The position numbers and the translations under genes were made by a program. From Asterias amurensis (lineage: Eukaryota; Echinodermata; Asteroidea; Forcipulatida; Asteriidae), in assembly GCF_032118995.1 (NCBI RefSeq), contig NC_092648.1, forward strand, positions 21,542,450 to 21,606,449: 64,000 nt of DNA, written 5' to 3'. A model generated the notes under the pieces. It made no database searches. It was not told the origin of the DNA and saw nothing but the letters and a program-made list of their open reading frames with translations. Below, piece after piece: positions 1 to 64,000 of the stretch (its first letter is position 1; the number at the start of each line of letters is the position of its first letter).

Positions 1-489
1 CTACTTACTATAAAACTGGTTATAATATCCCAACTGCCCATATGTACCCTTTAGGATTTTTTATGTGGCATTTTTAATTTTGAAAAGCAGAATTTTTAAG
101 TGTACTGTTTCTCCCCTTTGAATAAAAATAAGATGCTTGTAACAATGTTGTATTGAAAAATTGTTAAAGAGAAAAAGGCTGTACCCTTCACCTATGGTTG
201 TACTCTAAAATATGTCTTACTTTTGTTCTCTTTTTTTGTTTCTGTTGAAGCATAAAGTCTGTGAAGTCTTTCATTCAAACTTGGACCCTTTTTTGAAACT
301 ACAGCTTCGGCTTTGGATTTGGCCTAAACTCCGTCTGGCTACGTGAGGCCTGGTACCAAAATAGCGTGCTTTCATAATAACTTGCAAAGCCCAAGCTGAA
401 GCGGGCTTATAGTCATACACAGGTTGAAAATGTTTTACAAACTTGTCACTAATAATTTCTGAAAATAATTTTTTGTTTTGCATATCTAG

Positions 490-3400
490 GCAGATCCTCG
501 AACTCAGGGATACAGAATGATGCAAGCCGGTCCAGCAGGTGGGGGTGCAGCGCCGAACGACATTCCCCCAATCCAAGCCCTCTACCTGGCAGCAGCCAGC
601 CAGCTCCAGCCCCCTATCACCGTATCTGCCAAGGAAGAGGACGATGTGGATGACAGCTTGCCGCCAAGTGGAAAAGATTGCTTCGGTGACGAGCGACAGA
701 CTTTAGGGGACATGGCCCGTTTCTTCAACAGTGGTCTACTGAGTGATATTAAACTCAGGGTTGGGTTTGAGTGTTACAGCGCTCATAAACTCATCTTAGT
801 ACGATCCAGTGAGGTGTTTGAGAGAATGTTCAGCAAGGAGTGGACAGATCCCAGTAAAGCAGTAAGTCCCACATTCATGTTCAATACATGTATGACCAGT
901 GCACATTATTTCTTAAGCCTGTAAGCACAAAAACTTACTAAGCACAATCAATTATTGCTAAGCAAAAATAGGTTACTGTGAGCAAGAAAATTGTATAGTT
1001 AGCATTGCTGTGACTTGTACCCAGTTATTTCTAGAAAGATGAACTGGTGAAAAGGGTGATCAACTACTTCTGGCCAGTCAGTAAAAAGGTTTAGGGCAAA
1101 CCCTGAGATCCATTGATAACTTTAAAGACACTGGACACCTTTGGTAATTGTCAAAGACCAGTCTTCTTACTTGGTGTATCTTAACATGTATGCGTAAAAT
1201 AACAAACCTGTGAATATTTGAGCTCAATTGGTCGCCGAAGTTGCGAGATAACAATGAAAGAAAAAACACCCTTGTCACACGAAGTTGTGTGCTTTCAGAT
1301 GCTTGATTTCGGGACGTCAAAATCTAATTCAAATTCAAATTCAAATATTTTAGTGGAAAATAACTTCTTTCTCGAAAACTACATTACTTCAGAGGGAGCC
1401 GTTACAATGTTTTATACTATTAACATCTCTCTCCATTGATCGCTAACAAGTAGTTTTGTTGTGCTAACAATTAGTTTGAGTAATTACCAATAGTGTCCAC
1501 TGCCTTTAAGTTTACCACCTGTCAGTATTCAGAGTCAACTGTATTAATTTCTTCCTCCTGTAGTGCCCATGTCTTTGTTTGTCAGCGTGTTTCTTTATTG
1601 CCACTTCCTGTTAATTATTTTATTCATCAGGGCCCAATTTCATCAAGCTGTTTAAAAGCAGAAAATACTGCTTGACAAATTTCTTTGGTTGAAGCAGAAA
1701 TTGAGTCATGCACTAGCCACAACGATGCAAACTTAGTGTAATTTGGGCTGGTAGCCTGATTCTGCTAAGCAATTCTGTGTTTAGCGAGTTCTTGTGCTTA
1801 CAGGCTTACAAGATTTATGGTATATGAAAATGTCAAGATAATTCAGCAATCTTACATGAAAAGAACAATCAAGTTAGGTCAAATTTCTCTTCCATCGTCT
1901 TTCAATCATTTGGCTAGTGAATGTGTTTTGGGGAACTGGGAGATGTGACAACTACAATTAGGCTTCAATTATGTAATGTGAAACTTCAAATGAGATTCAA
2001 GTGAGCAGACATCTTTGTAAAACAATTTAACAATTGTTTGTTATCCATACACTTAAAACAAAAAAATTAAAAAAGACATTGAATGTTTTGTAACATTAAA
2101 AAAAAAAAAAAAACAATGGCACAATTGTTGGCAGATTAAAAAAAAGGGGGGGGGGCACATGTACAATTTTATGCATGGCCAAGTTGGAGAGAAATTGAGT
2201 TGGTATTTAACTCCAACACACAGATTATAGAACATTTTTTATAACATTCTGTGGCAGGATGGTCATTCCCTTTAATTGATGTACATAAGGGCATGGAAGA
2301 TTTCCTCCTGTATGTAAACTGTAGCTCACTTGCAACCTGTGCTGTAACTCGACCAACTGGAGAAATAATTAAGGACTTTAAAGCTAAGGAAAGGTTGCAT
2401 TTACTTGGAGTTGGTCATCATATTGAAACACGCAAGTCATGCCAACTTTGAAATGTCACGTTGCTATACTTGTATCTGATTCAAAGAAACTCCAGTGACT
2501 CATGTTATTGTTGCTCTGGAAGAAGATCTGACGTCATTAATCGTTCAGATTCAACTCCTCAAAGAAAAACAAATTAGTACATCTCAGTCCCGATACTCCT
2601 TTTTTTCTTCTTTTTTTTCCGAAAAATAAAACATTTTTAAAAAAAATCTGCGCAATTGTGTACATGTATAATGTGTACATTGTCAGCCCTTGTACTCGAT
2701 AAAATTATTCCAACTTTTTTTCAAGAACCAAATATCATGCCTGACATCTTATACATAATTAAGACGATCGAATCATTATGGTTATTTCATGGGGGAATAT
2801 AATTTAGGGACAAACAGTTCAAGGAAGATGATAATTTAGATTTCAAAGTATCAGATGTCTGAGTAGTGGGCAATATATAATTATTCACTTAAAATTAATT
2901 GTCTTTTGTGATTTTGTTTCATTCCTTTGTATTTATTATTGTCCGTTTGTGAGAATGTCAGATGTCTGATGATGTTGAATATTTGTACTCGTCAATTTAA
3001 AATTTGACGTCGCCAGAAAGGAGAAACGCCAAGATCTCAAAAGGGCAAAGACAATTTGCAGCCCGTTGCACGTTCAGCAGTGATAACATTTCTAACAGCT
3101 GGCTATGATTGCCGTCCCATTTCTCACTGCATCATTGGGCTGGCCTTAAGCCAATAATTATACTCCACATGTTTTTACAAGGATCTGTTTTTAACTTGTG
3201 TTGCTAGTAGCATAGTCATTTCTTATTGTGTTTTGAAAAAACAGTCATGGTCCACATCTGACTTGATGTACTAGTCTTGGAACACTAGTCTTGGAACAAG
3301 ACGTTCTTCGTTGATGCTAATGACTCAACACTATGGCGCTACTATCTGGCTTCTAGAGGGCGTTCATTCTAGAAGCCATTAATCATGTCTATAAGAATGG

Positions 3401-6400
3401 TTAAGGTCACAATCCCTGTGTCATATTTAGTGTGAGGATAGAGTGGGAATTAGGTAAGTCGCGTTATAAGGAACAACAGCGTCTTGCACCAGAATTATGG
3501 ATGTACCAAGGGGGGGGGGTGGGTGGTGCCAAAATTTGAGGATTCAAACTTCTCAAAAATCCTTCTCCGGAAGATGTCTGACTGTTTAGGCTATCATCAT
3601 GCATACTACAAGTAATTTTCACACAAAGCTTGATACACGATATCAATTTGCCAAAAAGAAAATAACAACATTCGACTGACACAAAATCCATGACAAAATC
3701 TCAAATGTAACTTGGTGTTTTTCTTGACAATTTGGATCACTTTGGAAATAATTAACACCACAAGTACACATGTTAACTGGGAACTGTCGTCTAAGTGTCA
3801 TTATCAAGCAGACAATTAATACTTATTTAAGTATAGTCGATTAATCAAACGAATTAAAGGTATTGTATCAGACTCAAAGTCAACATTTGAACTTGATTTG
3901 TTTTTGTTCAAGTGAGGTATTGGAAAACACAAGACTGCCAAACTTATCCGGTCATGAGTTCACTGGCCTGGCACTTAAAACTACTGTCCTTGGGCCTGTG
4001 GCGTAGAGTTAAATTGTAGCCCTGAAGTACACAAGTATTGATGAGGGAATTTCTTTTACAATAGTTTAAAGCCTGCAATGTTTTATTTCCCAGTGGATCT
4101 CAGCATACCTGACCTTGTGCAGTTGACCTATTTATGTGAGTGAATCATAACAAATCGGTTTTGTACTGCTGACTGATAAAGAACCCAACGTATTTAACCT
4201 CTCTTCCTGTGTGTTTACTCCTGTTGAATTCCCTAGCAATGAGGAGTTTGATAAATAGCCGGAGCCAGGATGAACTTGAGGGAGGTTTGGTTTATTTTCT
4301 GATGTGGCAGATTTGACTCATAGGATGATTTCATCCAAATATTGACTGCTTTGATTTTTAAGTGCTATGTGACTCTCTCTCTCTCTCGATGGTACCCCAG
4401 AGGGTTACAATTTTCCTCTGCGAAAATAGACGTATCTAGTTACTACAAATCTGCGGTTGATATGGGTATAGTAAAGTGGTTGCTATGGGTATTCCTCGCT
4501 CAGCATTCTAGTAAAAATAAGACGTATCTTAACCAATCACAAGGCAGAATCTTTGAAGCGTTAAAAAAACAAAAAACAAATCTCTCCTCCTGGATTCATA
4601 TGCTGACTTGCCTGGTTGAATGATCGATGAAACGGTCAAGATGTTTGCTGGAGTCCACATGGGGGCTAGGGATGCTGGAGGCATATGAAGGTGCATGGAT
4701 TTTTATTCTACTGTGTCATAGGTTTGGCTCTGTACCAACAATGATAACTAGTATCATCCCATGACCGAGCTTAAATTATTGGGATGATTTTCTTGGTCGA
4801 AAGAACCGTGGAATTTGTTGGACTTGGTTGCAGGAGTGCTGAGTTGGGCAGAGGATATAGATTTCTATTCTGCTGTGTCATCAGTTTGGCATTTTACCAA
4901 TAAGCAAACAAAAATGTTGCTTACCACTGAAATGTTTCTAGCCATACTTATGTCCTAATGCACCGTTTGAGACTGTTTTCCTGCTAATTTTTGCTTAGCT
5001 ACAAAACGCATGCAATATTTTCTGCTAAGAACTTGTACCTCTTTGAACTTTTGCCATGTTTGGCAAAAATATTGATCAAGAAATCTATCAGAAAAGAAAA
5101 CATTTATAGCAGGGAACTAGTCTCGAGCATGGTATTTAATGATCTGCTCAGCAAGATTTTACTCTGCAGATTATTTGCTTGGCATAATATATTGACCAAA
5201 GCAGTCATTATAAAAATTAGTGTACATTAGAGTACCCAGTTTTTATTATTATTATTGCACTTGGAATTTAAAAGGATTTCTTACATGTATATGACATGTA
5301 CTCGTACATGCAATGCCCTATCTACATGGCTCAAACTTAATCCATTAATTTATACACATGACATTTACATTATGGAAATATATGTTTACATATATGGAAA
5401 TAATTATATGTATTATATTGTAAGTGCCTATTGACCCAATGCACAACTGTCATTCACAGCTTCTGTTCCCCATGCTCACCGTCTTAGGGACTCATTATGC
5501 ACTTAAAAACTGCATTTAAAAAGCTAAAAAAGCAAAGTCAGACGTTTTAACTCCCAAAGTACCCAAGATTATTGTGATGATGACGTCAGGTGAATTGGGT
5601 CAATACAAAGACATTTCTGTGTTCATCGAATTGACTCAAGTCCCAACTTTGAAGAGGTGACCCCTTGCTGGTCCTATTTTACAACTAGTATAGCCTTTAA
5701 ATGCTATGGACCTTTTTTTCTTGAAACTCCAGTGTGAGCTAGAACTCCGGCTAAGGCTCCACCTTTTTTAGTTTAATTTTATTTTTGGGAAAAAAGGCTT
5801 CAGTACAGGGCTTCAAATACTTGGGCGGACCCCAAGCCAGGGTCCAAGATCAAGCCATAGTTAAAAAAAAAATATATTGAATGATGCTGAGTACATGCCC
5901 ATTTCAACCAGTATGCACAGACTCTAATAACACTTGTCTTTTCTTTTGTGTTCTTTTTAGGAAGTTGAGTTAATAGAGGAGCCAGAATGCTGTGATGTCT
6001 TTCCAGCCTTTCTCAAGTTTCTATACAGCTGTCACATTGTTCTTACTGTTGAGAACACCCTACCCATCCTCATGCTTGCGGATAAGTACAACGTAGGTGA
6101 CCTGCGCCAGGTGTGCGTCAACTTTGCCACCAAAAGTATCATCCCAAAGCTACCACTGAAGGATGTGTTTCATGTGTGGTATCAATATGCCACAAAATGC
6201 TACCACCACTGTTTGATCTCGTCTTGTATCGCGGCTCTCTCACCAAAAGCCGATGACATTATGTCCCTACCTGAGTGGAACCTAGAGTGGTTAGCCCTCG
6301 ACACAGAGCAGTTGATTCAGTTCTTGAAGAGCTCAGATCTGACCATCAGGAATGAGTTGACTTTGTTCAGAGCTCTTGTCAAGTGGATAGAATCTCCAAA

Positions 6401-7055
6401 GCACCCTGAACGACAGAGTAAGCAGAAGGAGTTTCTCAAACAGATGATCAGTTACATCCGCTTCCCGATGATGACTTCGGAGCAGTTGGAGCAACTTGAG
6501 CATCACCGCATGGTAGAGCTCCATCCTGGTCTGTTCATCCCTTACCTGTTGCAGGCCTACAAGTACAATGCCATCTCCCTGGAAGCCCGATGCAACAACA
6601 AAGATTTCACAGCCTCAAACTTTCTACTGCGGAATTACACTGACCTACGCTGGGACAAACGTATCGTTCTATCTGGATACTCGTGCTTTGGGAGACTCAC
6701 TGAATTCATGCCACGGTTTTCAACACGCTCATCCTCATACCCTCACACCAGCTGGGACTGGGAGTTAAAGATTTACCCCAAGGGTTCGTCCACAAATAAT
6801 GAGGACTTCCGAGTGGTTCTCTACTCAAATGTTGTCTTGGATTTGCCGCGGCCAATGGAATACATGATCTCAATGGTGAATAGTGAAAATGTGCTGGTAT
6901 CCGTCTCCGGAAAAAAGAACTTCACAAAATCACGATACACAGCCGACTCGGATCTGGATAAAAAAGTATCGGTGGACGAGTTGTCAGCACCGAACTCTCG
7001 CTTCCTGGTGAATGATAACGCCATCCTACAGGTCATGATCAAACCATTACAGTGA
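490..7055 (+). CDS. BTBD17: BTBD17-like BTB/BACK domain protein, last two coding exons
   Basis: Two exons, 490-861 and 5961-7055, join in phase 0 across a GT-AG intron (GTAAGT at 862, polypyrimidine tract plus TTTTTAG before 5961). Reading from the Met at 517 gives 479 codons, almost the length of human BTBD17. Residues about 73-175 form a BTB/POZ fold that crosses the splice junction (SDIKLRVG, AHKLILVRSS, LPILMLADKYNV). A BACK region follows (about 190-310, with LFRALVKWIES and SYIRFPM), then a C-terminal TRAF-like beta region ending FLVNDNAILQVMIKPLQ, which aligns with the end of vertebrate BTBD17. A splice acceptor at 488-489 and an open frame before 517 show that at least one upstream exon lies outside the window, so the true start is unknown. 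Vertebrate BTBD17 is thought to be secreted; no signal peptide is visible after Met 517, so a signal could only be upstream. BTB-BACK proteins usually act as Cullin-3 adaptors, but no Kelch repeats follow here. Confidence 0.88.
1122..1509 (+). mobile_element. Family A TTAA-flanked MITE, copy A1
   Basis: Both ends carry TTAA. The left end reads TTAAAGACACTGGACACCTT and the right end is its imperfect inverse (GTGTCCACTGCCTTTAA). The interior matches the other family A copies: a 'cacccttgtcacacgaagttg' block, a 'cagagggagccgtt' block and a small internal palindrome. It encodes nothing. TTAA ends fit a piggyBac-type target site, but the transposase source is not in the window. Confidence 0.85.
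1629..1800 (+). repeat. Degraded family C fold-back element
   Basis: It begins with GGGCCCAATTTCAT, the family C left end, and has 'gctaagca' motifs typical of its interior, but the right end is not clearly preserved. It is the oldest-looking member of the family here. Confidence 0.45.
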
Positions 7056-8157
7056 CGGATTTACTCCGGAAAAGAAAAGCTTACATCTACAGAGAACAGA
7101 ATGAGCCAAATCAACAGATAACCAAAGTACATTTGAGGCATTTACAAAGTGTCAGTTTATAATTGTTGGAAGTCTGTTTTGTTAAAACTGTCTTTAAAGT
7201 TGATGAGGTTCATAACCCCTGGCCTTCACTCAGACTGTTTGAGAAGTGTTGCCAACATTTTTGCCGGGCAGTAGTGCAAGTAAACAAATAGATTTAACCA
7301 TTTAAAATGGACAATTGTGCAAGATTGTACTGCTCATCTGCATGAAGCTATTTGTATAAAGTGACCAAAGTTTCATTGACACTAATCGTGTGATGTCTAG
7401 AAGTGATGAGAGGTCAAAGTTCAACTAACAGAACAATCAAAACATTATGTGGTTTTTCAGACTGTAGCATCACATCTTGCCAAAGGAATCTTTCATACCC
7501 TTGAGACGGTTGATAATCATGATTGAAGTAAACGAACTATGAGTTGATCATGTGGAGACTTTGAATGAGCACGGCTTCTTCAAGTGTTTTGTGTGTGTCC
7601 ATTGAGCCTTTCACAAAACTCAGGAAATTTGTGTGAAGGAAAAGTGGATAGTGTGAAAAGCATGAGATGCCTTGTTGCATGTCGACAGCTTAATATGGGC
7701 CTAGTGTTCTATTTTTGTATTTTGAAGTTGGGAGTATTCAAGCATTGTTTGTTGTCATTTTGTCACAATATCCAAAACCAGTGCAGTATAATAATTGTAA
7801 TGCGCCGTTTAAATGCTTTATCATACCATTGGGTAACTCAAAGCTCTCTTTTCTTTTTTATTATAAGACCCATTTAATTACTAAGCACCTTTTATTTGCA
7901 AGGTTTGCTTGGTTTACAACTTGTTATATGTAACGCAATCTGCAGCCAACCATGTCAAACACACTGGGTTGAACCCCTTCTCATCAATAAGTGTACTGGG
8001 GTTCTATTATGTACAGTTTTAATAGACAACTCATGGGACCTACGGCTTTATGTCCCAAAGGAAGATGCAATTAAATGGTTAAGTGTCTTCTCTAAGGGTC
8101 AATACGGGACATGAACCTGCACTCTACAGATCAGAAACTCCAGAGTTTAAGTCCATG

Positions 8158-8303
8158 GGTCGATTTCACAAAGCAATAAAAGTTCATCGCAAGACAAATT
8201 TCCAGTATTGCCATAGTAATTTGTATTGTGACATCACACTTTACTTAACAACTATGATTGATTTGCAGTTAAAATCCATCTCAGCTCTTTGTGGAATCGG
8301 CCC
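8158..8303. repeat. Small fold-back element (GGGTCGATTTCACAAAG ends)
   Basis: The left end GGGTCGATTTCACAAAG pairs with CTTTGTGGAATCGGCCC at the right end, giving an inverted-repeat element of about 145 bp. The 'gatttcacaaag' terminus recurs at 17198, 38934 and 60303, so it marks a dispersed family. No coding capacity. Confidence 0.65.
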
Positions 8304-8405
8304 TCGTGTGATTGACGGTCAGGCCCCGACACCCCCATAAAGAAGTTGTTCAATGTTTGTTAACAACACTAAGCGAAAGAATGGTACAAGGTCTAGAACA
8401 TTAAT

Positions 8406-8530
8406 TTAAAACCGTTAGGGTCGTGGCCTTGTGCCATGGCTGTGCGATAAAGGAATGCGATAAAGGACAGAGCCAAAGGCTCAAAGGCTCCATCCTTTAT
8501 TACACAGCCGTGACCCTGCATAGTTTTAAA
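8406..8530. repeat. Imperfect inverted repeat
   Basis: The left arm (TTTAAAACCGTTAGGGTCGTGG, then 'gataaaggacagagcc') is mirrored by 'ggctccatcctttat' and 'ccgtgaccctgcatagttttaa' on the right. Likely a short non-autonomous DNA transposon; target duplication not resolved. Confidence 0.6.
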
Positions 8531-9027
8531 CGAATGTTTAAGACAGATTCACCACTTTTTATTCCCATTCATAAATGCCCTTTTTGTTAAAAGCTTAACA
8601 ATGATAAAAAGTTTATCGAAAATTTATTGTAAATTTTCAGTTCTTGTCATGATCTCATACTCCATTTTGCGAAGTGTCAAAATGCATGCAACTGCCAACC
8701 GCCATGCGCGGACACTAATAGTTTAACATTAATTACTGGTGTATTTATTTAATTATGCGTAACTTAGCGCCAAGCATAAAGCTTGGGCGCCACGCCTATG
8801 TTTAAATACTTCTACTGTGTTTGTATCACATGTCTGTAATTCCGTAAATAACATAAAACTAGTGGAATCAAAATGTAGTTTTTTCAAAGTACCTGCATAG
8901 GCCCACACTTTAATAACACTAATCCTTTCATCACCAATCCCAGAGTGCAACAAACAACATGGCCTCAAATCTTACTACTCTATCTCAGGTGTATAATTTC
9001 ATTCTCGAAAGGGCAAGGCCATTTTCA

Positions 9028-9425
9028 GTTTGCAAAGGGCACTTAATTACCGGTACATTGGAAAATTTTAAAGTCAGTTGGAAACCTTTGAAAGGGCACC
9101 AAGGCCAAGACAAGGGGCACTGGAGGCCATGGGTGGCCTGCATTCATTTCCAGGCCTGATATCTTGCAAAGGAGGCACTATCATTGGAAAATCTTAAAGT
9201 CAGTGGGAAACCTTTGAAAGGGCACCAAGGCAAAGACAGAGGGCACTGAAGGCAATGGCCTCCGTAGCCTGCATTCATTTCCAGGCCTGATATCTTGCAA
9301 ATGAGGCACTATCATTGGAAAATCTTAAAGTCAGTTGGAAACCTTTGAAAGGGCACCAAGGCAAAGACAGAGGGCACTGAAGGCAATGGCCTCCGTAGCC
9401 TGCATGCATTTCCAGGCCTGATATC
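9028..9425 (+). repeat. 131-bp tandem repeat, three units
   Basis: The word 'caggcctgatatc' recurs with starts exactly 131 bp apart (about 9151, 9282, 9413). Each unit carries 'ggaaacctttgaaagggcaccaagg' and 'cattcatttccaggcctg'. Single diverged units occur at 38819-38935 and 63084-63200, so the array grew locally from a dispersed repeat. Confidence 0.8.
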
Positions 9426-10784
9426 AATCAACACATCTTAGATTGAAGGTGTGTCACCACAGTTTTCTTGAGTGATTCAGTTCATTACTCCCCTGCCACA
9501 ACCATCTTTGTTATAACCAGCAAGTGCAATTTCAGTAAGCTACAGTAAAGTATAGTATCCTATATATTTATAAAAAATAAATAATGGTGAGTTTAATTGA
9601 TTGGCCTAGTCTCATAGAGTATACTTTCAATTTGCCATTTATAAGTAAAGTATTTCCTCAACTCTAACTTAAAACATGTATCCATTTTGCATGTAGATGA
9701 AATCATTCACTTTTGCGATACTCGTCTTTTAAACTCTGTATTCAGCAACAAAAATTGGGTTTAAGCTGTGTTATCTTCATGAACCCTTTGTCCCTTTTAA
9801 AATATCATATGTAAGTCAAAACTATTTATTAAAGGTAGGTTCTAATATTGGTTTTTGTTAATTGGCTTGAAATTTATTACGTACAATCACATTGGAATAT
9901 GTAGTAAAATTAGAACCATGACTGCAATTTCTTAAAGGTTAAAGTTGTTTGGTATTGGAACATAATTGTAATATCGATTTGTCTGTGTGAAGTAGTTTTA
10001 TTTGGCTGTTGCCCAGGTATTGCCCAATGGACATAAATTATTTGACATCTTTTTATATAATTTCCTTGATTCATCTCAATCTAGAAATAAATATATGTGT
10101 TTTTTCTTTCCATTGGAGCAAAATTATATGAAATTGTAAAAACATTTAAACATTTTGCTAGCATAAATAATTTATTTTTTGCAAGATAACTGAGGTTTGA
10201 TGCAAGAAAGCTGGCTGGCACCATGAGTAGCAATAACAAGAGTCTTAAAGTTGTGGTAAACTTTGCTTCTAGTCGACTTTTAAATTGGTTAGAAATAGAA
10301 AGCCTGTTTATTGGCAATATAATGTTAAGACAATTTACATACCGGTTAGTTTTTATTTTTTGAGAACAGGATGAACACCCCCCACTCCCATTATAGCACT
10401 CTGCACTAATGCTAAAAATAGAAGCTGGGTTTTAGACAATACATGTCAAATTTCACTATGAACATACCCTTTGTTCCGGCCATACAGTTCAAGTTTTATG
10501 TTTACTCATATGTACTACTTGTGCAGTTTGACTCATGGATGCTGTTGTGATCAAGTAAGTTGTAGAATTGTCTGACAGGGGGGGTATTTTTATAGCAAAA
10601 GTGACATTGTTAGTGCGGAGTGCTGTTCATTTAGACTTTGTGCTACTTTGATTTGTGAGTTGTTGAACCAGAGTCATGCAACCAAAAAGTGGTCAAAAAT
10701 AATGGTGGGAATGCACAACATTGAAAGAATAACAGGACCAGTCTACCATTTTTCCTGAATAACTTTTTGTGTTTTTACTTCATA

Positions 10785-10940
10785 ATAGATGGGATGCAAT
10801 ACGCGTCATCGACCGCCATCTTTGATGTATAAACAAGGGAAAAGTGTACGCTGCGCGTGACCTCAGCCAATGGTAGCTCTTCATGCGTGCACAATTCATC
10901 AAATATGGCAGCCGGTGACGCCTATTGCAATCCATCTATA
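10785..10940. mobile_element. MITE with ATAGATGGGATGCAATA ends
   Basis: A 156-bp element. The left 45 bp (ATAGATGGGATGCAATACGC, then 'catcgaccgccatctttgatg') is mirrored on the right ('catcaaatatggcagccggtgacg', TATTGCAATCCATCTATA). The interior is CpG-richer than its surroundings. The arms pair almost fully; no coding capacity. Confidence 0.75.
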
Positions 10941-11907
10941 GTTATATTTATGGGGAGCGGGGGTGGTTCTTGAGTCTCTTTATTCAGATACAGTACCTCT
11001 AGATTTTGATTATTATTGGTGCTGATGGGCTTTGTTGCTATGGCAAATGTAATAAACAGCAAATGTAATAAATAGCTAACTTATTGAATGCAAAGAGCCC
11101 CAAGCGTCTCTGTGCTGCTTTATTTAGGATGATTTGAAAATAATTGTGTTTGATGTTTGTTTTTTTGTTTCCCAATGCATTTTTCATTAAGTGCTTTGAA
11201 TCGTACAGTTTGACATTGCAAATAAGAACAAAACATCTTGAACCTGTTCTTATACTCCCACAGCCCATGTGTCCTCAGGTGACGACAATTCTCTCAACAT
11301 CTTCCTCTCTAAATCCCCCTCTCTACAGTCACTCACAACGGCAACATGTTAAGACTTGGATAAGATTCGTACATGTATACCTGGTCCAGTCACAAGCAAT
11401 TTTCGTCATACAATCTTCAATCCACCATAATCGGACAACTTCCTGAAGAGGAATTTGGGCATTTTTTTTAGGGGTCACTCTTGAGCATAAGTCTACTCTT
11501 AATGTTCCGATCTTTATTGTTCATTAAAAAATGGGCTGCGGTTAACTTAATTTAAGGTGCCAAGTTAGTAAATGTACCACTTGGTCAGGAATGCTTTAAC
11601 TTACTTTTATGAGTGAGGTGAATGTATTTCTGTAAACCAAAAGTTATTTGCCTGGTCATTTTAGTTGACTCAAAAAAACATTATTTTTCACGAAGTCTGT
11701 TTTGAAGGGGTCAGGGAAATCTAAAATAATCTTAAAATTCTGTTAGTTACTTAACTGAGCACCACCTGAATTATAAGTGTGTCGATTCCTGTTAGCCTTG
11801 AATGAAGTTTTTCTAAAAAATTAAAATAAAAGTTGGGGGAAATGATTTTTCTTTTGCGAGTGGTAAATGGCGCCATCTGTTGACACCAATAAATATCTTG
11901 GGTCAGC

Positions 11908-11940
11908 TGTGTGTGTGTGGTGTGGTGGTGTGGTGTGCTG
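11908..11940 (+). repeat. TG-rich simple repeat upstream of GALNT
   Basis: A (TG)n/(GGTG)n tract about 110 bp upstream of the GALNT start codon. It sits where the promoter or 5' UTR is expected. No TATA box is evident next to it. Confidence 0.6.
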
Positions 11941-12050
11941 ACTGTGTAGTGCATAGTGGTTGCATTGTACGCATGTAAACAAGACCGCAACGTGTCACAC
12001 ACTCTCACAGCGCTAGTCTGCACTACAACTCAATTCTGAATTATTCCTAA

Positions 12051-15000
12051 ATGGCTAGATTTCGAACCAAAAGATGTGTCCTTTTCGTTACCGTTACTGT
12101 GGTGGTAATTTTTATGTTGAGGACGTTTTTAATGGCGGGTGAGATGTCAGGGAATTCCAATGGAAGCAAGAACAACCAGCCCAATCAGGCAAACAAACTG
12201 GTAAGACAACTAAGAATTTCTACTCAAATTGTCCAAACTCCACTGCACTGCACTGCATGTGGTGACCTCAGCAAGTGCCTGGATGTGCTTTTTTGTACTC
12301 ACAAGTTACAATTCTTCAATGTACAGCCACAGCAGAGTACAGTCCAGACTGCTGAACTACCATAATGTCGTTGCACAGTTGATTGCAAAACTGGGCTTGA
12401 CTTGAAGTTGAATTGAATGAGTGTCAATAATTTTAATATTCAATTACAAACTGCAACCATGGAGGTAGGATTGCTGCAACCAAGCAGCAATCCTGTCTTT
12501 TTGTTTGTGTTATTTTGCAATGTTGTTGTTTTTTTGTCACTCAAATACAAGATTAGTTGCGATAACGTAACCCTCCTCCTGATGGCCGCCAGGCCGGAGG
12601 GTTATGAGATTCCTTTGAGCAGAAACGGTTGATCTGGTCCAACACGTACAATTTCGACAGCTATAGTCACTAGATTTGCCCCATTTTTACCACTTTCAAA
12701 AATCATGACACAAATTCTGAGGGTACGAACTTAATCCGCAATGTCTAATGCAGCCCGCCATAATACTCAAAACACCATTTAGGAAATATTTCAAATAAAA
12801 ATGGACAAAAACTTACCAGATCCCGGAGCGAAATCCCAGGTTCATATTTTGAACCTGTCGCATCGCTTTGCAAACGCATTATTTTGTTGTTGGGCTAAAC
12901 CATTCTGTAAAAGGGGTGTTACAATGTTGCAGTGCGTGTGCCGCTGTCCATTTGCATTGCACGCCGTTCACTCATAATGGCGCGCACGCACTGTGGCACT
13001 GCAACATTGTAACACCCCTTTTACAGAATGGTTTAGCCCAACAACAAAATAATGCGTTTGCAAAGCGATGCGAAGTTTTTGTCCATTTTTCTTCGAAATA
13101 TTGGATAACTTTCCGTATGGCGCCACCACTTTTTCACTCATTTTTACAAAAAGGGATATGTCAATCAGGTAAATTAGATACTATATTATTTTATTTCGAA
13201 TGAAAAAGTGGTGGCGCCATACGGAAACTTTTCCGAAATATTTCCTAAATGGTGTTTTGAGTATTATGGCAGGCGCTGTCCATTTGCATTGCACGCCGTT
13301 CACTCATAATGGCGCGCACGCACTGTGGCACTGCAACATTGTAACACCCCTTTTACAGAATGGTTTAGCCCAACAACAAAATAATGCGTTTGCAAAGCGA
13401 TGCGAAGTTTTTGTCCATTTTTCTTCGAAATATTTCCTAAATGGTGTTTTGAGTATTATGGCAGGCTGCATTAGACATTGCGGATTAAGTTTGTTCCCTC
13501 AGAATTTGTGTCATGATTTTTGAAAGTGGTAAAAATGGGGCAAATCTGGTGACTAGCTGTCGAAATTGTACGTGTTGGACCAGATCAACCGTTTTCGCTC
13601 AAAGGAATCTCGTAACCCTCGGGCCTGGCGGCCGTTGGGAGGAGGGTTACGTTATTGCAACTAATACAAGATTAAACTGTAACTTAAGTTGCAAGTCGAT
13701 TTCACGAAACTTTACACAACTGCGTAAGTCCACTTTGGACGTTTATGGCGCAAAAACATTGCGCAAGTGGACTTACGCTGTTGTGAAAAGTTTCGTGAAA
13801 TTGACTGCTGATGCGTTTACAAAGTTTGATAAAATTGTACAGTTCTGAACCCAGTACATAGGCAAGGAATTCTGGACATAAGGAATGTGAACAAAGCGTC
13901 AGCTTAATTCCTCTATTATTAGTAGGGCCTATTATTTAGGTATAAATATAAAATAAATTGCAGTAGTCAGTACCTTTATATTCTGGACTCTGTAGTTACC
14001 TGTACTGTAGTTACCTGTCATCACGGGCTCTAAGTTAAAGGCAGTGGACACTATTGGTAATTGTCAAAGACTAGCCTTCACACTTGGTGTATCTCAACAT
14101 GCATAAAATAACAAACCTGTGAAAATTTGAGCTCAATCGGTCATCGAACTTGCGAGATAATAGTGAAAGAAAAAAACACCCTTGTCACACGAAGTTGTGT
14201 GCGTTTAGATGGTTGATTTTGAGACCTCAAGTTCTAAATCTGAGGTCTCGAAATCAAATTCGTGGAAAATTACTTCTTTCTCGAAAACTATGTCACTTCA
14301 GAGGGAGCCGTTTCTCACAATGTTTTATACCATCAACCTCTCTCCATTACTCGTCACCAAGAAAGGTTTTATGCTAATAATTATTTTGAGTAATTACCAA
14401 TAGTGATCCACTGCCTTTAAGACTAACTCCTATAATGCCCACCTTATTTCGTTCAAAATCCACTGCATGGGTTATCATGTTGTACAAAGATTAATCTGAA
14501 CTTGGAAAGCAGATAGATATTTTGTCTGCTTAATAGTCATACTTGTCGTACTTTCTTGTGAAAAAAGCATCAGTTTCACCTTGAAGGCATTGATCGATGC
14601 TGCTTCTAATGCCGTACTGCCATAGGAGCATGTTCCAGTGGTCAACTACTCTGTGTGTAAAGCTGTTCTTTCTGATGTTCAAGTGGGCATGTTGCTTCTG
14701 AATTTTCTTGCTATGGCCTCTCACTACTCAGGTTTATGGTTCCTTCATCGAAAAGAGGCTATCTCTGTCCACGTAACTGATGAGTCCTTTCATTATCTTG
14801 AACACCTGGATCATGTCACCTCGAAGGCGTCTGTAGGCCAAAGTGGGCAGGTCAAGCAAGTCTGCTCCAGCCGGTTCTAGTATGGGAGATCTTTTATACT
14901 TGGGACCATTTTTGTTGCCCTTCTCTGCACTTTCTCCAGCTTAGTGATGTCTTGACTGAGAAATGGATTCCACATGCAATTTGCATATTCCAGGTGGGGT

Positions 15001-18000
15001 CTAACTAATGTTTTGTGTACATAGCAAACAAAACATATCTTCATCCATGCGCAAATGTCCTCCTTATTAGACCCACTATTCTGTTTGCTTTGTCGGCAAC
15101 CACCCCGACATGTTTGCTGAACTTCAGTGATGGGTCAAATATGACACCATGATCCTTCTCTTCATCCCTTACTTCCACATTTGCCCTCGTTGTTCCATCT
15201 CGCATACTGTATGGACTGGTTCCATCTTGGTTCCTGTAATGCATTACACCGCATTTACCAACATTGAACTTTAACTGCCATTTCTCTGCCCAGTCACATT
15301 TATAAGCTGTCTAAATGTAGGTCAGGTTGGAGTGTTTCTCTGTCATCCTGAATTTTAATATAGGGGTGTATATCGTGGTGTCGTCTGCAAACATTTCTGC
15401 ATGACGTGATTTGTGATTCGTTGCTTTAACTTGCAGGCACCCTTCTAACATGGGTGTGTGAAGTTGAACTATAATCGAGTCGTGAGTTGTAATGTTTAAA
15501 GTGGTTCATGAGCCAACAACCCCCATCTCTGATCGTGGTAGTCCCATATAGGCCTAGTGCCGATACACTGGCCTCTTGGTCCTATGCCCACAAATAGAGT
15601 ATCAGGATAAAAGAAAAATTTTCGTTAGAAATTCACAGTTTTTTGCCGAGATTTTCTCCCAGTTGTAAATTGTCACCCACGATTGCACAATTGTGGGAAC
15701 ATATTAAAAAAAATGCAATGCTCTTGTTTTGGTTTGATGAAAATCATCATTTCATAAAATTTCATGAGTGACACTAATTCTATTTGCAATGTGTATGGGT
15801 AAATGAATAACAACTATTATTTATAATCATTGTATATTATAGTTGTATAATAATAACAACTATATATAGAGTGTATAAATTTCAGTAACGGGAGAACTCT
15901 CAAAGCGCTTTACAAACAATGTATACATAATTACAAAAAAAGAAGTATAGGGGCTTATCTACAAATTAACAAAACAATTAAAGATACCAAAAGATTGAGC
16001 AAACGGTCAGATTTGAGGTGTATTTTGAAGAGATACAGGTCCTTCTGAGAATGGAGGGTTCCAGGAAGAGAGTTCCAAAGGGTGGGTGAGTTAAAGGCAA
16101 AGTATTTTGCCATGTTCCGTTCAACTGAAATGAATGTTTTGTAGAGTGGAACCGTGTGCTGTTTGATGAATTAACCACATCCTATTGCAGGCTTGCTTAG
16201 TGCATCATCTGTCTTTTAAAATCGTGTTGATGAATGATGTTGAATGGTCAGACAGTAAGGGGGTTAAAAGAAAATGCTTCTAAAAGTTCAACAATGATTA
16301 GCATCAACGTTTTCCTGAACGGAACAGCATCTAGAAAGCAGTTCAATTTGACAGTAAAGCCAGAGGCACCACCATGCAGATACCTGCCTCTTTGGACCTA
16401 TGCTAAGGAATATGGCGAGTAAGCTGAAAGGAGTCTTTCCTCCTCAGATCTCTCTTTCTGGACAGGATTGGCCTTTAAAGGGTTTTGATACCTTTTGTAG
16501 ATCAAGTTTGTGGCCATGACATAAATCCTTACTCACACTGTGAATGAAGAGATATAGTATAATTTACCTGTAGAAGTTTTAGTTTCTCAAGAAGTCAATT
16601 TTTTTTGAGAAAAGGTGAAAATCACAGAGCAATGTTTTCAGGAGAGTGACGTAAATACGTTGTACAATAAAGCACTGAATAATTGGGTCTCAGAATTCAT
16701 CACTGCAATTACCCATCTTTCTGAGAGTTTGTTTATATTGGCGCCTTTATATACTCAGCGCCTTGAGTATACTCAGCGCCTTTATATTCTCAGCGCCTTG
16801 AGAACCTTGTTTGGTAGATACGTGCTATATAAAGACTTTGATATTATTTGTATTATATTACATGCTAAAATACAATGTAAATTTCGCCTTATGAGACAAA
16901 CAAATTTGTGAAACTGTTTTTTCTCAATAACTACAGCACCTCAGCAAGTAATATTTTAAGTGAAGCTTTCTACCATCATCTTTAAACCGTGTAAGTTTAA
17001 TGTGAATCTGTGGACATTGTGTTTTGTGTCGTACACTCGTTCCTGTACAGATCTCTCATTCTGGACAGGGTCGTCCTTTAAGTAGAGTAGCCCCTTGAGG
17101 CGATAGTAACACCTTCCTCCATGGTTACACCATGCAAGATGATGTATTCATGTAAATGATAGCCTCTGTGAAACTTGCAGTCAATTTAATACATCAGGGG
17201 TCGATTTCACAAACTAGTCCTTACTAGGAATAAAAAACGCATGGCTAGTCCTAAGTTAGGACAAGTAACTTGTCCTAACTTGAGATAAGACTAGTCCTAA
17301 CTCTTTGTGAAATCCACCCTAGGATCTTGACCATCAGTCTAGAGTAGGGTACTACACTATTAATTATGACAAGCATGGATTACTGCAGACACGTTCGTTC
17401 AATCATTATTCCAGATTATGTACGTGTTCTCTCAGTCTCAAAAATCAGTTGCATCAGCATTCAACAGACAGAAAAGGAATTAATTTTAATTTTAACAGTT
17501 TAGCATACGTTCATTATGTGGCATACATGTAGATCATTCACCTTTAAATTAGAGAAGTCAAGATACAACAACAGAAACTCTGAGTGTTCCTGCCCTCATC
17601 CTTTTTTCTTAGTCTCCCCGTCCCCTTAGGCTATCTAGGTGATTTCATTAATTATCACTTCAATGTTGTGACACTATTTTTTTGACCATCCAATTATAGA
17701 TCTAAGCTTTTAAAGCCAGCAAAATATCAGTCATGGCCCTTGAAACAATATTTAAAAAATAATCTTACTGGAAAAATCGTGAAATGTCTCAAAACTCCAG
17801 ACCAGGTTGCAAGTTGTTTGGCCAGTGTTTTGTGTGCCAGAAACATTTCTGAAGTTTGTGGTCATTGGCACCGAACAGTTTTGGACAACAGAAATAATAG
17901 CCTTTAAAATGTTTGAATTGTGTTCCTTTATGCTTTTGAATCGACCAGTATTTCTGGTCATATAAATTGTAAAGAACAGCTCAAGCTTCATTAGAAAGAA

Positions 18001-21000
18001 AAACATCAAATTTGTGTTGTAGACTGCTTGTTCCAACTGATGGTTTTCAGCTCATTGGGTGTGTAATTGGTATTACAATTTGTCCACCCTTATATATCTA
18101 GGCCTGTGGTCTTGTTTAAAAATGTGTGTATTGGTTGGATTGATGTTTACTTTTTAAACAATAATGTAGAAACTGCTTCACTACTGTTCTTCTTTGGTTC
18201 AAGTCATCTCTTTCTGATAGACAAATTCAGGTTTCCTTTATAATAACTTTTATCCAGTTGTGTATGGACCACCGCAAGGGTCCATTTTAGGTCCCTTGAA
18301 TTTTTGAAGTTACACCCTCTCATTTGGCAATGTCTTAAAGTCACCGTAGTAGACTTTCATCCTACATGTCACGTACATGATACATATCTGTATTGTTCCT
18401 TTGACTCTACAATACCTGGTGTATGGCAAGTTTCCATAGAAAAGCTGCTGCTGTGTGTTACCATGGTAATACTGATGTTCAACAGTGGATGAACGAAAAA
18501 CTAAATTGAGATCATTGTGCTTGGTACTCCCCAAAACCTGTGAAGAAACTGCCTCAGGTATCTTTGCCTATGGGTGTTGCACGCATCGACCATTAAGGAC
18601 ATTACTCATTATGAAAAAGTATAGCAGTCAATAAGCGAGCAAGTTTCTAGCATCTGCCAATCACCTTATTTTCAATTACAAAACAAAGGAAGAATTAAAA
18701 GGCACCTTGACAAGGATACTTTCCTACATGTTCAAGTCCTCTCCCATTTTGAATATAGTGGCATTAATCTTTTATTGTGCTGCGTCTTTAAGAATTGGAC
18801 AGAACTAAAATATTACAAAATAAGGTGCGAATTGTTTGGCATTTTCTAACCCTTGAGCTGAGAGAATTACCCCATCACTCAGGGAACTTTATTGAGCCAA
18901 CTAAGTACCAATTAGAAAGAAAAACAATTTTCTCCAAATGTATGAAAGGTCCCTTTTCACACGATGATACACTATCCTTGGTCAAAACTTCCGCTTACAT
19001 AAGATTTTGTCATTGGTTTGGACTGCTGACAAAATATACCAATGTTTGACCCTGGACAGTACAAAAATTGTTGTACTTTCATACCAGGTACATTTTGTAA
19101 AATTTAACATCCATGCTACAATAAAGCAGGGGATCCTTGCTAAATTGCTCTTGTACATGTATGTGGGGCCTAAGACCCACTTCTAGCCATGTTAATTTCT
19201 ATTATGTGGACTATGATACTGATGGAAAAGCGCCTTCTAAAAATTATAAGAGTTAGATTTAAAATAAAATAAAAATTGTGTCTGGCCCAAACCAGCTTCT
19301 ACTGTTAAAAGAATGTTTGTTTGTCGAGCGTGAAAATGCTTACTGTGTACTGCACAGCAGAATCCGAACAGGTTTTTAACTGTCGTACAGTACCTGCCAG
19401 TATTCCGTATCCAGTCTGGATGAACAAATCAATAGCTCACGATGAGATAATTGCTGGAAAAAAATTGAATAAATTGCAGCTGTCACCACAGCTGTGCGGC
19501 TTGATCCTGGTGGTGGTCCATCCTGTATGTGTGCGCATGATGCACACTAATACATTTGGCTTTTTATTATTAAGGATTCGTGTCCTTAAATCCAATATTT
19601 CAGTATTCGTCCACAAAGTTTTACTTACCTGTAGATTTGCGAATGCAAATCACGTAACACGTATCAACAGTTTGGTTGAAAGTCTGTTTTCACAGGCACA
19701 CCACCTGTGTTTGGGGTAAACATCTCCTTTCGTTTCTCCACTGAAATAAGTTTCCCTGAAGGACGTGATAAGAGGGGACAATTTTTTATAAAGCGTAAAA
19801 TCAAAGTGTAGTTGGTTCCATCATCAACAGATTGCTTTGTTTATTAAGTTTCTAATCAGTAGAGTGTTGGTTCGAGTTTCTGTCGTGACACTTGTGCTCT
19901 TAAGCAAGACCCATGAGCATTACTGCTTTGTCCTTCGGATGGGACATGAAGCAGTTGGTCCTGTGGGCTGTGCAATGCAACCCAGTAAGGAATTTGCCTC
20001 GATGGTTTCTGGTATGGTTGGCTACATGTATACGTCATTATTTTGTTTTTTTAAATATTTGGACATAGCTCCGCATACCTTGTAGGAAAAATAATAAGTG
20101 CTTTGAGACACCCTCAGATTTGATGAAACGCTTTATAAGAACTGTGTAGTGTTACTTTGTGGTGACTCCTCAGGTTTGTGTCTGGTGTTCTTTGTAATGA
20201 CATACATATAGGGGCCTACATGTATGCATGTACGTAATGTGAGATTGGTTAAAACTGTAAACATGATAGTTTCTCTGTCCTTACTCTATGGTTTAAATGA
20301 GAACTTTTTTTTTAATTACAGAAAATTGCCGACCTGGCCCATGATTCCCAAGCAGCTGGTATTGATCGCCCACCCATGCACAAAGACACCCACAGCTTTC
20401 AGTTACCAGCTCATCAAGGGGCCTCCTTGAAGAATATACCTGGGAATTATGAGCCTGACATACCCCCTCCCCGTGATGGACCGGGCGAGAATGGGGTTCC
20501 GGTCAGAACTGGTCCAGGCGAGAAAGAGGCGGTCGAGAGAGGTATAAGGGAGTACGGTTTTAATCAATATGTCAGTGATAAGATATCATTGGACCGGAAC
20601 ATACCAGATCTAAGAAATGCCCAGTAAGTATTTTTATTCTAAAAACAAGATTTGCACTAAAGTAGAAAAAAAACAAATAATAAAGGCACTGGACGTGTTA
20701 TGTAATTGTCAAAAACCAGTATTTTCACTTGGTGTAAATGTATCTCAGCATGCATGCAATAATAAATCTGTGGACATTTTTACTCAATTGGTCATCGAAG
20801 TTGCAAGAAAATAATGATAGAAAAAACACCCTTGTTGCACAATAATTTGTGTGCTTTCAGATGCCTAATAAAAGGTTCAAGGCCTGAGATCTGTTGTTAT
20901 TTGAGTAAAAAAAATTATGTTACTTCAGAGGGAGTCGTTTCTCACAATGTTTTATACTATCACCAGCTATCACTATCACCTGTCTTCATTGCTCGTTGCC

Positions 21001-24000
21001 AAGTAAGTATTTAAAATGCTAAAAATTATTTTGAGTAATTCCCAATAGTGTCCAGTGCCTTTAAACAGGATTGTGTTTTGGAGATGTTTCTCATGAACGA
21101 CATAAGTAATAAAGATCTAGTGGGAAATAAAATACACTGTTTGCGTCCATCAATGCCGAGGGTGGGATAATAACAGACACTGTGCATCATGCATTGTCAT
21201 GCATGAAATTTGATTAAAAGATTGTTTGAAGTCCCAACACGTAAATTCTGCCTGTGGTGACGAAGTCCTTAAAAAAACGCCAGGGAAGCGCGAAAGAAAA
21301 ACATGCTACTACCGAATAGAAAACTTGCACGATTAATTCCCTCATGCCCTTCATCATTGTGCATGGGTACAGATCCTATGGGTATTTTGAAACATGTTAT
21401 ATGCTTTGACAACTTAAAGGCACTGGACACAATTGGTAATTACTCAACATAATTGTTAGCGCAAAGCTTACTTGGTAACGAGTAATGGGGAGCTGTTGAC
21501 ATTGTGAGAAACGGCTCCCTATGAAGTAACATGGTTTTTCAGAAAGAGGCATTTTCTCACTCAAATAATGAAAGACTTAAGCTGAAACCTTTTTTATGCA
21601 TCTGAAAGCACACAAAGTAATGCAACAAGGGTGATTTTCTTTCATTATTCTCTTGCAAATTCGATAATCAAATGAGACCAAATTTTCACTGGTTTGTTAT
21701 TTTATGCATATTTTTTGGGATACACCAAGTGAGAATACTGGTCTTTGACAATTACCAAACGTGTCCAGTGCATTTAATACTCCTTCCTCTCACCATAGAG
21801 CTAGCTCTTCGCTCTCGCATCAGACATTTTATTGTAGCCTAAACTCCTTGACACCCCTTAGCAGTGTTTATGCATGAATTTAGTTTCTTTAAGAAATAAG
21901 ATACTGCTACATGTAGGTGTAAGGATGCAGTGGATTTGAGGCAGGGGTGTAATAGTGTTTTGATATGAGCGGTAACATTACACTGGCAGTGTGTCTCAAT
22001 CTATATATTAAGCTAAATGTAATTGGCAGTTGCAAGATTACTTTTACACTACTGAGGAGAGTTGTGTTACGTTAAAGGTGTAATGGGCAAATTTCACATT
22101 AAATACACCTATCAGAATTCTTGCTCTCTTAAAGCCATTATACACTTTCGGAACCGAAAAAAAAAAAAGTTCACAGATTTACAAATACCTTACAGGTTTT
22201 ACAGAAGGTAGTGGTAAAAGACTTCTCTTGAAATATTATTCCATGAAATGCTTTACTTTTTGAGAAAACATTAAAACAATTATCAATTCTCGACAACAAG
22301 AATTACGGGTTATAGTAAACACATGTCATGACACAGCGAATTGTGTGGAAACAAGGGTGGGTTTTCCCATTATTTTCTCCCGACTCCGATGACCGATTGA
22401 GCCTAAATTTTCACAGGTTTGTTATTTTTTATAAATGTTGTGATAAACGAAGTGTGGGCCTTTGGACAATACTGTTTACCGTAAGTGTCCAATGGCCTTA
22501 ATGGTCATCTTAAAAAATAAAAAATAAGGTTGCCCCAAACAAGCCCGTAAGCCACTCTTAATGAGGGGCTACAAGAACAAAATATTTCAGATGAAAATAA
22601 CTCGGGGGAGCTGAGGGTAGGAATTGATATTCTTCTTGAAATAGTCTAGATTGCTTTATTGGGGAAACATGAGCCAACCTGATTCACAAACTCATTATTA
22701 TGACATGATATCCATCATGATGACATATATGATTTTGTGGTGTTATTATAAAGTTTTGTGTTTTTTACTGTTTTGTGGTAACCCAGATGCAAGTATTGGC
22801 ATTATCCTGAGAAGTTACCAACCACCAGCGTCATCATAGTATTCCACAACGAGGGCTGGTCTACGCTACTCAGAACTGTACATAGTGTGTTCAATCGATC
22901 TCCACCACAACTCCTTCATGAAATCATACTAGTAGATGATGCAAGCACAAAAGGTCAGTTTCCTTCAAAAAACTGAAGGGGTAGAATTTCTAGAAACATA
23001 CAAAAATAGCCTGTATTCAGTTGAACACTTTAGTATTATATTGACTACACTTTTACAAAATTGTATATCCGTCTGAAATAAATAGATTTTTTAAACCAGG
23101 GACTGTTCTTTAATTACAAAAAAGTTCTTTGGCCAGATTTATGCACAAGAAGATTCTTGATCAATTAAAGGTAGTGTCTTCTCTTGGTATACTCTTCCCT
23201 TGTTTTGCTTCAGTTTGATTGGTTTAATACAACACACATGGGAGTTAGGGACCTTAAACAAAATTGAGCGATTTTGAGCGAGTGTTTTTTTCTTTTTCGG
23301 ATGTGACAGAGCATGTGAAGAAGAAGCTAGACGATTACGCCCTGTCGGCGCGGTTCAGCGGTAAACTGAAAATTGTTCGGAATGAGAAGCGTGAAGGGTT
23401 GATCCGGACACGCATCAATGGAGCCAAAGCCGCAACGGGGGATGTTCTGCTATGGTTGGATGCACACTGCGAGGTTGGAATTAACTGGTTGGCTCCTCTG
23501 CTCACCCCGATAGCACTCAATAGGTAAGAAGACATTTCCAAGTAGAGAGTTAAAGGGAAGGTATATGTTTGGTAACCACTCTCTCAAAACTAAAGGCAAC
23601 ACAATACGAATTTACTTGGTGACAAGTACATGTACAACAGCCTTCGAATAGTACAGAACAATTTGAGAGTCATTTTACTTCGAAGTAATGTGATAAGAAT
23701 TTGAATCTGAGAAGTGCTACTGTCGGAAACGTTTCTCAGATTGTGTATTCCAATTACAGATTATTTTTCCTCACAGGGACATAACCACGCCCGATTTTTG
23801 GCGATATCTTAAAAACACGACCACCTTTTGAAATTAAGTCTACACATGTTAGTTTTATTGCATCTAAATTTCTATAGGATTAAAACAATCCAACGTTTAA
23901 AAACAAACAAATACTTTCCCATTAAAAGTATTTATTTTACTTGATTTTTGTGGTAACGTCCAGGAAAAAATAGGATTATTTGAGTAATAATCACACAATG

Positions 24001-27000
24001 TACATATGTACATGTACAATGTAACCTTTGCGTTACATACTGTGCATATATAGGTATTCAGTCTCAAAGAATCATTCATGTATATGTATAAATGCTTTTG
24101 TGTTATCTGTTGCATGAGCCTCCAGCATTAAACCATTTTATCTACACGTATTATTTAGTTACTAAAACATTTACAGCTCCAGAATGCACTGCATAATTGT
24201 TATAAACAATTATGCCTCAAATTAAGTTTGTTAGTTTTCTGCCATGCAATTTGTGTCAGTGCACTTTTCTTATGCAGTCACATTATAAAAGTGGTTATAG
24301 ACTCACTGAAAACTAATGCGATAAAAACTGCTCAAGTAATATGCATGTTAGTCAGTACAGGTGGGTAAACATATAACTTGGACCATGTACGCATGCAATC
24401 TTAGTGAAATTTTGACACGTTTGTCTGAAATCCAAGAAAAAACATGAGGGAAGAGTTTTAACTGTGTCATCAATAGTGCTGGGCGAATAGTGAAATTTTG
24501 TTATTCCGATACCGCTGGCCAACTATCCGAAATTAACCAGTTATTTGAATGTTTTTTTTGCCGCTAGAGGGCGCTATTAAAAAAATAAAAAAATAAAATG
24601 AATGAGATCTTATGGGCGGATTGATATTAGTTTTAGACAGTGTCACTCGGTTCATTCATAAAAATGACCGGATCTAATTTAAAGATGGCGATTTGCTAAT
24701 TCTTTTGATTGTGATTGACTCTACGTGAAGGAAAACTTTTGTAATCTTTGAACAAATTACGTCAGAAATGTCATTGTTTTAACTCTTCACGGAGGTGAGC
24801 ATAGTTAAATACTTAATTTATGATGTTTTATGCTGTCTTAATAGAAGTTTCATAAGGATTCTGACAAAAAAATTCACATCAGTTGTCGCCCGACGTTCGC
24901 GGATATTCGGATATTAAAGAATATCCGGTTTCTAAATAGCTATTCGCGCCCTATGCGGATATTCGGTTAAGAAAAAAAAGGCATTCGCGGTTACGGATAG
25001 GAAAACCTATTCGCCATTAACCGGATATTCGAATAATTCGCCCAGGCCTAGTCATCAACAAAAGTCACACCTGTATGACAGGACAAATATTAACAGTTCG
25101 CGCATTAGGGAAAAGATTTGTCCATCTCTGGACATCTCTCTTATCAGCAGAGCCCTGTTCTTTTTTTTAAGGGGCAGCCATGCCAGAAGTAAATTTCTGC
25201 ACCATTTAACAACGGCTGCAGATGCTGGAAGGGGAAAGCTGATTTTGTTTATATAGCAACGGCTGAGATTGATGAAGAGGGTGGGTTGAGCACGTGGAGG
25301 AATCACCGACTAGAATCATTCAGCCTAGCTTTAGGCCAAATAATAATAAAAACATGCTTACCGCCCTGTCTGCTACCTTTTTAGAAGCTACCTCCTTTTT
25401 CTTTTCTTTTTCTTTTCTTCTTTTTTCACCCTTTTTAATGAAAAACAATTTCCCCCCCCCCCTTTTTTGTCCGATTTTGAACATGTGTCTTTTTCATAAA
25501 AAAAAAGATACATTTAAACGATCTCATACTTTTTAGTTTTTAATGTGTCATGTGGCCATTTTGAGAAGAAAAAAACGTCCCTCCTTCCTTTTTTCAAAAA
25601 GGCAGGACGCAAAACATGTTAATTTTTTTTTATTTGGCTAACACTATCGGCAGAGAGGGGAGATGGGGATATTGATTTTAAAGAGGCAGGGGTTCATTCT
25701 CTTTACCCTTTGGAAATTGACTACAATCAATAAATGTTCGAGGAAATACAAACTATATTCTCTTGTCAAATTTCATCAATATTCATTTAAGGAATTGAAC
25801 ACGGAAAAAAAACAGGGAAAAAAAACATTCAGACATTAAATGGACAAATAGACCTTAACATGAGATCTACATGAACAAAAAGACTAATAAACAGATACAA
25901 GGAACTTAAAAAGCTAGGAACTTATCTAAAGCCATTAAATTTTCACATGTTAGTTTCACATGTTCTACATTTATATAGGATTAAAATAATCATCAAATGT
26001 CTTGAAATGAAAAATCAAACGGTTATTTATATAGGATTAAAATAATCATCAAATGCCTTGAAAAGAAAAATCAAACGGTTATTTATATAGGATTAAAATA
26101 ATCATCAAATGCCTTGAAATGAAAATCAAATGGTTATTTAGCCTATATAGGATTAAAATAATCAAATGTCTTGCAATGAAAATCAAACGGTTTCAGAAAC
26201 CGAATGATACTTTCCCTTTTAAGGACAAAGCGCCTGCTATTCAAGTGACAATGTCTGTGTAGAATACAACATCACTTCCCTGTAGAAAATGGTGTTATTC
26301 AGTAAATTCAATATGAGCACCACATAGGAGAAACTTTGATAAAACAAACATGTTAAGAGTGTTGAGCGCGTTGACTTGTTTTGCTTGTTAACAAAACAGC
26401 TTTGATGGAATGTTTTCTTTTGGTACTACTTAATGTAAGAATATTAGATGGCCAGTATGTACATACAGTTGCCCCACCACCTCAATGAAGCACCAGTCTA
26501 AACACTTGACCTTTTCACAATCTCACACTCTTGTTGTAGGAATGTTATTTAATACAATAAAGACAATGTGTTTTTTGACAGTGACTTTTTCCCCTGCATC
26601 CTGCAGAAGAGAGAAATTGATATTTCGTGAAAATATTTATGTGCAAATTTTTGTGTGAAATTGACATACATTCATATTTCATGCTTTAAATTTTGCTGTT
26701 TGATGACTTGTTGATTGAGTATGTCCAGGAATTGTTTGAGGCTTGCGGCAGCACCATGTGTGGATCTCTTTTGGGTTGTGTTAGTTCTTAAAAGAACAGG
26801 TGGTTGACAACTCAACATTTTTATCAGTATGCTCCGGGCCCAATTTCATAGAGCTGCTAAAGCACAAAATGTTGCTTAAGCTCAAAAAAATCTTGCGTGG
26901 TAAAATCTGATTACCGGCCAAGACTCCACTCCCTTGTTATGCTAAGTAAACAACAGCTAAACAGCAGTCATAAGCAATGTATATGGCATGAAATTACGGC

Positions 27001-30000
27001 CAGTAACATGTGTAAAATAAGCGAGCTATTTTCGGTGTTAAGCAAATCTTTTGCTTAAACAGCTCTATGAAATTGGCCCCTGATCGTGTTAAGAAGCATA
27101 CGTTGAGTCATTAATCAACCACCAATTCTTCTCAGAACAAACACTACTCAGATATGATTAACACATGGTGCTACACCGAACCTCACCTGATAATACTCCC
27201 ACCATGCAGAGTTTCAAATTCTTCAAACTTTTCTTTTATTCAGTGTTTCCTTTTTTCGTTGTTTCACAGAACAACAGCTGTGTGTCCCGTCATCGACGTC
27301 ATCGACAACCAGAATTACAAAGTCTATCCGCAAGGAACGGGAGACCAAGATCGAGGAGGGTTTGACTGGAGTCTGTACTGGAAACATTTTCCCATCCCAG
27401 AGTTTGAGCGAAAGAGAAGACGCTATGAGACGGAACCATACAGGTGTGTTAAACACTTCTGTGCAGTCAATTTCGGAGAAGTTGTTTGTACCCCAGTTTG
27501 GCTTGTTTAACTGAGCAGATTAATGAGCAGATTTTGAAACAGCCCCTTGCCTACCTCACCAATCTTGTGAACACTGAAATCACATTTTAAGGCTGGTTTT
27601 TTTCTCCTTTCTGGTTTTTAATTGTAGATATATTCTTGGTGCATTTTTACATAGTATGTTTTCTATTGTGCAGGTATAATGTTTTTAACTATTGTAATGT
27701 TTTTAACGATCTGGAATTTTTTCGCAATCCAGAAGTATGATGTGATGACAGTTTTATGTTTAGTTTTATGTGATGTCTTTTCTAACTTTTGTTTTATAAC
27801 AAATCCAGTCCGATTATCGTTGTAAATAAATTATCCTTATCTCACCTTTACCTTTTAAATAAATAAACCATAAACCATGACAGGGATTGTTTTGGCTTAG
27901 CTGTAGAATATGAAAGTGAGAAGCAAGTAGACACTGTATTCAGCTAAAACATTAACATGTTGCTATCAATCATGCAAAGTTTTAAACCTTTTTTGTGTTG
28001 ATATATGTGTTTTTATATTATTGCTGATGATAATTTGCTGAAGTTGTGATTTCCAAATGTTAAACTCCCAGATCACCAGCAATGGCCGGCGGTCTGTTTG
28101 CCATGGACAGAGAGTTCTTCTTTGAGCTTGGAGCCTACGATGATGGCCTGGAAATCTGGGGCGGGGAAAACTTTGAACTCTCTTTTAAGGTATTGTAACC
28201 CAACCATCCTGATAAGATGTTATTTGCCCATGGCTTGCGCTCATAGACGGGCTTATGAACTCATGATGACAATATCCTAGTTTTGAGTGTGTTGTGGTGG
28301 GATGATCTGGAAGTTTTCCAACAGGGCCCTCTTTTGTTCGATAATAATATGTGCAGCTAGAGGAGAATTAGTGTAGCCGGGATCGCAGTAGCTGCACAAA
28401 CACTAATATGGCTGTTGCTCACAATAGACCTTATGCACATGACATCATTGTAATTGGGCGCTCTCTTGTCTAGAGATCAAAAGATGGTTGCTCATTGGCC
28501 ACCCATCTGTTGTGCAGTGCATAAATTGGTGTTACAAAAAAAAGAATGTTGTCACAATGTGTTGTAATTCTTGTTTCTTTATTATTTTGAATTTGAGTAA
28601 TTGCTGTGGAAATGATTTAATCCACACCACACACTTTACCAGAAACACCAGTTTCAAGTCATCTTGATTTTATTTCTTACTGACAGTATTTGATTATTTT
28701 GCTATATACATGTACCTTTCTATTTAGAAAGACTCTGCTCGGGTCGAAATTGGGCCACTAACAGTTTTTTGCATTTATGCCATAGGTCCTTTTGGTTGGT
28801 GAGCAGTTTACAACAGCTAATTCCTTTTTCAGAGTCAGTATTTTTAGTTAAATTCCTATCCTTCAGATCTGGATGTGTGGAGGATCCCTCATCTGGGTCC
28901 CATGCTCCCGTGTGGGACATATCTATAGAATCCTTGGCAGGGTACCATACTCGGCTCCAAACGGGAACATGGCAGTATTAAGTGAAATGGTAAGACAGTT
29001 ATAATCAAGGTGTAATCCTAACTGGCGATGTTATTTTTGTTTTATCTTTGTTGATTGCGTGACCCTCAGCTGTGGATGTGCGGGGGGTCCCTACTGTGGA
29101 TACCGTGTTCCCGTGTTGGTCATGTGTATCGGATTCATGGTAAGGTGCCCTATTCATCTCCAGGTGGAAGCATGATGATGCTTAGCGAGAGGGTAAGAAT
29201 GATCCTCACTCTCGGTGGCTAGATTTCTCTCTCTGCTCTGGTGGATGGATTTCTCAAACCCTTCTCCTACTTGGTTTAAGTTTCCCGGTAATTGTTTTGT
29301 CATCTTTATTTCCTTGGATTTCTTCCTCTGCTGTGTTATGAATAATGACGATCTAATTCTGAAGATTGTGCCTGCCGTAATTTTTGTTTATTATGCGATG
29401 ATTGCTTGGTTTGGATTTGAATCTCGTTACACCTAATCTCGATGTTAATTCAAACTCTTTGCCAACTCTCTCTCTGTCCCAACTCCTCCCCCACCCCACA
29501 CCTGGGCCCAATTTCATAGAGCTGCTAAGCACAACAATTTGCTTAGCATGAAATTTCTTCCTTGATAAAAACAGGATTACCAACCAAATTTCCATTTTTT
29601 GCATATTGTTTGTACTGGTATTCAGCTGTTGTTTGCCTATTCTGAAAATCACGTGGAAATTTGGTTGGTAACCCTGTTTTTATCAAGGAAGAAATTTCAT
29701 GCTAAGCAAATTTTTGTCGTAGCATCTCTATGAAATTGGGCCCTGGTCTCCCTACCAATCCAAATCAGGGCATGGCTCTCTCATTGTGGAGTATGTCTGT
29801 CCCGTCTCTCACATTGTCAATATTGCCAGGGGTGTGGGGGACAGTGAGGGCTATGTTTTTGATCAAATATCCCAATCATTTTGGTCATGGTTGTTAGCCT
29901 GGATTGAATTTTTGACAAATTCGGGAGAGGGATGTGTTCTTAATTCCAACCATTTTAGGCCAGAATTGTTGGTTGGATCTATTGTTAAACTGATGAATTG

Positions 30001-32662
30001 AAGACATTAGATGGAAGTCTCACCGTAATTCTGGGCATGGGCAGAACAGATTATACCTGGTCAGTCTGAAGCCACATACATGTAGTGTTTTTTTTATTAA
30101 TTCTAGTTTGGTCAAAAGTTCTAAACAAAATTGCAGAGCAGCTTATCCTTCCTTATATAAGTGATGTCCTTTCTCACAAATGTTTATGCTTGATTGTTAG
30201 ACTATTTGCTAACAATTCTGAACACTGCTTTAAGTATCTGGTGATGGATATTAATTTGTTTTCTGTTCTTCTTCGTGTGTTGAATGGCTGAGTGTTTATG
30301 TTGCTACTTCTGTGTATTTGATTCCCAGTTAAACTGCACAGCATAAATGTTTATATATTTGAACCCTAACTTTTTCCTTTGTTTGATAATTTAACTTGAC
30401 ACAGCTAGCTTGAAATAATTTTGACATTTACTTGTCTTGTTTACTTTTTTACTCTTAACACATTTGTTTTATCAAATCTTACATTTGATAACGCCACCAA
30501 CTCTAATCACTATTTAAGTCAGTTATTTAAAATTAATTTTTGAAATGGTCTTTTTTTTAAGATGTCAAACTATGTAGGCCTACTTTATTTATGAATGATT
30601 TTCCTTTCTGATTAACGAAGTCATAGAGCTCCAAAAGTAGAAGGGTTTCAACGACCTCGTTCCCAGGGATGATCAAGCCTAGTGCGCTTGATCGCTTGGC
30701 CACAACATGCCACCTTATGCACAACACACATTCTGATATTACTTAGTGTAGTCAGGTAGTGTACCGGTAGTGTAGTATTGCACAGGCTTAGTACGTTACT
30801 TCAGAGGGAGCCATGTGTCAAAATGATTTATACTATCAACAGCTCTCCATTGCTCATGTTTATGCTAACAATTATTTTGAGTAAATACCAATAGTGTTCA
30901 GTGCTTTGAATAAGCACTGACTTTGGCTTACAGTAAGCAGCATCCAAACCTTTTGCTCTTGTCTACATGTAGGTCTCATGCCCCATCCTCAAATTCTCAT
31001 TTTAGTTCTTTACACTGTTTTAAGTCTCTGTTAAAAACTCAATTGTTTGAAGCTGCTTGTTTGTAATCTGCTTATTTGTAATTGTATCTTTCACTGATTG
31101 TATACTTAATTGTTCTCTTAATGTGCTTATGCCCCTTGGCGCTTTACAAATGTCCTTGTTATTACTATATTAGGAAACTCAAGCATAACTGAATATTTGT
31201 GTATAACCGCTCCTTCTTTGTTGTATTATAAGTTTACATATTGTTTTTGTTGTAACTGGGGTTTGTTCCGGTTTTTGGGGAATCAAATTCAATACAACTA
31301 TTTCTATTCTTTCTGGGCATCCAGTCTCAACTAGGTCACCAATTGAAACATCTCTGTTATCTCTCTAGAATCTGAAGCGTGTGGTTGAAGTCTGGTTCGA
31401 CGAGTACAAAGAGTATTTCTACCGCAGTAAGCCAGAGGCCCTGTTGGTCTCTGCGGGAAATATAGACAAACAGCTTGAGTTCCGTCGTCAGAAGAAGTGT
31501 CGATCGTTCTCTTGGTATATGAGTGAGATTGCGCCAGATATTGTGGAGAAGTTTCCTCTACCTGCAGCTAATATACAATGGGGCGAGGTGAGTGCTGATA
31601 CTCCATGAAGCGTTTTTATATTCAGTTGCCGTCGCTCAAAGACAAATTAACGCAGTATGAGAACTGAGCCTGTGATCTCCGAATTAACGTGAATTAACAC
31701 AGAGCTATCAGGCCCCTAGTGTTGGCGGTCACCCTATTTTGTATATGTGGTGCTAGTCAGAAGCCATTTAACTTGTAACTGTTTATGAGTAACAGGTTGA
31801 ATGGTTTCTGATTAGCACCCGGCCAAAGAAATTGACCGCCAATATTAGGGCTACATAGATCAGTAAGTAGAGTGCCGGCACTTTAATCCGGAGGTCCAAA
31901 TCGATCAAGTAAATTTGTCTCTGTATAACCTCAATTTTTTTTTAAAGCTTACTCATTTGGTTTCCCTTGATATTTGTTTATTGATACCTAAAAGTTACAA
32001 TACTGGTTTGCAGTCAGTTTTAAGGGTACCTCGAGATAATTCTATCTGAAAATAATTACTACTCATTTTTATGTATTCTGGAGAAATAAATAAACTTTTT
32101 GAATTGTGTTTTAGGTAAGAGTAGCCGGGGGTCATGTCTGTGTGGATTCAATGGGTCAGAAAGATGGCGGTAAGGTCGGTATGTCGTACTGCCACGGTGC
32201 TGGAGGCAATCAACTCTTTAGAGTAACGCAAGACGGCCAGTTTCGTATTCATGATCAATGTGCCTATAAATCATCATCAGATGTCAGGTTACGACGGTGC
32301 GACTCTACGAGGTATCAGTGGGTGTACAATTTGGTGAGTGTGATGAAAATCATAATCATATTCCATTATCAATTCTCTGATTCAGGCTTTCTTATTGTTG
32401 CTTTTTATTTTGCCATTCGTTTTTAAAACAAAGATCACTTACTACCATCGATTGCTTGTATAGTGTTCATCATTATAAATAAAGTTCTTGAATTTGTTTG
32501 TCTTTCCTTGCTTTGCAGAACACACAAACATTATACTTGGAGGATCTACACGAATGTTTAGATCATAGACCAGCCACCAAAGAAGTTTATATGACAGCGT
32601 GTGTACCAGACAAAAGAACACAACAGTGGGAAATATCATCAAAGGGACTCAAACATCATTGA
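12051..32662 (+). CDS. GALNT7: Polypeptide N-acetylgalactosaminyltransferase, GALNT7-like, complete
   Basis: Transfers GalNAc from UDP-GalNAc to Ser/Thr in the Golgi (mucin-type O-glycosylation); GALNT7 relatives prefer substrates already carrying GalNAc. Exons: 12051-12200, 20322-20623, 22787-22953, 23310-23523, 27270-27443, 28072-28189, then 28867-28989 OR 29070-29192, then 31369-31587, 32115-32333, 32519-32662. All junctions are GT-AG and phases agree, giving 609 codons with one copy of the alternative exon. Visible: short cytosolic tail and type II anchor (about residues 9-30); [16 protein letters not shown]; metal-site LDAHCE (D257, H259); [26 protein letters not shown] (H393); and a ricin-type lectin domain from about residue 490 (CVDSMG, DQCAYK, ECLDH, QQWEI). 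CKYWHY and [12 protein letters not shown] point to GALNT7, whereas the loop after H393 is shorter and more GALNT10-like. GALNT identity is near certain; the subtype is less so. Confidence 0.95.
12554..13663. mobile_element. Family F: 1.1-kb nested palindromic element in GALNT intron 1
   Basis: The left end TAGTTGCGATAACGTAACCC is mirrored by GGGTTACGTTATTGCAACTA at the right. About 250 bp of each arm matches ('ggttgatctggtccaacacgtac' against 'gtacgtgttggaccagatcaacc', and so on). Inside lie two more palindromes, 12850-13075 and 13110-13230, and a direct duplication of about 155 bp (12946-13100 and 13276-13430). Open frames of 100-111 codons here are by-products of the repeats. No transposase. 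Confidence 0.85.
13696..13807. repeat. Fold-back element (GTCGATTTCACGAAACTTT ends)
   Basis: The arm GTCGATTTCACGAAACTTT pairs with 'aaagtttcgtgaaattgac', and 'gcgtaagtccactt' pairs with 'aagtggacttacgc'. The hairpin lies about 30 bp to the right of element F. Confidence 0.75.
14035..14420 (+). mobile_element. Family A TTAA-flanked MITE, copy A2
   Basis: A well preserved copy: TTAAAGGCAGTGGACACTAT at the left, the inverse at the right with one extra base in 'gtgatccactg', and TTAA on both sides. It contains the internal palindrome 'gagacctcaagttctaaat / ctgaggtctcgaaatc'. Confidence 0.9.
14530..15410 (-). mobile_element. LINE remnant, 3' half of reverse transcriptase (CR1/jockey-like)
   Basis: Read on the minus strand. 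The region starts with the RT catalytic motif (MFADDT, about 15381-15398), continues through [30 protein letters not shown] and [16 protein letters not shown] (15041-15300), then [21 protein letters not shown] (about 14770-14850). It ends with the usual C-terminus ([15 protein letters not shown]) and a stop at 14530. The frame changes several times, so it is dead and 5'-truncated. The order and motifs are those of a CR1/jockey-group non-LTR retrotransposon; the exact clade needs a search. Confidence 0.85.
16735..16860 (+). repeat. LINE/SINE tail fragment
   Basis: Contains 'gcgccttgagaaccttg...gctatataaagactttgatatta', the kind of 3' tail shared by invertebrate SINEs and their partner LINEs. 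It is preceded by three short tandem 'actcagcgcctt' units. Confidence 0.5.
17198..17319. repeat. Fold-back element (GATTTCACAAA ends)
   Basis: 'gtcgatttcacaaactagtcc' pairs with 'actctttgtgaaatc'; the interior is repeated 'tagtcctaacttg' words in both orientations. Relatives occur at 35836-35950 (partial) and 38934-39108. Confidence 0.7.
18244..18830 (+). mobile_element. LINE remnant, reverse transcriptase middle region
   Basis: The plus-strand frames show [11 protein letters not shown] (RT motif, about 18268-18300), a decayed active-site stretch ([10 protein letters not shown], about 18381-18410), and a broken reading of the following region (a WMNEKLN-like stretch, 'GTP', then a HFEY-like stretch near 18750). 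Frames are interrupted repeatedly. It resembles L2/CR1-type elements and differs from the copy at 14530-15410 in sequence and orientation. Confidence 0.7.
19848..20150 (+). repeat. tRNA-derived SINE, degraded
   Basis: A box-B-like 'ggttcgagtttc' is followed by 'cttaagcaagacccatgagcattactgctttgtccttcggatgggac', a SINE body layout similar to the copies at 33724 and 39373. It ends near 'gctttataagaactg'. Box A is weak. Confidence 0.55.
20680..21064 (+). mobile_element. Family A MITE, copy A3
   Basis: Left end 'taaaggcactggac', right end 'gtgtccagtgcctttaa'. It starts about 57 bp after the donor of GALNT exon 2. More diverged than A2, with a shortened centre. Confidence 0.85.
21414..21777 (-). 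mobile_element. Family A MITE, copy A4, reverse orientation
   Basis: TTAAAGGCACTGGACACAAT at the left, 'gtgtccagtgcatttaa' at the right, TTAA on both sides. Internal blocks run in the opposite order to A1-A3, so the copy is inverted. Confidence 0.85.
22129..22501 (+). mobile_element. Family B TTAA-flanked MITE, copy B1
   Basis: The left end TTAAAGCCATTATACACTTT pairs with 'aagtgtccaatggccttaa'. The interior contains 'gatgaccgattgagcctaaattttcacaggtttgttat', also found inverted within family A, so A and B share ancestry although their ends differ. The second copy is at 41233-41623. Confidence 0.8.
24474..25050. mobile_element. hAT-like non-autonomous DNA transposon, 577 bp
   Basis: The element starts TAGTGCTGGGCGAATAG and ends TTCGCCCAGGCCTA, imperfect inverted repeats of about 15 bp. 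It is flanked by an exact 8-bp direct repeat, GTCATCAA (24466-24473 and 25051-25058). An 8-bp duplication and TAG-type ends are hallmarks of the hAT superfamily. The interior is full of 'ggatattcgg' and 'ttaaccggatattc' words in both orientations and has no transposase frame. It lies in GALNT intron 4. Confidence 0.85.
25965..26195 (+). repeat. ~57-60 bp tandem repeat, four units
   Basis: 'tatataggattaaaataatc' recurs near 25973, 26029, 26085 and 26145, each followed by 'atcaaatgccttgaaa' and 'atcaaacggtta'. The units are very alike, so the expansion looks recent. It lies within GALNT intron 4. Confidence 0.8.
26836..27080. mobile_element. Family C fold-back element, copy C2
   Basis: GGGCCCAATTTCATAGAGCT at the left; 'aacagctctatgaaattggcccc' at the right. 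It ends about 190 bp before GALNT exon 5. Confidence 0.8.
28867..28989 (+). CDS. GALNT7: GALNT alternative exon 7a (catalytic loop)
   Basis: 123 nt, 41 codons, phase 0 at both ends, preceded by a TTCAG acceptor and followed by GTAAGA. It encodes WMCGGSL, then [10 protein letters not shown] with the metal-binding His, then the loop [12 protein letters not shown] up to MAVLSEM. It fits exactly between FELSFK of exon 6 and NLKRVVEVW of exon 8. Confidence 0.93.
29070..29192 (+). CDS. GALNT7: GALNT alternative exon 7b (catalytic loop)
   Basis: 123 nt, 41 codons, phase 0 at both ends, preceded by CCTCAG and followed by GTAAGA. It encodes [17 protein letters not shown] and the loop [12 protein letters not shown] up to MMMLSER. 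By my count it matches exon 7a at 29 of 41 residues. Differences are conservative around the active-site motif and cluster in the loop and its C-terminal side. The open frame and intact splice sites argue that it is functional. Confidence 0.93.
29504..29743. mobile_element. Family C fold-back element, copy C3 (best preserved)
   Basis: A near-perfect 240-bp hairpin. GGGCCCAATTTCATAGAGCT, 'gcttagcatgaaatttcttccttgataaaaacagg' and 'accaaccaaatttcca' are each mirrored in the right arm. The loop is 'cattttttgcatattgtttgtactggtattcagctg'. It lies in GALNT intron 7. Confidence 0.9.
30794..30910 (+). mobile_element. Family A MITE fragment, copy A5 (right third)
   Basis: Only the right part is present: 'gttacttcagagggagcc' through 'gagtaaataccaatagtgttcagtgcttt'. 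The left end is missing. Confidence 0.75.
30955..31185 (+). mobile_element. LINE 3'-end remnant
   Basis: Encodes a broken LINE C-terminal tail ([21 protein letters not shown], about 30989-31050) and then a 3' UTR-like end 'ggcgctttacaaatg' before 'ttattacta'. This 'FK..LKT.LF' tail is common at the end of invertebrate LINE ORF2. Short and dead. Confidence 0.55.
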
Positions 32663-32793
32663 CACATATCATCTTCATTTATTTTGTTTTACTTAAACTT
32701 GTCTTGGATTTTGTATCCAAGCCAAGGACATCTTGGAGGTAAACTGTTGTGTAAGTAAACAGAACAGTGTTAAGGTTTGACGACTGTAACCAA

Positions 32794-32961
32794 GGGCCCA
32801 ATTTCATAAAGCTGCTAAGAGCAACAGAATCATGCTTACTAGAGTAAGGTTACCAGCCAACATACTATTTCACATGTCCCATTGACTGGTATCTTACTCA
32901 CCTTTGCTTAGCAGAACAATTTTAAGCAATATTTACTGCTTAAGCAGCTCTATGAAATAGA
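32794..32961. mobile_element. Family C element, copy C4, in the GALNT 3' UTR
   Basis: Begins AAGGGCCCAATTTCATAAAGC and ends 'aagcagctctatgaaata'. It lies between the GALNT stop codon and the probable poly(A) signal at 33011, so it is probably transcribed as a hairpin in the mRNA. Confidence 0.75.
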
Positions 32962-33010
32962 GTACAGTACTAAGACATCTATAATCAGGCGTTTTTACAT
33001 TTGAACATGC

Positions 33011-33016
33011 AATAAA
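33011..33016 (+). promoter_or_regulatory. Probable GALNT polyadenylation signal
   Basis: AATAAA about 350 bp after the GALNT stop codon, and the first canonical signal in that stretch. The large palindrome E1 begins about 75 bp further on. Confidence 0.55.
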
Positions 33017-33090
33017 AGAGATCAAACAGCATTAGTATTTCAAACAGCAACATCCAAATCAAAATTTTAAAACTCGCACATGTATGCCTT

Positions 33091-33467
33091 TTAAGGAACA
33101 CGTTGCCTTGGATCGGTCGAGTTGGTCTATAAAAAGCGTTTGTAACTGTTTTTTATAAAATGCATATGGGTAGAAAGATGTAAAAGTAGAATACAATGAT
33201 CCACATAAACATGCCTCGAAATTGCATGGTTTTCCTTTTACCTCGTTGACTACCACGGTCGGCCATTTATGGGAGTCAAATTTTTGACTCCCATAAATGG
33301 CCGACCGTGTTAGTTCACGCAGTAAAAGGAAAACCGCGCAATTTCGAGGCAAACTTGTGTGGATCATTGTATTCTACTTTTAAAACATCTTTCCAACCAT
33401 ATGCATTTTATAAAAAACGCTCAGTTATAGACCAACTCGTCCGATCCAGGGCAACGTGTTCCTTTAA
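33091..33467. mobile_element. Family E long palindromic MITE, copy E1
   Basis: Nearly the whole 377 bp folds on itself: TTAAGGAACACGTTGCCTTG at the left, 'cagggcaacgtgttcctttaa' at the right, and a centre of 'gggagtcaaatttttgactccc'. TTAA sits at both ends, as in families A and B. The second copy is at 53642-54029. Confidence 0.9.
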
Positions 33468-33723
33468 GGTGACTTTGGTGTGATCCCTGGCTTTATGGCA
33501 GTTACAGGTTCATTGGGTTCTGACTGGCACCCCCGAACAAAGATAATGATAAAAAAAGGGTGATCGCCAACGTTAGGGATAGATGGCTTAAATAGTAAAG
33601 CTTGGCACGTTAGTCTGGAGGTCGCAGGCTCAAATCAAGTTCAGTAAATTTTCTGTTCACTTTAAAGTTAAAATGTAAAATTGGTACAGAGAGTCGCCCT
33701 GAAATTTGTTTATCTTTGAAATA

Positions 33724-33960
33724 TTCCAATGGCTGATGGAAGTGTGGGTTCGATTCCCGGTTATGATATTTGTGTCCTTGAGGAAGACAATAACCATAAT
33801 TGCTCCTCTTCACCAAGGTGTATCCCTGAGGGAGTTGAGAAAGTTTGAGGAATGGTCCAAGTATGCCTGATGAACAGGGATAATAATGTTGTAAAGGGCC
33901 TTGATGTATTTGGATATGTGGGCTCTTTACGAATCCAATATTATTCTCATTTTATTATCT
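33724..33960 (+). repeat. tRNA-derived SINE
   Basis: Box B 'gggttcgattccc' is followed by 'atttgtgtccttgagg', 'aattgctcctcttcacc' and 'gggagttgagaaag', in the same order as the SINE at 39373-39719. Box A at the 5' end is poor. Confidence 0.7.
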
Positions 33961-34482
33961 ATACATGTAGAGCCTTTGCACTACGTGCAGTGTACTCACA
34001 CGCGCATATTCTGTCGGCCATTTAAGGGAGTCAAAATGGAGCACAAAAAATGCACAAAAGATTTGACTCGCTCTAGTTCTATTATAAAATTCTTTCATTT
34101 CCATGGAGAGCTACATATTCATATTAAGAGATGGAATTTCAAATTCAAGATGTAACCTATTTCATTTGTTGTCTATTTTACTTTATTATATTTTAACAAT
34201 AAATTATGAACAAGTAGAGATCCATCAAACACAAGATCAGAGTTTAACAAGAATATTTTTTAGTTTTATTTTTTTAAAGATGTAATTTAACATAAAGTTT
34301 TGGTAAGTAGTAAGTACAATTTGCTAGCAAGTCAATCCATGGTTTGGATTTGGAATAAAGTCAGAATAGAATTGGGAATTTTTATTAGTTTGTTTAAAAT
34401 CTAATTTTTGCATGTTGATAGGTCACTGAATATGTCCATGTGGCAGACAAGTTTGTCATTAGCTGTCTGAAGTTACAATATA

Positions 34483-34622
34483 AGTTATCACACAAGCGCG
34501 AGTGGAATACGGAAAAATATAGCGCTTCTGCAGCCCATATCCAACGAGGCCGAAGGCCGAGTTGGGTATGGGACGCAGACGCGCTATATTTTCCGTATTT
34601 CCACGAGCGCGCGTGTGATAAC
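34483..34622. repeat. GC-rich fold-back element
   Basis: 'gttatcacacaagcgcg' and 'ggaatacggaaaaatatagcgc' are mirrored by 'gcgctatattttccgtatttcc' and 'cgcgcgtgtgataac'. The loop is 'gaggccgaaggccga'. Much richer in CpG than its flanks. Confidence 0.8.
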
Positions 34623-35233
34623 GTATTTATCTTCAAGCAAACTTGGCGCGTGACATAGAACACACAAGACGCATGGTAGTGATATTAGCCGTGCAATATA
34701 GGTTTTTATCACCACTCCATTCTGCCAATCTGATTTGAGGATTAGCGCGTACTTGAAGATAATGGGTTTTTACACCCCTCGTAATGCATTATGGCATTTT
34801 GCTGTATTAGTAGGCTTTAATTCATTTGTATTATAACTCTTCAAAAGTTAGCACTTGTACACCATACATATTTTGTCTCGCCAGAGCAAAAAATATTGTT
34901 TCAAAATGCAAAAGCAGTTGATGACATCGCGTTTCAAATATATAGCCTACATTTTTTTACAGAAAATTTTAAGTTCTGATAGATGGTAAATTTGCATCGT
35001 GCTAACTTGCATCAGTGTATATATGGGTAAAACCAAAAGGATAATTTTAAGTTCATTCGTAATTTTGATGATATTAAGTCAAAGCATGATTGATTTTGAC
35101 CTTTTGACTTGTGCAACAAAAACCCTCTTTGGAATGTTATTATGTCCATTGACTTTGTGTTTGTTTTAAATTTGGCTCTGGAAGAGTAGCATATATGGAA
35201 TTTTTACATGTGGTTAGAAACACAGCTTGGACT

Positions 35234-35533
35234 TCCTGCAGTAGCCTTGCTCAAGGCAGTCGCATTATTCGCTCCGAAAAGACGCCGCTGTAAACCCACC
35301 CGTATACCCTGTGCGTACCCGTATACACACTGTCACATCGTACGACGACTGTGCACACAAGTCATCCGCACTCGTACCACTAACTGCATGCGGAGGCCGA
35401 CGCATGCGGATAGTGTATGGGGGCATCGTGTCGTGCGATGTTACGCACAGTTAATACGGGTGGGTTTTTATACAGTGGCGGGTTTTTTTCGGAGTGAATA
35501 ATTCGACTGCCTTGGGCAAGGCTATTCCTGCAG
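35234..35533. repeat. 300-bp fold-back element, family H, copy H1
   Basis: The left end 'cctgcagtagccttgctcaaggcagtcg' mirrors 'cgactgccttgggcaaggctattcctgcag'. Further in, 'ctccgaaaagacgccgctgtaaacccaccc' mirrors 'gggtgggtttttatacagtggcgg'. A diverged relative lies at 52650-52890. Confidence 0.8.
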
Positions 35534-36315
35534 GCAAGATTTGTACATGGCCCAAAAGAAGAAGACATAAAATCTTACATTTCATTGAGTACGGTTTTCT
35601 ATCAACTTTCAATGTGAAGAAAGGGGGCACATCTCAAAACGTCCTTGGCTGTGATTTTTAGAACTCTTGAATTTGTGGAAGTTATAACACAAAATGCAAA
35701 AGTTCCTGTATGACCTGTATGATCTTGCCTGCCAGGAAGTGTTCTGGAATGTTCAAAGTCACCTTTTTTGTGAACAAAGGTAACATGTACTATAGCTGTA
35801 GTATAGTTTTTTAGCAGATCAGCAGCTGAAATGCTAGGATTAATCCTATCTCGAGTTAGGACAAATAACTAGTCCTAACTTAGGATTGATCATAAAGTTT
35901 ACATGTTACAGTGAAAGACTGAGACTCGGCCCAAGTGAGGAAGAGTTTGTTGAAATCTATGGCTGGAACCTCAAAATAGAACATTATTTGGCTCTTTGGT
36001 GTTTGAAACCCTTTGGTAATTGTGAAGCAAATCAGATAATGGTTATGGCCCTTGTGTTTGGAGTTAACCATTGCTTGGATACTCCTTTGAAAGTTCTGTT
36101 AACGTGTATACATTATTAATAGAAATGTGACATAACAATACTTTATACAAACCACTGTGTAAATATTATCTTGGGATTGTTAAAGGTATTTGTAAATATT
36201 AAATATTTTGTATACAGCATTGTAAGTTTTTTCTGCCAATTCCCATTTGGCAAAACAAAATCTTTGTATTTTTAATTTAGTACAGGTCTTTTACTCAAAG
36301 GGTTTGTTTTTCATT

Positions 36316-36444
36316 AGGAGACTTTTTAGACGATGGCGGCAGATAAAACGGTACTTTTTTGCAGTTCTGAGCACGCATGCTCAGTATTGCGCATGTAGGT
36401 CTGAGCATGCGCAATACTGTTAAAAGGACTGTCTAAGAGTCTTC
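36316..36444. repeat. Fold-back element
   Basis: 'aggagactttttagacg' mirrors 'gtctaagagtcttcc', and 'gcatgctcagtattgcgcatg' mirrors 'catgcgcaatactg'. CpG-rich centre. Confidence 0.7.
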
Positions 36445-37887
36445 CATTGATCAATTGTGAATGATACAGAACTTGAATGATTAGTCAGCATTTGGTCTTT
36501 ATACAGAAAGAAAGAGTGCATTCAAATAAACTCAGTGACAGGAAACAAGATTGCATTTTTAATATATATTTATTTTATTTCCACATACATGTGTCTATAT
36601 AAGTTAATGGAGGAGAGCAACAAACTTCCAACAACTCAAAAATATATTTTTTACAAAGATACAAGTAGCAATTTATTATACTTGTGGACAAGTCATAAAA
36701 ATGTCTGTCAAGTTAAAAGCGAAATAGCTCTCTCAAAACCAATTCTGTGAGACTGCTGCTCTGCGCAATACTACTCGTCTCATCAGGATTAACTGTTAAA
36801 TGAGAGCAGTAGTCGTGAGAATAGTAGACGTGAGAGCATTAGTCTTGTGAGAGCCATTTTGCTGTCACAGTGACTTGTCCACAAGTTTAAGTAGTAATTG
36901 ATACTTGATTTAGATTAGAGATGTTAATCAAAGTCTATTGGTGAGCTTGCTTACGGGCAAAATCAAACAAAGACAACTCTTTAGCGGATGCAACAATATT
37001 TCATCCAAGACAAATTCTTGGTTTTGAAAAGAGTCAGTGGTGAGACAGGCAGTAACCACAATAGAGTTCCTATTACTTGTGTAAGTTTGTTTTGCACATT
37101 ATTGTCCAGCTAACAAATTTTTGATCACATCTGGACCAAATTCCATGAAATTGCTTTCCAAGGAATACCGCACTTACTAACCAAAGAATCATGCCTTATA
37201 CAGGGTGCCGTAAGCATAAACTTCGCTGATGTGTTGATGTTGTAAAACAAAACATATTTTACCAATGCTGCACAATCACTTCCCTCCACTGATACAAAAT
37301 TATTAATGAATATCCGAAAATTGATGTCAAACTAAAGAACAATATGCTTTTATAACATGACTAAAATAGTACCAAATTTATATTGTTTATTTACAATGAA
37401 ATATAACTAAATTTGTAACTAACTACCTAGTACAAAACTTGTCAGACATTGAAGTTTTGAAATAATAACAAATTTTGGGTGAGGCTTCACCTAGAAGAGG
37501 CGTGCATGCAGCCCTGTCTCCTTTAAATTCAGATGCTTGACATAACTGCAACTGGTTTGCCAAGTCTGTTTATTTAAGACTAATGACTTATACATCGGCT
37601 ACTCTGTTGTGTGTAAAATGTGTTTCATAAGACCAACAGAAACTAAAGTTATTCCTTCCTGCTAAGATTTCAATTGATGGATCCATATGAATGGAATTAA
37701 CAATTTTGAGGGCTCAATTTGTTTCATGGGTTTCGACTTCAGGCATGCCTTAAAAACTATCTCTACTCCATGGGAGTTTGCAAACCCTGGCTGAAATGTG
37801 CATATAAGTCACCACATTTGACCAGACTAGGTAACTCCACATTCTGTCGCCATGGAAGGCCCCAAACTTGGGTCTACTCCACCGTGG

Positions 37888-37990
37888 ACCATAGGGGCAC
37901 CCAAAACATGGGACCATAGGGGCACCCAAAACATGGGTCCACTGGGGGAGGGGGGATCCTGGGACCCCAAACTTGGGTCCACTGGGGGAC
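37888..37990 (+). repeat. 25-bp tandem repeat, short array
   Basis: 'accataggggcacccaaaac' repeats 25 bp apart (37888, 37913), followed by two 'acttgggtccactggggga'-type units. G/C-skewed island in AT-rich DNA. Confidence 0.7.
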
Positions 37991-38402
37991 AAGATACCAG
38001 CAAAACGGTCTGTGTTCAGACAAGCTCAATTTAGAAAGAGAACCTTATATTGTTGTAGCTTTATATACACAATATTCAAGTCAATACAACAGGCACAATC
38101 ATATAATACATGTAAAATATACGGTAAGCAGGTAATCTGCTTAAACTCAGATATTGCATTATTATTAAATTAAAATAAAAGAAAATTAAAAGAAAATTGC
38201 CCTTATCCTGAAACACCCAACTAAATGATTGTTGATGCTTTCAAAAAATTAAGGTAATGCAGAACAAAATTGAAAGTTCCATTACTGGTGACATGATTTA
38301 TGTTTTAATGTTCACGACAATCAACGGAACAATATTAACACTTGTGCATACGCGTGTGATTGACATCGAGTACCAGTATGTATTGATTGTAATGTATAAC
38401 GC

Positions 38403-38741
38403 TTAAAGATACTGGACACCTTTGGTAATTGTCAAAGACTACTCTTCACAGTTGGTGTATCTCATATGCATAAACTAACAAAGCTGTGAACGGTCGTCGA
38501 AGTTGCGAATAAAACACCCTTGTCACACGAGTTGTGTGCTTTTAGATACTTGATTCTAAATCTGAGGTCTTGAAATCAAATTCGTGGAAAATTACTTCTA
38601 CCTCGAAAACTACATTACTTCAGAGGGAGCCGTTCTTACAATTTTTTATACTGTCAACCTCTCCCCATTACTCGTAATCAAGGAAGGTTTTTATGATAAT
38701 AATTATTTTGAGTAATTACCAATAGTGTCCACTGCCTTTAA
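38403..38741 (+). mobile_element. Family A MITE, copy A6
   Basis: TTAAAGATACTGGACACCTT at the left, GTGTCCACTGCCTTTAA at the right, TTAA on both sides; slightly shortened interior. Confidence 0.85.
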
Positions 38742-38818
38742 GCTTGCACGGCAACACGCAAATTTTTTATCACTTTTTACATCACTGTCTATTTAAGAAT
38801 ATCAATTAAGACTTTCAG

Positions 38819-38935
38819 GCCTGGAATTTCATCTCTAGGAGGGAAAGACCATTTTCATTTTGCAAAGGGCACTTCTATTGGGAAAATCTTAAAGTCTATG
38901 GGAAACAGAGGTCATGTAATTCCAGGCCTGCAGCC
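38819..38935 (+). repeat. Single unit of the 131-bp repeat family
   Basis: Shares 'ccattttcattttgcaaagggcacttc' and 'gtaattccaggcctg' with the array at 9028-9425 and the unit at 63084-63200. All are in the same orientation. Confidence 0.65.
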
Positions 38936-39108
38936 GATTTCACGAAACGCTAGGGTTAGTCCTATCTCGAGTTAGAACAAGTAACTCGTCCTAACTTAGG
39001 ATGGGTTCAATCAATGCATCCTAACGTCTATGCTTACTGAACTTAACTCGTCCAAAGTCCTAAGATTAACCTTAAGTCAGGAAGAGTTTTGTGAAATCGA
39101 CGGCTGGA
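38934..39108. repeat. Fold-back element (GCCGATTTCACGAAAC ends)
   Basis: 'gccgatttcacgaaacgctagg' mirrors 'gttttgtgaaatcgacggc', with repeated 'gtcctaactta' words inside. It ends about 45 bp downstream (3') of the small minus-strand gene's stop codon. Confidence 0.7.
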
Positions 39109-39153
39109 CTTCTTGTGGTACTTTGTTGATATTTACAGCGATGGTCAGAATTC

Positions 39154-40719
39154 CTATAGAGCATCAATCTTTTCTACAAAGAGCTGCACATGTTTCTCTA
39201 TCTCTTTGGCCATTTCATCCTGAGATGCACGTGGGTTCTTCTTGACGTAGTCAACAATAGCCATTATGGTTTGTACCTGGTTTGACATATAGATACAGAA
39301 ACACTTCATTACTAACATGTTATCACATAGCTTCAATCACATCTCGTTTTACTTGAATTTAACAGATAACAGAGTAGGGTGTCATGGTCGAGTGATTAAG
39401 AGCATCAAATTCAAGTTAAGGTGGTTAAGTCATCAGAGTGTGGGTTCAAATCCCGTTCATGACATTTGTGTCCTTGAGCAAGATGCTTTACTAAAATTGC
39501 TTCTCTTCACCCGGGGGTATACATGGGTACCTGCAAGGGTAGAGGTTGATATTGTGTTAGCCTTCGGAGCGCTATGGATGCCCAGGTTGTAAACTCCTCG
39601 GGGAGCTGAGAAAGATTAAAGGAATGTAATTGGCCCAATGACCAGGGCACTAATTTATATAGTGCATTGAGATGGTTGTTGTGAAATGCGATATATAAGA
39701 ACTTGAAATTATTATTAAAATACAGGATTTCCAAAGTGCCACAAAAAAATCAACCAATCTCTACATAGTAGACATTTATGTCTTAAGTTTTTTTAAAACA
39801 AGCTGAGGAAAATTAAATTTAAATACTGAAAATATTTTATCCCACACATTCACTTATGTCTGTTGTTGATCAACCAACCTTAGCAAATCACAATTTCACA
39901 GCCCCCCACTCCCCCCCGAGTCAAAACAAAATAAAAAAACACATTTAGACTTGCCTTGGCTGCATCTATCTCGTCGGTGCAACTTATCCGTTGGTACATC
40001 TCATACCAGATTCTTGCTTGTGTTATCAACTGATAGAATTCTTCACCTCCTTCAGCCTTGTTCATCCAGGCCAACAAGGCCATCTAACAGGATATAGGGT
40101 GAAACAAACATTCTTGTTATATCTCTGTCACAGTGTGCAACAATTGTATATATGTACAACTGTGAGCATGGTGATTCTTTCGTTGCGATAACGTAACCCT
40201 CCTCCGCCGTTGGGAGGAGGGTTATGTTATATCGCAACTAGATGATTCTTGTGATAAAGAACAATTGTATTTAGGTGGTTTTTTTTAGGTGTGTGTTATT
40301 TTTATGTTCAAACCGGTAGTTTTAGTTTTATTTCATTAAAAAACAAACCACCCCTCTCATACACAGGTACCACTGACTGCCACAAAGTACCATACCGTCC
40401 ACCTCCAAATTTATAAAAGTCTGAATTCAGATAAAAGTGATATTTTTCATCCCTGCCTTTGAAAAGTTCCAATACAAATTTACACTTTTCCTCATAAAAG
40501 TGCCCCTCACCAGAGGGAAGTTGCTGCGCCCCTTCAAGATCCAGGCCTGACCCTTAACATCCCTATTGGACTACAAACTGACAATAATTGACACTTGAAA
40601 TTGTTTCATTTTGTTCCTACCTGCTGTATCAGCTCTGGTGTTCCCAATCTCCATGATTCACTTTGTTGGCTACTACTCATACTGACAGAGTTTGCTGGAA
40701 ATCTGTGCAAGATTTGCTC
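39154..40719 (-). CDS. Small unrecognised protein gene, about 103 codons
   Basis: Three minus-strand exons join in phase 0: 40621-40719, 39955-40083 and 39154-39276 (stop TAG at 39154-39156). The likely start is the Met at 40678-40680 (A at -3), giving 103 residues: SSSQQSESWRLGTPELIQQ, then MALLAWMNKAEGGEEFYQLI...RIWYEMYQRI, then TIMAIVDYVKKNPRASQDEM...KIDAL. The product should be soluble and mostly alpha-helical, with no signal or membrane segment. The acceptors are good; the second donor is GC-type (AAG then GCAAGT). I do not recognise the family. A possible upstream exon at 41765-41824 also joins in phase 0 (LAVLFGLILCQAVNYF) and would extend the protein or be 5' UTR. The gene is divergent from PDCD2 and probably shares its promoter region. 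Reality of the exons: fairly sure. Function: unknown. Confidence 0.7.
39373..39719 (+). repeat. tRNA-derived SINE with intact boxes A and B
   Basis: Box A 'tggtcgagtgattaagag' and box B 'gggttcaaatccc' have the look of a Leu/Ser tRNA-derived Pol III promoter. The body reads 'acatttgtgtccttgagcaaga...cttctcttcacc' and the 3' end is 'gcgatatataagaacttgaaattattatta'. It sits in the last intron of the small minus-strand gene, antisense to it. Confidence 0.8.
40182..40240. repeat. Mini-hairpin related to the ends of element F
   Basis: 'gttgcgataacgtaaccctcctcc' mirrors 'ggaggagggttatgttatatcgcaac' with only a few bases between. It is about 59 bp in all. The same unit occurs at 54122-54178 and forms the termini of the 1.1-kb element at 12554-13663. 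Confidence 0.8.
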
Positions 40720-41232
40720 CTGAAGTCAGAAGGACAGTTCTGTTAACAATCAATGAACCATAAATTTGCAATTTTTATACCACATTTGGAATAAGAAAAT
40801 GCAAAAGATCTGTAGTAGCAATTACTTTTTTGATACAGTGAATATTTATTAGCCCACACACTGGCTTTCTTTTAAAGAATAGTTAACACTACCTTCATGG
40901 TTAACAGTAAAAAGCACATGCACTGTAAAGTGGATTATCTCTCGCAACAGAAAAACAAAACTTAAGATTTCAACACACGATGAAGTGTAATAAGTGTCAT
41001 TGTAAAAAAGTTGGATAGATGATTTTTATTTTTAATCGTTTACTCTTTATTAAAAGTGAACAATTTTCCTGTTATCCTACTGAAAACACATGACACCAGG
41101 ATATGACCCTACGATTAGTACACAACACTGTCTTCTTCATATTAGTTCATTCAACCAACATAACATGATCAACGCTCACAACTACTTTTAGTTTTATCAT
41201 ATGTATGATGTTTATGGTACTTTACAATAACA

Positions 41233-41623
41233 TTAAAGCCATTATACACTTTCGGAACAGAAAAAAAAAAAAAAATCACAGATTTACAAATAACTTACAG
41301 GGTTTACAGAACAGAAGGTAATGGTGAAAGACTTCTCTAAAATATTATTCCATGAAATGCTTTACTTTTTGAGAAAACATTATACTCTATAGGCCTACTA
41401 ACAATTATCAATTCTCGACATCGAGAATTACGGATATATTTTAAACACATGTCATGACACGGCGAATGGTGCGGAAACAGAGGGTGGGTTTTCCTGTTAT
41501 TTTCTCCCAACTCCGATGACGAATTGAGCCTATATTTTCACATGGTCGTTATTTTATATGCAAGTTGTGATACACGAAGTGTGTTACACTGTTTACCGAA
41601 AGTGTCCAATGCCAATGGCTTAA
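41233..41623 (+). mobile_element. Family B MITE, copy B2
   Basis: TTAAAGCCATTATACACTTT at the left, 'aagtgtccaatgccaatggcttaa' at the right. It aligns along its length with B1 (22129-22501), including the poly(A) run after the left end. It lies between the two divergent genes. Confidence 0.85.
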
Positions 41624-42088
41624 CACACCCTCCCCCTCGCTCAAAATTAAGAATAAGTTGCTGCATAATCAGAGGAACGGCAAAAGCAACAGCCAAACAA
41701 TATCTAGGGTATTATCAATCTATTGTGTATAATAATTGTAATAAAGAAACATAAAAACACTTACGAAATAATTGACAGCTTGACACAGTATTAAACCAAA
41801 CAACACAGCTAGATCTTGGCCGGGCTAAAATGAGTCACTTCTACTAGCTTTGCCGATGAGGGCGCTACCCAAAACATTTTAACATTTTGGGCATATTGAA
41901 AACAACTTCTAAAAGACACATGTATTTTGTTAACTGCAACAAAATATAAACAACATTTTATTTTTGATAGTAAATCTTGGTGAACATTTAATTTATTTTT
42001 TATAGTTTGAAGTAAAGTAAACATTTAATAATGTAGTCTTTTTATACAACTTGAAAACTCTTTGTGGCTCTGGAGCTAAGATTTCAAG

Positions 42089-45000
42089 ATGGCTGCGCCC
42101 ACGGAGAGCATCAAAGTTACCTTGGGGTTCGTTGAAAAAGTAGAAAAATGCAGGCTTTCCAGGAAATATTTTCCAAGCAAAGTTGGTGGAAAGCCTGCCT
42201 GGCTATCGATAAAAGATATCCCAAATTCTGACAGGCTCAAGTGTCCAAAGTGTGGTAAAGTGTGTATTTTTCTGATACAAGTTTACTGCCCAGTTGTGAC
42301 ATTGGAAAGGTGTTTTCATCGGACTTTATTTATTTTCGTGTGTAAAGCTCCGTCTTGTCATTCTCAAGACACTGCAGCTTTCGTGGTTTTACGAAGCCAG
42401 CTCCCAAGAGCAAATGAGTTTTACGATTATGAACCACCTGATGAAGATAATCCTGTTGACGAAGCCGAAGGCCTTGTTGTTGGTCTGTGTGCAGTGTGCG
42501 GTTGTCATGCAGGAAATAAATGCTCAAAATGTCAAGTTCGTTACTGTAGCCGAGAGCATCAGAAAGTCGATTGGAAAGCGGGACATAAAGCGAGCTGTGG
42601 AGTGAAAGGTATGAAATGAATGTTTATAAGCTGCAACATTAACATAGTAAACCAAACTAACCCAGACCATGTTGACAGTCAATCTCAAAGACCATCATCG
42701 ACATAGAGGATGGGTTGTTTGGTTTACAACAACTCCTTTTTATAAATACATAGCAATTCCTTAAATTAAAAGACTACGGTGGATACTAATGGTAATTGTC
42801 AAAGTAAGACCAGTCGTAAGACCGGTCGCATTAAATACCAACAACTCACGAGTTGTCGTGAGGGGTCGTGAGTTGTCGGTATTTGGTGCGACCGCACGGG
42901 GGAGCCTATACTATAGTTTCTAGAAGTACTTTGTGTAGACAAGAGTTGTGAGCTTTCAGTTACTTCTTTCTCAAAACTATGTTACTTCAAAGGGAGCCGT
43001 TTCTCACAATGACATGTTCTATACTATCAAATCAACAGCTCTCCATTGATCGTTAACAAGTCAATTATGCTCACAATTATTTTGAGTGATCACCGAAATG
43101 TGTCCAGTGCCATTAAAGTTACATAGAACGTGCTATTAAATTGTTGGTAACTCTCTAACTAAAAAGTCGTGAGAGCCATACACAAAGGCCTTACTCGTAC
43201 TTGTTTGTACTTATGTGTTAGACCAGTAACTGGGGTACTGTAGGCCTACTAATTAATTTTTTGTTGAATTTCGATATTTGCATATTTGTATATCTTGCAC
43301 TTCTTGGAAATGTTTCCCCTTGGCAAAATATAGACCCCCCCCCCCAACTCCATTAAAGACTCACTTAAAGTCGAATGAACATTTCTTTGACCCCCGACCT
43401 TTTCTGCTACCCCAAAACAGGCTGCCCCAAATATATGAATCAAATGAAAAAACAAATTAAACACAGGAAAATCAAATGAAAAAACAAGTTAAACACAGGA
43501 AAATGTTTAGTCAAGTATTATCTAAACTTTAAATTGTCTACAGGTTCTACAGGCAATGGTGACAACAACATCCTATTTCCCGAGTTTGAATTAGTGACAG
43601 AACCAGAGGACTATGATCAGCTAGATGAGGAAGAAAACGGAACAACAGAGCACCAGGAAACCAAAGAGACGACAGAGGTCGATGATGAGCTGGATGTGGA
43701 AGAGTTGGAGAAGATGGCCATGGCTGAGAGTCAAGATGACAGACAGTTTGCTAAGTTCAAGAAACGCATCCAACATGAGCCAGATCAGGTACAGTATTTG
43801 TGTAATTTATTAATTTAGAGTTGCTTATTCTCATTTCAAATAAAACATTTACTAAATGCATTACAAGTAACATTTAGATTTACACTAAACTTACACGGTT
43901 TTATGATAATGGTGGTAGGAAGCTAAGCTTCCCTTAAATTATTAGCTGCTGAGGTGCTGTACTTTTTGAGAAATAAGTTAAACAATGTCACATAAATAAT
44001 GTACGTCTTAGGAGACTACAGTGCATCATTTACCATAATTATTTCGTAATATTTCAAGGGAAGCTTTCTACCATCATTGTCTTCAAACCAAAGTTTAATG
44101 TACATCTGTGGACATTGTGTTTGTTTTACAAAGAGTAACCCAAACCCTTTAAAAAATTACTTTGTATACTTACATAGGACACATTTTAAAAGCATATCCA
44201 CTGAATTTAAAAATAAATACAGCTACAAAAATCATGAATTCCTTTTACATTCAATATTCAAAAACAGTTGTAAAATTATTGTTTGGCATATTTCTGGTAA
44301 TACAACCATCCTTAGGATGCCTAAGTAAAAGTTAATCAATGTAGCTCGCAAGTCTAAGGAGACCTATAAAACAGGGGGGCTGGAATGATTCTTCAGGCAC
44401 AAGTTTGTCACAGATATCTGTTACAGTGAACACATTGCTTTGATCTAAATAGTGTTTATGATTTCTACCTTCAACAGTACAACTTTAAAAACCAAAATCA
44501 AAGTAGTTTTGAAAGTGGCAGTGCCGATTATCAGGAAATTCAATTGTTATTCATCTCCTTTTGGTTCATGGTAATTCTTCTCTCTGAACAAAAATTGTAA
44601 TGAAAATGTACACGTGAAGTCAAAAAAATTTGCATTTATTTAAGAAAATTATAACAGCATTCTTCTGCATGATATTTGGCCCTAGGAAAAAGTAGGAAGA
44701 TTTTCTTCACAAAAAGTCATTGTTTGCTTACTCTGTGCTGATTGTAGGTGATACGATATGAACGCGGGGGACAGCCACTTCTTATATCGAGAGAGAAACG
44801 ACCTCAGAAAAGCCAGATCCCACCCTGCGGCAACTGTGGCTCAGTAAGACAGTTCGAGTTTCAGGTAAAATCTACTAATAATATTCTCTCTCTTCCCTCT
44901 CTGACATACTGTTTTTGTACACAAAGGATGCTACCAGAGGTTTTTTGTTACACCCTTCTGACCAAATCACTGGATTCACTGACCTGACCCCCCCCCCCTC

Positions 45001-45385
45001 CATTAACTATTTTTTGACAATGGAAATAATATTGTATGTCAGCAAGTACTGAAAGTGGTCCTCACTGCAGCTTTTTAACTAGTTATTTTATTTATTTATT
45101 TTTATTTATGCAAGTCGCCAGACACACACGACTTGAAGGCCACTTCAAGGTGTGGGCTACAATCGTTTTTTTATGTAAAAATACGCATATAACATCCCCC
45201 ATTGCTTTGTTTTGCTGGTCTAGGTTACACCTCAACTACTCATTCATCTCGGTGTTGACAGTCTGGAGAACAGCATTGATTGGGGCACCCTCATCGTTTA
45301 CACTTGCACCAAGAGTTGTGATGAAGGAGCACCTTATAAGCCAGAATTCTTGTGGAAGCAGGACATTGTAGACACTTCGATGTAA
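42089..45385 (+). CDS. PDCD2: Programmed cell death protein 2, complete
   Basis: Exons 42089-42608, 43544-43788, 44748-44864 and 45224-45385 join with correct phases to give 347 codons, against 344 in human. The PDCD2 N-terminal region (LGFVEKVE, FPSKVGGKPAWL, FHRTLFIFVC, QLPRANEFYDYEPP) is followed by a MYND zinc finger from C134 to C170 with all ligands (CAVCGC, CSKC, YCSREHQ, HKASC). An acidic linker comes next, then the PDCD2_C domain (VIRYERGGQPLLIS, CGNCGS, FEFQVTPQLL, DWGTLIVYTC, EFLWKQD). The family's established role is as a dedicated chaperone of ribosomal protein uS5 (RPS2) during 40S biogenesis. The start codon lies in 'aagATGGCTGCG' with A at -3. The gene is divergent from the small gene at 39154-40719 and convergent with TRPT1. 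Nothing looks damaged. Confidence 0.96.
42766..43116 (+). mobile_element. Family A MITE, copy A7, carrying a small palindrome
   Basis: TTAA on both sides ('ttaaaagactacggtggatac' and 'gtgtccagtgccattaa'). Between about 42824 and 42892 the usual interior is replaced by an unrelated hairpin ('ggtcgcattaaataccaaca' mirrored by 'gtcggtatttggtgcgacc'), apparently a second insertion. It lies in PDCD2 intron 1. Confidence 0.75.
45110..45165 (+). repeat. Short dispersed-repeat fragment
   Basis: 'gccagacacacacgacttgaaggccacttcaaggtg' has the look of a SINE body fragment, with an internal inverted word (cttgaaggccacttcaag). It lies in PDCD2 intron 3. Confidence 0.35.
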
Positions 45386-45415
45386 CCTGTCATGTCATCT
45401 CATCCACCAACATCG

Positions 45416-45857
45416 AGGCCCAATTTCATAGAGCTGCTTAAAGGCACTGGACACTATTGGTAATTACTCAAAATAATCATGATATATAAAATTATTTGGT
45501 AATGAGCAATGAGCTGTTGATAATATAAAACATTGTGAGAAAGGGCTCCCTCTGAAGTAATGTATTTTTTGAGAAAGAAGTTATTTCTCACTGAAATACT
45601 AAATTGACCAATTGAGTCCAAATTTTCACAGGTTTGTCATTTTATGCATACATATTGAGATACACCAAGTGAGAAGACTGATCTTTGACAATTACCAAAG
45701 GTGTCCTGTGCCTTTAAATACTCCTGGTCTAATAGTGATTTAAAAAGATGCTAAGCACAACAAAACTATGCTTACCAGACTAAGGTTACCAGCCAACCTA
45801 CATGGCAGACTGGTGACTGGTGTCCTGCTGAAGCAGCTCTATGAAAGTCAGCCCAAA
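45416..45857. mobile_element. Family C element C5 interrupted by family A MITE A8
   Basis: The left end of a family C element (GGCCCAATTTCATAGAGCTGC, 45417-45437) is interrupted by a complete family A MITE (45438-45717, TTAA at both ends, reverse orientation). The family C remainder follows ('gatgctaagcacaacaaa', ending 'gcagctctatgaaag'). Family C carries 'gcttaagcac' at this point, so the TTAA inside it served as the target. Family A was therefore active after this C copy landed. Confidence 0.8.
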
Positions 45858-46551
45858 TGTTTTTAGTTTTAAAGCACATGTAAATGGACGGTAGTTAAAT
45901 TTTGGAGGATGTTATCATTCAACTCATCTACATGTATTTCAATCATGTCAGCGCGTCAGACTGTTGTGTTTCATCAAACTCAAAGAATTACTGGCCATAA
46001 AAACTAACTTGGTGACAAGCACTGCAGCTGTTGATGGTATAAACTATTTTGAGAAAATATTCCCTTTGTAGTAATGTGATTCAGAATTTTTTTCATCCCA
46101 AGACATTTGAATCTGAGAAACCACTCATGCATAAAATTCCCACAAATTAGTGTCCATCCTCAAATGCTTAAGGCCGTTCTTGTAAAGGCACAATGACAGT
46201 TATTTGTTCTTGTAAAGGCACAATGACAGTTATTTGCTATCTACTTGACAAGTAGACTCTTGTATTCAGCTGGAACTTTCGCATGTGACTATTGTATCTA
46301 TGTTCACAAAAAACACATTTTATCCTACCTAAACCATGAGCTGTTCAGTGTTGTCTGCAAAGTCTAAAAGTTGACATATTATGCAGATATTATTCTCAAT
46401 TTTTTACACCGTTTGAGCATTCCAAGAAAGTGCATTTCTGCCACTCATGGTGATGAGTTATAAATAGTTATCTGATGTTACAAATACAGCTGCATCCCGT
46501 TAGACCTGAGAATTCCATAGAGAAGCTTTGATTTCTTCCTACTAGAAAGAG

Positions 46552-49500
46552 TCAAACAGCTTTTCCATCGCTAAATATCAAACAACCTGAAATAAAAAAT
46601 ACAAAATACAATGTGTCAAACCTCTACTTGTTTGATTGTTTTGATCATATGTAGATAAGATGCATGTAAATACAATTGACCTAACCTGCAAAAATTTCAT
46701 TTCAAAAGGTGATGAACTTGGAGACAAACCATAAACAGTGAAATCTTCAAAATACCTTGACAAAATAAATTGAGTTGTTGACAGAAATGTGCAACTTACG
46801 TGGGCGCGTTTTGATGACTTGCTTGAAGTACTGTGGATGTATAAGACCATTCGCATCGCCTGAACTCAAAATCACTCCATTTTTGGATACTTGAAATGAG
46901 AGCCCAGCTGCAAAAATTATACAAACCAACCAGTTATTTAAAAAAAAAAACAGTGCACTTATCGAAAAGATAATGGGTTCGCCCCGGTGTTCCTGGTCTG
47001 ATCAGCGGCAAATTGCGCCACAGCACCTTGTAAAACAAAACATGGTGCTATCAAAGGATTAGATCTCATGATTCAAACGCAGTATTAGTATATTTTGAAA
47101 CAATTTTGGTTTGAACAAAGCAAATTTACTAATGAGCTTCCGACTGGTAACACAAACACAGATACTGACAAAATATGGGAGACCGCCAACATTATTAGGG
47201 CTAGAAGATAGCTCCGTTGGTAGAGCACTGGCACGTAGTTCAAGCAGGTTCATGTCCCGCTCTGGTCAATTTTTCTTTGTTCTTGATTACTCAAGCAACA
47301 ATGACATCAAAAATGGATAGCTAAGTTGTAAAACAAGATTGGCGTACCTTAACACTGATCTTGTATTACATAAGCCATTTTGAGATATACATACATACAT
47401 ACATACAAAAATGTTTTATATACCGCCATTTCATCAAGACCACAGCGGTTTGTGATGAAACAGAGAAACAAATAAACGAAGAGACAAATGCAAGTTAAAC
47501 CAAACAGCCAAACAATCATTGTGGGAACAGGTGTGATTTCAGATGCTTCTTGAAAATATGAAGTTAATCAGCACAGCGCAGAGATGGGGGGAGACTATTG
47601 CAAAGTTTTAGGAGCGGCAAAAGAGAAGGATTTGTCAGCAGCTGAAGCAAGAGATCTGTGGGTTATTTTGTGTTCGACAAGACGGGTAGTATCGTGTGAT
47701 GACCGCAGGCCGACTCTTCCCGGTGTGTACAAAACCAAGCATGATTTTAAATATGCTGGCCCCATATGGTGGACACATTTTGATGCCCCTATTAGATTTG
47801 AGTAAATCTGTGAGTACACCCAAACCAAACAGTGCACTTCTTATACAGGCTAATTAGGAGGACCCCTTTCATGCATGTTTCTAAATGTTTAAATAATTAA
47901 TTATTTTAAATGTGGATTGCTTTTTTCTTACCATTTAATGCTTTTTCGAGATTCAAGAAGATCATCACTTCACAGGAGCGCCTCATCCCTAGAAAGGGAA
48001 AGCAAATAATTATGTTTTGTGACTGATTTCTGTCCTAACAGCTTTTGTTCAAACCAACAGACTTTTTTCTGTGTATTTTTCCCAAGGTTTTATTTCAAGC
48101 TTTCATAGACTTTTCCAACAGTTTATTCTCCTGACTAAACCTATTCATTTTAATTTTGAGTAACCATGAAAGACTGAGTGGCAAATGTTTAAACCGATTC
48201 AACGACATTTCTTTGTGACCCCTGCAGGTCAGCGTTAGGGTTGTCTTAGAAGAAGAACCCAAATATTTGATTCATCTCATCAAATTTTTTATGCAAAGCT
48301 TTTATCTCCCAAGTTTTTATGGGCTTCTTTTTACCTACTGTACTGGTACACAATTATAAACAATTACCACAAACATAAATTGAACTGAATCAAACCATAA
48401 CTTCTAGAAATTTAACCAAAGGTGATTATATAAATCCAGAATGACTTACACTCTTACCACTAATCACATTACTTTCTCCTGGTTCACCCTGAGCAAAATG
48501 AACATGCGTTCGATTCATTCGACTTAAGCCCTGAAAAAGAAAAAAATACATCAAATTGATATTAGTATTATTCAAACGGTATAAATGTAGACAATTATCT
48601 TTAAGAAAGCGCTTGTTGGCAGATACAATTTCACTATTACCTCTGCATGCCCTAGCACTTTTTCACTTTGTCCCCAAAAATTTACCGAACAGTTGGTCTT
48701 TGAGATAGGCAAATCATCCGACAGAACAATATCCTTTAAGGAACTGGACAAAACTTGGTAACGTGCAGTGGAGAGCTGATGATAGCCAACAAATTGTGAG
48801 AAATGGCTCCCTCTGAAGTATCATAGTTTTGAGAAAGAGGCAATTTCTCACTCAAATGCTACAAGACTTCAGGCCTGATCTGAAAACTCACAAATTTGTG
48901 CAACAAGGATGTTTTTTCTTTCATTAGTCTCTTGCAACTTTGAAGACCAAAACAGTCCAACTTTTCACATTTTTTTATTTGTATGCATGCGTTGGGATAC
49001 ACCAAGTGAGAATGCTGGTGGTCATAGCAATTACCAAAGGTGTGTAGTGCCTTCAAGTGAGTTGCTCCCGAAATAAATATTTTTACAAATTGTCTTTGTG
49101 ACAATTTTCATTATGTGTTACATTCTAACCTGGGTTTTTATGGAATCCCAAAACTTGAGGTACGTGCCGTGAACCACTGTTGGATATTGAGATACATCTG
49201 TGATAGGCGTCAGCTCCAAGTCTGGCAACTAAGGTTTGAATAGGAAAAACAGATCTACAAAATGTATGTTATAATCGATACAGTAAGCGTATTAAACTGA
49301 AGTCATTACTGTACCAGAAAAGAACGCGTTAACAGCTGCCTTAGAATGCAGGTTGTCATGGATTCAAATTCCACTCAAAAAGGCTTTGGTATTTTTTTTT
49401 CAGTAGGATCGGGGGGGGGGGGGGGGGGACCACAAAGTATACAGTATTCAATCATATCTCAGAAAAGAGCATAAAACTTAAAACTATACTAGTGGGGTAC

Positions 49501-51513
49501 AAATGAACAGAAGCTTTAACAGAGCGTGTACATTTGCTCAGCTTCTCTTCATGTGATTCTTTTAACTTTAATGAACTTGAAGAACCATTCAGATTGACAT
49601 CCAGGTTGACACGCAGTGCACTACAAACTGACCTATAACTAGCCCATCAAAATTACACAACCTAAATTAAGAACGCACTTACCACAAAAGAATGCCCTTG
49701 ATTGGCACATATTTGAAATTGTTCTGAGGAGGGGCATTTCCTTAATGTGAAGCGTTGTTTGTCGCTATTAGCAACCGCTTCCTTGATGTCATCCAGTGTG
49801 TATTGACGAAACAAAGAATGTGAAAGGAGATCATCTACGTTGACGTAACCACCTGAATGCAACAAAATAAACAAATTGATGTAGTGATTTTAGATGGGGG
49901 TGCTTTTTTGTTTTTACTGTATTTTAAAAAAGCAATGCTCATAGGCTGTCTATCGCTAAGCGATAACGACTTCGTAGAGCAAACACGTTAAAAACAACTG
50001 ATGCAGGCACACCTTGGTGGATTACATTGTGTTAGTTAGGTAAAACATGCCTGCGCAGAGTGTTTAAGGTACCACCAAAGACGCGCCTCACTCGGCCAGT
50101 ACCCCCTGGATCAGCATGATGCTACCCAGTGGAGAGCAGAAGCCCGATGACTGGACACCATGTTGATCGCCCTGCAGTGCCCCGCTAACTGGGGTGAGTG
50201 ACCTCTGCCGTTGTCCTAAGTATAGGATCATTCGCCAGACATCGGTGGTGGAGAGACTTGGAAAGACCTCTTGTCTGTGCTTTCTTCCACCTGCATCGCC
50301 CTGCTGCCAGCGAGCATTTGTTTGAAATCAGAGTTTTCCTTCTCCTAGGAGGGCTGGTTCCCAGATTATCGAGCCCCTCTTGCCCAGGTTTGGAATCGAA
50401 GTACACTCTCCTAGGTGAACTGCCTCCTATGGCTAACGAGCCTCACCTGCCAGGGTTTGGAATTGGAGTACCCTCTCCTAGGTGAACTGCCTCCCATGGC
50501 TAACGAACCTCACCTGACAGGGTTTGGAATCGGAGTACCCTCTCCTAGGTGAACTGCCTCCTATGGCTAACGAGCCTCACCTGCCAGGGTTTGGAATTGG
50601 AGTACCCTCTCCTAGGTGAACTGCCTCCCATGGCTAACGAACCTCACCTGACAGGGTTTGGAATCGGAGTACCCTCTCCTAGGTGAACTGCCTCCTATGG
50701 CTAACGAGCCTCACCTGCCCGGGTTTGGAATCAGAGTACCTTCTCCTAGTTGGATTGCCTCTCATGGCTGGCGAGCCTCACCTACACGCAGCAATCTGGT
50801 TTTTAAGGCGCCAGAAACCCGGATTTACACCTCTGCCCACAGTTCGCAACAGGGATCAGCATGTGAAGCATGGCAATAGAAGTTTGACCAGGAGAGGCTA
50901 TTTGAGGCGCAGACCATATGGGACATTTCATGGGTGAGAAGTGGCTTAGTACTTCCCACAATCCTGGTCAATCCCAATTATTGACCCCCATGACGCTTGA
51001 AGGTATGTAAGCAGAGAATGGTGATTGTCAGCGCATAATTCAGCAGGAAGCAGAGCCATGAAATTGGGCCCTAGTTAGTTGTGATGATTGTATATATTTA
51101 TATCCTCCAAAGTCCTGAAAAGGATGGAGGGTTATGATTATCAATCACAACTTAAGGCCAACCGCTGAATTCTGTGCTTATGATCACCATTCTCCACTTG
51201 CACGGTAAGCGGAGAATTTCTGCACTACACATGTAGCTGTGTAAGCGTAGAATGCCTAGTAACATGGAGTACACACGTGCACAAGCTTAAATTCCGTGCT
51301 ATCCCGTGAAATACGCTTGTCGTTAGCACAGATTTCATTGCTTTCGTTAGCCCTGGTTCTGTGCTTACGGTAAGCAGAGCCATGAAATTGGGCCCAGGTA
51401 TACTTGCCTGAGTTTATGTTGAATCCAAGCTCAGCAGCCTTGTGTCTCAACACGTAGGTCAGTGTCTTGGACAGATGAACATCCTTCCTTCCATTCCAAC
51501 CATGCTGAGCCAT
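46552..51513 (-). CDS. TRPT1: tRNA 2'-phosphotransferase, complete
   Basis: Minus-strand exons 51408-51513, 49683-49852, 49130-49228, 48458-48530, 47932-47988, 46800-46907 and 46552-46586 join in consistent phases to give 215 codons. The enzyme (Tpt1/KptA family) removes the splice-junction 2'-phosphate from RNA by moving it to NAD+. All four catalytic-tetrad residues are visible: R23-H24 (YVLRHKA), R69 (DKQRF) and R152 (VISGMR). NQGHS, VVHGTYLKFWDSI, RTHVHFAQG and NGVILSSGD are also conserved. Intron 1 has a GC donor (TCAG then GCAAGT). The last exon is tiny: after TRPR it adds CLIFSDGKAV and a stop at 46552-46554, behind a good acceptor (TTATTTCAG). That junction is the least certain. A 5' noncoding exon may lie further right. 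In animals tRNA exons are mainly joined by RTCB, which leaves no 2'-phosphate, so the physiological substrate is open. Confidence 0.93.
46940..47330 (+). repeat. SINE-like fragments in TRPT1 intron 5
   Basis: 46950-47060 ('gtgcacttatcgaaaagataatgggttcgccccggtgttcctgg') and 47190-47330 ('agatagctccgttggtagagcactggcac...caggttcatgtccc') look like pieces of tRNA-derived SINEs. The second has recognisable box A and box B words but cannot fold into a full tRNA. A fourfold ACAT run lies near 47390. Confidence 0.55.
48736..49056 (-). mobile_element. Family A MITE, copy A9, reverse orientation
   Basis: 'ttaaggaactggacaaaact' at the left and 'aattaccaaaggtgtgtagtgcctt' at the right, with more decay than other copies. 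It lies in TRPT1 intron 3. Confidence 0.75.
50057..51060. other. GC-richer insert around a 67-bp minisatellite
   Basis: This stretch in TRPT1 intron 1 is clearly richer in G+C than its surroundings. It has unique-looking left (50057-50344) and right (50790-51060) parts around the minisatellite. I find no coding frame and no terminal repeats, so its nature is unknown. Confidence 0.45.
50345..50790 (+). repeat. 67-bp minisatellite with dimeric higher-order structure
   Basis: The word 'aggtgaactgcctcc' starts at 50413, 50480, 50547, 50614 and 50681, exactly 67 bp apart. Diverged units begin at about 50347 and 50748. Two unit types alternate: one has 'cctatggctaacgagcctcacctgcc', the other 'cccatggctaacgaacctcacctgac', giving a 134-bp higher-order repeat. 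67 is not a multiple of three, so frames through it are accidental. Confidence 0.9.
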
Positions 51514-51617
51514 GTCAACAACAATCTGTGTTTTGAATTTTAAAAAGACACTTTTTGGATTGTAATATGAGTTCAGTTATACAGATAGAAAAACATGTTG
51601 CTGTTTTTTTTTTACTG

Positions 51618-51710
51618 GGATCCTTCCATTCCAACCTCTGACCATGCTGAGCCATCAAAAATATATTTCTCTTTTGAATTTTAAAAAGACATTTTTGGGA
51701 TTGTAATAAT
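51618..51710 (-). repeat. Partial tandem duplicate of TRPT1 exon 1 start region
   Basis: On the plus strand 'ccttccattccaac...catgctgagccat...ttttgaattttaaaaagaca' repeats the sequence at 51484-51566, which holds the TRPT1 start codon and the bases just upstream. The duplicate, about 135 bp away, keeps ATGGCTCAGCATGG on the minus strand but soon loses the reading frame. It is non-coding or a relic. Confidence 0.75.
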
Positions 51711-51732
51711 ATGGGTCCAATTTAAGGTTACA

Positions 51733-51900
51733 CACCTAAATTCTGACACCCCTATGTTCCGGCAACCCTATGTTTCGACAACTCAGCCTATATGTTCCGA
51801 CACCCCCTATATTTTGACACTCATATATTCCGACACCCCTATGTTCCAACACCCTTATATCAACGCCACTATGTTCCGATACCCCTAATTTCCTACAAGT
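51733..51900 (+). repeat. Degenerate ~16-bp minisatellite, left array
   Basis: Repeated 'ttccgacacccctatg' words with substitutions. Its reverse complement forms the array at 52285-52445, so the two make a large inverted pair. Confidence 0.75.
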
Positions 51901-52284
51901 TCGCACATTATTACTCTGTTAAGCAATAATAAAAACACAACTTGTTCATGGTGAATTTAGGCCGCGAATAAGTTTGACCATTCATAAGATCAAGTAACAT
52001 TATCAAATTTTACATGAATTTGTTGCATATTTCTTTTGTTGTGTGCATGGTTATAAACATGAGTTATTACCAGGCTAAGCTAGTAATAACACTTGGTACT
52101 TTACTACTTGTTCTTTGTTAGATGCGTGTCCGTGTTGATTACATTTCATGAGTTCTATTTATAAAAATTCCAACTCTCCCAATTGCTCCGTTAATTGCTG
52201 ATGTGTAATTTCTTTTATTTGCCCCCTCCCCCACCCAAATAAAAATAAATAAATAAGTTCTACCATGCAACACAAAATGTTATG

Positions 52285-52445
52285 TTGGTGCAGGTTGTCG
52301 GAACATATGGGTGCATGGGTTGGCTGATAGCGGTGTTGGAACATAGGGGTGTCGGAATAAACGGGTGTTGGAACATAGGGGTGTCGGAACATAGGGGTGT
52401 CGGAACATACTACACATCATAACATATAGGGATGTCGGAATATAG
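52285..52445 (-). repeat. ~16-bp minisatellite, right array, inverted
   Basis: Repeated 'cataggggtgtcggaa' words, the complement of the array at 51733-51900 and somewhat better preserved. About 385 bp of AT-rich sequence separates the two arrays. Confidence 0.75.
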
Positions 52446-52649
52446 AGCAATAAAGTCACCTGGAAATGTTTTTTTTTTTTTTCAAACATTAGAGTAATGG
52501 TTTTGAGTAATTGTTTTTAACGATTTATATGTTTAAAAAAATAAATAAAGTTGTGTGGGGGTGACTCCGCCTACCCCGTTTGTGTTGTCAATATTGGAAC
52601 TTTTTTTCATGAAACACATTTAACCCGGAAGTTACAGACCGACAAGAGG

Positions 52650-52890
52650 TTGTCGGCCTCACGTGCTCACGGCCTCAGCATGCATGCGGTTAGGGGTACG
52701 AGTTCGGATGACTTGGGTGCGCAGTATAGTCGTACGATGTGACGGTGTGTATACGGCCGGGTGGGCCGTGTGGTGTGTGATTACACATGAATTACACGCA
52801 CCACGCACAGTGTATACACGGGTGGGTTTACAGCGGCGTCTTTTTCGGAGGAGTGAACAATGTGACTGCCTTGAGAGCAAGGCTACTATT
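52650..52890. repeat. Family H relative, copy H2
   Basis: Shares 'cgtacgatgtgac', 'gtgtatac', 'gggtgggttta', 'cagcggcgtc', 'ttttcgga' and 'gactgccttgag' with the right half of H1 (35234-35533). The left arm is poorly kept. Confidence 0.65.
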
Positions 52891-53641
52891 CCCCAAAATA
52901 TAGGCTATTATATAACTGACATACAGATCCTTGTCATTTGATTGGTGGAACTTACTTAACGTGACATTCACTATTACTCCCATCCGCAACGGCGATCAAA
53001 AAGACCTATTCGCATTTCCCTGTCTATTGATCTCCATCATACTGATCATCTCACCCCCCCCCCCCCGCCCTTCCCTCATACTTGCTAAACCCGAACAGTA
53101 GAGGGGGCTGTTTACTCAGAAGTTTCTTATTTCGATCTCTCGTGACTGACTGCGCTGCTGTGAGACCAGAAAATTTCATCGCTTGCTCCTTGAAAAACAA
53201 GGTAGTATTTTGAGTTTTTGCAGTGCGTATTTGTCACAGTCTGTTGAAAGATTTAGTATCGTACGCAAAACTTAAGCATATTTTGTTCTCTCCGTTCCGA
53301 GCAAATCCGGAGTTCAGATCAGACAACTCGTCCGTCGCACAATTAATAAATTGTCCTATCCTGGGATGGTGTCATGTGTTTTCACTTCAGTAGGATAACA
53401 GGAAAATTGGAAAGATGATTTGAAAAAAAACATTTACTTTTTGATTGTGAACAATTTTCCTGTTACCTGGTGAGTTTTATGTCATGTTTAGGTAAACTGA
53501 TAAACGTTTTTGTTCAAGACATCAAGAGATTGCAACAAAAAAACAATGTGAATTCAAAAAGTGATCCAGAACTGGTCAAACGACTGTAGTCAATGGTAGT
53601 AAGTAGGCAAGTAGTAGTAGTAGGCCTACTTGTATTGTACT

Positions 53642-54029
53642 TTAAAGGAACACGTTGCCTTGGATCGGTCGAGTTGGTCTTTGAAAAGCGTTTGTAACCG
53701 TTTTTTATAAAATGCATATGGGTAGAAAGATGTTTCAAAAGTAGAATACAATGATCCACACAAACATGCCTCGAAATTGCACGGTTTTCATTTTACCTTG
53801 TAGACTAACACGTCCGCCATTTATGGGAGTCAAAATTTTGACTCCCATAAATGGCCAACCGTGTTTGTTCGCACAGTAAAAGGAAAACCACACAATTTCG
53901 AGGCAAACTTGTGTGGATCATTGTATTCTACTTTTAAAACATGTTTCCAACCATGTGCATTTTATAAAAAAGGGTTACAGACGCTTTTTATAAACCAACT
54001 CGTCCGATCCAAGGCAACGTGTTCCTTTG
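53642..54029. mobile_element. Family E long palindromic MITE, copy E2
   Basis: Same organisation as E1: TTAAAGGAACACGTTGCCTT at the left, 'aaggcaacgtgttcctttg' at the right, centre 'gggagtcaaaattttgactccc'. Arms of about 185 bp pair nearly throughout. Confidence 0.9.
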
Positions 54030-54121
54030 ATAATTTATAATTTACACAACAACTTGACTTTTCGGACAACTCAACTCGATGTTTGGGACAACTCGACATA
54101 CAGCCAAAGCAAAGACAAGTC

Positions 54122-54178
54122 TAGTTGCGATAACGTAACCCTCCTGCCGTCGGCAGGAGGGTTACGATATCGCAACTA
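54122..54178. repeat. 57-bp mini-hairpin related to element F
   Basis: TAGTTGCGATAACGTAACCC and its complement are separated only by 'tcctgccgtcggcagga'. The whole unit is an almost perfect palindrome and matches 40182-40240. Confidence 0.85.
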
Positions 54179-54264
54179 AGACAAGTCGACATTTTATGTT
54201 TAGTAACTAGCCCTAGACTAGAGACAAGTAGGGGTTGTTCTCAATCAAACAAACCGACCCGCTT

Positions 54265-54350
54265 GACTTTTGCGCGATGTTTTTTTCTGTACCGAAATTG
54301 CCACAGACTGTAGCAATTTCGGTGTACAGAAAAAAACATCGCGCAAAAGT
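54265..54350. repeat. Perfect-looking 86-bp hairpin
   Basis: 'acttttgcgcgatgtttttt' and 'ctgtaccgaaattg' are mirrored by 'caatttcggtgtacag' and 'aaaaaacatcgcgcaaaagt'. It ends against the left end of the next inverted repeat. Confidence 0.85.
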
Positions 54351-54730
54351 ATACAAAATTGTTTGCGTGATTGGCTGAGATTAATTGTGAACTGTGGTAC
54401 AGTCATAGAGTTAAATTATATAAGAACTAGAGGGTGTACTGGTGATGCTGCTTGCACAAACGCGACAAGACCGCAAAATGACAAGCGCGCCATTCTGCGC
54501 GTTGACTATGAAATACACGTTTGAATTTTTTTATTGACTGCTCACGCAATGCTGTTTGTTCAACATACAAAATGGCCGCACAAACACACGCTGCGAGATG
54601 GCTGTTTTGTCAACTAAGAAAAAGGCTGTGATAATAGGTGCGTACGTAGGCCAGTGCGCCCTCTAGTTCTTATATATAACTCTATGGACACAGTTCACAA
54701 TCTCAGCCAATCACGCACGCAATTTTGTAT
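54351..54730. mobile_element. 380-bp inverted-repeat element
   Basis: The left arm (ATACAAAATTGTTTGCGTGA onward, including 'ataagaactagagggtg') mirrors the right arm ('cgccctctagttcttata' to AATTTTGTAT). Each arm is about 88 bp, around about 200 bp of CpG-richer unique sequence. Non-coding. Confidence 0.8.
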
Positions 54731-55319
54731 GCTGACGTGGACTATTATGCCTCGCACATGCGGCACATCACAACACAGCCTACACAAAAGAGAAAGACAG
54801 ACCATACACACATGTGGTATGCACAAAAAAGCAAACTGCGTGTATGATTGGCCTACTTTTGTTACAGAAAAAAACCTGCTGCATTTTCATAATATCTCAT
54901 GGCAGACCCGAGCGTAGAAGATTATTATCCCAACTGGGAAGCTGCGTTTACCGCCCGAGTACGATAACGACCAACACATGTGATGATCAGGCAGACCCAT
55001 TTCCGGCTGGTAGCTCCCGTCCTGTGTACTACTTCTTGATCTATGCGAAGCTCAAGGTTGTAGACCCGACTGACCAAATAGCCCACACATGTTTTGTTGT
55101 TGTCACTACTTGTCAATCTCCCACACCCCCAGCCACACACGGACAGGGCCTCCCCCATCGATGGGAGTTCTGCGTGGCTGATGCAGATAAATAATCGCAG
55201 TCTCAGACTTGAAATCAAGTCTAGTCGTGGAAGGAAGTTGCATTGCCTGTTCTTTGGATGGATCACACACTGTGAATTCTAAATCGGGGACTTACTTCTT
55301 ACCCAGCCATAAAGTATTA

Positions 55320-55528
55320 GTAATAGACCCTTCCCATGAAATATGTAAATTGCACATTTTGGTTGGTAAAATGAGTGAACATTACGCTGTTTTGTACACT
55401 AGTAATGGGTGCGTGACGCAGACGCGATTGCGCGCCTGCTTAGTGCACAACTCTATGGTGTTTGCCAACCAACAGTGTCTGTACGCATGCGTGAATGTAA
55501 TTAGCATATTTCATGGGAAGGGTCCATT
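55320..55528. mobile_element. ~209-bp MITE upstream of the zinc-finger gene
   Basis: The left end 'aatagacccttcccatgaaatatg' pairs with the right end 'catatttcatgggaagggtccatt'. 'ttggttggtaaa' pairs with 'tttgccaaccaa' inside. Confidence 0.8.
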
Positions 55529-55802
55529 AGGACATGCTTCGAGTTCGGGGTGGACGTTGAGGGATCATGGGTCAAGGGGGTTTTATAACATATTGAGTTA
55601 TCTGCTGAGGTCTCTAAAAAATGTTGAAAAATGACAAAATTTCGCTTTCAGTAAGAAGGTAACAAGAATGAGTACATCTTCCCTGCTTTATTCTTCTAAG
55701 AGTAACAATACAGTGGGTTGGCATGTACACACGTATAAATTTATAATATTCTTGAATAAGAACAGTTGGCAAGTAACTTTTTTATTTTTTTATTCTGCAG
55801 AT

Positions 55803-57311
55803 ATGAATTCTCGAGAGAAGGAGCTTATTTGTGAGCTATGTGGAGCAACTTACTCAGAAAAAGGCAAACTGGAAAAGCATAAACAAAAACATGCTTGGAA
55901 ATCATTTGATGACTTTTTCTCTGACATTTGTGACAAACCTGATCCACTTAAACATGAATCAAGGGAGCACCAAGAAGTCCATACTGGAGAGAAACCATTT
56001 GCTTGTGATATTTGCCAAGAAACCTTCTCGCGAAAACATCGCCTGACTGCCCATCAACGTATTCATACTGGAGAGACACCATTTACTTGTGACATTTGTC
56101 AAGAAACCTTCTCGCAAAAACATCGCCTGACCGCCCATCAGCGTATTCACACTGGAGAGAAACCATTTACTTGTGACATTTGTCAAGAAACCTTCTCGCG
56201 AAAACATCGCCTGACCGCCCATCAGCGTACTCACACTGTAGAGATGCTATTTTTTTGTGCCATTTGTGGAAAGTTCTTCTCAAAGAGAGGTGACCTGATC
56301 ACCCATCAACGTGTCCACACTGAGGAGAAACAATTTGTTTGTGACATTTGTGGAAAAACGTTTTCTCAGAAAGCCCAACTGCTAAGTCACCAGATAATCC
56401 ACACTGGAGAGAAACCATTTAGTTGTTCCGTTTGTCAAAAAACCTTCTCACAAAAATTTAAACTGACTGTCCATTATCGTGTTCACACAAGAGCAAAACC
56501 GTTTGATTGTGACTTTTGTGGAAAATTCTTCACACTAAGAGGCGAACTGACCGCACATGAACGTGTCCACACTGGAGAGAGACCATTTGTTTGTGACATT
56601 TGTGACAAAGCATTTGCTCAAAAAAACAATTTAACTAGACACCAGAAAACTCACACAGGAGAGAAACCATTTGTTTGTGACATCTGCGGGAAAGCTTTTC
56701 CCGTTAATACCTCCCTTGTCGGCCACATGAGAGTCCACACTGGAGAGAAACCATTCGCTTGTGACATTTGTGGAAAAGCATTTTCACTTAAAACCACTCT
56801 TGCCTGCCACATTCTTGGGGTCCATCCAGGAGACAAGCCATTTGTTTGTGACATCTGTGGAAAAGCCTATTCCAAAAAAACCTGGCTAACTACCCATCAG
56901 CATATCCACACGGGAGAGAAACCATTTGTTTGTGACTATTGTGGTAAAGCTTTTTCTCTTAAAACCAACCTTGTCCGCCACCAGAAAATCCACACTGAAG
57001 GGAAACCATTTGTTTGTGACGTTTGTGGGAAAGCATTTGCTCATAACAAAATTCTGGTTGACCACCAGAGAATCCATTCTGGAGAGAAACCCTTTGTTTG
57101 TGACATTTGCGGGAAAGCCTTTTCGGTCAAAACTTCCCTCACTAGCCACCTAAAAATCCACATTGGAGATAAACCATTTGTTTGTGGTATTTGCGGAAAA
57201 GGTTTTTCACATGAAACTTTTCTGAAAGTCCATCAGGATGTTCATACTGATGAGAAACCATGTTTGCAGCATTTGCAGAACAACCTTCTCAAGCCAAACC
57301 AAGTTAAGTAG
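55803..57311 (+). CDS. C2H2 poly-zinc-finger protein
   Basis: One large exon begins at 55801 behind a strong acceptor (TTTTTTATTCTGCAG); the first Met is at 55803. From there 502 codons run to a stop at 57309-57311. There are 16 intact C2H2 fingers: one at residues about 10-32, a degenerate one lacking a cysteine, then fifteen in series joined mostly by TGEKPF-type linkers. No KRAB, SCAN or BTB domain is present. Three adjacent fingers (about 55999-56235) are nearly identical in DNA and protein (ETFSRKHRLTAHQR), so they arose by recent duplication. After the last finger the frame slips: the linker shows 'aaaccatgtttgcagc' where 'aaaccatttgtttgcagc' is expected, so part of a further finger (VCSICRTTFSSQTKLSR) is out of frame and lost. 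Presumably a nuclear DNA-binding regulator; target unknown. Upstream exons, probably noncoding, are not identified. Confidence 0.92.
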   Translation: MNSREKELICELCGATYSEKGKLEKHKQKHAWKSFDDFFSDICDKPDPLKHESREHQEVHTGEKPFACDICQETFSRKHRLTAHQRIHTGETPFTCDICQETFSQKHRLTAHQRIHTGEKPFTCDICQETFSRKHRLTAHQRTHTVEMLFFCAICGKFFSKRGDLITHQRVHTEEKQFVCDICGKTFSQKAQLLSHQIIHTGEKPFSCSVCQKTFSQKFKLTVHYRVHTRAKPFDCDFCGKFFTLRGELTAHERVHTGERPFVCDICDKAFAQKNNLTRHQKTHTGEKPFVCDICGKAFPVNTSLVGHMRVHTGEKPFACDICGKAFSLKTTLACHILGVHPGDKPFVCDICGKAYSKKTWLTTHQHIHTGEKPFVCDYCGKAFSLKTNLVRHQKIHTEGKPFVCDVCGKAFAHNKILVDHQRIHSGEKPFVCDICGKAFSVKTSLTSHLKIHIGDKPFVCGICGKGFSHETFLKVHQDVHTDEKPCLQHLQNNLLKPNQVK

Positions 57312-57370
57312 GATTTGAAACTTTGCATGGTGGAAATAAGATATACATGTAGAAGAGTTTGCGGTAACAC

Positions 57371-57508
57371 CATGTAATAACTATCTCTAATTGAGTTGGG
57401 GTGGTTCTGAAAAGAACCGTTGGATTAACTCCAACGGTTCTTTTCAGAACCACCCCAACGGTCCTTTTCAGAATCACCCCAACTCAATTAGAGATACTTA
57501 TTACATGG
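57371..57508. repeat. Palindrome in the zinc-finger gene 3' UTR
   Basis: 'catgtaataactatctctaattgagttgggg' is mirrored by 'ccccaactcaattagagatacttattacatg', and 'ggttctgaaaagaaccgttgg' by its complement in the centre. It lies between the stop codon and the probable poly(A) signal, so the mRNA should carry a long hairpin. Confidence 0.85.
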
Positions 57509-57615
57509 AAAAGTTTTTTCAAAAAATCTTAATCTTGATTGGCATAATCAAATTCACTCAAGAGATGTAAGATGTACAAGAAATTGTTGAACCAATATTC
57601 TTGTCTGAGTAGAAA

Positions 57616-57621
57616 AATAAA
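57616..57621 (+). promoter_or_regulatory. Probable polyadenylation signal of the zinc-finger gene
   Basis: AATAAA about 305 bp after the stop codon, the first canonical signal downstream. Confidence 0.5.
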
Positions 57622-57895
57622 CATGCTAGTCGAAACTCAAAGCCAAAATCCAAGTTGCCCGGAGTGATAAAACAAAGTAGAAAATATTTTACTGTAGTTT
57701 CATGATGGCATAATAAGGTCAAAAATCCTGAATTTAGTACCTTTTTTTAAAACTATAATAACTGTTGAGTGTGTTGAATAGATTAAGTACATGTAGCGTC
57801 TCTGGTCTACTGAATATTTTCTTTTTATTAGAAGATGGATATACAAATAAATCTGTTAACCAAGAAAAGAAAAACGTTGCTTGGATTTTGTTTTC

Positions 57896-58242
57896 TGGCA
57901 CTGTACACGTTTGGTAATTGTCAAAGAACAGTGTTTCCACTGGGGTATCCCATCATATGCATAAAATAACCAGCGTGTGAAAATTTGGGCTCAATCGATC
58001 ATCAAAGTTGTGAGAATATGATGAAAGAAACAAACGCCCTTGTTGGACAAATTTGTGTGCTTTCAGATAGGAATAAAAGACTTCTAGCTATAAGTCTTAT
58101 TATTTTAATGAGAAAATACCTCTTTCTCAAAAACTTCCCACAATGTTTTATACTATCAACAGCTCTCTAATGCTCGTTACCAAGTCAGTTTTAAAGTTAA
58201 TATTTGTTTTGAGTAATTACCAAACGTGTATCTTCCCTTTAA
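57896..58242 (+). mobile_element. Family A MITE, copy A10
   Basis: 'ggcactgtacacgtttggtaatt' at the left and 'aattaccaaacgtgtatcttccctttaa' at the right; diverged ends, typical interior. Confidence 0.75.
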
Positions 58243-58350
58243 AGACCCTTTTCAAAAATCATTATCAATAGGACATGCCCAGGAAGTTCTTTGTGCCTCA
58301 ACATCGCAGTTTCCAGTCCAGCCTGTTCTTAGCGAGTCTCTAATCAGGGC

Positions 58351-58645
58351 TTACAGCTGGACACCTCTGGTAGTTGTCAAAGACCAATCTTCTTACTTTT
58401 GTATGTCAACATAATGCATAAAATAACAAACCTGTGAAAATTTGAACTCGATTGGTCGTCGAAGTTGCTAGAGAATAATGTAAGAAAAAACACCACTGTC
58501 GCACAAGTTGTGTGCTTTCGTCAGATGCCTTGAATTCGAGACCTGGGCTGAGGTCTCGAATTCAATTTAAATATTTTAGTGAGAAATTACTTCTTTCTCA
58601 AAAACTATGTTACTCCATAGGGAGCCGTTTCTCACAATGTTTTTG
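58351..58645 (+). mobile_element. Family A MITE, copy A11, right end lost
   Basis: Starts 'ttacagctggacacctctggtagttgtcaaagacc' and runs to 'gggagccgtttctcacaatg'; the last ~100 bp of the element are absent. Confidence 0.75.
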
Positions 58646-58773
58646 TTCTTACCAACATTTTGCTGCCATTTTGTTGAAGAAATGGAAGACAGGCCTATCC
58701 AGTGGAGCTATATGGGAGCTGGTTGCCACAGTAATAAAGGTTGACTTCAATTATAAGCTGCGAAAAAGTGGCG

Positions 58774-59160
58774 TTAAAGGCAGTGGACACTATTGGTAAT
58801 TGTCAACGATTACTCTTCACAGTTGTTGTATCTCAACATATGCATAAAATAACAAACCTGTGAAAATTTTAGCTCAATCGGTCGTCGAAGTTGCGAGATA
58901 TTAATGAAAGAAAAAAACACCCTTGTCACACAAAGTTGTGTGCTTTCTGATGCTTGATTTCGAGACCTCAAATTCTAAACTTGAGGTCTCGAAATCAAAT
59001 TCGTTGAAAATTACTTCTTTCTCGAAAACTACGTCTTTTCAGAGGGAGCTGTTTCTCACACTGTTTTGTACTATCAACCTCTTACCGTTACTCATAATCA
59101 ATAAAGGTTTTATGATGACAATTATTTTGAGTAATTACCAATAGTGTCCACTGCCTTTAA
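58774..59160 (+). mobile_element. Family A MITE, copy A12, full length
   Basis: TTAAAGGCAGTGGACACTAT at the left, GTGTCCACTGCCTTTAA at the right, TTAA on both sides. One of the best preserved copies. Confidence 0.9.
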
Positions 59161-59517
59161 TGGTAATTGTCAAGGACAAGCCCTCACAGTTGGTGTATAT
59201 CAACATATGCATAAAATAACTAACCTGTGAAAATTTGAGCTCAATCGGTCATCAAAGTTGCGAAAATAATAATGAAAGAAGAAAACACCCTTGTCACACG
59301 AAGTTGTGTGTGTCTAGATGGGTGATTTCGAGACCTCAAGTTCTAAACTTGAGGTCTCAAAATCAAATTCGTGGAAAATTACTTCTTTCTCGAAAACTAC
59401 GGCACTTCAGATGGAACCGTTTTATACCATCTACCTCTCCCCATTACTCGTCACCAAGAAAGGTTTTATGCTAATAAATATTTTGAGTAATCACCAATAG
59501 TGTCCACTGCCTTTTAA
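59161..59517 (+). mobile_element. Family A MITE, copy A13, abutting A12
   Basis: Begins directly after the A12 right end at 'tggtaattgtcaagg', so it lacks its own outer terminal bases. It ends 'gtgtccactgccttttaa'. The head-to-tail pair shares one junction. Confidence 0.85.
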
Positions 59518-59949
59518 GCAAGACAAATTTACTTCAAGTTTAAAGGTGCGTCCCGAGCCTGCCGTTGTATAAACTTGATTCAAGTCCCGTTCTTGTGCGA
59601 TAGGTCCCTAAGCACATCCGCCGTCAATGTAGCTATTGGTCCCGAGAACGACACATGTTTGGGGTGTTTTTTGATGTTATTAGGCTATGGGATTGAAAAC
59701 AAAAGGACTCTCGTCACGATATTGGGTTTTGAGTCTAGCAAATGAAATTGTGCTCTTAAATCATTTTCCCTACTAAGCCAAGCTGATCGGTTTTTGGCCC
59801 GGTCCGTGGGTCCGCCGTGTGTAGGCCTAAGCTTCACGCCAGACATGTCAAGCACATCCAACTGTCAACATAAATACCTCAAACAGTTTCGCTATTCCTA
59901 ATGGTGGAGAGCGCGTCACGTGGGTGTGTATAACCTTTGTTTATGACCA

Positions 59950-60192
59950 GGGCCCAATTTCATAGAGCTGCTAAGCACAAAAATTTGTTAAGCATGAAAT
60001 TTCTTCCTTGATAAAAAACAGGATTACCAACCAAATTTCCAATTTTTGCATATTGCTTGTTACTGATGTTCAGCTGTTGTTTGCTCGCCTTGAAAATCAT
60101 GTGGAAATTTGGTTGGTAATCCTCTTTTTATCGAGGCAGAAATTTCATGCTAAGCAAATTTGTGTGCTTAGCAGCTCTATGAAATTTTGCCC
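59950..60192. mobile_element. Family C fold-back element, copy C6
   Basis: GGGCCCAATTTCATAGAGCT at the left; 'agcagctctatgaaattttgccct' at the right. It aligns closely with C3 (29504-29743) over its whole length. Confidence 0.85.
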
Positions 60193-60798
60193 TGTAAAAA
60201 GTGTTAAACCCATCAACACGTATGGCAGTCGCTGATCCAAGCCGAGTACAAACTATTCCTACAATTTATGAAATTACTAATAATTATAACTCACTCCTGG
60301 TGTCGATTTCACAAAGAGTTTAGATGGGACGTGTTCTAAAAATCCCATGGATTGTATGGAGGATTTTAAGGGGGAAACGGTAAAAGAGGAAAAGGGTGTG
60401 ATAAAGTGAAAAGAAAAATGTTTTTGTGGGGGGGGGGGGGTTGCGGGAGGGGGATACCCTCTGCCACACATCGGCCAAGGTGTACCGAGTGTACAGTAAG
60501 TATTGTTTGAAGCATACAGTGTTTGTCACACATCAATTAGGAATTCAAAATAGGCTTGAAATGCAAGGACGAGTGCGCAGGCTGAAGTTTTTTATGCTGA
60601 GGCACCGATGCGTGCATATACATAGATTCACATCATGCGGGCCTGTAATCTGCATTGTTATTTTTTACGGGGTAAGGGCATAACCAACCCTGTTATTTCA
60701 CTACAGGACGTCGCCATTTGCTTATTTTGAGCACTTGTTGGCTTTAAAGGCCAATCGTCCATGGGTTAGAAAACAGGGAATATGATTAACAACTCGAG

Positions 60799-63508
60799 AT
60801 GATTCCACGCGCAGGCAAGAATGTCAGATCATTTTTGAAACGACATTCTAACATCTGGTTCAGCACAAAACTTGTGGTGTTGTGTTTTTGCTTCATGCAG
60901 CTTATGTTCTTTCTACGTGTAACAGTGAAAAGAAACACGAGGCCACCATGGGAAAGCACTTCGCCTTTTTTATTACCGACAACAGGTAAAACGTTCAAAC
61001 CCTTCCGATTTCTAAACAAATTTGTTTTTATATTGTATATGACGGTTTTGTATGTAGACTGACTGTTGTAGTGAACCAAGTGCGGGAGAGTGTTGCTGGC
61101 GCACTCGGAATCCTACCTCCATGGTTCGACACACCCAAACCATTCCAAACTGAATTTCACTGCCTTTCACTGAACTGGTGAATGTTGAAAAAGCAAAGGG
61201 ATAATTTTCCATATGACGCCTCCACTTTTTCACTAATTTTACAAAAAGTGATATCTCATTGAGGTAAAAAAGATACTATATTATTTCATATCGAATGAAG
61301 TTGACATGTGCTGCTGTACAATTTGAATGTCCACTGTATTCGCTGTACAAACATGCATGCCCAATTCCAGACAGGCAACATAATTTCCCCTGTATTTGAG
61401 TCAGTATAGGCTTGATAGTAATTAGATAGCTTCACGCTCTAACGATTTCCCAAAACCTCATTCGAGTTATTGCTATACGCATTATGTAAATGAATTCAGA
61501 ATTACGTACCATGCATGGGAAGATGACGCCCGATTATTCGGAATAGTTATCCATCAGCTACACCGGTACGCCGATACCAAACAAGACTAAATTCCAATAT
61601 CAATTTTCCTGTTGAATTTTAATAATCCACAACCATTAACTTGTATAAAAGCCTTTGCAAATATTAGTTTAAGCATGGAGGAATAATAGTTACAGTTTTC
61701 GAAAGCTTTTCCGTAAAATCAAAAACCTAAAACAAATAACTCAAAATTAGGAAACATTTTGCCCATTGTGCAATGGCTGATGCATATAATTTTGAGGACA
61801 TTATTGCTTTTTTTTCTACAGATAAGTGGTATATACTAGTTAATAACGGCTGATGTACACACGAAAGAAAATTTTGTGTTGTATCGGTGCCGATTGTACC
61901 ATAGAAATAATGTTGGTTTACAGATGACAATAATATAACAGGGTCAACTGGTTTTCTTTCCTGCTTCCCTTTTCAGACACCAGGAAATATGTAAATTCAA
62001 CCTCTCCCCTAACATTACAAGCAGTACAGATTTTAACAGGTACGTATTAAATAAACCTCAATGGTACTGTTGACCTTTCCAAACCCAAACCAAAAGTATT
62101 GATAAACTGCTTAAAGTACTTTACATATAGGCATATACATGTACGCCTCAACAACTGGGGTATCAAATTGAAATTTGCTATTAATGTCTCACAGGTTTGG
62201 TGATGTAATTCTTGAGAACCAGGGGATGTGAATGAATTAACTCTCCATATTTCGTGTGAGGAACCATGCATAAAAAAAATTAAAAATTCTTGAACATATT
62301 AGTTGCTTAAAATAAAATCCTGCATAATAATTATCGGCATATTGTCCTTTGGTTGTAACGACCGAAATTAGCCGTTGCATGTTTTTATAGAATTTCAGAA
62401 TGCAGTTTTCTTAAATATGACTTCAATTCAGGTACAAATATATCGTAGAAGAACATCGTTCTTAAATGCAATGAACTTCATAATCAGACTCAAATTAAAC
62501 AGAGGTGTTTTTATCCTTACAAAAAACAGTTGACATCATGCACTCGTTGTTTTTTTCATTCTCAGCAAAAGATAACCTAACAAGCCCCGCTCCCGCACTC
62601 GAGATAAGAAACTCTCACATGGTGCAGCAACTTATCTCGTGTCCAGCATTAAAATCAATGGGTAACCTCGGTAAGTGTATGAACTTGAACTAATAAGCCC
62701 TGCAGAATTTAATCATATTCAAAGCAAGACTCGCATGCCTTCTTACATTTTATTTGTTTGTTTGTTTGTTTGTTTGTTTGTTTGTTTGTTTGTTTTATGT
62801 GTGGGGGATCGGAGGGGAGGGATGTGAAAGGGAATGTTTATATAGACCTACCGTAAAATGGGTGTAACTTTTGCAGGTTTTTCAATGAATGTTTCAGTAA
62901 TATTTTCCCATGGTCGTAGCTGTGGATGCTTATTTAAATTGTGACATTGGGGCAACCTCTATCCTGCTGATCAGAAGTTTTAAAATTCCTTTAAAAGTTA
63001 TTGTTTGTACTGTTATGAAAGTTTAAATTGACTATTCAACATGGAGGTTGAGTGTCAAGCAAACTCATGATTCATAAACAGGCATGGAGCTTCATCTTTA
63101 AAAGGGCAAGGCCATTTTCATTTTCCTAAGGGCACTTCCATCGGGAAATCTTTTAAGATTTCAAAGGCCTCCATAGTCTGCGTGTAATTCCAGGCCTGCA
63201 TGCATGTATACAAGGGGTCTCTTCTTGATTCCTTTCCAGACGCAAACAGACAGATGGACCTGCAAACTAAAGTTTCTCAGAGTGAGCTGGATGATTATGT
63301 CTTCCAAACCCAACAAGGCAAAGCAAAGGAAGCTGTGGTATCCGGTAACGCCCAACTCATGGGCGGATCCCATTTAAACCGAACAACCAATGCTTACCTT
63401 TCATTGTTCCGGGAAGGTTATGGTGTAACAGCAGAGATCCGATGTGGGAATTACATCTACTTGCCAGGTGGACACTGGAGACCAGCAGACTGTATACCTC
63501 AATCGAAG
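60799..63508 (+). CDS. Beta-1,4-galactosyltransferase family, 5' part
   Basis: Four exons, 60799-60985, 61977-62039, 62566-62670 and 63240-63508, join in phase (1, 1, 1, then 0) and give the first 208 codons; the rest lies beyond the window. The product has a short basic cytosolic tail, a type II anchor (about residues 23-44, VVLCFCFMQLMFFL) and a long polar stem. The last exon reaches the entry to the GT7 catalytic domain (YLPGGHWRPADCIPQSK), a signature of B4GALT enzymes, most like B4GALT5/6. In the family the next segment carries the nucleotide-binding strand, then DVD and WGWGGEDDD, none of which are in this window. B4GALTs add galactose to GlcNAc or glucosylceramide in the Golgi. The start Met at 60799 is the first in the frame before the anchor. 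Confidence 0.87.
61190..61300. repeat. Fragment related to the inside of element F
   Basis: 'tccatatgacgcctccactttttcactaattttacaaaaagtgatatc' and 'gatactatattatttcatatcgaatgaa' match 13115-13205 of the nested palindrome. An independent copy of that inner hairpin, it lies in B4GALT intron 1. Confidence 0.65.
62753..62795 (+). repeat. (TTTG)n microsatellite
   Basis: About ten uninterrupted TTTG units in B4GALT intron 3. Confidence 0.95.
63084..63200 (+). repeat. Single unit of the 131-bp repeat family
   Basis: 'aagggcaaggccattttcattttcctaagggcacttcc' and 'gtaattccaggcctgcatgc' match 38819-38935 and the array at 9028-9425. It ends about 40 bp before B4GALT exon 4. Confidence 0.65.
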
Positions 63509-63569
63509 GTATTTGTTGTTAAAGCTGGTACAAGCACCAAACAATGACACACTTTGAATTACTTATATG

Positions 63570-63687
63570 CACATAGACATCTATTGGTAATTACATGTAC
63601 TCAAAATTACTGTTAGCATAAAAAACTTACTTGGTAACGAGCAATGGGGAGCTGTGGTTAGTATATAAAACATTGTGAGAAATTGCT
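63570..63687 (-). mobile_element. Family A MITE fragment, copy A14
   Basis: 'ctattggtaattacatgtactcaaaattactgttagc' through 'aaaacattgtgagaaattgct' is the right-hand third of family A in reverse orientation. It lies in B4GALT intron 4. Confidence 0.75.
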
Positions 63688-64000
63688 AGTTAATCTTGTT
63701 TATAACGTGTTTGTTTACCATTTAAATGAGTTGACGGCGTGCATCAATATGACAACGCTTTGACGTCATGCTTGGGAGTTTCTTTGTTATACCTCCATCT
63801 TTCAGAAAAACGGTGGATAAGGGCGTTCGAAATTATTGTTTTTTACACAATTAAAAATCTATTTTTAGTCATAATATGACTCGACTTCCTTATATATTGA
63901 AAACATTTCAATGAAATTCTGAAAAAATCACGACTTGCCATTTCGCTCAAGTAGGTATTTAAACACAAATGAAAGTCGATTATCTTCTAGAAACTGTGGT

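Follow-up and report, generated by a model that had tools for sequence, protein, structure and literature searches.

A starfish GALNT7-type gene with two anciently duplicated, probably mutually exclusive exons for the catalytic flexible loop

The window analysed here, a stretch of 64,000 nucleotides from the genome of the starfish Asterias amurensis, carries on its plus strand a complete GALNT7-type coding region that runs from 12051 to 32662. There are ten coding exon positions, of which position 7 is doubled, and the encoded protein has both a GT-A catalytic domain and a ricin-type lectin domain. Upstream on the same strand, open frames within 517-7055 give Pfam matches to BTB (517-921) and to BACK and a BTBD17-type TRAF domain (6072-7052); they are probably parts of one BTBD17-like gene. 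A 547-aa open frame at 55668-57311 looks by eye like a C2H2 zinc-finger protein. Foldback inverted repeats, MITE-like by eye, are found at 26737-27185, 29531-29717, 33090-33467, 34480-34626, and 35242-35524; one foldback repeat, in the intron after exon 7b, has 64-nt arms that are 97% complementary. The features of the GALNT7-type gene are as follows.

12051..12200, plus strand: coding exon 1 (50 aa), with the start codon and an N-terminal membrane anchor; its donor is GTAAGA; the joined model equals P0003
20322..20623, plus strand: coding exon 2, stem region
22787..22953, plus strand: coding exon 3, where the GT-A catalytic domain begins
23310..23523, plus strand: coding exon 4, DAH motif with the metal-binding D and H
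27270..27443, plus strand: coding exon 5, present once in the window; vertebrate GALNT7 isoform models swap the corresponding segment
28072..28189, plus strand: coding exon 6, WGGENFE
28867..28989, plus strand: alternative coding exon 7a, 41 residues, predicted isoform X1
28927..28968, plus strand: flexible loop of 7a, residues 396-409, by alignment to GalNAc-T2 R362-S373 with loop limits from PMC4432651
28990..29069, plus strand: intron between 7a and 7b, 80 nt
29016..29022, plus strand: predicted branch point TCCTAAC; its A (29021) is 32 nt downstream of the 7a donor and 48 nt upstream of the 7b acceptor
29070..29192, plus strand: alternative coding exon 7b, 41 residues, predicted isoform X2
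29130..29171, plus strand: flexible loop of 7b, residues 396-409, by the same alignment as for 7a
31369..31587, plus strand: coding exon 8, NLKRVVEVW, covering the catalytic domain from helix I to its end
32115..32333, plus strand: coding exon 9, lectin domain
32519..32662, plus strand: coding exon 10, lectin domain and stop codon

In a GALNT7/GALNT10 tree with a midpoint root and an outgroup of four rows, few and long, the starfish gene falls into a GALNT7-like group of 31 rows (99/98), apart from the T10-like rows, and sits within a subclade of 12 echinoderm and hemichordate rows (100/99). D257, H259, and H393 are invariant in an alignment of 31 sequences; the DxH motif and a third histidine are described as the metal-binding residues of GalNAc-transferases (PMC6115407, PMC4432651).

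The initial annotation of this DNA had described two consecutive phase-0 exons of 123 nt that share about 29 of 41 residues and the PCSRVGH motif. This description was accurate: 7a and 7b both have AG acceptors and GTAAGA donors, PCSRVGH is present in each, and their translations agree at exactly 29 of 41 residues (81 of 123 nucleotides). The neighbouring exon ends that it had given, 28189 and 31369, are also correct in the joined gene model. Which part of the enzyme is exchanged? The swapped segment corresponds to residues 376-416, and residues 396-409 within it align with the flexible loop of GalNAc-T2 (R362-S373), which bears out the claim that the active-site loop itself is exchanged. His393, Arg396, and Tyr403 (H359, R362, and Y367 of T2) are identical in 7a and 7b. 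Four differences precede the loop and are all exchanges among I, L, and V (I/L376, I/L384, V/I386, I/V394); five lie within it (L/H398, R/K400, A/S405, N/G407, N/S409); and three follow it, in the opening turn of the helix that comes next (A/M411, V/M412, M/R416). The differences had been said to lie mainly in and after the loop. The count leans that way, with 8 of 21 positions differing there against 4 of 20 before it, but the enrichment is not significant (Fisher p = 0.31).

The isoforms are already contained in the NCBI annotation as predictions. The exons joined with 7a give predicted A. amurensis isoform X1 (P0003, 609 aa) letter for letter; those joined with 7b give isoform X2 (P0019, 609 aa), and those joined without either give isoform X3 (P0024, 568 aa), again letter for letter. 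All three are NCBI predicted models, not sequenced transcripts or proteins. No model carrying both 7a and 7b is found among the best 120 of 6133 matches. The either-or use of the two exons that had been claimed is probable, in line with three predicted models (7a, 7b, or neither) and with a predicted branch-point geometry, discussed below, that would block their joining. In X3, 28072-28189 is joined in frame to 31369-31587, and its match to Pfam PF02709 scores 22.8, just under the curated cut-off of 23. Because the metal-binding His393 and the loop are missing, the X3 protein should be inactive, to judge from its sequence, and is possibly a non-catalytic product.

Does either copy represent the ancestral exon? 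In comparison with six other echinoderm orthologues, N409, A411, and M416 are peculiar to 7a, while L376, I386, H398, and G407 are peculiar to 7b; each copy has private residues, and therefore neither is simply the ancestral exon. A hemichordate sequence (P0035) has RIHGK like 7b, thus H398 and K400 are not confined to starfish. Isoform X2 of Asterias rubens (P0020) differs from P0019 at four residues, none of them within exon 7b; isoform X1 of A. rubens is absent among the matches listed. Isoform X1 of Acanthaster planci (P0005, five member sequences of which one was compared) mixes the 7a-like I384 with the 7b-like S405 and M411, and agrees with each copy at 35 of 41 residues. The names of the sequences from Diadema, Amphiura, Antedon, Anneissia, and S. 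purpuratus, which bear no isoform label, suggest a single exon 7 in these animals. Orthologues from other starfish were found neither among the best 120 of 6133 matches nor among the 16 and 6 matches of two further searches.

It is likely that this is a GALNT7-type gene with an anciently duplicated, mutually exclusive exon 7, in which steric exclusion governs a swap of the loop and both isoforms are active with different gating and different acceptor or glycopeptide preference. The choice of exon would exchange residues 376-416, comprising the stretch around the metal-ligand His393, the whole gating loop, and the opening turn of the helix behind it. Both isoforms would then be active enzymes that differ in loop gating and in the acceptors or glycopeptides they prefer. 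For X1 and X2 in particular, we infer such a difference in preference by analogy with fly pgant5; the use of 7a versus 7b may also be regulated. Exon 7b is the more basic of the two, having gained H398 and R416, and it is therefore predicted to favour more acidic acceptor surroundings.

A somewhat unlikely alternative is that the exons are exclusive while substrate choice is unchanged, so that the gene would make two near-equivalent enzymes and exon choice would tune level, stability, or timing. This idea is consistent with the residues common to both copies (His393, Arg396, Tyr403), with the 4 of 12 differences that are mere I/L/V exchanges before the loop, and with the lack of enrichment in or after the loop. 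Set against it, each copy has its own changes relative to the six other echinoderm orthologues, which agree among themselves at five of the seven sites, and a single loop residue shifts specificity in Drosophila pgant5 (PMC12776162). According to PMC9996832, it is not known in what way GalNAc-T7 and T10 glycosylate sites close to a GalNAc that is already in place. A natural GALNT7-type pair whose members are 12 residues apart around the flexible loop would be a ready-made experiment on this question.

How could 7a and 7b be kept from being joined to each other? The reading frame cannot enforce exclusivity, as 123 is divisible by 3 and a hypothetical product containing both exons (650 aa) is in frame and free of stops. 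The intron between them, at 80 nt, is the shortest of nine compared, the other eight measuring 185 to 3746 nt. Its branch-point match TCCTAAC scores above the best acceptor-near candidate of each of the other eight introns and is followed by 46 nt without AG before the terminal AG; the AG-free stretch ahead of the 7b acceptor, 58 nt, is the longest among the nine introns. When the 80-nt intron was shuffled, the score was reached in 44 of 3000 cases and the AG-free tail in 70 of 3000, and random 80-nt stretches of the window equalled the branch-point score in 558 of 20000. The minimal distance between donor and branch point is reported to be about 50 nt, and on E1A assembly was abolished when the two were 35 nt apart (PMC6692369). 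Because the predicted branch point lies 32 nt from the 7a donor, below this distance, the joining of 7a to 7b is probably blocked sterically. In the proposed mechanism, every mRNA would take 7a or 7b, the branch point of the 7b acceptor being too close to the 7a donor for 7a-7b splicing; the joins 6-7a-8 and 6-7b-8 and the 6-8 skip would stay possible, and these make up the set of predicted isoforms observed. The exclusivity of alpha-tropomyosin exons was reportedly established by experiment, by Smith and Nadal-Ginard in 1989, whereas the starfish counterpart is a prediction. Exons 4a and 4b of OGDH are exclusive through branch points close to the 5' splice site; this steric exclusion, too, was demonstrated experimentally, whereas the starfish case is predicted from sequence (PMC7969005). 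Among human exon clusters, potential interference of this sort was reported for 57 of 629 (PMC5740500).

It is unlikely that exclusivity is instead brought about by regulators or RNA pairing rather than by branch-point spacing. A pyrimidine tract that follows 7b hints at PTB-like control: the 80 nt after the exon (29193-29272) contain five UCUU/CUCU motifs, a number that 0.98% of 5000 stretches drawn at random from the window attain, although the motif was chosen post hoc, after 10 motifs had been inspected in 5 regions. A weaker branch-point candidate at nt 65 of the intron, 15 nt upstream of the acceptor, would lift the steric block and also points towards regulators. The steric geometry is nevertheless enough alone, provided that the predicted branch point is correct.

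The duplication of exon 7 is old, with synonymous sites near saturation, and both copies have been conserved at the protein level. The identity of 7a and 7b at codon positions 1, 2, and 3 is 31, 35, and 15 of 41, respectively. The NG86 method yields a pS of 0.825 and a dN of 0.214, and pN was equal to or greater than pS in none of 2000 bootstraps. In neutral simulations at the same third-position divergence, the maximum amino acid identity was 19 of 41, no run out of 5000 arrived at 29 of 41, and a stop appeared in 4216 of the 5000. These simulations rule out both a chance likeness of 7a and 7b and a decaying duplicate at this divergence. Dating of the duplication by intron homology was dropped, because the 60-nt flanks of the two exons have no more than 25 and 22 positions in common and clear homology is lacking.

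It is very unlikely that one of the two exons is minor or dying and that the other copy alone is used in a meaningful way. Although the isoform models are predictions and come without an expression level, the splice sites are intact and the frames open in both 7a and 7b, and neutral decay is rejected at this divergence; A. rubens moreover has 7b residue for residue, but it is a close species to A. amurensis. An annotation artefact, whether two adjacent paralogous genes or an assembly duplication, can practically be dismissed: nothing was found in its favour, the doubling is restricted to exon 7, tblastn of the window with the peptides of exons 2-10 gave no convincing further copy of any of these exons, exon 7 included (the best other match, to exon 9, had an E of 0.018), and a pS of 0.825 is too great for an assembly error.

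Are comparable swaps found in GALNT7 of other animals? In Branchiostoma belcheri, isoform models X1 and X2 (P0052 and P0053, both 544 aa) differ at six positions, all of them in the exon-7 segment, where 35 of 41 residues are identical. In a B. floridae x B. belcheri record, X2 and X3 (P0050 and P0048) differ in this segment alone, and the amphioxus GALNT7 models (P0048, P0050, P0052, P0053) contain at least three versions of the loop segment. The swapped segment is the same as in the starfish, but the amphioxus pair has a GW.GNPPP loop and belongs to a different sequence class. At the L/H398 column the two B. belcheri isoforms have E and K, and four of six differing columns are common to starfish and amphioxus (P = 0.05), a coincidence that is weak by itself. 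In the tree, amphioxus groups with GALNT7 of vertebrates and tunicates, and the starfish gene clusters with sequences from echinoderms and hemichordates. Because each pair is more alike within species than between them, the starfish and amphioxus swaps are most simply read as independent; a shared ancestry of the pairs followed by homogenisation would be a less simple explanation.

Vertebrate GALNT7 models also show an in-frame swap within the catalytic domain, but it concerns the 61-aa equivalent of coding exon 5, upstream of the loop exon. Among the models listed, this swap is found in four of nine vertebrate species compared, Nothobranchius, Plectropomus, Cyprinodon variegatus, and Oryzias sinensis; the pairs with the alternative segment are P0072/P0088, P0084/P0099, P0068/P0114, and P0100/P0109. 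The compared models of Paramormyrops, Takifugu, Amphiprion, and Seriola differ elsewhere. One Arapaima model carries both 61-aa copies, and the two models of this fish, 196 positions apart, may represent two genes. Both copies are also present in tandem in turtle, catfish, stickleback, and alligator models (P0042, P0046, P0044, and P0040, respectively). No report of the vertebrate 61-residue swap was found in the papers searched.

The initial annotation knew of no description of a loop swap in GALNT7-type genes, and none was found in the literature searched. In the sections consulted, PMC13039441 has GALNT7 as a case of exon 6 skipping only; there is no GALNT in the portion of the main text of PMC5740500 covered and no GALNT7 in that of PMC5665647, and the literature searched on mutually exclusive splicing in starfish yielded nothing on this gene. 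What is new is the GALNT7-type case in a starfish, the GALNT7 models in which amphioxus exchanges that segment too and vertebrates a different one of the catalytic domain, and a plausible mechanism for exclusivity.

Related exon exchanges are known from other GalNAc-transferase genes. Tandem duplicated exon substitution is described for GALNT13, Pgant5, and gly-5 in vertebrates, arthropods, and nematodes (PMC9741552). In Drosophila pgant9, the alternative exons 8A and 8B change substrate specificity and are used in a tissue-specific manner (PMC6115407); the pgant9 swap affects the lectin alpha repeat, whereas that of the starfish affects the catalytic domain. The lectin-domain swap of a fly Pgant had been named as the precedent. 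It is indeed known, but it is not the sole one, since the splicing of pgant5 replaces the flexible loop of the catalytic domain and measurably alters specificity, as reported in a preprint on isoforms A and B (PMC12776162). According to that source, the presence of D419 or K419 decides whether activity shifts to basic or to acidic mucin peptides, A and B prefer different peptides, and isoform A predominates in the salivary gland. The exchange of a GalNAc-transferase catalytic loop by splicing is therefore already known, and the starfish case is real and apparently independent.

A tentative but real possibility is that the flexible-loop exon is a recurrent switch site, that it was duplicated on separate occasions in the starfish GALNT7-type gene, in GALNT7 of amphioxus, and in pgant5 of the fly, that the residue one or two past the loop Arg is altered each time (L/H, E/K, D/K), and that follow-on O-glycosylation of the GALNT7 type is retuned by splicing. 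If loop swaps do recur in starfish, amphioxus, and fly, this would suggest that the loop is a site where evolution tunes O-glycosylation specificity. HMMER places pgant5 D/K419 (equivalent to K363 of T2) on I397, which is invariant in both starfish isoforms and adjoins the varying L/H398; the exact residue match is uncertain because the starfish loop has two extra residues relative to T2. The fly gene is an orthologue of GalNAc-T1, and its isoforms differ within residues 398-457, which include the helix I-turn-helix II region (PMC12776162). By contrast, the starfish gene is of the GALNT7 type, its swap covers 41 residues and ends at the start of helix I, and its effect on specificity is proposed by analogy.
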